Assembly (NCBI GenBank): GCA_029204225.1
Contig: CM055095.1
Coordinates: 20,203,348 to 20,267,347, forward strand
Reading direction: 5' to 3'
Origin: Diphasiastrum complanatum
Taxonomy: Eukaryota; Streptophyta; Lycopodiopsida; Lycopodiales; Lycopodiaceae
DNA: 64,000 bases
Below, in pieces: positions 1 to 64,000 of this stretch. The notes below the pieces were generated by a model. The model worked only from the letters and a program-made list of their open reading frames with translations. It did no database searches and had not been told where the DNA came from. Numbering within the stretch: the stretch's first letter is position 1; each line of letters begins with the position of its first letter. Position numbers and translations under genes: made by a program.

Positions 1-1188
1 CTATCAAACAAGCACAAAATTCTATGAAGCAAAATTACATATGCACAAGGTTAATTGGAAGTCAGAAACGGTGACGGACAATATTCCCAAAACTAGTATT
101 ATATTTCAGGAGGACATCTCAGGCGAATCCTGAAAACTTCTAATACGAGAAAATCAAAATAAGAGCACGATGCAAGAAAATTTAGCACATGGTTGAGAAT
201 TATTTGGAGGGATCGCGTGCAAGAACGAGTTCGAATACGAAGCAGAGAAGGCTAGGAAGCCAACGATACAAGGGAATGGAAAGCTCAAAGAAACAATACC
301 GAAAATTTCAAAGATGCACTATACAGGAATTTGAAACGTCGTCGAGTAAAATATCTCACACACGAGAGAAAGAAAATAAAGTAAAGATGGATCGAATCAG
401 GATCGGATCGGAACGAAAAGCATCCAGGATTCTGCAAAATGCAAAGCCCCAGACCAGAGTCACCGCATAACAGAAGGCCCCGCCGTCCCCGGGCCTCGCC
501 AACACGCCCCAGAAGGATCGAGATTCGAGGCCGCTTACGTAATTCACCCTTCTTGGTTTCCAATGAACGGGAGTCTCTAAAAATTGGGACCAAGGAAACT
601 TTGGATGCCAAGGTAACCAACTTAGCCACCCTATGCGGCTTGGAAGTGATCACTAATATTTTCTTTTTTCTGACACGATATGAAAGGCCTTCTACGGAGG
701 CTGGTAGCCCAAGGTGGAAGACCCTTCCGAAGGCGAAACAGCCGAAGAGGTTCTTCCCTGGCAAGAAAATATTTTGTACCCTTTTTGAAGCTTTTGTTTG
801 TTATAAAAAAAAATTTGATGCACCTTTTAGGCAGAAGGTGCACATAAACGAAGGTGCATGTAAATATTTGAAAAAAAAAGGAAGCACATGAATATTGCTT
901 GAGGATGCAGTGGTGGAGTTTCTTCATTGAAAAAGGTATTTTAGGACTTGGCAATGGTCTTCTTGGTGGCTTTTGGGTGGTGCAAGGGCCGTAAAATTAC
1001 GCGCCCCCACCCTCAAATCTTAGGAAGGCTTGAGGCCACGTAATGCCAACTTTGAATTTTCATCATCATTATTTGACAATGGATTTTCAATGACATGGCA
1101 TAACACATGAAAAAAGTTCCATTTAATAGTATCCAAAATTGAAAGTTTGACTTTATATCTTTACTTGAACACCACCTATGACTACCCC
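1..1188. other. Non-coding stretch, no gene recognised
   Basis: Several overlapping open frames exist on both strands between about 190 and 950, but none shows a recognisable motif, splice structure or compositional bias, and they overlap each other in opposite directions. The GC content rises around 430-540. This could be the edge of a host gene or its 5' region, but nothing visible decides that. Confidence 0.4.
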
Positions 1189-1712
1189 TCCCCCCCCCCC
1201 ACACACACACACTCACACTAAGAAATATGACTTTATATCTCCACCTAGCCCACTCGACACACCTGCAAGTTTGACTTTATATCTCTACTTGAGCACCACC
1301 TATGACCCCACCCCACCCCATCCCACCCAACCTACCCCACACACTTACACACCTATAACCCCACCCCTCTCCACTCCACACACTCTATCTCTAAAAGTGG
1401 GACAGAACCACCTATGGCTTGTCTCTTTCTCTCCTCTCTCTCTCTCTCCCCCCAAGTGTGGGGAGAACTTATGATCTCCAACTCCATGCGAGGACAAGGA
1501 CCAACTTTGTTTCATGTCATTTTTTTATGACTTATGAAATTTTAAGCAACTTTATGGAAGCCCTTGAATATCTTTCTGACTCCAAGCCATATTGATACAT
1601 TTCCCCAATTGAATCCACTTGTCAAATACAAAGGTGCACCTCAAGGAATTCCTTTACGTGTACTTTTAAGTGACCACAATCTTTGGATATCTATTTTTCT
1701 AAAGAGTGAGTA

Positions 1713-1781
<69 letters not shown>

Positions 1782-2332
1782 CAAGGATTATTTCATTACC
1801 ACAATAAAACTGATGACCAATGTGCAACTACGTGTTAATATGGAGTTGAGTGTCTAACACTAACCTTGCATCAAGTGAATCTCATGCAGATTGTAGTATG
1901 CCATGTGGATGTCAAACACACACAAAAAAATGAGCACTTTAGCATAAGGGGAGGAAATACTTGAATGAATGATATACTTATAGGATAAAGTGTTGAGGTG
2001 GAGGCCTTCACCCATAAGGGCCTTGTCCGAGGATAGAGCTTGAGGGTAGGGCTTCAAGAACAAAAGCCCCTTGTCTTGGAATCTTATTGAACATAAAGAC
2101 CATCTAGGGGGTAATGCCATGCCTAGGCAAACTCGAGAAGTGTTTACAAAATTTGAATATTTGTGGATTCAATCTGGCATTGCGACTTGGCAATCTCTAT
2201 TTTCCCAACTAATTCAACCAATTTCCATATAGTTGCACTCAACATAGTTAAATTTAGAAAAAAAACCATTTCGTTGCAAGCCTTCAAAAACAAAACATTC
2301 CTACCTTTACCATATAAATATGCTCACACATA

Positions 2333-2399
<67 letters not shown>

Positions 2400-2985
2400 A
2401 CGCATGACGCACGTGTCCATGTCTTGCAATTATTTTGAATTGGCAAACTTATGTAGTAGATAGTTTTTTAATTGTGGGCGAGCATGCATGCATGTGTGCG
2501 TGTGTGTGTGGGTGTGTGTGGGTGTGCATGCATTGTTGATCCACGCTATATTTTTTGATGTGGCAAGAAAATGGACTAGTTTATGTGTGTTTGAAGGCAA
2601 ATTGTAGTGCAGGTCTTGTGATTGAGCCATGATAGGCCAATATTTCCTAAAATGTGCACATAAACACACATTATTGAGCATAAAAAAGATTATATAATTG
2701 TATTGGGCCCATGAATGTTTTTAAAGATCATAATTTTTAGGTTCCATCTAAATGGCTTTGTATTTTAGTTTTATCCATGAGGACTAGCAAGCTTTTGTCC
2801 ATGAGGGATGTCTATTTCTAAGTCTAAAGGTTACATCCATGCATATTTGTAGGAAGTAATCAAATCTAATTATCATGTCCTACATCGTGGTGGTCCCTAA
2901 CTCAATATGAACCATCCATTTATGACACACATTATGTGGTAGATTTGGTTTTGGGAATGAGCACATATTACCACACATACAATAT
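1189..2985. repeat. Microsatellite-rich non-coding region
   Basis: Visible arrays are a C/CA run near 1189-1212, a (CT)n run at about 1717-1779, and a (GT)n run at about 2335-2396, followed by looser TG-rich DNA at 2495-2530. Two copies of a short phrase (gtttgactttatatctctacttgagcaccacctatgac type) lie near 1145-1180 and 1270-1303. No gene is recognised in this stretch. Confidence 0.7.
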
Positions 2986-2992
2986 AACATGC

Positions 2993-3866
2993 TGATGTGG
3001 GGGGGAAGGCCCTGCCAAGGGCCTTCCTTGTTGGGAGGGCCCTTGCCCGAGGGCGGGAGCCCGAGGGTAGGCCTCGACCAGCAAGGAAGGCCCGAGGGCT
3101 TCGGACCTTCCCCTACGTTTTTTTTTTGGCTGTACGGTACGGCCGTACAGTCGTACGTGTGGACTAGTTTTTTTTTTTTTTTTTTTTCGATTTTTTGCCG
3201 TTTTTTTTTTCACAAATTTTTTTACGTTTGTGGTGGAATGTGGATGTGGACAGCCAATGACAAGCTGCCACATAGCACATGCACATTCCACCGGAGAGAG
3301 GAGAGAGAACGTGCATTCCACCGGAGAGAGAACGTGCATTCCACCTGAGAGGAGAGAGAAAGTGAATTCCACTGGAGAGAGGAAAGAGAATGACAGATTC
3401 ATAGGAGAGAGAAAATTGGATGGACATTATGCTCCTGGAGGTGGTCCCAAAATACAAAGGACACCTGAGCACAAGGCATTACGTGGGGGGCAAGGCCCTG
3501 CCTAAGGGCCTTCCTTGTTGGGAGGGCCCTTGCCCGAGGGCGAGAGCCCGAGGACAGGCCCCGACCAGCAAGGAAGTCCCGAGGGCTTCGGGCCTTCCCC
3601 TACGTAATGCCATTGTGCGAAGGTTTTTTTTTTTTTTTTTTTCTCGTTTTTTGGCCGTACCGTACGGTGGTACGGCCGTACGCGTGGACCAGTTTTTTTT
3701 TTATTTTTTGCTGTTTTTTTTTGCAAATTTTTTTACGTTTGTGGTGGAATGTGGATGTGGACAGCCAATGACGGACTGCCACATAGCACATGCACATTCC
3801 ATCGGAGTATGCTCCTGGAGGTGGTCCCAAAATACAAAGGACACTTGAGCACAAGGCATTACGTAG
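2993..3866. repeat. Two-copy tandem GC-rich repeat unit
   Basis: Two related units lie head to tail, at about 2993-3482 and 3484-3866. Each starts with a GC-rich block (gtgggggg, aaggccctgcc, gggagggcccttgcccgag, ending in gggcttcg and ccttcccctacg). A poly-T tract and a CGTACGG/CCGTACG palindromic block follow, then a shared phrase from tttacgtttgtggtggaatgtg, and a common tail from gctcctggaggtggtcccaa to aaggcattacgt. The first unit also carries a minisatellite of ttccaccggagagag type at about 3285-3415, which the second lacks. This is likely a non-autonomous repeat or satellite. No coding content is supported. Confidence 0.75.
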
Positions 3867-4141
3867 CATGAAAGGCCATACATGACACATGGCTCCAAGA
3901 TGTCACGACATGAGGAAATATAGCATGTTCTCATATAATATGAATTTATCTCTTACCCAGCTTTCTCATTGGCCTTGACTAGTAGATATTTAAAAAGGAG
4001 TTGAGAAGAAAGTAAAAAATGCACATATTTGTAAAGACCATTATTAGATGAGCAAATGACAACATTATGCATGGACGAGTACATGACATTATCAAAGAAA
4101 AAATGCATGGTACATGAAATATATACGTGGGTATAATTATT

Positions 4142-4173
<32 letters not shown>

Positions 4174-4650
4174 GTGTGTGTGTGTGTGTAAGTCCAGATG
4201 TATAGAACTAGACATCTATGCATGATAAGTAGTTTCATGCTCATGGTTAACAAGCAAGCCACATGGCCCTGGCCCTTTGTTATTATGTTACCACATTACT
4301 TGATGTATTAGTTTGAACTACTCTTTAGTTTTTAATAGCAATGCACAATTTTAGAATATATGATTTTTTTAAAATCATGTCTGAACACGATGACATTTGT
4401 CTTGGGACTTTGACCTGAAAAAGATTAATCTTTTTTGGTGTTTTTTAATGGTTCTAGTTTTAGGCCAAAATCATGAATTTTTTAATAAATCTCTAGATTT
4501 TGTTTTAAAAAAAAAACCAAAAAATGCATATTCTAAATAAAGAACTACAACTTTTTTGTTGCAAACTTCATAAAACCATCATAATCACAAATGAAATAAT
4601 AATTCAAGAGAACAAACGATTTTTGAAACTCAAAATCCCATTGAAATACA
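3867..4650. other. AT-rich non-coding stretch with (TTG)n and (TG)n
   Basis: A (TTG)n run lies at about 4142-4172 and runs into (TG)n to 4189. The rest is AT-rich DNA without a convincing ORF. It is the flank beyond the 3' end of the leftward DUF7869 gene. I saw no clear inverted-repeat terminus that would mark the end of that element. Confidence 0.5.
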
Positions 4651-4657
4651 AAATAAC

Positions 4658-7600
4658 TTAAATTATATTTGCACATTCTTTTTTTCGAAGTACATTTTCT
4701 AAGGAATTTTCACTGATGCCTCTCAATTCAGAACTTGACATATTCTCAACACTCTTGTTTTCAGCTGATGAAGTGGAAGACCCGTCTTCTTCATCAGAGT
4801 CAACTGGCATGTCTTCCTCAGAATCTGCGTCTAATGGTGACAAAAAACCTTGTAAATCAGCTTTTCTCTATTGATGACGAGTGGAGGATAATGGTTTTTC
4901 AAGTAATCCAAGTCGTTCTTTCAATATAGATATTGTTGACTTTCGTAGATAATTGGTCATTGTTAATTCAAAATTAAATGCCAAAACATCTACATCCTGT
5001 AGATTAAATCGTCGACTCTTGGTTGATTTTTTGGCAATCTCTTTCTCTTGCCTTTTGGATCTACTTGCAACATTTCGAGTTTGTACCTTCCCAAAAAAGC
5101 ATTCGTTGAAGTGGTGCGCAACCAGTGGACACGTAGTACTTTTGTTTGATTGCTATTTTGAATAAAACCAAGTACTTTGGCAATCCAAAATAGATGTCTT
5201 TCATTGTTTTCTGAAGCTAGAAGTGCAACAAGGCTTCCAATTTGGATTTCATTCAAATTACCGTGCCATTTTATTTTTGCAGCTTTTACACTTTGCCTAT
5301 TCTTCCTTGAGCCCACATAAATTTCGTGTTCCTCACCTTGCACAAGTTGTAGGAAATCATTATCTCGAGGAAGATCTGAAGGTTCGACAGTCGTAGTTGA
5401 TGTTCCTAATTTATGAGGCCAATAAAATTCATCAGTTGTTGATGTATGTTTGAGATTGAGCAAACTGATTTTGTGTTCTTCGAAAAAGTCCATCCACCAA
5501 TGTTGATCAAACTCATCAAAAAAATGATAAGCTGCCGAATACTTGATTCCAAAAAATTTAACGAGACGAATGGATCAATCTCACGATGTTCTCTTTGCGC
5601 CTTTTGTTCTTCTAGCAAGGACTTCAAGGGAGACAACACAACAAGCTTGATTTGAGTCGATGTAATGTTAAGCAAAAATCGAACTCCTTCAAGAGGTAGC
5701 CACGAAACTGAATTTGAAAATAGTTTGCCCCATAATAATATAATGTCTGATTTGTTACATTTGATTTTAAACTGGTGCTGAAAGCTAATATCATTAATAT
5801 TAGCTACGCATCGCTCTATTTCGTTGGACGCCTTAACATAATCACAAAAATCATTTGTGTGTCTGATTAATGACACGTTTGGCTTTGGCACATACGATTC
5901 CTCAACAATGCTTTGAAGCACTGGTAATGAAAATGCTTTCTTGCGTCTCAACCTCTTAGAAAAGCAACTAAACATTTGATCAATTTGATCGTGGGTATGT
6001 CCTACCAACAAAAATCCTATTTTTACTTTTTTGAAAAAAAATTCCTCCACTAGCATAGACAAGTATGCCAAAACAGTTTGATTTTTATTTTCCCTAGCAG
6101 TGTTGTCAAGCTGCAAATAAATTAGTTCTAGAAGATTTTCACCAAATTCGCAAATTATCTTATGTACAGTGGTGATCGTCAAATTTGGATCATTTCGAAC
6201 ATTGGGATAATTAAAAAAGACCTTGGACTCCAAAGTGCCATTAAACACAAGTGCTCCAACGAGATGAACCTGAATAAAATCTGCCTCGTTCAAATTTTTG
6301 GGCACTCTGACAAAATGAGGCAACATTGTTTTCTTCTGATTCATGCCATCAATAACAAGTCCCAAATATTTTTGTGGACATTTCAAACATTTCTTTCGAT
6401 GTTTGGCCAACTTTTATCTTTCAACTGTTTGTTGATCTTTGTGCAGTTGAAGAGCTTTTGCAGCATCCACTGAAAATACAATGATTCACTTATTCATAAG
6501 AATAAAGATCATACCATAATGGTGTTCAAAAAGACTGCAACATAAATTTTTTCAAAACAAAAAGTACTAAAATGAAAGACAAATTTGATTAATATTTACC
6601 TTTCTCGTCAGTGGTCTTTGCAAGTTGTTTTGCAGACTTTAACAACTAGCAAGTGGAGCATACTGTCATTCGTGATTTTTTGGGAATCTTTACCAGTCCA
6701 AAATCTCTTTTCCAAATTCTAAGAAAATATGAGTAACTCAAATAGGGAACATTTTTTGTTTTTGCAAATTCTTTGTACATAAAAAATATTTCTAATTTTG
6801 TAAAATTATCCGGCAAGTGAGAATATAAGGAATTAGGCAATTTTTCTCTGTGCCTATGAAATGCTTTAGCCAAGCAGTTGCATTTAAAGCATCTGAGAAA
6901 ATAGTTCGACCATGTAAGGATCCCCGTAATGTTGGGTTTTTCTGAAGTCGTGCATGCATTCGTTGAAGCCGTGAGTTTTCGATTGCGTGAACTGCTTTGT
7001 AAGCTTTGCGACAAACCTCCAAAGCATTTAAAAAATACAAAAATGAGTTTTTGTCCGGCCTCATTGTTGCACACAAATAGTAATTTCTCTCATCCTTACT
7101 TCGTAAAAAGAATTTTGATCCTAATTCTTCAATTTCTCTGATACTCAACTTTTGCAAACAACAGGATGAGCAGCAAATAATATTTCGTACCTTTCGAATA
7201 TGAGATTTTGTAATCAACTGTTTTTTATCATTCGTTAAATTAGGTGAGGATTTCGTTAAATCGTTAAATCTCTCTTATATTTTTCTTTTTGTTTAGAATC
7301 TGATCTATAAATTAAACTTATAACACTAGTAGGTGCTTGAACTGGTTGAGAATGTGTTGGAGTTTCATGACTGAGAATTCTGGCTCCAACCTCCAAATGT
7401 TCTGGACCCTCAGAAGGCTCTAAATTTTCAACGAATATAGCCCTTTTAGATTTAACACGAAGAACATCACTTTGAGAAGGTCTTCTATGAACATGAGAAA
7501 AGCTTGAACGCCGCGGATCAACAGACTTACGTGGATCTGTTGATTTACTAGAATCAGTAGCTGAGTGAATTGAAGCTTTTGACTTATCACTCAATGATTC

Positions 7601-7858
7601 AACTTGTTCAAAAGAACAATGTTCTAGTTGTGTCGAGCCTGTATCTGAAGAGGAAGACGAGGTCGAAAGATTTGATACAAGCTGACTTACAGGCGTCATT
7701 TCTTGAATAGTACTTGCTTGAGAAATTTCAAATGATGAACGGGTAAATGATGACGATGCCACATCATTTACCAAAACAAGTTCAGATTCAGGAGTGGCTT
7801 CATAAAAAAAGGCTTTCATTGGGAATGTCAGATGAAGATGTTGCACTTGTTGCAACAT
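4658..7858 (-). pseudogene. DUF7869-domain protein gene (transposase-like), frame-damaged
   Basis: Read leftward. An N-terminal Ser/Thr-rich segment (7858-7256) leads to a Cys-rich stretch (ICCSSCC) and a segment with VCRKAYKAVHAIE, SLHGRT and AWLKHF (7217-6792). A PKKSRMTVCSTC block ends that part (to 6646), and the DUF7869 core lies at 6410-5406. The core shows GLVIDGMNQKK, IYLQLDNTARENKNQ and LVGHTHDQIDQMFSCFS. Spaced acidic residues (IDG, LDN, and the D of HTHDQID) suggest an RNase-H-fold nuclease, which is my inference. A later piece (5493-4990) has a BAH/Tudor-like phrase (GSLVALLAS, FWIAKVLG, VLRVHWL), and an acidic Ser-rich tail ends near 4658. Introns probably separate some pieces, for example near 6475-6600. 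Frames break near 7255 (8-bp duplication), near 6830 and near 4880, and a stop follows VCSTC, so this copy looks dead. It diverges from the ParB-like gene at 9262. Confidence 0.65.
7254..7270 (-). other. 8-bp tandem duplication that shifts the DUF7869 frame
   Basis: On the minus strand the octamer atttaacg occurs twice in tandem. Removing one copy would bring the frame ending at 7256 into line with the downstream frame that carries the Cys-rich block. This is a simple replication-slip lesion and supports treating the two ORF pieces as one former gene. Confidence 0.55.
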
Positions 7859-7934
7859 ATTGAGTTACAACTACTGGAATAGAAGAGGTAGAACTACTTG
7901 ATATTGTAACCTCAAAAAAATTTTTAACTATGTA

Positions 7935-8507
7935 CTTATGCTAAGCATAGAATCGTTCAAATAGTTAACACCACACTAAATGTGCCCCTCAAACATAACT
8001 GCAATCTATGCTGGTCATAGAACAAATAAAAACCTATGCGAACCTCAATAGACGTATACAGAAAAACCAACTAAATGCAAATAAGCAACAAGCCTAAAAA
8101 GTAGCTGGTTAATAAAAATTTTCGACGGCTACCATGCCTTGAATACTGTTTGGCAGCATTCGTAGGGTTAGGGTTAGGTTTAGGATTAGGTTTAGGGTTA
8201 GGGTTAGGTTTGGACTATCCCGGCTAATACTCATGGTCGGCGTGGGGTGAGGTGAGTCGCGGGAACTCGGTCCCGAAGTAAGCTGGAGGACTGGCGTGAG
8301 ACGAGGGTATTGAAAAAAAAAATTATTTAAGGACCATAGTCCAAGCATAACTCGCCTCATTTGCGAATTCAGAAGCCCACATGCTGCCAGAGCAATCGCT
8401 GCGACCAAGTCACGGCATTCTATAAAATTTCGCATACGTTCTCGCTTCCAGATTTCTTGATGATAAGATTATTGTCATTTTTTAACTTTGCTCTATGCTT
8501 AGCATGG
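7935..8507. promoter_or_regulatory. Outlying palindrome copies upstream of the DUF7869 gene
   Basis: Copies of the CTATGCTNAGCATAG palindrome lie at 7935-7951 (core TATGCTAAGCATA), 8006-8020 (degenerate, ctatgctggtcatag) and 8493-8507 (ctatgcttagcatgg). All are in the non-coding region between the two divergent genes. They match the sites of the main array at 8580-9031. Confidence 0.6.
8163..8213 (+). repeat. Interstitial telomere-like repeat
   Basis: About 50 bp of intermingled TTAGGG and TTTAGGG units on the plus strand (tagggttagggttaggttta and on). TTTAGGG is the common plant telomere repeat, and TTAGGG occurs in several plant lineages. The tract lies in the intergenic region between the DUF7869 gene and the palindrome array. 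It may be a repaired break, an insertion into telomeric DNA, or a telo-box-like promoter element. Confidence 0.8.
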
Positions 8508-8575
8508 GGGGGTATTAAATTCTTGCATTAAAAAATATTCATATTTTAATTTGTATTCATCTTCTTAGAACATGG
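8214..8575. other. GC-richer intergenic segment
   Basis: A block at 8225-8300 with higher GC than its surroundings follows the telomere-like tract, then sequence containing ttctataaaatttcgc near 8420. That could be a TATA box for either divergent gene, but no start site can be fixed. I compared the block mentally with 5S rRNA and tRNA patterns and saw no match. Confidence 0.3.
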
Positions 8576-8579
8576 GTAA

Positions 8580-9031
8580 CCTATGCTCAGCATAGGTGCC
8601 TGAACCAATCCTCTCCTCTAACCTATGTTGAGCATAGGCTGTGTTCGGGTCCTTAGTAACATCCTATGCTCAGCATAGGATTTTGGCGTTATTTCTTCAA
8701 TTCTAACCACATTTCGACCTATGCTGAGCATAGATTGCATCTCTGGTCCTGTTCCAACCTATGCTCAGCATAGGTTAGCAAGCAAATTGCAAAGACATCC
8801 TATGATCAACATAAGTCGTTACGCGCACGAGTAACGACCTATGCTGAGCATAGGATGTCTTCACAATTTGCTTGCTAACCTATGCTGAGCATAGGTTGGA
8901 ACAGGACCAGAGATGCAACCTATGCTTAGCATAGGTCGAAACGTGTTTAGAATTGAAAAAATAATGTCGGAATCCTATGTTGAGCATAGGATGTTACTAA
9001 GGACCCGAACACAACCTATGCTCAGCATAGG
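8580..9031. repeat. Array of eleven 17-bp palindromes (CCTATGCTNAGCATAGG)
   Basis: Copies start at 8580, 8622, 8663, 8718, 8758, 8799, 8838, 8879, 8919, 8974 and 9015. Seven match the full consensus CCTATGCTNAGCATAGG, three carry one change (8622, 8718, 8974), and the copy at 8799 is degenerate (cctatgatcaacataag). Start-to-start spacing is 42, 41, 55, 40, 41, 39, 41, 40, 55 and 41 bp, so most sites lie about four helical turns apart on one face of the DNA. The layout resembles clustered protein-binding sites such as iterons or parS arrays. That function is inferred, not shown. The array sits between a DUF7869 gene and a ParB-like/methyltransferase-like gene. Confidence 0.9.
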
Positions 9032-9033
9032 TC
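8620..9033. repeat. Giant inverted repeat (about 203-bp arms, 8-bp loop)
   Basis: The left arm (about 8620-8822) is the reverse complement of the right arm (about 8831-9033), with an 8-base centre (gcgcacga, 8823-8830) flanked by gtcgttac and gtaacgac. The unique DNA between the 17-bp palindromes also matches between the arms: for example gcatctctggtcctgttcca at the left pairs with tggaacaggaccagagatgc at the right. So the fold is a true long palindrome and not just repeated small ones. Scattered mismatches show some age. It could extrude a cruciform or transcribe into a long hairpin RNA. The first palindrome copy (8580) lies outside the arms. Confidence 0.9.
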
Positions 9034-9654
9034 GCTACTCGTATTTTCTTGTTTTACAACGCTTTGTCGTAGAAAAGTGATCCATTTGAGATGTTTTAGT
9101 AAGAAAATATGTTTAATCTGTAGTTTTGTTTTTTAAATTTTTTTTCACAAAATTGGCTTGTTTTATTAAAGTTTTCAGTATTTTCATTAAGATAGCGTTT
9201 TAAATTTTCCTAAAAAGTCTTTTTTCTTGCAGATTTTCAATTGTCTTTGATAATTTTCAAAATGTCGAGGATTTCTTTTAAGCTTTCGAAAAAACCTCAA
9301 GATACCTTGAAAGATGAGAAAAAATTCATGTACTACTTCACCAAAGGGGTCAACAACACAAAGCTTTCGGAGCTTTTTATTCATTTAGCTGAGAAGCCTG
9401 GCAGGGGAGACTCACAATTCAAAGTTCAAGGAAGATTGCTTGCTGATCAACCAGATGAGGATCAGGAAGAAGGTTTTGTGAATAACTTGTAAAGGAGATG
9501 GATAAGTCTCATTCTATTTTCATTCTGAACGAGACTATGATAAAGATCTAACTTTGCCAGGACGAGGCCATCAAAGCTTATTTTGATAAAGCTCTAGTTA
9601 CTTTGGTGAGTAATTATAAAACATATTTTTAATCATGTTTGTATACATTTGTTT

Positions 9655-9668
9655 CATGCTTAGCATAG
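9655..9668. promoter_or_regulatory. Palindrome copy in the first intron of the ParB-like gene
   Basis: catgcttagcatag, a 14-base copy of the array palindrome. It sits in the likely intron between 9606 (gtgagt donor) and about 9755. Confidence 0.55.
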
Positions 9669-11420
9669 TTGTTACTGAATATAAAATCATTTAAACTTTT
9701 AGATTTAAGCTTTTACTCATTATGTTTTAAATTTGATTTTTGTTTCTGCCGAAAGCATGAAGCAATGCTTAAAAATGGATTTAGCTGCTATTGTTGAGGG
9801 AACAGAGCTGGTCTATTCATTACGGAGGTCAAAAGGTATATCCATTAGACCTCGCAAGCCTGCTTCTACCACTGCTCATGTCACAAAACCGGCCTCTGAA
9901 AATGTTGAGGATATAACTATAGTTGTCCCTCATCCCAAAAAGAAAAGATCTCATAATATTTCTGAGTCTTCGCCCACTAGAGCTAACTCACGCCCAAAGA
10001 CCATGGCTACACATCGCCATAAGTCCATACCTTCTGTTGAAAGCAAAAAAGCCGCCACCGAACCACCTCTGTCGCTACCTGGTGCATCCATCCGCCCATT
10101 AACAAACAGCTCTGAACTTGTCAAATTAAGAGAGGATATCCACAAAACAAAAAAAAATAAAAGAAACAACTTTGATTTTAGACATAAATCAATGTGATAG
10201 GCCACTTGTAGACCCAATAATAGGAGACATGCCAATGAAAGTTAGAGAGCCTAATGAAACACATGTACATAATTTAAAAATAAAATTTAAAGGTCATACA
10301 TAGGCCATAGTTACTCCCTTTGTTGTTTTGGTTGATCCCAACGAATGCAACAATGATGCAAATTTTGATTTTTCTTTATTAGATTCATATCATTTTTTTG
10401 TTCTTGGGGAGATACACAGCTTATAAGCTCGAAAACAATTATCTCAAGAGTATCCCCATATCCCAAGCTTTCGAACTGTGAGTGCCATTGCATTTGCTGG
10501 TTTGATAGTGGAAGAAGCAAAATTATTGGCTTGGGACCACAATATTGACCAGGACTACCGGATGAAGATGACCGTGATACAAAGAATTCGTTTTTTTTTC
10601 ACAAAGAATACATGAGAGTCTCCAAAGCAGGAGATGTGATTTAACTTGAGTTAAAAGCACTATGTGCTCAAGAGACAGGCCTACCTTTTGATTCAAAAAA
10701 TCCTACGCAGAGCCTTACAAAATACGATAATTTTTTTCAGCTTGCTTTTCGTAGTGGCCAGGAAATTTGTTTGGCTATGCTCGTCATGGAATGTTCTGGT
10801 CATAATATATGTTATAATCCTTTTAAATTATTTTTATCAAACTAAAATTTTGAACTCAATTTTAATATTCGTTAACTTCTTTATCAATTAAATTTATTTT
10901 TTTTTATTTCAGGTGTGGGCCCTTGTTGATAAATTTTTTTTATAAATGAGAAACTTTTCAAATAAAAGGCCAACCTGCTCAGGGTGCCTCAAAGTCCAAA
11001 AAAAAATTGTGAGCACTCAAACTTTGAAGCCAATCCCTACTAAAATGGGAATATCAGAGTGGAAGAATATGCAAGGGATTAGCTCTTCAGAGCTAATAAT
11101 AAGTGTTCTTTCGAGAGTTGTCGATGGTCAACTTTCTCTGGCAGAAATGGGAAAAGAATTTTAGAGGTAATAGTCATAATTCAAATATTTATTTTTATGT
11201 TATATTTTTTAATAAAGTGATTTTCATAATTTGGTTGAATTTTTAACAATTATAATTTTTAAATGCAGGCACAAATTATTTATGAAAGTTTAAGAAGCCC
11301 TTGTGACAGGGTTAAATTGTCAAGATTTCAATGAGTGCCAAAGGCTTTATCCTCTGAGCAGCCGAAATGAATCCTTGAGTCCACTTTTGATTTTGTTTAA
11401 AGACATGGTATTTATTTCAC

Positions 11421-11571
11421 CCATGCTTAGCATAGGTGCTTATTAATTGTTTCTTTTCTATATTCTATATCTCCTATGCTAAGCATAGTTTTTTCTTTAT
11501 TTAATTTTTTCTTTTTATAAGTTAAGTCTCCTGTTCTATTTTATATTTTTTGTCTCCCATGCTAAGCATAG
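11421..11571. promoter_or_regulatory. Three palindrome copies in one intron
   Basis: Copies lie at 11421-11436 (ccatgcttagcatagg), 11473-11489 (cctatgctaagcatagt) and 11557-11571 (ccatgctaagcatag). All are inside the probable intron bounded by a gtattt donor near 11407 and a ttttcag acceptor near 11586 of the ParB/methyltransferase-like gene. Here the centre base is A or T, whereas C or G dominates in the main array. Confidence 0.65.
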
Positions 11572-12289
11572 CTTTTTCCTTTTCAGTCTCCCGAAGACCA
11601 AAAAAAACAAAGTCCTTCCAGAGCAATTCAAGAGACATATTCTGAAGGCAAAAGCAGAAAAAAGGGACAGGGAGATATTGGCACGAGGTGAGACCATTGC
11701 GGAGGAGGATCCATTAGAGACCTACCTTCCCAAAAGTGTCGATGATCAACCATGCTTTTACTCTGTTGAGGAGGGTGATTGAAGAGAAATTTCAAAAAAA
11801 ATTAAGAAAAAGACCTTATACACTCTACATCGCCGATATACCATATGGATTTCAAATGAAGGAATCATTAAATGATGATACTCCTTTCAAATTCACTGAA
11901 ATCCATAGTTTTATGCAGGGCTTTCTTGAAGTCACAACTTCTCCAATTTGGAGACTTGTTATTTTTCATTCTTCTTGGCAATCAGCATCAGTACAGAAAG
12001 TTCTACTAACTTTCTGTATTGCGAGAATAGAGAATGTTGTGTGGTAAGTTCTTAAGTTCCTGAATTATCAATTCGTATTTTAATTCATAATTTTATTTTA
12101 AATTTTTTATTTTAAGATTAAAATTTTAAATTTATTTTACTTGTAATATTTCATGTCATGTACAAGCCCAATGTCAGGAACTCGGGAGGAGCTCAACTTT
12201 GCAATGAAATAGAATACATAACCATCGGTTATTATTCTTTGGATGGCAAACTATTAGCAACTGTGCTAACACAGAGAAAAAAAATAAAA

Positions 12290-12825
12290 AAATAATAATA
12301 AAACTCCGTGGCATGTGTTTTGTAAGACCACGTATGAGCATCTGTCAATAAACTTCAAGCCATGGCATGTGTTTTGTAAGTCCATGAGTAGAAGCTTAAA
12401 TAATAATAAAATAGCTTGAACTTAGAATTAGAACTTACTTAGAAAACTTAAGATTAGAAATATTTTATCTTAAGTTTTCCTAAGTTAAGAAATTTGAAGT
12501 TCTAAATCCTAAGTTAGAAGTTCTTGAAAGGCTAGAAATAGATTAGTCCCATAAGTTGGTAGACACTTATGGAAGACCCTTCTTGCCATAAAAGGAGAGG
12601 TATTTGTATTGTAACCAACACTTTTGAGATTAAGCCATCTTGCTCTCTATTTTGGAGAATTATCATTCTATGTCATTTGTGTTCCCTTTGGGAAGGTGCA
12701 TAGCTTGAGGGAAGGTGCTCGGGTCTCCTCTTGCCTCCTTTTCATCGGTTTATTGTGGCATGTTCTTTATTGCTTATTTACCTAATATTAGCTGCAATAT
12801 CATTTTATTACCCTTTGGGTGTTAA
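12290..12825 (+). mobile_element. Possible solo LTR or short insertion in the methyltransferase-like gene
   Basis: The methyltransferase-like frame fades after about 12260. The next 500 bp differ in character: a repeated phrase tggcatgtgttttgtaag (about 12308 and 12364), then sequence resembling an LTR promoter and leader (ccataaaaggagaggta, tgtaaccaacacttttgaga, ctctctattttgg). The frame of an acidic C-terminal tail resumes after a ttttgtcag acceptor near 12851. No target-site duplication or clear TG...CA ends were identified, so the limits are approximate. Confidence 0.35.
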
Positions 12826-13104
12826 GTAATGAAATCTCTTTCAATTTTGTCAGATGAATTATCTGAGGTGGGAAAGGGTTTGGACAACGAGGATACAATA
12901 ATTCTCTTGTCCAAGGAACCTCAGCCTCCTGCTAACGGAAAAGTAGGCGACACAGGAGAATTTGCTGATGTCTTGGTTCAAGATTACAATGTAATAACTG
13001 TAGTCGAGGAAATTGTAGAAGAGGTGCCACTTGATAGTACAGTGGCTACTCAAGAAAAAGCAAAAGAAAAAGATGTAAATGACATCGATGATTTTTGGGA
13101 ATAG

Positions 13105-14297
13105 AAAATTCTCTTTTGTTTTAAAGAATAATTGTGTTTATTTCTTTTTATGTATTGTGTTTTGAATTTTTTTTTATTGATTTAATATTTTTAAATTTGT
13201 TTTTTAACAATTTGAAATTTAGAATTTGAGATATTTTAAAAATTTTAACATTGATAATTATTACCAAAAATTAAAATTGTAACGATTTGTCAAGTTTACA
13301 ATATTTTAATTTTAGATGTGTTTTTATAATATTTTTTGTAAAAAAGATATTGTTAAAAATTATAAGAAATGAAAAAAAATTAGATTTTTTTCGAAGTGAT
13401 TTAAATATTTTCACAAATAGTTTAATCTCGATTATTGTAAAGTAATTTTATTTGCGTTTATTTAATGTTTAAATATTTAATAAACTAACGTGGGTATAAG
13501 AAAAGATTTTCAAAATTTAAAATTTTAAAAAATATTGATTCAAATTTTTAACATAATTTAAAAACTTTTGTTTCTAGTAAGCAAAAAATATTTTTTAGAT
13601 ATTTTAGTGGTTGTGTATCTAATGATTTTATTATGAATAGTATTATTATTTAATATAAGTTAATTTTAAGTTATTTATAAAAATCTATTGACCAAATTTT
13701 TGTAGCTTAAATTATTTTCTTGCAAAATACAACATTTTTTTAATGTTACAATATATTTATTTGAAGCATTTTAAATTTGGATACTTTTTAAAAAAATTAA
13801 TAAATTTAAAAAAAATTGGGTCTTCAATTCATTTCTCTTTTCTTTGGTCATCATATTTGTTTTGTCAAGCTATTGTAAAATCATAAGCTCTGTTGTTGAT
13901 CATGTGGAGGATGTCCAAAAGGCGAGCAAGAAAGAGCGAGCGCGAGCGAGCAGTTTTTGGCCAACATAAAAAAAATGTAGAAACTATGACAACGAGAAAT
14001 GTCAAGACCTTTTAATAACTTGATTCGAATATAAAACCATAAAAATGGATCATGAATTATCTATAAAGTCTATAATTGCTTGTCTTAAACACTCAATAAG
14101 ATCTTACAAGTAGTTACAATGATATTAGCAGTCACACATACCAATTAAAAATAAATTGAGTAATCAACTCATAAGTTCATAAGAGAAGACATAGATTCAT
14201 GAGATACTTGATTTCTACATTATTAATGATGCTATATATGCTCTCGTACTAAGCCAAAGATCAGGTTTCGCTGCCAGTCATGCCACATTAATCATAT
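13105..14297. other. Very AT-rich non-coding stretch
   Basis: Long T- and A-runs and no ORF of note. A GC-richer spot at 13918-13953 (gcgagcaagaaagagcgagcgcgagcgagc) is a low-complexity purine-rich run. No terminal inverted repeat matching the far side of the 4.6-13.1 kb module was seen. Confidence 0.5.
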
Positions 14298-15170
14298 TCA
14301 TCCACCGTAAGTAATTAGCGTATCTAGGGTGTATCCCTTTGGTGAGAAAGTGCTAGGTTCAGTATCCGAATCTAGTTGACACGTGTGCCCAACCGTACAG
14401 TCAATTGTGGCTAATACTTCTGTCCATCGTACAATGTTCATTTGAGAATTATAATGAACACCTTTGATTGGATTAGGGAAATCAATATTATCATCTGTGG
14501 TAAAGGAGTCGTCATCAGCTTTGGGAATAATAGGGTTCACCGTCCAAGTGGTTGGATCCACCTTAACTGCATGTTCTCTATTTTCTAAGGTGAGTTTCTT
14601 GTTCCTCAGTTGTGAACCACTTGCGTGACTCTCAACCAAGGCCTTCCTAGTAGAACTCGATAGGCGGAAGGAGATTCAGAGATTTTCATCACCACAAAGG
14701 TGATCACAAATTGCACTCCCACTATCTTCACTGGAATATCTTTAACTACACCTTTTGGTCTTATACAAGACTAGTCAGCTAATCTGATTGCAAATTTTTC
14801 CGACTTCAACCCTTGTAGGCCCCATTTTTTATACAAGGCAGTGGAGATTAGATTGACCCTAGATCCTCCATCTACAACTGCCGCTTAATCCTGTATTGCT
14901 TATGCCTGATTAGCAAAGTGATGTTGTGTTGTTCACTCTCCCACACTGCTGCAATATTACTATGCCTAGGCTTCTTGTATCCAATGGCAGATTCTCGTCT
15001 TGTGATCATGTACCATCGATTGTTACTATGGCCTTCTTTTCCTTCAATTGTTTAGGTTCAGTTTCAAGAGACTTGGCATTTTGCGAGTAAATTGGCTACA
15101 AGTTCCACGAGTTTTTCTTGAATGGTACTACTAGCAAATGATAGCATATGGCATGCTATCATTTATCGGT
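14298..15170 (-). pseudogene. Ty3/gypsy protease-region fragment
   Basis: A leftward open stretch (14639-14298) contains VKVDPTTWTVNPIIPKADDDS and EVLATIDCTVGHTC. It resembles the stretch at 47749-47081 of the gypsy element in this window (TDIINWGHALATVDCADSNRC). Upstream, at about 14880-14640 in broken frames, AVVDGGSRVNLIS resembles a retroviral-type aspartic protease box (compare ILDSGSGVNIM at 48322-47846) and is followed by a phrase resembling VVKDIPVKIVG. This is the protease-to-RT linker of a gypsy relative with no RT left. It is a fragment with stops and frame breaks. Confidence 0.55.
15136..15164. repeat. 12-bp perfect hairpin
   Basis: aaatgatagcat and atgctatcattt form a perfect 12-bp stem around a 5-base loop (atggc). 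It lies in non-coding DNA beside the gypsy fragment. The function is unknown. Confidence 0.7.
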
Positions 15171-15502
15171 AGATTGATTATACTAATCCATGTTTAATAA
15201 ATCCTATGAAGTACATTTTTTAAATCCATTAAATACCACCAAATACCACACAATCATACATTAAAATCATTCACTCAGAAATGAAAAAGGAAATGTAAAT
15301 ATGATTTCTTGAGTAACGCCACCACTGTACTCCAATACATTTTTGCAATAGCTATTTGAAAACTATCTATGATATGCCCTTTGTCAAAATTGTTCCAAAA
15401 ATGTAAAAGAGACTATCACACGCCTGTCACATATCCTTACTTTAAAAGTACACCCCCAGGGATTAGACGCAAAACTCTGGAAAAATATCACGATACTTTG
15501 AT

Positions 15503-15862
15503 GTGACTTCCTCCAAAATGCAGGCTTTCAATTCGATCACCCTTTTTATTCTTTCTTTGGCAGCTACCAAGATGGAATTTCATCTTCTTGTCTTTCCATT
15601 TTTTGTTGCTGTCGAGAATGTTTCAGTTGATGATTCATTTTGGAGAATTGTTGACGGGTTGGGGTTTACATGTCCCATGGTTTCCAATATGTACCCGCCC
15701 TTGTTCAGTATGTCAATATCATCTTGAGTAAGAGACATTCTAGAAAAGACACTCCATTGTTTCTCATTTGTTGATGGACTTTTGTTTTGCTGCCATGTGT
15801 GTGTAACATCTGAAGGGGAAAACCACATATATTGCAATTTCTCGCCATTTTGATGTTGGTGG
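15503..15862 (-). pseudogene. Unrecognised ORF piece flanking the copia insertion
   Basis: A leftward frame (15837-15580, possibly continuing to about 15500) contains SPSDVTHTWQQNK, QWSVFSRMSLTQDDIDILN and GYILETMGHVNPNPS. Its composition is protein-like and not repetitive, but I do not recognise a family. It abuts the left LTR of the copia element. Another leftward piece (22272-22079) abuts the opposite end and stops at a possible splice donor. Both could be parts of one former gene split by the insertion, but that is unproven. Confidence 0.3.
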
Positions 15863-16714
15863 TGTCAATTTTCAAAGAAAGAGGACAAATATTGATTGTA
15901 CAATCAATCATTAGGAGTTATTGATTGCTTAATCCAAGTTCTATATGATCTATCAAGTTCTAGGTGTTAGATCTTGATCTAGATGCTTTACACTATGATT
16001 TAAGCAAGAGCAATGGATCAAATGATAAAAAACATGGATGGGCGGCCTCACACATGTGGAGGACAGTACCAGTACAGCCTGTTTACAGAGAGTAAAGTAC
16101 AGTAACTTACAAATGCATTTCATTCATCAAGACAAATGTGGAAATCTCAACAAAACTAGAATTTGCCAATGTCACATCAACTTCTCATTGAAATGGTTGA
16201 TCACTTTATAGATCAAGTACATCCATGACCTGTGTACTGTCCAACAAGCCTTCACACGTGAGAAGAGTGCCTAGTCATCCATATCCACCAATGGGAGCCA
16301 TATGTGCTCATTTCCCAAAGTTGACTATTCTCTTTGGCTAGAAAACAAAAAGCTAGTCTTCCACATTTATAGGAATATTCCCTATAAAATAGGATCTAAT
16401 GGAATCTTCCTATCTTATCTTCTAGAAGCTTATCCACACGTGTGAATGGTATCTTGACATGTGTGAGTAATATCTCATTCACATGGAAGTCCAATCTATT
16501 TACACAAAGTTTGACCAATTTGACCATTTTCAAGATTCTACTCAAAGGTCAATTTCACACTAGTGTAGATCGAGCTAAAATCAATCTAACTTTATAAAAA
16601 TGACTTATTTACATTCTTTCACATGTGATAATAGACTCCACACATGTGAGATCCTATCAAGATCAAATAACTTGAGATCTACAAGTTACATCAAGTTGGA
16701 AGTGATATTTTAAC
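15863..16714 (-). repeat. 3' LTR of the copia element
   Basis: On the plus strand it runs from TGTCAATTTT to TTTTAACA, so the transcribed strand starts TGTTAAAATATC and ends AAAATTGACA with the usual TG...CA ends. It contains repeated cacacgtgtg-type E-box-like palindromes and a direct match to the right LTR over nearly its whole length. Confidence 0.85.
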
Positions 16715-16727
16715 ACTCCTCCTCACT
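16715..16727 (-). other. Polypurine tract of the copia element
   Basis: On the minus strand aagtgaggaggag lies directly before the 3' LTR start (TGTTAAAATATC), where second-strand DNA synthesis would be primed. Confidence 0.75.
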
Positions 16728-16728
16728 T

Positions 16729-18667
16729 CTAACTTGGCAAGTCTAATGTACATATATCTACAACTCCAAGAGCATCTCTTAACTTGAAAAATGAATCTTT
16801 AGCCAAAGGTTTGGTCAAGATATCAGCTATGCACTCGGATGAAGGCACATGATGAAGTTGAACCTCCTTGGATTGCACCTTCTCCCTCACAAAGTGATCA
16901 ACTATCTCAATATGCTTTGTTCTAGCATGGAAGATCGGATTGGTAGCAATTTGTTGAGAAGCTTGATTGTCACAATATATGCAAGGGACCTTCTTGGCCT
17001 TTAGCACTTGAAGCTCCACAAAAAGTCTTCTTAGCCATAGGAGTTCTTTGGTTGTTGAAGTCAATGCCTTGTACTCTCGGCTTCACAAGAGGAAAGAGAA
17101 ATTGTATCTTGCTTTTTGGAAAGCCAAGATATCACTCCTCCACAAAGAAAAGTGACAAATGCACTTATGGATCTTCTATCCATCTTATCTCCTACAAAAT
17201 TTGAATCCGAAAATGCTCTCAAGTACAAGTTAGATCCTTGATAGAGAATGCCAAAAAATCTAGTAGAAGAGACATATCTAAGCACTCTCATGGCACTTTT
17301 CCAATGATGCATCAAGGGACCTTGCATATATTGACTTAACTTGCTTACACTATAACTCAAATCTCGTCTAATGATTGTCAAATAGATTAAGGAGCCTATT
17401 AGCTTCCCAAAGAGTGTGATGTCCTCAAAGGATTCTTTATCACAATCATTAGTAACTTTACAAGCTTGCTCCATAGGGGTGTCAATCCCTTTACAATCTT
17501 TCATGCCAAACATTCCAAGAATGGAGGTAGCATACTTTGATTGACTTATAAAAGTAAAATCACTACCTCTAGTAACTTCTATTCCAAGTATGAACATAAG
17601 AAGTCCTAGACCTACCATCTTGAATTCACTAGACAAGGAAACTTTAACATTTCTTATGCCTTCACCATTATTTCCTGTCAATATGATATCATCAACATAA
17701 AGTACTAAAATGATGATCTTTCCATCATTACATTTGATGTACAAAGAAAGCTCATAAGAACTAATCACAAAGCCAAGAGAGTAGAGAAAATCATGCAACC
17801 TAGAGTACCAAGCTCTAGGTGCTTGCTTCAAGCCATATAGGCTCTTCTTTAAGTGGCAAACCTTTTCCTCCTCACCATCCTTGATGAAACCCTCGAGTTG
17901 CAACATGTATATTTCCTCCTCCAAGTAGCCATTCAAAAAGCATTTGTCACATACATTTGATAGAGATTCCACTTAAATAAAGAAACAATACAAATGATCA
18001 ATCTAATGGGTACAAGTTTTGCTACAAGAGCTAATGTTTCTTCATAATCTATGCCTTTAGTTTGAAGAAACCCCTTAGCAACCAATCTAGCTTTGTACTT
18101 ACTTATAGATCCATCTCGATTGTACTTTAATCTATAGATCCACTTACATGCAAGTGGCTTCTTCCCATATGGAAGGTGTACAAGATTCCAAGTTTGATTA
18201 TCTATCAAAGCATCAAACTCTACTTGCATTGCATCTCTCCAAACTTGTGATCTACTTGCATCTTCATAACATGATGGCTCATCAAGCATTGTGGTTAGAA
18301 AGGAGTAGGAGGTAGAAGGAGATGTGTCTTCCCTTTGCTTCCCTTTCTCAAAGTATGTGAGCCTTGGAGGCTCGGCCTTGATCCTTGTGGATCTTCTCAG
18401 CTCCTTTGGCACTTGATTTTGATCTTCCAAAAGATCATTTTCAAGAGGCTCCTCCTTGGGTGTTGCAAGATCTTCATCACCTAAGAGATTAGATGCATTT
18501 GGAGACAACTTGTAACCTTGAGATTCATCAACCAAGACATCCTTGCTAGCTTTTACTTTCTTTGAAAAAGGATAAAATATCCTATATCCTTTGCTATTTT
18601 CACTATAGCCTACAAATATTCCTTTGAAGTAAGTTGCATCGAATGTGGACATAACATATACATCCAA
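16729..18667 (-). pseudogene. Copia reverse transcriptase and RNase H
   Basis: Read leftward. The first piece (18667-17933) carries the end of the integrase/linker region (GIFVGYSENSKGYRIF) and the start of copia RT (WNLVHLPYGKKPLACKWIY, KARLVAKGF). The second (17972-17061) carries HLKKSLYGLKQAPRAWY, the catalytic YVDDIILTG box and the RNase H start (FSDSNFVGDKMDRRSISAF, SLSSCEAES). The last (17064-16729) carries the RNase H end (IYCDNQASQQIATNPIFHARTKHI, then ADILTKPL). The YVDD box is intact. Frames change near 17960 and 17062, so no single polyprotein can be read. Confidence 0.88.
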
Positions 18668-19519
18668 ATACTTTAAAATCTTTTACATTGGGTTTATTGC
18701 CAAACAAAGCTTGAATTGGTGAGATCCCACCAATAGCACTACTAGGAAGCCTATTACATAAGTAATTAGCACAAGTTATGGCCTCCCCCCAAAAAGTGAT
18801 GGGTAGAGATGCATCAAGTCTTAAAGACTTTGCACATTCACAAACACTCCTATTTTTCCTCTCGGCCACCCCATTTTGTTGTGGGGTGTAAGGACAAGTG
18901 AGTTCTCTCTTAATGCCATTGATCTCACAAAAGTCTCTCATTTGTTGGAGATATACTCTCCTCCATCATCACATCTTAGAACTTTAATGCAAGAACTAAG
19001 TTGCTTTTCCACTAGAGACTTAAACTTTAGAAAAGCTTCATATACAAGGCTTTTATTAGGCAATGATTCAATCCAAATTTATCTAGTACAATCATCAATA
19101 AAAGTCACATACATTAAAGCTACTCCATTACTTTCATGAGAAAAAGTATGTACATCCGAATGGATAAGATCTAAAGGTGAGGTATATCTTGTTAAAGATC
19201 TCTTGTAGGAAGTCTTGTGTGACTTTGCAAGGCCACATGCCTCACACACTTTGCCACACTTCTTGAAAGCTTTTGATAGGCCGAGAGCTAGCTCCTTTGA
19301 TGCCATGGATTCCATTGATTGAAGATTAGGATGGCCCAATCTTTTGTGCCAAAGCTCCACTTGAGTCAACTCCTCCCTAACCATATTCACACTTTCAATA
19401 GCCACATTAGCATCCAACTTGAAAAGCCTTCCTTGCTTAATGCCACTAGCTATGCACTTATCATTTTTCAAGATGGAACACACTCCATTCTTAAAATTTA
19501 CATCTAGTCCATTGTCCAT
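18603..19519 (-). pseudogene. Copia GAG-pre-integrase and integrase
   Basis: The leftward frame 19519-19079 carries the zinc-binding pre-integrase (LWHKRLGHPN and CEACGLAKSHK) and the first catalytic Asp region (DLIHSDV, then FIDDCTR). A broken stretch at 19079-18941 lost the middle of the domain. Frame 18941-18603 resumes with INGIKRELTCPYTPQQNGVAERKNR, which holds the final catalytic Glu, and FWGEAITCANYLCNRLP. Stops and a frame break separate the pieces. It would have inserted the cDNA into chromosomes. Confidence 0.85.
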
Positions 19520-20570
19520 TAATCAACACTAAGCAAGTTTTTTGTAATGGATGGAACATACAAAACATTATCAAGATCTATCCTTTTAGATGATCCTAAG
19601 CATAATGGAATAGATCCTATGCCATCTATCTTGTATTCTTGATCACTAGCAGTGTAGATTGATTTCTTAGAATCATTACAAGAAAGTAGATAACAAAAAT
19701 AATGCTTGTTGAATGACATGTGGGAACTAGCCCCACTACCAATCCACCATGTCTCTTGGCTTGATGTTGGTGTAGATGCTACCATCAAGGATGTGTTGAA
19801 GCCATCCTCTTCCTCCTCCCCTTGTCCAAGATTGCCTTGATCTTCATTCCCTTGTGCATTCCTCTTCTTATAGCATTCGGAAGCAAAGTGTCCTTTCTTC
19901 CCACAAAAGAGAAACTTCAACTTTGCTTTGTTCTTTTGCTTCCCTTTGGAGGTAGATCCTCCATCCTTTGCCTCGGCTTCCTTGCCTTGGATCTTCTTGA
20001 AAGGATGAGTCTTCTTCTTGCCTTTAGATGTGAAGTTTGCTTTCTCATCACCATTATGTAGTGATAAGGACCCCATTCTTGTTTTGAGGTGTAGAATCCT
20101 ACTCTCCTGGGCCACAAGAACATTATGCAATTTTTCAATCGATGGAAGTTGGTCTTGAATAGCAAAATTGAACTAGATTAGAGAACTCATCACGTAATCC
20201 TATCCAAAATTACCTGTACTAGTTCATTATCTTGGATCTTTTTCCCTATAGATCCCAGTTCTTTATTCAAGGATTTTATCTTTGGGACATACTCTTGTCC
20301 ATTTTCTCCACTTCCCCTCATGCTTTACAAGATCAAGTTTCTTAGCATAAGCACTCTTGAAGTGTTGTTGGATTCATAAATGTTCTTTAGTGAATCCCGA
20401 GCCTCTTTTGATGTGGTACAAGAAGCCACCTCCTTCAAAAGGTCATCGCTTACATTTAACTTCAAGCAATGTAGGGCTAATCTAACCTTCTTCTTGTACT
20501 TTAGTTGTTCTTGGGGAGCTTGAGGCTCTTCCTCAACTCCTAAGACAATATCAAAGAGATCATGAACCAC
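19519..20570 (-). pseudogene. Copia gag and protease
   Basis: The leftward piece 20570-20325 matches the gag UBN2 region (LVVHDLFDIV-type start, LHCLKLNVSDDLLKEV, SLKNIYESNNTSRVLMLRN). The piece 20130-19519 carries a basic linker, a degenerate zinc knuckle (FLFCGKKGHFASEC, in which the first Cys of CX2CX4HX4C is Phe) and the protease region WWIGSGASSHMS, where the usual catalytic Asp of DSG is Gly. Both changes suggest an inactive copy. A related gag phrase (EKLHSVLVAEECRMLHAKSRM) occurs in the rightward copia element at 49.5 kb. Confidence 0.85.
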
Positions 20571-21243
20571 TAGTAGTGATTACATTCTTACTTTCCAAAT
20601 GGAATAGTTTGTGGAAGTTAGTTTCTCACTAGATTCTAACATATATCCACCCATGGATGTCATTTTGAATGAAAGCCTATGAGATACACAAAGATCTCTT
20701 GATAAGGTATGATCTAAGATATACTTCTAGCTTTCAAAAAGCCTCTAATCTTGGCCCAATCAATCCTAGTTCAACTTGGATGATGGTATAATAGATCAAC
20801 TACAAATATCCTAGCAATTCACTCCTGAAAGAAATTGATTCTAGTTCAATTTGGTTTGATATTTCACACACACTTAGGATATGAACAAATCAGCCTTAAG
20901 GATCTGATCTAATGCTTCAAATGAATTTCTTCAATGACACAAATCACTATTTGACCATTAGCATTCAATAGATTGAACTTAGATCTAGACAATGCACTAA
21001 AAATCTTGAATTTTGGACTAGTATGCACTTTTTTGGATCAAGAACACTAATGGAAGTTAATTTGAAGGTTGATGTACAGTTTCACACGTGTGGACAGTAC
21101 TTCAGCATCCCACAAGTCGATCTTGACCAGAAACAATGATGTTACTTCTCTCCTTGAACTCGCCCTCTCAATTAGAACTCAAAAACAACAAATTGTCAAT
21201 GATTTCTCAAGTACTATTAATCATTTAGATCATTCTTAGACTT

Positions 21244-21256
21244 GGCTCTGATACCA
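21244..21256 (-). other. Primer-binding site (tRNA-Met type)
   Basis: On the minus strand TGGTATCAGAGCC directly follows the 5' LTR end (AATTGACA). It matches the well-known plant copia primer site, complementary to the initiator tRNA-Met 3' end. Confidence 0.85.
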
Positions 21257-22076
21257 TGTCAATTTTTTAGAGAAAAAAGACAAATATTGATTGTACTATC
21301 AATCATTAAGAGTTATTGATTGCTTAATCCAAGGATCTATCAAGTTCTAGGTGTTAGATCTTGATCTAGATGCTTTACACTATGATTTAAGCAAGAGCAA
21401 ATGATCATTTGATCAAAAACATGGATGGGCAGCCTCACACGTGTGGAGGATAGTACCAGTACGGCCTGTTTACAGAGAGTAAAGTACATTAACTTACAAA
21501 TGCATTTCATTCATCAACACTCAAGACAAATGTGGAAGTCACAACAAAACTAGAATTTGCCAATGTCACATCAACTTGTTATTGATTTGGTTGTCCCTTT
21601 ATAGATCAAGTAGTACATCCACGAGCTGTGTACTATCCAGCAGGCCTTCACACGTGTGAAGAGTGCCTAGTCATCTAGATCCACCAATGGGAGCCATATG
21701 TACTCATCTCCCAAAGTTGACTATTCTCTTTGGCTAGAAAACAAAAAGCTAGTCTTCCACATTTATAGGAATATTTCCTATAATAGAATCTAATGGAATC
21801 TTCCTATCTTATCTTCTAGAAGTTTATCCACACATGTGAATGGTGTCTTGACATGTGTGAGTAATAACTCATTCACATGGAAGTCCAATCTATTTACACA
21901 AAGTTTGACCAATTTGACCATTTTCAAGATTCTACTCAAAGGTCAATTCCACACTAGTGTAGATCAAGCTAAAATCAATCTAACTTTATAAAAATGACTT
22001 ATGTACATTCTTTCACACATGGGAACAGACTCCACACGTGTGAGATCCTATCAAGATCAAATAACTTGAGATCTAC
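21257..22076 (-). repeat. 5' LTR of the copia element, outer end truncated
   Basis: It matches the left LTR from TGTCAATTTT through ataacttgagatctac. The last 32 bp of the left copy (16683-16714, including the TG start of the transcribed strand) are missing here, and the sequence runs into ctccaacatgagtcacgc instead. No target-site duplication is therefore visible. Confidence 0.85.
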
Positions 22077-22078
22077 CT

Positions 22079-22514
22079 CCAACATGAGTCACGCAAAGAA
22101 CAAGGATGGGATCACTTGTGGATGCTTGAGATAGTGAGTGGTACAGACTGAAACCTGTTTGTAGCAATCCAAAGTGATTTGAAATTATCCCCTCCGAAAG
22201 GCTGGTGAACTCTCCGTCACTTGCTTCATAAAAAAACTCCATATCATCGAGCATGATCCTAATAGCACCCATGAAATGCCCTCAACTTGAGTGAAATGCC
22301 AATGCAATGGCTCAAGGAAATCGGATGTTCAGAATGTATTTCCTGATGTGCACGAATAGAAAACTGTTGTTTTGATGTTGAAACAAAGTATTGCTAATGT
22401 TTTGGCTAGCAAGCTAAGGAGGTCATGCGTCAGTCCTATACTTGAGGAATAATTTAAATTAGAGGAAATGAACTTACAACGATCCAATTGTTGTGAGAAA
22501 TGGGTAAAAGCCAA
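22079..22514 (-). pseudogene. Unrecognised ORF pieces beside the copia element
   Basis: Leftward frames at 22514-22329 and 22272-22079 (MGAIRIMLDDMEFFYEASD, SLSEGIISNHFGLLQTGF) look protein-like. The second ends at CVTHVG, near a possible gaggtag splice donor that coincides with the truncated LTR edge. No family is recognised. It may be the other half of the interrupted gene described at 15503-15862. Confidence 0.28.
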
Positions 22515-22929
22515 ATGAAAAATTATTGGAATTTAATGGTTGTTTTGACCATCAAATATCAATTATCTCCTCTTTGAAAAGAAACAACCCAAAAGAAATT
22601 CAACTTCCAATGAAAGCTCAAGAAAATTTTAAAGCAAAAGATTTGCCCATAATAAAACATCGGTAGTTTTTTAAACAAGCTGGCAAAAGCATCGCCTGAT
22701 GGGTTTTTAATTAAAAAATGATTAAACAAGGTAAAAGATCATGGAAAATGAAGAAAGACCCGGTTTACTTTCCTTGTAACAGGTTTCTAGAAACCAAGTC
22801 GAGGCCTTGAATTGGTGGCTTGGGAAGTACGAGGCATGGGGCTAACCCTTCAAAAAATTAATTAAATAGGGTTGTTGAGCTATCGAATCCCCCAAGACCT
22901 TTATTGCCTAGGGATTGTTTGTTTGTTAA

Positions 22930-23880
22930 AAAAGGTCCAACGAACAAAAAAGTTCACCCTCGATATATCAAATACTCAAATTGGCCACATATTTGAAGCT
23001 AAAACTTCGAAAAAAATTTGGGACATCCTGAGCTCACTATATGACGTGAGAAACATGACTACCAAGTTACATCTTCAAAGGAAATTATTCACATCCAAGA
23101 TGTCAAATGGTGATCCTCTTTAGAATCATATTAACCAGTTTAAGAATGTCTTGCAACAGATGGCCGTTGTTGGATCAATCATAAATGATCAAGACGCAAT
23201 AATGACATTGCTTTCAAGCCTGCACTTACATATGAAAACTGGGTGATGATCATCACGACACACTCAGATTTAACTCTCACCAGAGTTATCACTATGTTGC
23301 TACAAGAAGATAATTGAAAAAGTCAAGACACTTCATCTACCTCTTTGTCTCATGCTGTATATGTCAACAAGGGCTCGAAACGATGGAAGCAGAAAAGCTC
23401 CAAGCAGTCTGCATCGAATCAGAAACAAACTCAAAGTCAAGAACAGAATTATCAAATCCACATTTGTCAAAGAAGAAGATGTTTTGCCTGGCCCAGATTT
23501 GGGGCAAAAAATATCACCCTATTATTTTTATAGGGAGAAAACTAAACAAAGCCGAACTTAATTATATTAAGGCTGAGAAAATTTGTTTGGAGATAGCTTA
23601 CGCTGCCGCCAAACTAAGACATTAAAACCCACTAGGATTCACCTTACCAAATGGTGGTACAACCCCAATGAGTCCATGGAGTCAGGAGCGGACCTAGCAT
23701 TGTACCTGCGGATGCATGACAGAACTTCCAGGGAACGCAAAACGCTAAATGAGATGTTTTATTTTAAGTTCCTGGAAGGTGCCAATCCAGCCCTTGTGGA
23801 TATGGCAGAACTGGACCCCAATTACACCGGGGAGTTGAAAAACCAACGAACAGAAATGTGCAGAAATGCACTATAACCAC
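22930..23880 (+). pseudogene. Mosaic of retroelement fragments (copia gag, RNase H-like)
   Basis: At 22930-23340 a rightward frame carries a UBN2-type copia gag (FEAKTSKKIWDILSSLYDVR, LHLQRKLFTSKMSNGDPL, NHINQFKNVLQQM), continuing after a stop to a basic Gln/Ser-rich stretch (23345-23500). At about 23515-23625 the phrase IIFIGRKLNKAELNYIKAEK with EIAYAAAKLRH resembles the end of a gypsy-type RNase H domain. From 23620 to 23876 a further open frame (TKWWYNPNESMESGADLALY, ERKTLNEMFYFKFLEGANPAL) is not recognised. The junctions suggest nested insertions or recombination between decayed elements. Confidence 0.5.
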
Positions 23881-26800
23881 CCAACTCACTATTATACATC
23901 ATACCTAGACACGGTATGGTGAGCATCTGTCGCAAGTCTCAGTTTTCTATGCATACATATTTATTGCATCTCTATAAAAACTCTGAGCTGCATTTGGGCA
24001 TTTGCTAACTTCTATGGGCATAAATGACTGTATAGACGCATAGTTTAGGGGGGGTTGAGAGAGGAAAAAGTGGGAACAAAAACAGTGCAGTGGGGTGGGG
24101 AGTGACTCCATTGCCCAATGGGTAAGGCACTGAAGAAAAAAATATATATATATAAAAAAAAAAAAACAGAAAAAGATAGAGAGAGAAAGACTGAGAGAAA
24201 AGTAAGAAAAAACAGAAAGAAAAAAAAAGACTTCAACCGTCTCTATCAAATCTCGAACCAATTTGTGAGGATGAGTGACGCCTCGCACATCCATAAGAGG
24301 TGAGGACGATTTTCCTAATTGATTCCATAGACTAGCGAAAAACCAGTACTTCCTACCATCTTGTGTATTGGATTATAGGACAGTAAGTAGTCCTACATGG
24401 ACTACTGTCAGGGATGGTTATTCCCTGTTGAATCAGTTCTTAGAGAGTATAAGTTGAATGTCTAAACAAAAAAAAAAGAATTGGTAATCACCAGTCTGGA
24501 CCGGTTTCAGAGTTGGGGCATCAAAGCCTCATTGCGTATGCATTTACACACACATCAATGACACGGTGTTAGACACAATACTGATGACTTACATCCAAAT
24601 CATCCCATCTCCAATCCTGAGATTTGCATTTGCATATCTCTCCATGCATGGGTCCGAAAATGGGCATTGTCTTACATTGATGGGAATGGGAGCATTTGCC
24701 ATTTAGGTTACAGGTGGATTTTTGCAGGTATGAAGACACCAAATTGTTCAAAGATGCTGCGGTTAAATCCAATCCGGCTGTAGATGGATCCTAAGGACTC
24801 AATCGATGGCCTTCGGGTAGGAACCTATTGAAGCCACCAACTCACTGTCGTTAGCATCACCTAGCAAGGGTGTTGAGCCCACTATACTTGATTCACCGCC
24901 AGGGGCTGGTCTACAAAACCAGAGACTCTGGGTCTGCCGTATGGGGACCATACTACCCAGTGGTAGTCGCCAATGTTAGCCGATATTTCCGCATGGAAAT
25001 TTGAACTAATATTGAAGTTTAAGTTTGCAATAATTGAAAAAAACCGGCATGTAAAACCCGGTTATTAGAGAAAAATCGGCACAAATTTGCCTTAGAATTG
25101 AGTCTTAGCCCACCCCTAAAGTGGCTAGACACCGTTTTAAAGTAACGAGCTGAAACCGTCAAAAAATATTTTGTGGTCAAGTTTTGTAAGACCGAGCTAA
25201 AAGTGCCGGTCCACCTAGAATTGGGTCCTAGCCTGTCCCAAATGAGGCTAGAGCAAATTTTGTGGCCTTAGAAATGGTCGATAAATATTTTACGGCTTTT
25301 CAAAAAAATGGCCAGTTGTAAAAAAATAGCCGGTATGACCGTGCTAAAATCATACCATGTACTGAGTCCATTTTTACTAATATATGATCACTCAGTGTAT
25401 TTTTCAGAGAAACCGTGTTGTCGTGGAAGCCCTAGTCATGAATGCCGAAAAAGTCAACCACAGAAGAAAAAATCGAGAAAGAAAAGTTTCGGGTAAAAAT
25501 GGGACCGGGAAATATGGATTCAGTGTCAAGGAGTCACAGAAACCCTAAAGGCAAAGTTTGAGCAATTTACGGACAGTTAACGAAATGTGTGGGCCAAGTG
25601 GTTACCCAACAGGCCAAAAACCCAAACAAATGAGCAGTAGGCGCACGACCCTTTGAAAAACGAAGAAAAGCCAAAAACGAAGGTACCCAAAGAAAAATGA
25701 GGGCCACCTACAAAAGATAGGGGTTGAAAAAGGGCCTCACCCAAAATTTGGATATTAAATGCCAAAACACCTTGGAGGCTATAAAAATTGGGAGGTACAC
25801 CCACTAGCCATTGACATTTTGGGCTTCTAGGGTGTACAAAAGGGGAAACTTGAATGGCCTCCCTAGCCTTTGACAAAAATGGCATCTTGGCTAGTTTTGG
25901 AAGAGAGCCTTGAATGCACCACTCCCCCACTCTCTTATGGAGGCCACTAGGTGTACTATCAAATGGGTTGAGGACAAATGGCAAAGAGGGCTTGAAGGAC
26001 ATGAAGAATGGCAAGATGGCATTGTGAAGGGGATGCATTGGATTTTTCCTATAAGAAGGAGACAACTCCTTGTATTTGGATGTTAGTGTATTTGTGAGTT
26101 AGTACTTTTGGGAGTTAGTAGTTTTGGATCCTTGTTGTCTTGTCTCATATGAGTGGAGAGCTTTGTGAGATTTGCTTTGTCTTGTAGTTGTTTGGTGAGG
26201 CCATAGTCTTTCTTGGATTCTTGTATCTCGTTGTTCAATATGGAGGTGTTGTATGTTTTGGTTTATGTTATGCTAGTGCTGTGTGTGGAATGTGGGAGGT
26301 CAAATTCACTTTGTATATCTCGTAGTCTCATTGCTTCCCATGCTAGTATTGTCATTTGAGAGAGTAGTATGCTAAATTTTGAGTGATGATTGTTCAATGT
26401 AAATTGTTTTCGAATGGGAGAGGTTACTAATTTCCATGATTGATTGGTTGAGGGTTACTTGATCCTCACTAATATGCTTGTATTGTGGTTATGGAATGTT
26501 AATGGTTGAGGAATTTAGGATCATCGTAAGTTGTAGGGGAAGTGTGTTGGTTGTTGGTAATGCAAGGGTGTGATGATATGTTGGGTCTGAGAGCATTGTG
26601 TGTTTGAGTAATACTGGTATTTTTGCAAAAAAGTGACTTTTTTGGCAAAAATATAGCAATATGAATACTGATCCTCTGAAACCCTTTCTGTTTTTGGTAT
26701 TATTCTTCGTCGACCTGGCAGTAGATAGATCTGAATCACTTCTAAGCACAGTGAATCGGGTGAAGGTTAGTTTTCTGTATTTTTAGGTTTTTGGTGATTT

Positions 26801-26985
26801 TTTGACGGTTTTTCTGATGTTTCTGAAAATTTGCTGGGAATTAATCTTCGCCCTTCAAACTGATGGGGAGTTGTAAGCTATACGTGATAAGCGAAGAGAG
26901 AGTTATGTTCAATGAGTTTAGCCTAAATACTCTGTTCAGATTCCTTCCATGGACAACTCTTCTATGATGAGCTTGAGAGGAATTC
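23881..26985. other. Long non-coding stretch, no gene supported
   Basis: An A-rich segment with (AT)n and purine runs lies at 24130-24230. Around 24100-24125 a tRNA A-box-like phrase (gcccaatgggtaaggcact) occurs without a convincing B box. Between 25000 and 25560 the DNA contains repeated short phrases such as accgagctaaaa and gaccgtgctaaaa. Between 25560 and 26060 a leftward 162-codon frame is open but has no recognised motif. The region 26040-26500 is T/G-rich like an LTR or leader. No LTR pair was found. Confidence 0.45.
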
Positions 26986-26990
26986 TTGTA

Positions 26991-28807
26991 CTAGAAGCTC
27001 CTTGGAAGCTCCATCAATGCCTTGTACTTGGCTTCACAAGAGGAAAGAGAAATTGTATTTTGCTTTTTGGAAAGCCAAGATATCACTCCTCCACAAAGAA
27101 AAGTGACAAATGCACTTATGGATCTTCTATCCATCTTATCTCCTGCAAAATTTGAATCTGAAAATGCTCTCAAGTACAAGTTAGATCCTTGATAGAGAAT
27201 GCCAAAAAATCTAGTAGAAGAGACATATCTAAGCACTCTCTTGGCACTTAATGATGCATCAAGGGACCTTGCATATATTGACTTAACTTGCTTACACTAT
27301 AACTCAAATCTGGTCTAGTGATTGTCAAATAGATTAAGGAGCCTACTAGCTTAAAGAGTGTGATGTCCTCAAAGGATGCTTCATCACAATCATTAGTAAC
27401 TTTACAAGTTTGCTCCATAGGGGTGTCAATCCCTTTACAATCTTTCATGCCAAACCTCTCAAGAATGGAAGTAGCATACTTTGATTGACTTATAAAAGTA
27501 AAATTACTACCTCTAGTAATGTCTATTACAAGTATGAACTTAAGAAGTCCTAGATCTACCATCTTGAATTCACTAGACAAGGAAACTTTAACATTTCTTA
27601 TGCTAAAATGATACTATCAATATGATATCATCAACATAAAGTACTAAAATGATGATCTTTCCATCATTACATTTGATGTACAAAGGAGGCTCATAAGAGC
27701 TAATCACAAAGCCAAGAGAGTGAAGAAAATCATGCAACCTAGACTACCAAGCTCCAGGTGCTTGCTTCAAGCCATATAGGCTCTTCCTTAAGTGGCAAAC
27801 CTTGTCCTCCTCACCATCCTTGATGAAGCCCTCGGGTTGCAAAATGTATATTTTCTTCTCCAAGTAGCCATTCAAAAAAGCATTTGTCACATCCATTTGA
27901 TAGAGATTCCACTTGAATTAAGTAGCAATACAAATGATCAATCTAATGGTTACAAGTTTTGCTACAGGAGCAAATGTTTCTTCATAATCTATGCCTTTAG
28001 TTTGAAGAAACCCCTTAGCAACAATCTAGCTTTGTACCCACTTATAGATCCATCTTGATTGTACTTTAATCTATAGGTCCACTTACATGCAAGTGGCTTT
28101 TTCCCATATGGAAGGTGTACAAGATTCCGAGCTTGATTATCTATCAAAGCATCAAACTCTACTTGCATTGCATCTCTCCAAACTTGTGATCTACTTGCAT
28201 CTTCGTAACATGGTGGCTCTTCAAGCATTGTGGTTAGAAAAGAGTAAGAGGTAGAAGGAGATGTGTCTTCCCTTTCCTTTCCTTTCTCAAAGTATGTGAG
28301 CCTTGAAGGCTCGGCCTTGCTCCTTGTGGATCTTCTCGGCTCCTTTGGCACTTGATTTTGATCTTCCAAAAGATCATTTTCAAGAGGCTCCTCCTTGGGT
28401 GTTGCAAGATCTTCATCACCTAAGAGATTAGATGAATATGGAGACAACTTGTAACTTTGAGATTCATCAAACAAGACATCCTTGCTAGCTTTTACTTTCT
28501 TTGAAATAGGATCAAATATCCTATATCCTTTGCTATTTTCACTATAGCCTACAAATATTCCTTTGAAGGAAGTTGCATCTTCTTTCCTTCTTGTTTCCAA
28601 AGGAATGTGGACATAACATATACATCCAGACACTTTAAAATCTTTTACATTGGGCTTATTGCCAACAAAGCTTGAAATGGTGAGATCCCACCAATAACAC
28701 TACTAGGAAGCCGATTACATAAGTAATTAGCACAAGTTATGGCCTCCCCCCAAAAAGTGATGGGTAGACATGCATCAAGTCTTAAAGAGTTTGCACATTC
28801 ACAAAGA
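26991..28807 (-). mobile_element. Internal fragment of the same copia family
   Basis: The leftward order is the end of integrase and linker (28633-27989: GIFVGYSENSKGYRIFDPIS, ACKWTYRLKYNQDGSISGYK), then RT (27580-27248: MSSEFKMVDLGLLKFILVID, FEDITLFKLVGSLIYLTITR) and RNase H (27236-26991: LRAFSDSNFAGDKMDRRSIS, SLSSCEAKYKAL). It aligns closely with 17061-18843 of the copia element. Both ends are internal to the coding region and no LTR is attached. The YVDD box region (near 27640) is damaged by small deletions. The right edge (28807) adjoins an inverted-repeat element. Confidence 0.85.
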
Positions 28808-28810
28808 CTC

Positions 28811-29373
28811 GAAGCGTTCCGTTTCGTACGTACGGAACGAAGTCCGTTCCATACGCACGGAACGAACTATAAAAATGTTATCGCAAGTGTAATGTATAGA
28901 CCATGGTTGTTTCACTGTATGCAGAAAAATAACTCGGATGAGACGAGGCCAAAGCTTGTCAAGCTCTTGGCAGTAGGTACTGGACGATCAATGGATGGAG
29001 TCGATCAAGTTGAGTCTGATTTGAATACAGAACATGATAACATTGACGCACACGATTGTGTTGCTATTTTGCTGGCGATTGCAGCCATGACCTTGAAACT
29101 AGCATTTCAGACAATAGGAGTTGTTTATGGAGATGTATGAACCTCACCACTTTACGTTTTTAGTAGCACTTTCCCATCAGCATCACTCTAGATCATGCTC
29201 ACAAGGATATTCTTGGATTAGTTCCCCTGATTATCTACACTGACGCTCATCCCTCTAATCACTCTGACACTCTGACATACGTTCCGTAAAATCATACATA
29301 TACGTTCCAAAAAAATAAATAAAACTGACACGTTCGGAACGCCCGTCCCATACGCGTTCCGAAATGGAACGAG
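28811..29373. mobile_element. Small terminal-inverted-repeat element carrying captured host sequence
   Basis: The ends are related inverted sequences built from CGTTCC/GGAACG words: left cgttccgtttcgtacgtacg (about 28815), right, as reverse complement, tcgttccatttcggaacg (29355-29372). Inner copies lie near 28845 and 28859 at the left and 29280, 29304 and 29336 at the right. The interior holds no transposase but a piece of a potassium-transporter gene. This resembles Pack-type elements, in which a non-autonomous transposon carries host exons. The superfamily is not assigned, and no target-site duplication was recognised. Confidence 0.6.
28980..29262 (+). pseudogene. KUP/HAK/KT potassium transporter N-terminal fragment
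   Basis: The rightward frame reads MDGVDQVESDLNTEHDN, then TLKLAFQTIGVVYGDV, a stop codon, and TSPLYVF followed by STFPISI and KDILGLVPLIIYT. In plant KUP/HAK/KT proteins the first membrane segment has the order LAFQ(S/T)xGVVYGD, then TSPLYVF, STF and LGxLSLIIYT, so the match is colinear. The in-frame TGA after GDV, the missing rest of the protein and the position inside a short inverted-repeat element mark it as a captured, non-functional fragment. It probably spans an exon or two of the source gene without their intron. Confidence 0.7.
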
Positions 29374-29385
29374 CATCTATGATTG

Positions 29386-31090
29386 TGCTCATATAAATTG
29401 AAAATTTATAAGATCACAATAAATTTATAAAAAATCAAAATGTTTGAAGGGCATCTTTACTTCCCGCCCCCTGCTTCGCGTTTGGACCGAGTGCGCCATC
29501 CTCGAAATCGAAAATACAGAACCAGCAATCGGAGCAGAAAATACAGAGTTCGTGTTGGAGAGAGTGCGCGTTCCTCAAAATCGAAAATACAGAACCAACA
29601 ATCGGATGCAGTGTTCGTGTGTTGAAACAACTGCGAATCAGTGCTGGAGCAGAAATGCAGAGTTCTTCTGTTGAAACAAGTGCAAACCAGCTGCGAACCA
29701 GTGCTCTCAGAAGGTATAGTGCTCTCAGAAGGTATGGATGAAGTCTGATAGAGCAGCTTTTAGAGACAATTGAAGAAGTACGTGGCCAGCGCCCAGAATT
29801 CATGAATCTCAGCGAGCCAGCGCTCATGGATCAGCGCTCAGTAACACGCAGGATGAACTGAAAATCATGAATGAGCTTGAATGGCCAAAAATCAGCGATG
29901 GTGGACCAGCGCTCCAAAGCATCTATGCATTGACAGGGCGTCAGCGCTGATAAGCAAGGACCAGCCCTGAGCCAGCGCTCAAACACTTGTAAAATCCAGT
30001 GCTGAGAATCCCAAGAGGAAGAGCAAAAGACAACGCTCTCTCTACACTTCTTTCTTGACTTCCGTTGGAGGGCTTCCGGTTTTTCTTGTTCTTCACTGCC
30101 TTTGAAGGTGCTGCCTACTGAACTAATTGAGATACTGTCTTTTATTGTTGAAAGACCTGTATCATGTCACTTTTGGTAGCAACTGCTGCTTCTTGAATGA
30201 GCTTGAGGTGCACATAAGGGGTTGTTCTGAAGGTGCTATCACAACAATGTGTTATTCTTGCAGGTGATGCCACATATTTCTATTTTTTCATAGGCTGATT
30301 CAGAGTTGATGAATTGATTTCTTAGCTAAATCATGGATTTCCATGTTTGGATTCTCAGAGTTTTGGATTCAGAGATGAATCTAAAGCATGAATGCAAAAC
30401 TAATTATTGCTAGCTATTGTTACCTATTGGGTGCTTACCAAAATACAGGAAGATAAAGGAGCTCAAAATTACCTGAAGTTGACGGCTCCATCTTGCTGGT
30501 GGACTTATTCTCCTCAATCCTTGCAATGCACTGCTTCTCCACTTGTTAGGTCAGCCTTGCCTCTTCTCCTCTATTTTCTTTGATGCTAAACTCCTCTTGC
30601 CCTACTTTGATGCTAACTGACTCCTCTTGCCCTAGTTTGATACTTGTAAGGCTTGTCTTTATTCAACCTTTCAGTATGTAGGGTGCCATTCAGTCATAAC
30701 AAGCAGTTAAGTCCACTGTTGATTTTCCAATTGACACGCCTCACATATTCAATATAATAGATCGACATGGGGTAGACCAATTACCATGTCGCTCTTTTCA
30801 AAATGACTCAAAAATTGAAAGTTCAAGTGATCAAGCTGATGATGCCAACAAATAAATTAGGAGAGATTTGTTGAAATTTGACAAGCATACAATACATAAT
30901 CAATATCAGTCTATATGTACCTCTTCCTTTGACACCTATAGCAATTGCTATATTTACCTCCTTATTAGTGCATTTATTATCAAAGAAGGGAACTTGAAAG
31001 TTTTTTGAAGTTATTGTAGTAAACTGAGATAAGGTTTTGCAATAGTTTAGAGATATATAATACTTGCTCAATGTTCCTCTTCTTGTGGTG
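29386..31090. other. Non-coding stretch with clustered AGCGCT words
   Basis: Short near-repeats of tcgaaaatacagaaccarcaatcgga type occur at 29505-29605. From 29785 to 30000 the palindromic word agcgct occurs many times (ccagcgct, tcagcgct). A direct repeat of ctcctcttgccctagtttgat type lies near 30590-30645. Parts look like a retroelement LTR or leader, but no pair of LTRs or coding frame was identified. Confidence 0.4.
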
Positions 31091-31097
31091 TATTGAG

Positions 31098-31425
31098 AAA
31101 TTCAATGGTGAAAACTTCTATATATGAAAGCTCAAAATCAGAATGATCCTAATAGAAAGGATCTTTGGGAGTTGGTGGAAGGAACTCATCCCAAACCAAC
31201 GGATCCTGATCTCCTAGCACAATAGAAAATCAGAGATGGCAAAGCACTTGCCATAATCAACTCCTAAGAGACTCTCTCATATCTCATGCTATTGAGCAGA
31301 TCATGCAAGGGGAGGGCCTGGACACCTTCATTGATGCTCTTAAGATGAAAGAAGAGATCGATGCTCTCGCTTCTTTCAAAGATCATGACACTGGTGGATA
31401 TACACAGGTGACAGTATTATGAATA
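31098..31425 (+). pseudogene. Copia gag N-terminal fragment
   Basis: The rightward reading gives KFNGENFYI, a stop where Trp is expected, KLKIRMILIE, LWELVEGTHPKPTDPDLLAQ, then after another stop KIRDGKALAII and, past a frame change, a stretch resembling ALASFKDHDTGGYTQVTVL. This is the start of a copia gag (DUF4219/UBN2 type), where FxGxNFxxWKxxM is typical. The sequence just to the right (31910-32120) shares cacacgtgtg and related phrases with the copia LTRs, so LTR remnants of a relative may lie there. Confidence 0.5.
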
Positions 31426-33861
31426 AGACAATCTTATGAATTGGAATTTGATTGCCATTCCTCAAAAGTAGAAAATGATCACTCTATGAGATGTCATATG
31501 TTGGGTGCATGCAAAATCTATCAACTAACCATCATGTTTTTAATCCAAAGAAGCTAGGAAGAATTTAGGATTGTTTATACCATCACACTTCTTCTCTTTA
31601 GCAAAGTTGTCGATCTCCTTAGCCTAAACCTTGCCCTTCTTAAGATCAAATGTCTTTTGTTTGTAGTGAAATTGTCCTAATGGCATTCCTTGCCACAATA
31701 GTTTTATGCACCATGCTTCTTGCCTTTGCTTCCATCAATTTAAATTGTGAAATCAACATCATGACATGCACTATAAGAGAAATTCTTTGAAATTTCTTAT
31801 AGTCTTTAGCAAGAAATGCATGACTTGATGGCTCTAGCAAACGTAAATTCGCATTTACAAAAACTAAGGCATTGGTCTTTTTAGTCCCCAAGCGATTCCT
31901 CTTCAAAGTGGCTATGTTGCCAAAAGAACTCCATAATCACTCGTAGTGAGATGAGCCCAACCCTATGAACATGATCTAACCTATTCTAGAGTAGATTCAC
32001 ACGTGGCCACATGGACTCACACGTGTGGGACCCATCAATATACATATTTACATGGTTTAATCAAGCCAAGTTTGCCAAATTTGACAATTTCTCACAATTT
32101 AGAGTAGGACATACTTATGGTTCAAAACTAGGCAATTTCATGGATAGATATGCCTTGTGACGGTTTTAACAACCTCGGTTACGTTTGTAGTTAGGTTATA
32201 TAAAAAACTGTTTTTTGATTGTATTGATTGTATACAAATTCTATGTAAATTTGATATTATTACATTTTGTTTAGATTTGTTAGATTCAAAAGCACACAAG
32301 TTGATGTTTTAACAATATGATAGTTTTGGTGCTCATAATTTCATTTGAAGCTTTTATGATACATGCTTTTCATATATTTTATTATTAGTTACTTGCAAAT
32401 ATTTGTTTTTTTTAATAAAATGATATCTTTTTAATTGTTTACATAATCTTGTAGATGAATGAAAATTTAAAGCCGACCATTCTTCTCACAGATTTAATAA
32501 AACACATTTGGATGGAAGTGCAAAAACAACATTTACGACATTCTCGACGCCATGATCTAACTCTCAAGAGGCCTAGTCTTAAAGAGCCTAGAGGCATTGT
32601 AGATAGGCCAACATCTTTAGATGATGATGAAGAAAGCCAATATGAACCTCAGGGATGTGGAGCAGTAAGTACTAGCGAGTCTGAATCTATGGAGGACGAA
32701 CACATTATTGTTAGAAAATCAAATAACAATAATAAAGTGATACACGAGAGAGGTATGTTTTTATTTTATTGATCTGAATTTGACCTTTTTGTGTAATTTA
32801 ACAAGTGTAATTATCATTTATGTTAATATGTTTTTCAAACGTTATGTATATAAAGTAACAATTGCTAATAAATGTTTTTAGATGATATTATGAAGACAAT
32901 TCGTCATGACAGAATTTTGCATGCAAGAAGTATGTATGACTTTCACAAAACTGAAATAAAAGTGTTTAATATAATTTAACAAGTTCAATATTATTATATT
33001 AGTTTAGATATTTTTTATTCTATAGAGGAGTGATATATGTCTGTTTCGTTTGCAGCTTCTAACATGCAAAATGCACAAGATCATGCTAAGGCGAAAGGCG
33101 TTTTTTTCTTCTTCTCTTGATTAGATTTCAAATGAGGGAAATATGTTTAGTGATTTTTATGAATATGATTGATGCATATCAATAATGCATTATTGTGCTC
33201 TTGCAACTTTTAGCATATGTAAGGGAGAATCATAATGTGAAGAGAAATTCTCTCGTTCATCAAATAAGAAAAAAATAGTATTTTTACTTTTGTATATTTG
33301 AAATTGTTTTACTGATGCTATGCATGCTTATCTTTTTGTTGATGTTTATAGTGCCTGCAGATTCAATGGATTTTTGTACTCCCATTGAAAAAAATGTGAC
33401 AAATGATAAGATTTGTGGATCGGTAGATCCACTTTCAAAATCTTCAAATTCCAAATTGTACGTGAAATGGAGAGCAAAAAGACGAAAAACAAGAGTTGAC
33501 CAAGAAAGAAGTCATACAAAATTTAGACTAGAAATCAATGAATTTGATCAATCTTGTGGTCCATCAAAAGAGATTTATGTACAACGCATTTCAACAGTAG
33601 TGCGGTCTCAACTTGACTTCACAAAAAAGTCAATTAGAGAACATAGTAAAGCCGAGATAGAAGTTATTCAGGCTTCACTTGAGGTACGTATAATAATAAT
33701 ATATAATTTAATTATTTCATGATTGATGATGATGTGTGTATTATTTTAATTTCATTTAAATTATTTGACATATTAAAATTTGATTTTTGTTATGATATTT
33801 AGAGTTTTTTTTGTAGACTCAATTTGATGTTGATCACAAGCGATTATATCGATATTTCAAA

Positions 33862-33912
33862 TTACAGTTGTCAAAATCGTTTAGGAGAAATCAAAATCGT
33901 TTAGGAGAAATA
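33862..33912 (+). repeat. Short tandem duplication in a CACTA gene exon
   Basis: The phrase tcgtttaggagaaatcaaaa is followed by tcgtttaggagaaataagcg, a direct repeat of about 19 bp inside the coding region. It would add about six residues or shift the frame. Confidence 0.6.
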
Positions 33913-34484
33913 AGCGAAAGGTAAATTGCCTATACAATCTTTAGTTTAACATGAAAAATAGTTGATTTGAACAATTGCTATTTTTATAAGAAATTTTAAC
34001 ATTTGAAAGATAAGATTTTGTTTGGACTTTTTATAGGCTTCATGGCTCTTCAACCAATAGATGGCTCCGAACCACAAAGGCCAATATGGTTGAAACATGA
34101 AATGTGGGATCAAATGAAAATTATTGTAAAATTTGAAGATTTTCAGGTTAGTTGAAAATATTTGTAATGTTTCGATGAAACATGTGTTGTAATTGATAAC
34201 TAAAGTAATATTCCAATCAAATAGAGTTTTTTTTTTTAAATGAATTTAGTCAATTGGATAAAATTTACGTTTGTTTCAAAGTATAAGACCAATTTTAAAA
34301 CAATATTTACTAATATCAATGGTGTAGAAACTAACGAATCCTTTTTTTGATGTTGTAGAATCTATAAAATAGAAACAAAGTCAATAGAGCGCTTCAAACG
34401 AATATACCTCGAGTGGGAAGAAAAGGATTTGTAGGTTTGAAAGCTGAATTGGTATGTTATATTTTCTTTTATTATATTATTTTG

Positions 34485-34960
<476 letters not shown>

Positions 34961-35083
34961 TAAGTTTTAAGTTTCAGTGAATAGGCAAAGAGTAGGGTCT
35001 GGGCATGACATAGGGAGAGTAGGGTGGATTGACAACACCCTTACATTCTCTCTCTAAAATATTTTTAATGTATATGATATATA

Positions 35084-35093
<10 letters not shown>

Positions 35094-35127
<34 letters not shown>
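35094..35127. repeat. (CA)n microsatellite
   Basis: An uninterrupted (AC)n run of about 34 bp, in the same probable intron of the CACTA gene. Confidence 0.9.
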
Positions 35128-35130
<3 letters not shown>

Positions 35131-36169
35131 TTCGAAACATTGCATGTACATAATTTAATTTTGTGTTTTGAAAATTGATTTTGTTGTATCACGGAACATT
35201 TTAGTGTCATGAATTATCTCGTGATCCTGAAGCGGACGAAATTTTTCGAGCTGCTTACACATCTCGAACTGGAGAGTTAGATCTTTAATACATCGCTAAA
35301 CAACAAGATTTACTATGATAATTATATTTTTATATTTTAATTTCATTTATTTTCTATTTGATTTTAAACATTCATTGAAAATAATATATTTTTTAGGTGG
35401 AGGCTGCCAATACTAGAATCGAAGATCTTTTTGACAGCACTAGCAAAGGATACGCTCGTGGTTATGGATTGAGAGTCACCATTAAACAACAAAATGTACA
35501 CATAGGTGAAGCTGTGAATGGTTTCACACTTTGGCCATTTCGTTTTATTTTGCCTTACCATGTTTAAATTGATATTTTCTATTCATTGAATTGTGTAAAA
35601 GACAATAACATTTGCTTTGAAATTACAAAGCTCATTTATTTTCTTTTATCTTATATAAAATTTAGTGTCATTTATAAAATATGGATAATATTTTTATTAA
35701 TTTTTAGATCTTAGATGAGTATTCTATAATATGTTGGGTTGTATCATAATACCATTTAGTGTGAAATATTTTTGAAATATATGAAAACATTCAACATTTT
35801 GCTTGTAGTTTAATGTGTTTAATTTACAACATTTATTTCTTATACATTATTATAAAAATACTTAGCATGATACCAATGTGAGTTGTTATATTGTATCAAT
35901 TTTATATGAGATCTTGTGAAATGTTAAAAAAAAATTATTTTGATCCAACATTCAAATTTCTATTTTTTTAATCAATTGTTACAAATCATTCTCTCATTTA
36001 TTTTTACTTTTTATGATAATTGTTTTTGCATAGATGAATTCATCTGCAATTTTTTTTATTTGTTATGTTATTTTTTTGACATGGACAACTCATATGCAAA
36101 TTTTATAGATTTTGTTTTGAAATCTTTCTAAAAGTTCATCAACTTGTTAAAAGAGGAGAGAGAATTAAA

Positions 36170-36700
36170 TACTTGCCCCTTCTTATTGTAGGAGCAGCAG
36201 GTAAAAACTTATCCTTATTCAAATAAGAGTGAAAAAAACTTGCCCCTCCTTGTTGTATGAGGGGTAAACCCTAAAACCCACATTTCCTTGTTAAGAACCC
36301 GCCCCTCCTTGTTGAAGGAGCCCCTCCCCTCCTTTGTGTAGGAGGGGCGGGTTTTTCCCCTCCCCTCATTGTTGAAAGAGGGGTAGAACAAAACCCGCCT
36401 CTCTTTTGTGTAGGAGGGGTGGGAAAAAACCCGTCCCTCCTTGTTGTAGGAGGGGCAGGGTTTTTCCCGCTCCTCCTTGTTGTAGAAAGGGTGGAAAAAA
36501 AACCCATCCCTCCTTGTTGTAGGAGGGGCGTGAAAAATCCCGCCTTTCTTTGTTGGAGGGGTGGCGACCCTTGTTGTAGGAAGGGCGGGAAAAACCCCGC
36601 CCCTCTTTGTTGAAAAAGGGGCGGGAAAAAACCCGCCCCTAATTCAGGGGCACATTTAGGGGCAGCCATCAGGGGCGGGTTTTGGCCGCCCCTTCTAAGG
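36170..36700. repeat. Array of GC-rich hairpin repeats (CACTA subterminal repeats)
   Basis: About a dozen diverged units follow one another roughly every 35 bp. The type is cccgcccctccttgttgtag followed by gaggggcggg: a stem of CCCGCCCCTCC and GGAGGGGCGGG around a TTGTTGTA loop, with runs of T or A between units. The composition is far from the AT-rich neighbours. Subterminal repeat arrays next to the terminus are typical of CACTA transposons, where transposase binds. The array ends against a TAGTG terminus at 36711-36715. Confidence 0.8.
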
Positions 36701-36715
36701 GCTTTTGGGGTAGTG
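36697..36715. mobile_element. Right terminus of the CACTA element
   Basis: The sequence aagggcttttggggtagtg reads on the minus strand as CACTACCCCAAAAGCCCTT, the expected start of a CACTA terminal inverted repeat. It lies directly outside the hairpin array and downstream of the transposase_24 gene. The matching left terminus was not found in the window, and the 3-bp duplication (tat after the end) cannot be checked. Confidence 0.65.
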
Positions 36716-38547
36716 TATGGTGCCAAACACATGCATAGGCACATGGCACCTCAGTGTTACTACTTTGTGCTAATTATGCTTGATATCTTCAATGGTTGAG
36801 GTATATGTAATCTATTTATTGACAAGAAGAGTAGACAGTGTACATAAAACTTTGTGGCTCAAATATTAATATCAAATGTACAAATTAGTCATGCAAGAGA
36901 AATTGAGAAACTAAGAATGTAAGAAGGGACTACATCAACTAGCAGTTTAGCATAGAATCCCAATACTTTCTATTTCAAAATGCTACTTTCATTTTGACCT
37001 TTTTCAGAGAGATAATATTTAGAAATTTGATATTGTATAAGTTGAGGAGGATCAAGTAATGACAAATGTTACTCAAGATACTATTTCCATCATTTGGCCT
37101 TTATATATCTTTTAGGAATTATTCTCCGAGTATCTAGGTATGATACATAATAGCTATGAAAGTTTGTTGTGCATTTAGTTACCTTGTTCTTTCTTTGTTT
37201 GAATTTGCATAAGAAGATTTGGAAGACGATGAGAAGAAAAAGAAAGAAAAATTTGATGAAGAGTTGATTAATGTTCTTCCTTCAAACTTCTATTTAGAAA
37301 TGTTGTCTACAACCATTAATACACTATGAGTGGGTCGTAACACCCATCCAATCTGTGAGCACGTTTTTTTCTCTTTTTGTTGTTTATCTCTCTTGGATTA
37401 CCTCTGTTGTTAAGGTTCTTTGTGATTATTCTTCTTATTAGAACATTTACAGAGCAGAAGCAATATTCAAGGATGCATTACGTATTTCCCAGCCTGTCAG
37501 TGGGCAACTAAAATCCGATACTCAGCTACATGCATACACTAGCCATGCAACCATCTACAGCTCAAGCGGATTAGCATTCAGCACAGAGAGCGATCCTACT
37601 ACTAACTACTGAATCAAAGAATAATCAAAAACTAGATTAGCTACTGAAACTAAAACCAGATTCAAGAAACAAGAAACAAGATTCCTAACAACATTTAACA
37701 ATCTAGGAATCAAGAAACACACATTACTTGATGCCTAAATTATCCAAGAACATCAAGAACTAGAATGTCAAGACTATGCAAGATTTACACCACATTTCTA
37801 GCCTCTATAGTTTACTTGAATACTGATTTCTACAAGATTCCACAAGCAAGAATTGAAGCTAATCCACAACTAAGCAAAAACAAGAAACAAGAATCTAGTT
37901 AATCCACAAGCAAGGAATCAAGCATGCTCATAGAATATCACTCAAGATCATTGCCATGAACAAGGAGCTTAGTGATCTTCAAGAACTCGTGGAGGATCCT
38001 CTTTATTAGCTCAAGAGAACTTGAAAATATAATCAAAGCTCCCTCACAAGAGAGGGGGGCCCTTAAATAAGCAAGAAGGTTGCCCATGTGGAGCCCATGT
38101 GGCAATTTCACTAAATTAGAAATTACATGTGGAATTTGCCCTTCCACTAGAGGTCACCATCAAAAGGTGGCTCACTCTTACTATTTTAAGGGGGGTCTAC
38201 ATTTATTACAACTATTTAAGAAAATGTTACTAGCTCTTACATGGTCATTCCTTCTTTGGGATACACCATGTAGGCTCACATAGTCAATCACTATCTTCCT
38301 AGCTAGTATTTCCTCGGCGCTCATGCTCGACTCTCAGCCTCTTCTGCTCTCTTCCTTCTGAGACCTCCTCGGTCATGGGTGAGAGATAACTTATGTCTTC
38401 AGCTTGGCTCGACACTAGATAATCGGCTAACATAATCCACCCCTAATCTGTTGTTGGACCCACTGCAACACCGGTGATGTCTTCCGCTTGGCACTTGGAA
38501 AAGCATGGATTTCGTTCGCTTTCGTAAAACCAGGTGCTTATTATCCG
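36716..38547. other. Non-coding stretch, possible leftward LTR at about 37.5-38.4 kb
   Basis: No ORF is supported. At 37920-38070, read on the minus strand, the order is a tatttaaggg TATA-like box, a leader with ctctcttgtgagggagc, then caagttctcttgagctaataaag, which looks like the promoter and R region of an LTR. This would fit a 3' LTR for the leftward ORF at 38.5-42 kb. The second LTR copy was not found, so this stays tentative. Confidence 0.35.
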
Positions 38548-41500
38548 CAAAATTTATTTGCCAAAATTGGAAGTCCCTCAATTGGCCGCTATATACCAGC
38601 CCTCTTGAGCACTTCTTGTGAATCATGTTTGCCTCGCCGTCGCGCCGTCTGCTTTCGCTCGTTCATCTTCTGGCCCAGGGCTTCAAAAACTTGGAAGCGG
38701 AGCTTACTTCTGAAATTAAGGGGCCCCAAATATTCACTTATTTTTTCTACGAAGCCCATTTCCTGCCAGTCTTCCACCATGGTCACATAGCGTGACGACA
38801 TGAAGGCCGCTCTATAGTATAGCCTGGCCATCATCTCATGGTCTTCTTCTGACTGGAGGGCTGTGTTTGGGCTGATCCTAATGGGATCCAAACCTCAATC
38901 CCAGAAACACTCTTGCTGCATCAGGAAGGCCATGGATCTGCAATACTCGGCACTTTTCTGCACGCAGAGATCGGCACTTGACTTGTATTTGTGCCCGAAG
39001 TCTAGTAATTGTAGCCTCAGATCATTCGAGGAGGTTCTCTCTGTAATTTTCGGAATGATTGGCTAGTTTACTAGCTCCACTTGAGGCTTTTCCACCGGCC
39101 ACGGGTTTCTGCGTTTGAGCGGCATGTAAAAAGGATCCACTCGCTTCCATGCCGGTGCCCTCAAATATTCTTGGAGTCACATGCTATGCTTCAGGACTTT
39201 GCTCCGCCATTCTGGCTGCAGTTCTAGTGTGGCAATGATCTCGGCCCTGGTGGAGTATTGGCTTTGATCGATGTCTTATTTGGTGCCCCTCATATTGGGA
39301 GGGTATTTTCTTTCAAATTGCTCTGATTCCCTTGTATCAGCCAGTTTACTTCTAGGCCGGGTAGGGGAAGTTGTCCTACGCGGCTGGGGCGGCCTTGCCA
39401 GATAATCATCAAGGTCCTTGGTGCCCGTGTCTTTTGCTTTTGCTCGCTCGCTTGTCGACGGCTCATCTGCACCCATGTCTGGCCTGGGCAAGAATTTTCT
39501 TGTCTCCGGTTGGTCAGCCCCTAAGTCATCATCGGCTCCAATGTCTGTGTTAGTTTCCGGAAGGTCAGGGATGGAGTGATTTGGGGAGAGAGGTGCAGGG
39601 GTGAACGATTTAGGAGGAGGTGGAAATAATAGTTATACGTAGCACCGGGGGAGTGGAGTTGTTGGAGGAACTCGTCCCGTTGGGCTTTGTGGGTGTCAGT
39701 TGGACCTTTTGATGGGCCCATTATTTGACTAGGAGGTGATGAAGAAAGAGGAGATGGAAGAATTCGGTAAGTTGGAATGAATGTTTCAGAGAAATTAAAT
39801 GCGGAGTAGGAGGAAGGGTTAAAGGTGGGAGGGGGTCGGAAAAAGCTCATGGAAGCAGCATCGGCTCTCTGGCCATCCGATCTTGAGCTACCGTCTGATC
39901 GGTGGGTTTGCCCATCCTGATTCCCTGCTCCATCATTTCCATCATCGTCCCGTGGCTTCGTTACGTGAGCACCTGCTTGGGCCTTACACGCCGTGTCCCA
40001 TAATTGGTTCACCTTGTCCAAGACTTGCTGTAGGGCCTTCGTTGTTTCTTCCAGCTGCTTCTAGGACTCTAGGATGATCTTTTTATCGACCTCTCGCTCT
40101 TGGATCAGCCTTATGTATTTCTCCATCCGGATGGCTGAGGCCTGTGGGGCCTGGATTTGAATGTCCTCAGGCTTGACTGGAGGAGCATTGACTGTCATTG
40201 CACCCGACGATCCGTCTCGTATGTGGTCGATTTGGACCATCTGGTGCTTCAGTTGCTGCTGGACCTCTTCCAAGGTGGTTTTCTGTCCTGCCATCACGGA
40301 TCTGCTTTCTACTGCCTCTTTTTCTTTTTCTTTGGCCATCCTTTGATATCGCGCAATCTCTTGGTCTTGATGTTGGACCTTTCTCTCTAGAACTTGATGT
40401 TGGCTCACCAACCAATGCATGTGGTAGCTCGTTTCGGATAGGCCAATCATTGAGCGTTTGGCTGCTTCAATGAGCTTTTCAGGGTTAGAGAGGGTTGGGT
40501 ACTGATCTGGGGTGTGGGATGGTGAGGCTAAACCAAAAAATAGGCATGGTGTTAGAACTGAAGATGGAAGTGGAGGTGGAGGTGGAGGTGTCTGACTTAT
40601 TCCTGGCTGCTTCCCCTTTTCTGGTTCGTCGTCGCTTATCTCCATCAGGTCCGCAGCATCAAAATACTGAGATGTGTCCAATATGTGGACTTGCTGGGCC
40701 TGTGATTGTTGATCTTGTGACTGTTGGGCTGCTCCCATGTCTTGGGGACTGGATATCGCCACTCCCCCCCAACAAAAAGAAAAACTTGTGCCAATGGTGA
40801 TGTTGGTGGCGTTGGCATTGTAATCAGTGTGGGTGGGGTGGTGGCCTCATCTGGCTGACTTGGGACTTGAGGTATTGTCGTGTCAGGTGCCAGTGTGGAT
40901 GTAGTTGCTCCATCACCCCCGTCGATGACATGTGAGGGTGACGAGTGTTGCTGTGATGCTGTGGACGAGCTGCCACCATCTGACGTGGAACCATGTGAAA
41001 TTGATCCCACCGGTGATGTGCTCCAAGCTTGAAGCTTCTCTTGTCTTTGTTGTTGTCGTGTACCTGGCAACTGAGCCCTTGAGGTATCTGCATGTTGAGC
41101 TCCGGAGGTTGAAGCTGCTTGTGGATTTTGGGGTGGGCTTCTTGGCTTGTGTACCAAAGGGAGGATACTGGTGTTGGCTGGTTTGGCCTGGGACCCCGAT
41201 GGTGAAGTTGTCCTTGCACGCTTGGGCTTCTTGTATTCAACGGGAATATCCCATGCCTTGTCCGCAAGCTACAGTTGTTGTTGGAGCTTTGGCCCATTTT
41301 GTACTTGATGCAGAGTGATATCTGTCATCAGATATCCTAATATCGTGATAGGCTGCTTGTGCTTAATGCACTCATGAAGACAATTCGAAGCAAACTGTGC
41401 CCAATCATAGAGGTTCCGGACATGCAATCGTGAGTTTGCCATCATGTGAAACAGGGACATGGATACCCTCAGCACTTTCATTCGAGGCTTCTGTGTGCAT

Positions 41501-41961
41501 CTGGTGAGATATGCACATGCTGCTTGAAGTTGTTTGTCGTTGATTGCTTCTAGCCTGTACCCATCCTTGTTCTTCCACTTGGTCACAGAGGGATCAATAT
41601 ATTTGAAATATGCCGTTTGCTCTATCTTCTGGAGTGTCCTTGTGACAGTGTTTGGCCCTCATGGGAAACCATAAGGTTGCAAGTCAGCTACCGCAAAGGA
41701 TACATTATAGACATAATTCCGGATAGGGAGAACTATGATCTGACATGATCTTGCCATGGTATGATAATTGGCATATGCCATGTGTACTAGATAGGGGCTT
41801 TGATAACTTGTCAAGACAGGGATCTGAAATTCGATTTCCTTGAAGAAGGACTCTGCCTGCTGGTACCAGGTCTACATCTCTATAAGGTCAAGCTTGCACA
41901 GCTAGATGTCGAGCTTGCTTGCTTCAGAATCATCTGAACTGGAACTGGGGTTGGACGACAT
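38548..41961 (-). pseudogene. Long unrecognised ORF (retroelement accessory protein), broken
   Basis: Read leftward from ATG 41961 (MSSNPSSSSDDSEASKLDI). The first part (41961-41270) carries IEQTAYFKYIDPSVTKWKNK, LHVRNLYDWAQFASNCLHEC and ILGYLMTDITLHQVQNG, interrupted by stops at about 41905, 41875 and 41660. Then come a Ser/Thr/Pro/Gln-rich linker (41157-40645), a coiled-coil segment (HQVLERKVQHQDQEIARYQR and on, 40762-40061), a second low-complexity part (40021-39276), and a helical end (39060-38548, MARLYYRAAFMSSRYVTMVE). It was about 1,100 codons long. I recognise no family. Its place downstream of a gypsy pol, in the same direction, suggests an extra retroelement ORF, or the gag-like ORF of a separate non-autonomous element. 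Confidence 0.45.
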
Positions 41962-41989
41962 GGTTGGAAAATGGAAGAAGGAAAAATTG

Positions 41990-42400
41990 CTTCGGTTGAG
42001 AGCTGAGACAGTGGAAAGGGCATCGGTTGACATGTGAAGGGTTGGGCTCCGGTTGAAGTCTGATGGAGTGGCTTCAGTTGAGATCTGAAGGGTTAGGCTC
42101 CGGTTGAGATCTGATGGAGTGGCTTCGGTTGAGATGTGAAGGGTTGGGCTCCGGTTGAGATCTGCTGGAGTGGCTTCGGTTGAGGTGTGAAGGGTTGGGC
42201 TCCGGTTGAGATTTGATGGAGTGGCTTCGGTTGAGATGGGAAAGGAGGACTTCGGTCGAGTGTTGAAGGAGGGGCTCCGGTTGAGATTTGATGGAGTGGC
42301 TTCGGTTGAGATGGGAAAGGAGGACTTCGGTCGAGTGTTGAAGGAGGGGGCTCCGGTTGAGATGGGAAGTGGCGGTGCAGAATGGTTCGGAAAGTGTGGG
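41990..42400. repeat. Minisatellite, about 50-bp unit
   Basis: Repeats of a two-part unit (gggctccggttgagatctga, then tggagtggcttcggttgaga with tgtgaa or tgggaa) run for about eight copies, directly upstream of the start of the leftward ORF at 41961. The shared word cggttgagat links it to the 25-bp minisatellite at 42.96-43.63 kb. Confidence 0.8.
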
Positions 42401-42959
42401 GGAAGGGATGTATGAACGAGTTTGGAAAGGGAGTTATGTGGAAGATGGCTGTGTTGGTGTGGGTGATGAAGTAAAGGTGGGTGAACAGAGTGAGGTCGAG
42501 TTAAGAAGATGGCGAGTGGAATAGGAGGAAGTGGAGGTGTTTGACAATGGTTTTAATGTTATGGATGTGTATCTTTTAGGGATGAAGCAGGTTGAGGGTG
42601 TATGGTTTGTGATTGTGATTGTATGATGTTCAATAGTGTGACAGGTGCTTGTGTGACACTACCCCTCAGCATGCGAAACTTGAGATATAAGGTATTCTGC
42701 CGGCGACGTTTGTGTTGAAGGTTTCGGTGATGGCGCTCACAAGGGAGTGATACCGATGGTGAGATGGTGTGAAGATGATGACGGACAGATTGAATAGTCG
42801 AGCGCCAGGAGCGGTGTCAAGAGCAGGAAGATCGCCGCAGATCGTCGCCAAAAAATGCTTTAGCTTTGCACTTCGCTGAGGTGCGAATGGCTTCGGTGAG
42901 AGGGCATTTATTGCCGCCGTCGTCTGGTTGCAAGGGAGATGGGACGTGCCAGTTTGTAA

Positions 42960-43635
42960 AATTCGAATGTATGTCCTCCGGTCGAGATTCGAAATGACTG
43001 CTCTAGTTGAGATCTCATATAACTGCTCCGGTCGAGATTCGAAGGAAGGCTTTGGTCGAGATTCGAAGGAAGGCTTGAGATCTGAAGGAACTGCTTCGGT
43101 CGAGATTTGATAGAACCGCTTCGGTCGAGATCTGACGGAAGGCTCCGATTGAGATCTGAAGGAACTGCTCCGGTCGAGATCTGAAGGAACTGCTTAGGTT
43201 GAGATCTCACAGAATTGCTTCGGTCAAGATTTGACAGAACCGCATCGGTCGAGATCTGAAGGAAGGCTCCAATCGAGATATGAAGGAACTGCTTCGGTTG
43301 AGATCTCACAGAACTGCTTCGGTCGAGATTTGACAGGATCGCTTCGGTCAAGATCTGAAGGAAGGCTCCGGTCGAGATCTGAAGGAACTACTTCGGTCAA
43401 GATCTGAAGGAAGGCTCCGGTCGAGATCTGAAGGAACTGCTTTGGTCGAGATCTGAAGGAACTGCTTCGGTCGAGATCTGAAGGAAGTGCTTCGGTCGCG
43501 ATCTGAAGGAAGGCTCCGATCAAGATCTGAAGGAACTGCTCCGATCGAGATCTGAAGGAACTGCTTCGGTCGAGATTTGACAGAACCGCTTTGGTCGAGA
43601 TCTGACAGAGGCACTTCGGTTGAGATTTGAGAAAA
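42960..43635. repeat. Minisatellite, about 25-bp unit
   Basis: About 25 diverged copies of ctgcttcggtcgagatctga plus aggaa lie head to tail. Because the unit is close to 24-25 bp and has few stops, repetitive frames are open on the minus strand (SDLDRSLPSDLDRS, RPKQFLQIST). I treat these as by-products and not genes. The array lies between the gypsy pol end (44030) and the extra ORF. Confidence 0.85.
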
Positions 43636-44029
43636 ATCTCATGATGCATAAATGGATCTGTTTGCTAAAGTGAAGAACTCCAAGGAAAATAGGACTGTAG
43701 CTCAGAGTAGAAGTTCTTATAAAAGAGGTGTATCTCCAGGAATGTTGGTTACCCTGAGATACCAGTGAGACAGAGATGAGGTGGCCGAAGTGTGAGAATG
43801 ATTTCCTAAGATGTAGACTATCAGTTGTCGATCTAGAACACCCATGACCCATGAGTATGAACAGAAGAAAAAAAAAATGCATAGAATGTACATAAGTAAT
43901 GATATGAAGTATAAACAAGGAACGAGGTGAACAATAAGCGAGATGTACAAGGAAAGGAATAAAATAATATTAAAAACCCTTTTTGTTTTTATATATTTTT
44001 TTATTTTTATTTTTTCAAGAGAAAAGATC

Positions 44030-45272
44030 CTAAATTGGGTCAGCAAAGAACAACTCTTCGTAGTACCATCGTAGACGACCACCGTTTACGACAATGTCTA
44101 GGAGTGTCCCGTCAAGTGTTTGTAACTGGACTACACCATTAGGAAATAGGGTCATCTAAATGTAGATTTTTATTGTGCAGGTGATGGTCATGCCAGGCTT
44201 TTTGGCGTCGTTTGTTAACTAATTGTGCGTGATAAGATATTAGTCTTGTCTCGCATAACTGTGCTAACGTAAATAGCCTGGTTTTGACTTGTTGTTCGAT
44301 TGAAGCTTTTCCACAGAGATCTGTTGAAAAAGACTCTGTAACTCTTACTGAAGGTACTAAGAATTCTATGGGCATTACTGCTTCTTGACCGTATACTAAG
44401 TGGAAAGGGGTTACCCACCTAGTGGCTTTCTTTGGGGTGGTGCGGTAAGCCCAAATAGCTGAGAAAAGTTTTGTTTCCCAATCAGAGTGACTGGTTTCAA
44501 CTATCTTGGTTAGAATTTTACAGATCGTCTTGTTAGTTGATTCAACCTAGCCATTACACCTAGGATAGTACGGTGTACTTTTTCTGTGAACGACAAGGTA
44601 ATGGCATAGGAGATTATCAATGACAGCATTTAAAAAATGCGTGTCGCGATCACTAACAAGGTCAATGGGATAGCCAAAACGGGTAATAATGTTTTCGTAA
44701 AGAAAACGTGCAACTGTTTTTGCGTTGGCGTCCTTCATTGCTCGGGCCTCTACCCACTTATTGGCGTAATCTGTGGCTATGAGGATGTATCGAGCTTGGG
44801 TATGTTTCACTGCTGGACTGATGGGTCCAACAAAGTCAATCTTCCACTTATGGAAGGCTTCGCCTTCTATAATGGGAGTCAATGGTGTGAAGTCTACTTT
44901 GGTATTTTTCTTTGCTCTTTGACAGACATCACATGCTTTAATGACAACAAATGTGTCTTTAAACAAAGATGGCCACCACAATCCTGCTTGAAGGATAATC
45001 TTTGTTGTGGCTTCAGCAGAAAAGTGGCCACCTCCAATGCCCTCATGAGCCTGGGATATTATCGGTCGTATCTCAAATTCATAGGCACATCGTCGAATAA
45101 TGTCGTCAACGCCCCTTTTGTAGAGTTGTCTCACAATTAACTGAAAGGGTGCTGCTTTTATAAAAAAATTTCTTTTTTTCATTGTACTCAGGCCTTCTTT
45201 TAGTCGGCCTGTTGTGAGGAACTGAGTGATCTCCTCAGCCCATAGGGTGTGGCATCGATCTGAAAAAGGCAT
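44030..45272 (-). pseudogene. Gypsy integrase
   Basis: The leftward frame 45272-44547 carries the H2C2 zinc domain (HEGIGGGHFSAEATTKIILQ, CDVCQRAK), the first catalytic Asp (WKIDFVGPI), the ATDYANKWVEA segment and the second catalytic region (VSDRDTHFLNAV). The YYPRCNG box is followed by a stop exactly where the catalytic Glu segment (VESTN) continues. The C-terminal part runs on in broken frames (AYRTTPKKATRW, VYGQEAVMPIEFLVPSVRV) to LRWYYEELFFADPI and a stop at 44030-44032, where it resembles a complete gypsy integrase end. The element is a recognisable but inactive copy. Confidence 0.85.
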
Positions 45273-46624
45273 GCATCAAGAAGATCATCGTTGACTGGTG
45301 CAGTTGCTTTTTCAGCACTTGGTAGTCTGGAAAGGTGATCCGCCATGAAATGTTGGGACCCTTTCCGAACGACTATACGGAAATTAAATTCCTCCAAAAT
45401 TAGTAGCCATCGAGCTATTCGTCCCGTCTTACAGGACTTATTAATGATATATATGAGTGCTTGACGGTCTGTGTAGAAAGCAAAGGTCTGGCCTAATAAA
45501 TAATGTTGTAGTTGTTGTACCAAATAGACCATTTCCAATGCTTCTCTCTCGGTAGTGGTATAGTTTACTTCAACAGGCACCAGTTGCCTGCTTAAGAAAC
45601 GTATGGGAAAATCCTTGCCATACTCGTCTGGTTGTGCAAGAAGACCCCCAATGGCATACTTACTTGCGTCAGTATGCACATGGAATTCTTTCATGTAATC
45701 TGGCGAGCGGAGTATGGGAGCCGTTGTGAGTGCTGTCTTCAACTCCTCAAAGGCCTTAATTTGTTCTTTGGTCCAGCGAGGATCTACCACAACTAAATAA
45801 ACGAGACGTGCCTTGCCGGCATAATCGATTATAAAGATGCGATAGTAGTTGGTATGACCGAGGAAGACATATACTTCCTTCACTGTTGCAGGTAGGGGCA
45901 TGTCCACGATAACGTTGATTTTTGACGGGTCGGTAGAAATACCATCCTTTGATATTATATGTCTGAGTACAACCCCGTGGGTGACCCATATTTGGCATTT
46001 ATCAGGGTTTAGTGAGATGCCGAACCTACGACAGCGAATGAAGATTTTCTCCAAGGCGTCTAGGTGCGTAGCAGCGGAAGAATGTACACCTAGCTCGTCG
46101 AGATAAATCTCCACGACCCGATGTAACAGATCTTGAAAGGCCAGTTGCATGACCCGTTGGAATGTTGAGGGGGCGTTACATAAGCCAAAAGGCATAACAT
46201 TATAAGCGTAAACGCCACTCTCTGTGGCAAAAGCCATTTTATGTTTATCTTCAGGGGCTATTTGAACAAGGAAATAGCCGCTGAACCCATCCAAGAAGCT
46301 GAAAGCTTCATCTCCTGCCATTTCCTCTAATATTTGGGTTGTTAGGGGCAAGGGAAAATGGTCTTTCTTTGTAACCGCATTAAGGTTCTTGCGGTCAACA
46401 CATATACGAAACTTGCCGTTTTTCTTGGGTACAACCACAATGGGTGATACCCAATCAGTATGGTGGACTTCATAAATGAAGCCATCATTCAACAATTTCT
46501 TAATATCTTCATCAATCTTCTCACGATAGACTGGGTTGTTGTGGTAAGGTTTAGCCCTAACGGGCTCAGCATTGTCTTCTAGAGGAATTCGATGTACTAC
46601 TATTTCAGGGGGAATTCCTTTCAT
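45200..46624 (-). pseudogene. Gypsy reverse transcriptase and RNase H
   Basis: This is a single open stretch of 474 codons read leftward, beginning KGIPPEIVVHRIPLE. RT motifs in order are WVSPIVVVPKKNGKFRICVD, FSFLDGFSGY, FGLCNAPSTFQRVM and the catalytic box, which reads IYLDELGVHS, so the second Asp of YxDD is Glu. RNase H follows (FHVHTDASKYAIGGLLAQ, TTEREALEMVYLVQQLQHYL, YTDRQALIYI), then a chain towards the integrase. Upstream, in another frame (46.6-47.0 kb), DVFAW and related phrases precede it. The Asp-to-Glu change probably reduces or abolishes polymerase activity, although the ORF is otherwise open. Confidence 0.9.
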
Positions 46625-47080
46625 CTCGATATAATTCCATGCAAATACATCCCTGTATTTGCGTAATAAAGTCTATAGGTCAGACAGTTGGGTTGATGAC
46701 AAATGTGCACCAACATGAACTATTCGATCTATGTCCTCGTCAGGATCTTTAAGGTTTAGTGGAATTGTCTTAGCGGGTCCTTCAAAGGAATTGGAACTTG
46801 GTGTAGGTTCCTGATGTGGTTGCGGTAACTGGATAACAACGTCATCCAGTGTAAAGTTTTTGAGTTTCTATGGAAGATCGAAAGGTGGGTTTACAAAATG
46901 TTCTGGGACTTTAGGAATCATTTGAGGTGATTCTTTATCAGACGTGGAAGCTTTGTCGGAGTGTTTAATGTCTGTCCCCTCTGACAAGGGCTTGATTGGC
47001 TGTTTAAGCTTCGCACGCATCTGTATTTGTCACTCGGTTAATTTTGTAGCAATATTGTTATTTTTTTGTAACTGAGGTTT

Positions 47081-48322
47081 TTATGGTTTTTGAATGGGTG
47101 GTGTTGTGGCCTCACTTACCATATCATCGTCGATTGTATCCCAGACTTCATCGGGATACAAGTCCCAAGTATATACTTTGGTTTTGGGCCTATATGCTTG
47201 TGTGTTTGGTACTTTGGATGTTAGTTGGACATGAGCCAACGGTCCTGGTGACTTGATCTCCTTAGAAATGACTTTGGACGGATAACGTTGAGCATCTAGA
47301 TAGAGGAGTACATGATCATCCGTCATTTCGACATCATCCATGGAAAGAATACCTTCTTCCGAAACATGGGTAGTAGAGACACTAGGTTCTCCTGGGTACC
47401 AAGCTATAGGAATGGGGTCTATCATCATAAGGGGAATGATGGGTGTGTCAATGTCCGTAGAAGATGGAAGAATATCCACATCTTCTGCAGCCGTTTCGAT
47501 ACGACATCGATTGGAATCTGCACAGTCCACAGTAGCTAGTGCATGACCCCAATTGATTATGTCTGTGGTTCGTGTATAGTGGCCTTTTGGTTGGATCGGG
47601 ACACTATCTGATTCGTCATATGTTGTAGCTGACCAATCATCGTATACCTTGGCGGGCTTGACATGGCCATTTGAGTCAACCGTGACTCGTTTATTGTGGT
47701 TGCCAATGGTAATTTTGTTGTTTTTCCAGTCTTGGACAACACCTGCCATCTGGAGCCAGGGTGTATCAAGAAGGAGTTTATATGTATTGGCATCTTCTAG
47801 TAGGTCTAAGATGACACAATCAATGATAAACTTGACACCTGTTATTCAAACTTTTATATTTGATAAATGACCAACAGGGTCGGTAACTCGTTGATCAGCC
47901 ATACGAAGTTTATATCGTGGTTGATCGAGGGTATTGAAGCCCCGTGACTTTGCCAATGACAAAGCCATTATGTTGACGCCTGATCCGCTATCGAGGATAG
48001 CAGATACTGCGGGATAATCTTTATAGGACAAGGGTAGTGTGATGATATTCCCCTTAGCAACACCTATATTCATCAAATTCATTGAAATCTGAGGAATTTC
48101 AGGAATCGTTTCTGGTTTTCGCTGTTCATCGGGAATAGGAGGCAGCTGAAAACTACGATGGATATAACGTTGAAGTTCGGTGAAGGATTTGATAGCACTA
48201 TGGAATGGCATTGTGAGTTGGACTTGCAGGAGGTCAGAAAATACTTCAAGTCCCTGGAAGGATTGCTCCTTTTTGGGGATATGAGCTAATAACGGACTGT
48301 TTGTATGTTTTTCCTCTCGCAA
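47081..48322 (-). pseudogene. Gypsy aspartic protease and linker
   Basis: The leftward frame 48322-47846 carries the retroviral-type protease (VSAILDSGSGVNIMALSLAK, YKLRMADQRVTDPVGHL). A stop separates it from frame 47749-47081, an acidic linker towards RT (TDIINWGHALATVDCADSNRC). The same linker type occurs in the gypsy fragment at 14.3-15.1 kb. The catalytic DSG is intact here. Confidence 0.8.
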
Positions 48323-48373
48323 AAATTCATCTCAAAATTTATTGTATTGTCTTTGTTCCACTTTTGGGTCTGG

Positions 48374-49549
48374 CTAATCTTTTGGTACTGTGGAGGCCGT
48401 CAAATGGCTTCCATGTGGGTCAGCTGATTGTCCATGGTTTTGCTGCTGTTCTTGTTGTTGGCGTTGTGCTCTAGTAAGAACTCTAACAGGTTCGGATGTG
48501 ATATGACGTGCTGGAAGGATCCTGTTAGGTTGTTTAGGACAGTCTTTGAAGTTGTGTTTGCGAACACAGTCGGGACATTCTGCATGGTATTGGTTTTTAA
48601 CTTTACAGTCAGCCATGAAATGTCCTGTTTCGCCACAGATAAAGCAACGGTTGCTCATGGGTCCGGTGGCGATAGCGTAACCATCTTGGATGGCTAGCTG
48701 AGTTGGGTTTTCTTGTGGTGTGGAATACTCAGCTTGTTTGCACGAGCATGAGTTGTCGGTTTGATACTGGTGATGGCTAGATGATGGAATTGATGTATCA
48801 GGATGATATGATTGACCGTAGGAGTTTTCTACCAGGTGTGTGTGTCCAGACTCTCGAGGATGTCTATTTTTTTGTGCTCCTAGATCCTGTTGTCCTCGTG
48901 GTGGTGGTCCTAAGAGTGCCAGCTGTTGTTGAGGTTGATGTCTAGGTTGTCTGGGCAACTCTTGTATATGGATCTGGTTGTTTCGTGGTGGATAGGACGT
49001 GTGTTGTTGCTGTGAAACAAATGGTTGTTGAGGAGGTTGATAATGTCCTCCTGATTGGTTGTGAGGCTAATTCCTCGGGTTATAATAGCAATAAAGGGAG
49101 GTATGCCCCATAAAGTCGCAGATTTCACATTTGATCAAGCAGGTATCTGGGACCAGTTGGTATGAAGGGCACTCATTGCCAGTGTGTGTACCTCGGCAGT
49201 GAGGGCACCACGTGTTCTCTCGTCTATGATGGCCAGTGGGTAACTGACCTAGCATCAAACTTTGGATAGAATTAAGAGTGTTTTGAAACTCTGTTGTGAG
49301 TTTCTCCATCTGTTGTTGGTGTTGCTGATTAAGCAACTCCATCTGTGTTTTCCATAACTGTTCTCGTGTTTCATCGTTTGGTCGAGCTTCTTGGAGAACA
49401 CGATGTGCTCTCCGTTCTCGTGGTTCCTCAACATATGAGCCCTTCTCTTCTTCTCGAATGGCATTAGACATGGCTTGTTTCAATGATGTATATTCATCAT
49501 TGGAACGAAGGTCATCCAAGACACTTTGCCAACTATAGAAAAACTTCAC
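48374..49549 (-). pseudogene. Gypsy gag with zinc knuckles, 5' truncated
   Basis: The leftward frame 49549-49067 (FFYSWQSVLDDLRSNDEYTS, a coiled Gln/Glu-rich stretch, then WCPHCRGTHTGNECPSYQ) and frame 48958-48374 (CFICGETGHFMADC, then CPDCVRKHNFKDCP) give a gag end with several Cys/His knuckles. The N-terminal capsid part is missing: the sequence is interrupted at about 49,530 by copia DNA of opposite orientation. A Gln-rich spacer lies between knuckles. Confidence 0.78.
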
Positions 49550-50642
49550 AGTGTATTAGTGGCTGAAGAGTGTAGGATGCTCCATGCAAAATCTAGGATG
49601 AGTTCCTTGTCTTTGCAGGATGGTGATGAGAAAGCCAATTTCTCATTCAAGGGCAAAAAGAAGACCAATGGAAAGAAGAAGCATCCAAAGGAGGCCAAAG
49701 ATCATTACTATGTTGTTGCAGGAAGACACGCGAAGGAACGAAGTTGCTAGTTCCTCAGCTGATTCTCACGCCTTGTACACCAACAATAGCACGACAAAGC
49801 AGTAGAAGAAGAAAGGCCCGAAGCAACTAAAGCCAAACCAGAAACCAACTTAGCACAAGGAACAGTCGAATTTGCAGACAAAGAAGAAGCTATTCTGCAG
49901 ATACTGCAAACGAAACAACCACGAAATACAAGACTACTGCATACTCCAAGCGAAGAACAACAACAAAGGGCGGTCGAATCAAGTGGCGAATGCAGCTGCA
50001 GAAGCTCCACAGCCTATTCAAAAAATGGATCATGATGCCTTCATGACCAATTATCAAGGAGCATCTGGCGATAGTTCTTGGCTCCTAGATTTCGGAGCCA
50101 CTCAGCACATGACTAGCCTCATTGGCTGTTTTGAGTCCTATACACCTTACAGTACTCAGAAATTAGTTCACCTTGGTGACAATAGCACACAAGCTATTAA
50201 AGGTGAAGGCACTGTAAAATTATGCTTTGCAAATGATCAGTCTAAGCTACTCTCTGAAGTCTTGTATGTACCAAAGTTATTTACGAATCTGTTCTCTGTA
50301 AGCAGAATCACAGATCTAGGACACAAAGTAGAATTCGAATGTGATCAGTTTAAAGTAGTTGATAGGACAGGCAAGATCCTAGCACTCGGAAAGAGTCATG
50401 GATACTTGTATAAATTAAGTCATTGCTTTTCTGCCTCTAGTCAGACTCTCAGTACTTCAATTCATTCAAATAAAGGTTTACTTTGGCATTATAGACTAGG
50501 TCATTCAAATCATGTTGTTGTACAACAAATGTCTAGACAATCTATTGTTCTTGATCTCGACTATCCTCGCAAAAAAGTTGAGTTATCTGTTTGTCAAGAC
50601 TGTCTAGTTGGTAAACAAACTAGGAAAGCAGCATGTTGCTAG
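49527..50642 (+). pseudogene. Copia gag, protease and pre-integrase
   Basis: The rightward gag tail is followed by a zinc-knuckle-like CRYCKRNNHEIQDYC (49914 on) with an extra residue before the last Cys. The protease region is SSWLLDFGATQHMT, in which the usual DSG box reads DFG. The pre-integrase is LLWHYRLGHSNHVVVQQMSR with CQDCLVGKQTRKAACC. An in-frame stop at 49748-49750 separates the gag and protease parts. The altered protease box points to an inactive copy. Confidence 0.8.
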
Positions 50643-51632
50643 AGGATTGCTAGATGTTGTACATTCAGATATTTGTGGCCCGATGAAAAATCCTTTGTTG
50701 AAGGATGCCAAGTATTTTATAACCTTTATTGACGAATTCTCCAAAAGAACGATGGTGTATTTCATAAAGAAGAAATCAGAAGCCTTCAACTACTTCAAAA
50801 GGAGCGTGCAGAAAAGGAGACTGAAAGGATGATCAAGGCCCTAAGGTCAGACAACGGTGGAGAATATATCTCTGTCAAGTTTAAGGAGTACTGCCAACGC
50901 CAAGGCATTGAACAACAATTCATCACTCCTTACAGTCCTCAGTCTAATGGCTTAGCTGAGAGGAAGAACCGTACTTTGGTCGAATCTACTAAGTGTATGC
51001 TATTGCATGCATCGTTGCCCAAGAGATTCTGGGCTGAAGCTGTCTCCACTGCAGCTTACGTCCAAAATAGATGTTCAACCAAGGCCCTCTCAGACAAGAC
51101 ACCCCACGAGGTGTGGACAGGCTCTAAGCCTTCTTTGAAGAACCTAAGAGTGTTCGGGTGCATTGCCTACGCGTAGATCCCAAAAGACACAAGGAAGAAA
51201 TTGGACTTCCAAAGTCTCAAGACCATCCTGATCGGATATACTTTGTCTGATAACACCTACAAGTTGTACGATCCTGATACCCAACAAATCTTGTATAGCC
51301 GAGATACAGTCTTTATCGAGGATCAGTTTGTCGACCTCAAAGACAAGGATATTACTCAAGAAGGACCTACATCTCCTACCATTGACACGACAAACCGAGC
51401 TTCTGGCTCAGGCGTGTCTATTGTTGACCCACTTCGAGACAACAAATCAGACAAAGATGTTGTTGCTACCCAACAACAAGTCCCAGGAGCAGTTCGTCAG
51501 TTGAATCCTCCCCGAAGATCAAGCCGAGTGCGCACACAGCCCACAAGGTATATTCCTGAGTCTGCCTGTCTCTTAATGCATGAACCGACGACAATCGAAA
51601 AGGCACTTATCCAACCAGACTCTGATCTCTAG
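50608..51632 (+). pseudogene. Copia integrase and C-terminal linker
   Basis: Frame 50608-50832 has DVVHSDICGPMKNPLLKD and YFITFIDEFSKRTMVYFIKK (first catalytic Asp). Frame 50829-51176 has ALRSDNGGEYISVKFKEYC and FITPYSPQSNGLAERKNRTL (second Asp and final Glu). Frame 51201-51632 has the linker (IGYTLSDNTYKLYDPDTQQI, RRSSRVRTQPTRYIPES). A stop after CIAYA and a frame overlap at 50829 break the reading frame. All three catalytic residues (D, D, E) are visible. Confidence 0.82.
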
Positions 51633-52302
51633 AGAGAAGCCATGGACAGAGAGTATTCCTCTCTGATCAAGAATCAGACATGATCATTAGTCGAAGCTCC
51701 TATTGGCTGCAATATTATTGATTGCAAATGGATCTTTAAGATCAAATATAATACCAATGGAGCAATTGATCGAAGGAAGGCTAGACTAGTAGCACGACAA
51801 TTCACCCAGATCCCGAATGTTGACTATAGTGAGTCTTTTAGTCCAGTCGTCAAACATTCGTCGATCCGAATGCTCTTGTCTTATCTTCAGCTACCGACCT
51901 CCAAGTACATCAACTTGATGTACAAACAGCCCATCTGAACGGAGTTATACAAGAAGATATCTACATGATCCACCCAAAGGATACATTCTGGAAGGCATGA
52001 AGAATCATAACTGTAAACTCCACAAAGCACTGTACGGCTTAAAACAGTCTGCCAGAGCTTGGTTTCAAAGGATCAACACATTCCTCATTGAACAAGGATT
52101 CAAACCAAGCACTGCTGATTGCAATGTTTATTCAAGGTCAGTGCAACAATGCTTCATTATCATCACCCTGTACGTTGATGATACGTTGCTCTTCAGCAAC
52201 AATACCAAAATGGTCAAGGATGCAAAACAGATGCTGTTCTCAGAATTCGACATGACTGATCTGGGCGAAGCTCACTTCTGTCTAGATGGGCGCCTCCAAG
52301 AG
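51633..52302 (+). pseudogene. Copia reverse transcriptase, 3' truncated
   Basis: Rightward REAMDREYSSLIKNQT, CKWIFKIKYNTNGAIDRRKA and VDYSESFSPVVKHSSIRMLL are followed, after frame breaks, by KLHKALYGLKQSARAWFQRI and the catalytic LYVDDTLLF (51997-52302). The ORF ends at GRLQE and joins unrelated DNA. RNase H is missing. Confidence 0.8.
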
Positions 52303-52529
52303 TAAGCTAGCATGAGGAAGAATGAGAAGAGAGAAGCAAAGTGGGGATTTTGGTAGTGATGTCTCTCTTATATAGACTTTTGATGGAATGAAAATTGGAG
52401 AAAAAGTGTACATTTGAAATTTGAACTTTGTCAAAAAAAACACATATATCATACGGTAACTAATAAGCCCATTTATCATGGTCATAAACACACTGACATG
52501 GTAAAGCTATATAGTTGCGAGCATTGTGC

Positions 52530-52651
<122 letters not shown>

Positions 52652-52706
52652 CAAACCCGCAGTCAGTGAATCTCTTAGGGGGCAGCTAGTCCCCCCTAAG
52701 GGAAAG

Positions 52707-54109
52707 CTAACTGTCTGCCAAGGAAGAGTAAATACTTGTAGGCAGCTCAAAAGATAGTCCAGAAAAAGTTTCTTGTGTCAGCAATCTATCTATGAGCAAA
52801 CATAATTTGTCTTTTAGAAAGCCGTTTTTCTGAAAAGCACCAATAAGAGTTTTAACTTTCATTAGAGATGTCTGCTGCTTATTACAGCAATACATAGCCG
52901 CAATAACCTGAGATATGATGATTTTATAGGAATTATACATTGGTCTATTGGAAGCCAAGTGTATGTATTGCACAAATTTAAAGGGCAAATCTCTTCTTTT
53001 GTTGTATTTAGAAAGGAGTACCTCACCATTTATCGGATTAAAAGAAATGGTAATGTTTAAAAAGTTTACCGTGTTGTTGGCCATGTTGCTTTTATCCATA
53101 TTGAGATATTCCAAGGGGTAAATCCAGAATGGCATTAGCCACATTGTAAATGCACGTATGTTGCAACATAATATGATTAAGTCCTTTTTCTAATGATTTT
53201 TTGAGGTACATACTTCTAATTATATTGCAATCCGTTGTAAGTACATGATCAAATTTATCCAAAATGAACTTTTCAAAACGTTTCAAAGAAGCACAAGAAC
53301 ATGAAGCCAAATTTTCAATCTCAAAATTGCAAAAAGCATCAAACGGAAAATACCATTCACTTTTGATGTTCGGCATGTAAGACCAAGCAAACACAATATC
53401 ATGGAAGGACTCATGTATAAGGCCAAAGATCTGTAGTAAAATGCGAGTGTAAAAGTGTCTCACATGAATTGTCTTAAACATTCTATTGCAGTAGCGTAAA
53501 TGTAAAAAGATCTTTGACTTGTCCTTGTGCGTGTTGAGTTGTAGTTGATCCACCACATTCCTAGTAAGAGTTCTTCTGTCTAGAATCTCGTCACCCTGCG
53601 AGCCAGTTAATCCTTGTAAAAATTCTTTTTTTTAACCGATAAATATTCTTTTGCAGCACTGCCTTGCCCCTCCTTACCTTTGTAACTGTAAACCTCTTTC
53701 TTTTTCTCATATTCTATCCAAACACCATCAAACTCGGATTGTTTAGGTTGAAAGAACTGGGCCTTTTATTAGAGTTTTGAAAGAATATATCTTGGAGAGA
53801 AGAGAAACTTGGTCTTTTGAGTAGGCGTTTGATTTCTCTAATGTTTTTCGCATCACCAAGGTTGGCAAGTAGTTTGGCATAGGGGTTTGCGGCTAACTCT
53901 ATAGATGCATCAATCATCTGTTGGCGTATAAAGAGGAAAGTGAGGTGTGACTTGACTACGTCTCTAGCAGGTTTGTGTAGCCAAAGGAAAAATGCATTCA
54001 ACTGATTTTGCAAGGATGCACCAGGAAAATCCTTATTCAGATTGTTTATTATGAACCAGACAACATGATCAAACCAAACAATAGAAGAGCTATTTCTTGC
54101 ACTTGTCAC
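52707..54109 (-). pseudogene. Penelope-like reverse transcriptase remnant lacking the RT core
   Basis: Leftward pieces: 54109-53714 (FDHVVWFIINNLNKDFPGAS, a helical N-terminal part), 53556-53092 (FEKFILDKFDHVLTTDCNII and LKKSLEKGLNHIM) and 53144-52707 (NTVNFLNITISFNPINGEVL, LLSKYNKRRDLPFKFVQYIH, ASNRP). The KGLNHI phrase resembles the N-terminal motif of Penelope-like RTs. FLNITISFNP with a following YxH box resembles the region after the catalytic YxDD box (thumb side). The catalytic box itself is absent: the two pieces join at about 53,100 with almost no space, so the core was deleted. The GIY-YIG domain of many Penelope elements is not seen. The assignment is by eye. Confidence 0.42.
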
Positions 54110-54415
54110 CGACTATCCTTTGGTCAGAATAGTATCAAATCTTTACCTTACGTGGATTCATAGACTAACAAAGGCTTTTTTTTCATGGTTTAGTCCTCAT
54201 GTTGGTTCCAGAATGTTGTTGATCTTGGTTACGGGGAGCCCCTTCCTCCCCCTAATCGATTCATACAAACTTTGATCTGTTGTATGAAAAGAGTTGTGAT
54301 GTTACATAGTTTTATTATTGAAACTGATCGTGCTACTTGTAATGTTGCTGGACCAGAAGATAAAGTGCTCTGTATGATTGATCTCTTGGATACCTGACAT
54401 TGGGTAAAAATTTAC

Positions 54416-55131
54416 ATGGATTATGGCAAAAACCGTATTGACCCTTTCGGTATTGTGGAAAATTTTGCTGCTAATCTGGCTAATCTTGCTGATAAATATG
54501 AGGAGGAAGAGAGATTTTATAACCAAAATATAAGAAAAGTCTTTGTCTGTCTTGAAAAAGAAAATGATTCCTTGTTTTCCGAACCAGCACCTACCATTCT
54601 TAAGACACCCCTCTCTCCACACCCTCTTGTTTTCCTAGATGAGTTGGACGAAGATAGCGCTTCGCAACTTGAAATCTTCTCGCAAGATATATGTGACATT
54701 GGAGACCAATCTACCTTCGAGTTCTACCAAGCTAAAAATTGTCAAATTCCTATGGTCCATAGCCATACTATTGATGAGTTCAAATATGCACATACAGACT
54801 TTGGAGCCTACCCACTGTAAACTTTCTAGCTCCCATGCCCATGGAACTTTGGATTTTACTTGCACATATGACTGATAAAGAAGTAGAAGCTTGCAGACTT
54901 TCCGCTCTAAATAAGAATACTTCACTTGAGACACATGTCGCCTTTGACAACATCATTCACATGAACCTTTTTGAACCCTCTCGTTGCCCTTCTGTGCAAA
55001 CCTGGGCTCGAGTTTGTGGACACTTTGACACCGGCTTCAGCACAATGAATATGCACCAGCCCAGAATTTGGAATTGGAAGAAACCATTTTTCAAATGTAG
55101 AACACCACAAGGATGCACAGAGAGAGATTAA
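54416..55131 (+). CDS. Two unrecognised adjacent open frames
   Basis: Frames 54416-54820 (134 codons: MDYGKNRIDPFGIVENFA, NDSLFSEPAPTILKTP, DIGDQSTFEFYQAKN) and 54835-55131 (98 codons: TDKEVEACRLSALNKNTSLE, NLFEPSRCPSVQTWARVCGH) are open and protein-like on the same strand, in different frames. They share no motif I recognise. They could be exons of one decayed gene or parts of an element next to the Penelope-like remnant, which reads the other way. Confidence 0.3.
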
Positions 55132-56795
55132 CGAAACATAGCTCCTCTTGCCAAAGCAAGACCAAATCTTTTGAGACCTTTATTCATAATCCAACAAGGT
55201 AAAACATAGCTGAAAGCATACAATACTTCAAAGAAAGAAAGCACCGTATAGCGGAACAAATTTCAAGACATCCAGCTAGTACTTGCCACCATCTCACCAC
55301 ACAAAACCGCACAAGTTCGCATAGTGAGAAAGACAGGTGTCAACGCTGAATGTCAATTGTTATCCATGTCCAAAATAAGTTTAGCAACTTAACAACTTAA
55401 ATATTTGATAATAAAATGCAGTCCAATCTTCCCTATGGAACACATAATTATTAGCGATAGACTTTCCTATATTATCACCGTATCAGTCTTATGGTACTAG
55501 TCCGTATCCATTTATAAAGTAGACACTTATGTATTTGAAAAACAACTGCATTATATAAGTTGCAATTTGCAAACGAGAGGTAGCATGGAACGACACTCAG
55601 ATATGGGGCAAATCCATGCCATCCCAATATCTGAATCCATGATAGGCATAATACCATTTTCGAAACTCTTGAGCATATCTATGCTTTCCAAGAATACACC
55701 AGCTATCGCCCAGTTTCATAAAATTTTAAAATTATGAATCTTTTTATTATATTATTTCTAGTACGTGTTTTAGCCAAGTATTTTACCATGACATTTATAA
55801 TAGGATTAGGACAGATATGTGCCATACCAATCCCTACAAATGTGGCAATCCCTTGTACAAATCCATGTACCTTAAGGCCATGTAGGTTATCAATACATGT
55901 ATTATTGTTCTTAAGACTCACCTATTGCAAAAAAAATGGCACAGTCATCATCTGTGTAGCCCAAGTTTATATATGGGTGTTTATCATTGCTAAACGAGAG
56001 GTATAAATACGATAGTTTAAGCTATTTCATTATAAGTGTAAGCCATTACCATCTCCTATAACCATTCCTACGCATGAATATTTCCAATTCTATACCCCAT
56101 TACCTTTTTCGTAAACCAATACACGAGGCGAAGTGTCGCAATACTAATCTGAATAGATGTCGCGTGAGAATCTTGTGAGGAAGCCATATTTGTTTACGAA
56201 TGATACTTCCTTCGGAGACTGGTAATAGAAGTTTTTCAAGTCTAGTTTTTGCCACAACAATAATAGCATGAAAAGCATTGCTAATTGTACTACATTTTCA
56301 TTACAAAATGAATTCTCTGCTTTTAGAGTTTTTTTTTATTGAACTACATTGAATAATGGATTTGCAAGAGGTGTAAATACTTTTTAGGCAAACTCACATT
56401 CAAATCTCCAGGTGCTCTTCCAAACTTCTCAATTCCTCTCAATGTTTGATGTCTATGGACAATGAAGTTGCGCCTGCACCTCAACTTACAAATCGTGACT
56501 TGGAGGGCTGAACAAGATCACCCAGCCACTATCATCAAGAACTATCCAAGCTTGCCCCCAACAACTTATCTGGCCATGTATTCCATGTTGACCCCATAAC
56601 AACGCCCTCCGCAATGTAATGTGTCAGAAGGTCAATTAGTATAAGGTCGATAGAGTACGTAGCCCTCTTATGCTTTCTTGATCTACGAGATGTGCAATTT
56701 CTTTCCATGAATCTCTTCATCTTGCAAATTTGTCTTATTGGACAACCCAACATACATGGTGGTCAAGTCAACAAGAAGTACTTCAACGTTGGACT
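55132..56795. other. Non-coding stretch, no gene supported
   Basis: Short frames only (up to 98 codons). A leftward frame at 56753-56535 (FMERNCTSRRSRKHKRATYS, LLTHYIAEGVVMGSTW) is protein-like and could be a retroelement gag scrap. It is not placed in any family. Confidence 0.4.
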
Positions 56796-56796
56796 T

Positions 56797-57180
56797 GACT
56801 TGCATCTTCATAACATGATGGCTCTTCAAGCTTTGTGGTTAGAAAAGAGTAAGAGGTAGAAGGAGTTGTGTCTTCCCTTTGCTTCCCTTTCTCAAAGTAT
56901 GTGAGCCTTCAAGGCTCGGCCTTGCTCCTTGTGGATCTTCTCGGCCCCTTTGGAACTTGATTTTGATCTTCCAAAAGATCATTTTCAAGAGGCTCCTCCT
57001 CGGGTGTTGCATTTGGAGACATCACCTGAAAGACTAGATGCATTTGGAGACATCTTATAACTTTGAGATTCATCAAATAAGACATCCTTGCTAACTTTTA
57101 CTCTGCTTGAAATATGATCAAATATCCTATATCCTTTGCTATTTTCACTATAGCCTACAAATATTCCTTTGAAGTTTTTC
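56797..57180 (-). mobile_element. Scrap of the 15.9-22.1 kb copia family (linker region)
   Basis: The leftward frame 57185-56985 (FKGIFVGYSENSKGYRIFDH, ASKDVLF-like VSKDVLFDESQSYKMSPNAS) and the following DNA align with 18258-18625 of the copia element. It contains a small internal duplication of gatgcatttggagacatc. Neither LTR nor catalytic regions are attached. It is the third piece of this family in the window. Confidence 0.8.
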
Positions 57181-57475
57181 ATCACAAAAATCGAGTTTTT
57201 TTAGCTTGTTAGTGGTAGTTAGTGTGGATTAGAGTTAGTGGGGGGTGGATTAGTGTTATAACTGTAGATTAGAACACCCCTTGCTTTAAATTTTTTTTTT
57301 TAAAAAAAATCAGAAAACATGAAAAATTTGTTTTTGGCGGGAAAATAGGTGAGAAAAACATCTTAGAGGCAATAAATTTTTACTGCTTTGAAACTAATCC
57401 TTGCCCCTTTGACAGTACCTTCTAGACACTGTTTAGAACCTATGTATAAACAACCACAAAAAAATAGCCATCAAA

Positions 57476-58230
57476 TTTGTATTTTCTCTCCATTTCTTGG
57501 GAAAGAACCTTCGCACACCTGGATTTAGCTAAACCTGTATCAGAGGAGGCTACTATCATCTCGACGAACGTTATCTCTCTAGGATCTGAGAGAAAACTAC
57601 CAAAAATAGCAAAAAAGCCATAAAATTTGTATTTTCTCTCTATCCCCTGGGAAATAACCTTCGCCCACCTGAATCTAGCTAAACCTGTATTAGAAGAAGC
57701 TACTACCAGCTCGAAAAACGTTCTCTCACTAGGATCTAAGACAAAACTACCAAAAATAACAAAAAAAGCCATAAAATTTGTATTTTCTCTTCATCCCCTA
57801 GGAAATAGCCTTTGTGCACCTGGATTTAGCTAAACCTGTATGAGAGGAGGCTACTATCAGCTCGGCAAAGGTTATCTCTTTAGGATCTGAGAGAAAACTG
57901 CCAAAAATAGCAAAAAAAGCCATAAAATTTGGATTTTCTCTTTATCCCCTGAGAAATAACCTTCGACCACCTGGATTTAGCTAAACTTGTATCATAGGAG
58001 GCTACTATCAGCTTTACAAACGTTCTCTGTCTAGGATCTGAGAGAAAACTGCCAAAAATAGCAAAAAAGCCATAAAATTTGTATGTTCTCTCCATCCCCT
58101 GGAAATAACCTTTGCCCACCTGGATTTAGCTAAATCTGTATCATAGAAGGCTACTGTCAGCTCGGAGAACGTTCTCTCTCTAGGATCTGAGAGAAAACTG
58201 CCAAAAATAGCAAAAAAACCCAAAATATAT
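57476..58230. repeat. Satellite with a 150-151 bp unit, five copies
   Basis: A recurring block (tttgtattttctctccatcc, then cacctggatttagctaaacc, ctactatcagctcg and gttctctc, ctgagagaaaactgccaaaa) starts at 57476, 57626, 57777, 57928 and 58078, giving a period of 150-151 bp. A degraded sixth copy starts near 58227. Open frames on the minus strand inside it (SFLSDPRERTF and similar) simply repeat with the satellite and are not counted as genes. Confidence 0.9.
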
Positions 58231-58560
58231 ATATTTTTTTGGTTTTTTGAGATTTGCTCTGAATTAACCTTCACTGAGATTTTTATAGTTAGATCTAATC
58301 CCGATCTGGCTTCTGTGGAATTTTTGTGATAATCCAATGGACAGATCTAGAAAGTTCTATGAAAAAGTGCTGAAAAGTGCTCAAAAATTGAGGTTTTTCA
58401 AGATCCTGCAGAAATTGTCCATCAACAACCCTCTCAGACCTCATAATAGCTAGATCTTGTCTATATCCAGATTCTCTGGGAAGGGCATAGGTTAGATGCA
58501 CTCCGATCTGAAGAAATCTTAGAAAAACCACAAAAAACCGCTAAAAATGGGCAAAAATAC

Positions 58561-59078
58561 ACTAAAAATGATCATGTTATCTTAATTTTCCTAAATCTGA
58601 CGGTTCAAAACTCAATCCAAAATGGTAATAGTTGAATTATACTGTGTTGTAGCTACTATCAGACTTTGTTTTTTAATCCCGATTGATCGTTCATAATGTT
58701 GACCGATACGGGAGAAGTTATAATCCAATTGTTTGTTTTTATTTTTTTATTATCCCGAGCATTCAGTATCTTAAGGGAATATTCTATAGTACCAAATAGC
58801 TAAGCCTATTTATACTATAATTATTACTCCGTTTATACGTTGGACATTTAGTTATTGCATGACGACGAACGTCTTTTCTGTTGACACGTGTACCCATAAA
58901 ACTATGTGCCACCTTTATTGCTAATAATCTGATCATTTCGCTACTTGCTCTGAGTTCCACGTCATTTTGCATTTACCTCATCAGCACTCGCGATCAAGCT
59001 TTCAAATTTTATGCTTATATACTTGCTCTTGTGTGCTACTGCTCTCTATTGTGATCAATTGTTGCTAACTCGCGATCA
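58561..59078. other. Non-coding stretch
   Basis: AT-rich DNA between the satellite region and the ORF at 59079. No motif or repeat was recognised. Confidence 0.4.
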
Positions 59079-59558
59079 ATGAAGCTTTTGTTTGTACGAT
59101 CCCAAGCGATGGTAGCGATACTAGCTAACGTGAATTGGAAGGTCCGTAGCAGATTGAACTCGGAGGAATTCCAGATGCTTGTGGCAAGATGTGGACTTGG
59201 CTACACCTTGGCTGTTGATCCATCATATGTGCTTATTGACGTCAGTAATGAATTCATCCAGGGCTTGATAGAGATAACATATGTTGCAGTCTCGTTGCAA
59301 GTCCAAGGTGCAAGGATAGATGTTACTGAAGTAGTTTTTGCTGCTGCTCTTCACTTACCTTCAGATGGAATTTTACCTCTAGCTCTATCTAGGAAAGATG
59401 TAGATGAGGCGAGTTTATTTCAAGGAAATTTTTTCATGCCGAGTAAAGGTTATAAGATCTCTATGATTAGAGATGCGGCACTTAGAAAAAAAATTTATAA
59501 TCAACTTGCGTTGTTGGATTTTAAGATATTTGAAAATTTTGAAATTAATTTGAGATAG
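59079..59558 (+). CDS. Unrecognised 159-codon ORF (possible retroelement gag-like fragment)
   Basis: The rightward frame begins MKLLFVRSQAMVAILANV and contains FQMLVARCGLGYTLAVDPSY, VSNEFIQGLIEITYVAVSLQ and TEVVFAAALHLPSDGILPLA. The last phrase resembles the helical gag-like ORFs often found next to plant retroelements, but no family is assigned. It ends at 59558, immediately beside a leftward gypsy RT fragment, so it may belong to a nested or recombined element. Confidence 0.35.
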   Translation: MKLLFVRSQAMVAILANVNWKVRSRLNSEEFQMLVARCGLGYTLAVDPSYVLIDVSNEFIQGLIEITYVAVSLQVQGARIDVTEVVFAAALHLPSDGILPLALSRKDVDEASLFQGNFFMPSKGYKISMIRDAALRKKIYNQLALLDFKIFENFEINLR

Positions 59559-60830
59559 ATGGCCTTCATCCATTCCATGGACATACAAATTATCCATATA
59601 GATCTCCAAAAACTTCTGCAAGTACTCTTTAAAAATGAATCACATGACTTGCTAAAACATACTTGGTGCATTATTCAACCCAAACAACATAACCTTATCA
59701 GCATAAGTTCCCCATTCAATGGCAAACACTATTTTATGTTAATCCTCTGGTGCTACTTTCACCTGGTTATAACCACTAAGTCCATCCAAGAAACTATACG
59801 CTTCATCTCTCATGGTTTGAAAAGACACTCTCAGTGAATGGCAATGGAAAATGATCCTTTCTGATAACTGCAATTAATGTCTTTAAGTTCACACAAATGT
59901 GCATTTTGCCATCTTCTTGGGTACTATTGCTATCATTGATACCTAATCTATATGTTCAATTTCGTAGATGAAATCAACATCCAATAATTTCTACAATTTT
60001 TTTTAATGAACTTATTATAAATCGGTCTATATTGATAAAACTGACTCACTTTTGGAATAATAGTTGGTTCCAATGGAATAGTATGTTGTACCATTGAAGT
60101 ATGACTTCCTTTGACATGCAAAGCAATCTTTGAATTTTATCATCAACTTAAACAACTCGGAGAATGTTGTTGAGAATAACTCTATTGCTCCCACATGTAT
60201 GATCTTCTCTTCTTCTCCTGGATCAACTAGATTCATTTGTTTCGTTCGAGTTGGTCCATCAAATACTTCTTGTGTGTTTGTTGATTGTTGTCTTTAGGTT
60301 CTCATTAGGCTTTGGTAACATGATTACCATATCATTAATTTTTGAATCGTTCAACGTCGTGTTGTGGTTCTTGTTCCTTATTTTTCTCCAACGACTTGAT
60401 CTTGGTTTTGCTCTTTGAGGCTAATTTATTTGTCACCGAAGATTTTTGCTTTGTTGATTTATGGCTCAAAGAATTGGTTCCATCAAGATCTAGATCCATC
60501 TTTCCTTTACCTTTGTCCAACTTTTGTGCATGAGTGACATGATCTCATGATCTACTTTCATACCGATCTCATTTGGGGGGATTACTCCATGTGAGAACTT
60601 GGTCATAACATTGTTTTCCTTGTTTCTTTCTCAAAATTACAACAGGTTTGACATTTTTTTTTTGAAACAAGACTCGTCCATTGCTCCTCCTGGTTGCTTG
60701 CGCTTCCATAAAAGGCTACATATGGGGGAGGTAGCACCTGCCGAGTTCGCTTGATCTGATCGCAGCAGGTCGATTGTGCTGCTGCATGTTCAGCGATGGC
60801 AGGAGGGAAACCTGGGGTTGCATCTTCCAC
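59559..60830 (-). pseudogene. Decayed gypsy fragment (gag end to RT)
   Basis: Read leftward: basic and Lys/Ser-rich gag-like pieces (60830-60335), a pre-RT phrase near 60236-60027 (MNLVDPGEEEKIIHVGAIEL), then RT in broken frames. The RT parts include AYSFLDGLSGYNQVKVAPED (about 59800), a FGLNNAPSMF-like phrase (59690) and MDNLYVHGMDEGH, with YMDN in place of YxDD (59600). It has many stops and is another lineage than the 44-49.5 kb gypsy element. Confidence 0.6.
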
Positions 60831-60970
60831 AAATGAAGTCTAAATCTCCATCATATCATTGGTGGCTAACAAAAGCCCCTTTAGCATCAGCAGAATCAGA
60901 GGTTTAGGTTAATCTTAGGGTTTCATCAGGGCTGTTTGCGGAGGGCGGCATTATGGTATAACAAACATTT

Positions 60971-62453
60971 ATGAGCAGCAAGTGTCTTTGTTTAAGAGGA
61001 TCTCATTTAGCTTCAGGCAGAGATTGGCCCAGGATCTGTGCAAATGCGTGTACCTGTCTTATTTCTAGGCAGGTTAAAGCGTGTTATCTTTCAGCTTCAG
61101 GTAGAATTACTACTTTATGACTAGTGAAAGTTGAATGCATTTTATTAATTGAGTTTTGATTCCAAATTCGAGAAACTCTTTCTTCACGTGAATCTAACAT
61201 TCTGAGAATGCCATTGGTGTCTGCCGGCAACAATTCTTGTCAAGGGAAGGCGAAAAATGAGATGTGTGCTCATTGGTTTCTCTGAAGGATTAAATGCTGA
61301 TACTTATCAATCCAGCAATCTAGTTTTAATTGCTGTCTGACAAATTATGATTACAGGAATCATCTCCAGATTGTCGTCTCTCTGGGGGGATGTTCAATCA
61401 CAAGGATGCAGATGCATATATAGATGCAAAACATGTGGACTCATTGAAATCAAATTTCTTACGGAAAGAAATGAGTACTGTCGCTGGAGCTGAAATTCAA
61501 TCAGGCAAGAATATCAAAGAGAGTGATTGGTTGTGCAACGGGCATTATTCACCGTTTCAGCATAGTTTCTATGGGAAAAATAGCTCATCACACCTTAAAA
61601 ATTATGCAATTCTAGAGAGTGCCACAAAACTAGGTGTAAAGAAGGTGTTGTCTCATTCATTTTGCTCCTCATCAGTAAAGGACAAACTTCGAGCTCCGTT
61701 ATGGAGAGGTAAGAAAGTTATAAGCTTAGAAGCGCAGAGAGCAACGACAGCTCTTAAGGGAGCCAAGGATCGACCCAGGCATGTTAATGCTGTTTTGCAA
61801 AACAAGGTTGCTCGATTACTGAAGTTGGATATGCTTTCCGTTCTCTACTTACTACAGCAACAAAATGAAACCGATCTTGCCCTCAAAGTAAGCTTTCCTA
61901 GATTTTTGTCCTCTGTTACCTTTGCTGGTCGTACAACATGCGTGATGAGTGTCTTGCTCTGCTCAATTTGGGTTGTGCGGAACTGTTTATTATCTGTGAA
62001 GTCAGTATCTTACTTTAGTAACAAAGTAAAACTATGTTGTTATCAGGTTCTAAATAATAAAAAGGAATGTTACATCCTGTTTGCACTATTTTCTGTGTTC
62101 TTTAGGTTTTCAATCTAGTGCGGAAAGAGACCTGGTATAAGCCTGAAATGCCTTTCTACCGAGACATGATGGAAGCTTTAGGAAAGAATGGACAGTTTGA
62201 AGAAGTAGAGAAGCTATTTCAGGAATTAAAGTCTGAGGGCTTAAAGCTTCAGATGATAGTGTTCATAGAAATTATCCAAAACTGCTTTTTGTGGAGGAAA
62301 TTTTCGCTTGCCTTGGATTACCTTGAGAGGATGAAACATTCTGACTGTCCACCAAATGTGCAAGTTTATCGTACCTTTATCAATAGCCTCAACAAGATGG
62401 GGGAATTAGATCTCTCAGCCCAACTCGAGAAAGACTGTGAGGGATTAAATTAA
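60971..62453 (+). CDS. THA8-like organellar PPR protein
   Basis: Proposed model: exons 60971-61072, 61357-61887 and 62106-62453, giving 326 codons. Introns 61073-61356 and 61888-62105 have GT/AG ends in phase 0, and the joined frame has no stop. The first exon (MSSKCLCLRGSHLASGRDWP) is Ser/Arg/Cys-rich like an organellar transit peptide, and is the least certain part. The body matches the THA8-like family of plants: APLWRGKKVISLEAQRATTA, LLKLDMLSVLYLLQQQNETD, WYKPEMPFYRDMMEALGKNG, EEVEKLFQELKSEGLKLQM and CPPNVQVYRTFINSLNKMGE, with short helical pentatricopeptide-like repeats. Known relatives bind organellar RNA and assist group II intron splicing in chloroplasts. This is the only gene here that looks intact. 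Confidence 0.8.
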
Positions 62454-62767
62454 AACAATGACACAGGGGACAAATATCTGCAAAAATGTCTATCTTGGTA
62501 GCTATCTATTAGGGGACTAAGCTACAAAAACTATAGAAGAGAAGTCAGAATATGTGGTTAGGATTGCTAATGATGTGAATTATTTGTTGCAATGTTCAAT
62601 AGCTATTGATGTACTATTATTGCTAATGCTATTGCAAATGTTTCTTGTTGTAACTTCGCTTATAGAGAAGCATTATAATTCTTTTGTGGAATATGTTGTG
62701 TATTTGGAATAGGACACTATCATTCAAAAGTTATTATGTTTGTACCCATTCTACTAATCAGACTGTA

Positions 62768-62814
<47 letters not shown>

Positions 62815-64000
62815 CCCATTTTACTAATCAAAGTGTTGTGTACACCACCATTAGTGCTTCCATAGCAAATTAGGAGTAATTAAGGAGTGTTTGGTTGATT
62901 ATAGTATAGTTGCATCACATGAAGTAACTTTTAGATGATTTGCTAAGATTCTAAGAATGTCTTATATGCAACTCAAGAAAGCAATTGTTGCCCTTCCATA
63001 ATTATCACGTTATTTGTAAGTATCATCTGCAACCTAGACTTGGGATTCACCATTGAGAAATTGAACAAGGTTTTGTAAGAGAGACTTGGGAGAGTTATGG
63101 CTAGCTAATTGCAATTGCTACAATAATACCCAAGTAGAAAAAAATTATAATTTCCTCCACTCCCCTTGAACCTATCAAAAAGGTCTTGTCACTTTACTCC
63201 GAGGAATCCCATCAAACAACTCTCTTTGATGATTGCTTCACAACACTTCTATAAAAACATTCATTGTAAAGTATAATGGTTGTCAGGGTGACATCATACT
63301 TCAAGTTTTCTAGGCATAAAAACTCCTTGAATCCTATATCATTGAGAAAGTTTCATTAAGGATAATTATGCTCATTTATTGTCCCTAATGTTAATTTAGG
63401 AGCCTTCAGACTAGTACTAGGGGCATTATTTTATTTTTAGTATATATAATTAGGCTAGATTTTGACTCAAGTCAAAGATAATATGTGCTTAATTTATAGC
63501 ACCAATTGTGCCAAGGATAAAGTTTTAGTGCTTTTACTTTATTTGAAGACACAATTTATTAATTGCTTTTGATTGCTTTTTCATTCTTAGATTAGGAGGC
63601 ATCATGACTAAATCTATAAAATGGAGTCAACACCCCATCTCTAGAAGTAAGAGAGATTCATTTTCAAGTTTATGTTGTTGAGTTTTAGTAGTTAGTGCAA
63701 TTCTACTAATTGATCAATTGATTCGTCTTACTACATTCTCAATTGCTATTGTTGTGTGAGTTCTAATAAGTATTGGTCAACTCCAATCTAGGAATTTACA
63801 AAATTCCATTATGGTATTTGAAAGAAAAAGTTAATCAATGTCCTAATAGTATTGAAAAGCAAAATGATGAACAAAATCAATGCATCGCAAAAGCACACAC
63901 AATGCAAGTTCTTAGCACGAGACTGTAATCCAAAAGGCCCAAGTGAGTTTGCATATTGATGCTTCCATATATATTCCATATGACAGGTGCTCATCAAGAA
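62454..64000. other. 3' flank and AT-rich non-coding DNA with a possible LTR
   Basis: An (AT)n run occupies about 62771-62813. From about 63600 to 63800 the sequence resembles the end of an LTR (agagattcattttcaagttt, then aggaatttaca) followed by attccattatggtattt, a weak match to a tRNA-Met primer site. No coding frame is supported. Confidence 0.35.

Follow-up and report, generated by a model that had tools for sequence, protein, structure and literature searches.

The DNA transposon Sola1-1_Ec32 of Ectocarpus encodes a protein in which a ParB-like domain is joined to an N4C/N6A DNA methyltransferase, and this protein, transcribed from the strand opposite the transposase, has been proposed to bind the transposon that encodes it and to modify its DNA (PMC12477816, where Iyer 2011 and Petroll 2025 are cited). 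In Arabidopsis, the VANC proteins of VANDAL transposons act in anti-silencing and bind motif arrays in intergenic and intron parts of their own family (Hosaka 2017, PMC5735166). According to the available part of that paper, the motifs differ between related VANDAL families, the copy number of the arrays varies, the short 9-mer motif of VANC21, YAGTATTAY, has its arrayed copies in a single orientation, and loss of methylation was shown for VANC.

Here, a window of 64,000 nt of the Diphasiastrum complanatum genome was analysed, in which an array of palindromes lies between a DUF7869 transposase gene and a ParB-like / DNA methyltransferase gene of a decayed DNA transposon. Clustered palindromes of similar size are a feature of the bacterial ParB-parS, Noc-NBS and KorB-operator systems, to which the locus is alike in the fold of the DNA-binding part (predicted on the relative P0101); unlike these systems, it belongs to a eukaryotic transposon and its ParB-like domain is fused to a DNA methyltransferase. 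Within the available description of Sola1-1_Ec32 (PMC12477816), the likeness consists in a ParB-methyltransferase gene opposite in strand to the transposase gene of a DNA transposon, whereas the land-plant genome, the DUF7869 transposase, the length of 9.5 kb instead of 21.5 kb and the candidate binding sites differ, as a palindromic array is not mentioned in that description. As far as the accessible text of PMC5735166 goes, VANC targets are likewise family-specific motif arrays in non-coding transposon parts, and two families with different palindromes were found here; unlike the VANC21 motif, the unit is an N-centred palindrome of 17-19 bp, and loss of methylation is a finding on VANC only. 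A report on target arrays of transposon ParB-methyltransferases was not found among the listed titles and abstract starts of the open-access literature.

We consider it probable that the palindromes are operator- or parS-like sites to which the ParB-like domain of the transposon's own methyltransferase binds, serving self-recognition, promoter control or epigenetic marking. The features of the element are as follows.

4384..13857, no strand: DNA transposon copy of about 9.5 kb, decayed (ends common to other genomic copies)
4384..4394, forward strand: left terminal inverted repeat AACACGATGAC (comparison of copies)
4990..7864, reverse strand: transposase gene pieces, ORFs 4990-5574, 5406-6413, 6646-7274 and 7256-7864 (gene limits inferred)
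5406..6413, reverse strand: DUF7869 domain ORF, 335 aa (PF25273, E=7.7e-49; RNase H-like predicted fold)
7865..9257, no strand: intergenic region between two divergent genes (limits deduced from the ORFs)
7935..7951, no strand: outlying palindrome site (match at <=3 mismatches; comparison with other copies)
8492..8508, no strand: outlying palindrome site (same basis)
8580..9031, no strand: array of 11 palindromes ACCTATGCTNAGCATAGGT (sequence matches)
8621..8825, forward strand: left arm of the array's inverted duplication, 5 sites (self-comparison)
8828..9032, reverse strand: right arm of the array's inverted duplication, 5 sites (self-comparison)
9258..13104, forward strand: broken gene for a ParB-like / DNA methyltransferase protein, with several exons and with stops and frameshifts (limits from ORFs)
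10136..10761, forward strand: part coding for the ParB-like domain (tblastn: P0073, 53%, E=5e-45; P0101, 41%, E=2e-30)
11420..11572, no strand: three palindrome sites, at 11420, 11473 and 11556, within what is probably an intron of the ParB-methyltransferase gene (intron deduced from the reading frames)
11718..12251, forward strand: reading frames located ahead of the methylase match of other copies (with ADIPYG, which by reading resembles motif IV; no Pfam match)
12252..12827, no strand: foreign segment of 576 bp, replacing about 290 bp of copies L037, L038, L042 and L044
13847..13857, reverse strand: right terminal inverted repeat, AATATGATGAC in the window and AACATGATGAC in L037, L038 and L042

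The limits of the element were obtained by comparison of the window with 12 genomic copies, most of them partial or rearranged. Homology to the window was bounded by 4384 and about 13857, extending 24 bp further left in copy L045, and the right end is the inverted counterpart of the left end. Of 30 loci surrounding DUF7869 matches, 19 (window copy included) have the left end, with 16 different flanks, and 11 do not. Transposons of the Sola1 superfamily generate a 4-bp target-site duplication. Among the six copies with both ends, a 4-bp duplication was exact in two (TTAA, CTGT), agreed in three of four bases in two and was absent in two, one of which is the window copy.

The transposase gene was covered by tblastn with the relatives P0016, P0005, P0001 and P0004 at about 4745-6873. 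The predicted model of the DUF7869 part has an RNase H-like fold and matches retroviral integrases and transposases. The alignment contains the conserved motifs IDGMD, LQLDN and GHTHDxID, which may hold the three catalytic acidic residues of DDE/D transposases.

For the ParB-like part, the fold was predicted on the relative P0101, the gene in the window being broken. In the AF2 model of P0101, a ParB N-terminal fold followed by an HTH domain is seen at residues ~250-540, ranks 1-13 of VIA-align were all of ParB type (some alignments with large rmsd), and Foldseek gave an E of 6e-7 to Noc; Pfam matched ParB in 1 of 24 relatives, with an E of only 0.05. The CTP-binding box of the ParB family is GxxRxxA-like, and the conserved YFVIGGSHSAEAR of alignment A2 resembles it. 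The methyltransferase half of the structure model is of low confidence; PF01555 was matched in P0101 (E 7.8e-19), in the L037 piece above the curated cut-off (E 2.1e-8) and in the L042 piece with only E 0.066. In L037 the whole PF01555-matching stretch lies within the ~290 bp that are replaced at 12252-12827 in the window, so that the window copy is devoid of this segment. Moreover, its catalytic motifs are not intact, motif IV being DIPY rather than DPPY, and as judged from the reading frames the window copy of the gene is broken. The natural candidate to bind the palindromes would be a dimeric HTH protein whose gene adjoins the array.

The original prediction of eleven palindromes at 8580-9031, with eight gaps of 39-42 bp and two of 55 bp, was confirmed by a recount. 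The region carries 11 sites of CCTATGCTNAGCATAGG, 7 of them exact, 3 with one mismatch and 1 with three (at 8799), with gaps of 42, 41, 55, 40, 41, 39, 41, 40, 55 and 41 bp. In the whole window, 16 matches were obtained at <=3 mismatches, compared with a mean of 0.11 and a maximum of 1 in 100 shuffles; weak sites (4 mismatches) are additionally located at 8005 and 9653. Ten of the 11 sites are held in an inverted repeat with 205-bp arms (8621-8825 / 8828-9032), which are 91% complementary around a 2-bp centre. Therefore, the two 55-bp gaps are mirror images that go back to one event and are non-independent; the regular spacing owes much to the inverted duplication. The proposed phasing, with most sites on one side of the helix, fails for the whole array, with a vector strength of 0.09 at 10.5 bp/turn and of at most 0.64, near 10.3 bp/turn, among the periods tried. 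A degenerate plant-telomere-like TTTAGGG/TAGGGT tract is located at 8163-8208 in the intergenic region, and words of this type likewise occur in copies L037, L039, L040, L042 and L044.

A second, diverged family was found in the same genome by a search with P0073, which gave at least 81 matches (78 of 2650 first-look candidates scored). At the protein level, both families were compared with P0073 only. The stretches upstream of four of these matches (L069, L070, L071 and L072, all diverged copies) were read. In L071, eleven sites match CTCGATGCANTGCATCGAG at <=6 mismatches, with gaps of 31, 31, 31, 31, 32, 31, 53, 30, 31 and 32, and L070 contains five such sites in a row (gaps 31, 31, 32 and 31) and one stray match; the upstream stretches of L069 and L072 showed neither an array nor a dyad excess, for which other insertions may be the cause. 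Near the gene, L070 and L071 are 86% identical over 242 bp. Due to the fact that the consensus CTCGATGCANTGCATCGAG was read from these same arrays, the match count is partly circular, and N-centred dyads (7 of 9 pairs) were therefore counted blindly against 500 shuffles. The whole L071 stretch contained 8 dyads versus 1.88 in shuffles and its array 7 versus 0.62 (reached by 0 of 500 shuffles in both cases); the L070 array region, chosen after the array had been seen, contained 3 versus 0.38 (reached by 4 of 500). At the stricter level of 8 of 9 pairs, the whole L070 stretch gave no clear dyad excess (1 versus 0.33). The L071 array (sites at 287-620 of the reverse complement) is well phased, with a vector strength of 0.97 at 10.4 bp/turn, unlike the window array.

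L070 encodes the N-terminal part of a transposase on the opposite strand (30%, E 3e-23), and its DNA showed no convincing similarity to the window element. The layout of transposase gene, array and ParB-methyltransferase gene is thus kept while the palindrome is changed. This full gene order was seen in one copy of the second family, L070; L071 shows the array and the ParB side only, because its 1-kb stretch is without a transposase match. The palindromes of both families share the core ATGCWNWGCAT.

Many transposases bind repeated sites, and in both the window and L070 the array is located upstream of the gene for the transposase; the palindromes could accordingly be clustered internal sites at which the element's own DUF7869 transposase assembles a transposition complex or regulates its own promoter. 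In the window copy, however, the nearest sites are ~3.5 kb from the left end and ~2.2 kb from the right end, three sites lie in the probable intron of the ParB gene, and N-centred palindromes would suit a dimeric HTH protein, such as the one predicted next door, so that we regard binding by the transposase as improbable. Subterminal transposase sites, one of three options put forward earlier, fit poorly because no site (<=3 mismatches) is present within these distances of the two ends; among iterons, parS groups and subterminal sites, a parS-like group would fit the sequence best. The idea of protein-binding sites clustered next to DUF7869 and ParB-like genes stands as the best-supported reading, without its helical phasing and the subterminal option.

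The conservation of the sites was analysed in an alignment of the array's right arm from nine copies, window included. Mean column identity was 0.929 in the half-sites (80 columns), 0.838 in the spacers (108 columns), 0.881 in the flank up to the start codon (226 columns) and 0.600 at the central N (five columns); with six copies, the means were 0.921 (sites), 0.801 (spacers) and 0.873 (flank). The contrast between sites and background was largest in register among the 17 mask offsets tried. Half-site conservation in the nine copies had a P of 0.0007 versus spacers and 0.011 versus the flank, values that are only a guide because columns and copies are non-independent. Conserved half-sites around a free centre would be the pattern expected of two-fold recognition with an unread centre. 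These data bear on the idea that no protein is bound and that the array arose as a fold-back or tandem repeat in the wake of the inverted duplication, or is satellite-like and was amplified together with the element. The high complementarity of the two arms and the make-up of the array, which differs between element copies, speak for such an origin. It is nevertheless judged very doubtful, since the half-sites are on average more conserved than spacers and flank with a free centre, individual sites beyond the duplication are found again at corresponding distances in several further copies, and a family without convincing DNA similarity carries the same kind of array.

In the assembly of the window (1.74 Gb in 5176 contigs), CCTATGCTNAGCATAGG has 10,282 sites at <=2 mismatches versus 47 for the reversed word. 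Among the exact matches listed, 12 clusters were grouped, all within 1.6-22.8 Mb of contig C1. The expectation that such clusters repeatedly lie beside the two genes was borne out for the most part: with the sites masked, nine of the 12 still matched the window element, some of them along a short stretch only (126 bp in L066), and three (L001/L057, L064 and L065) did not, so that there are arrays without the genes. Gaps of 28 bp are found in all three. In L057 (C1:1603101-1613100), the same palindrome occurs at 4916-5242 with gaps of mostly 27-28 bp and 41-42 bp, about 1 kb downstream of an ORF resembling a carotenoid cleavage dioxygenase (named by reading); tblastn of this 10-kb stretch with 15 element-type proteins gave no match. 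These three clusters, one of them close to the dioxygenase-like ORF, would agree with the array being a captured site of a host transcription factor or of host replication. A single host factor would not predict a palindrome that differs between families in one genome with the layout kept, and this origin appears highly unlikely to us.

In the preferred reading, in which the ParB-methyltransferase recognises its own transposon, a protein dimer would read two 8-9-bp half-sites around the unread central base, and the many sites in the divergent promoter region, together with some in an intron, would load many molecules per copy. The loaded protein would regulate the transposase gene and its own gene and would bring the attached N6-adenine/N4-cytosine methyltransferase to the element DNA; methylation would then mark element copies as self and perhaps counter host silencing. 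Binding of the palindromes by this protein, its methylation and an effect of the marking on silencing are what we infer from the sequence. More far-reaching, and in our estimation rather unlikely, is a working ParB-parS-like system in a eukaryotic transposon, in which a CTP-dependent ParB-methyltransferase would load at the family-specific array, spread along the element and lay an N6-methyladenine or N4-methylcytosine self-mark that would counter host silencing and separate rival families by their palindrome.

Algal transposons with ParB-like methyltransferases have already been noted, in the available part of the literature with only the suggestion of acting on their own DNA. The arrays give this suggestion of self-targeting a concrete target, namely a family-specific palindrome cluster between the two genes. 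If true, a jumping gene is able to identify copies of itself and to mark them, and a further route is added, besides Arabidopsis VANC, by which plant transposons handle silencing; maize TnpA is another such route. A bacterial chromosome-partitioning fold and non-5mC methylation would, if the reading is true, also enter land-plant epigenetics. Moreover, the family-specific pairs of palindrome and protein might find use as orthogonal DNA-binding tools.

Elsewhere in the window, ORFs resembling gag-pol remnants of LTR retrotransposons (labelled by reading) are located at 17061-20130, 44547-48958 and 49872-51632, and a 151-bp unit is repeated in tandem in about 5 copies at 57460-58237.
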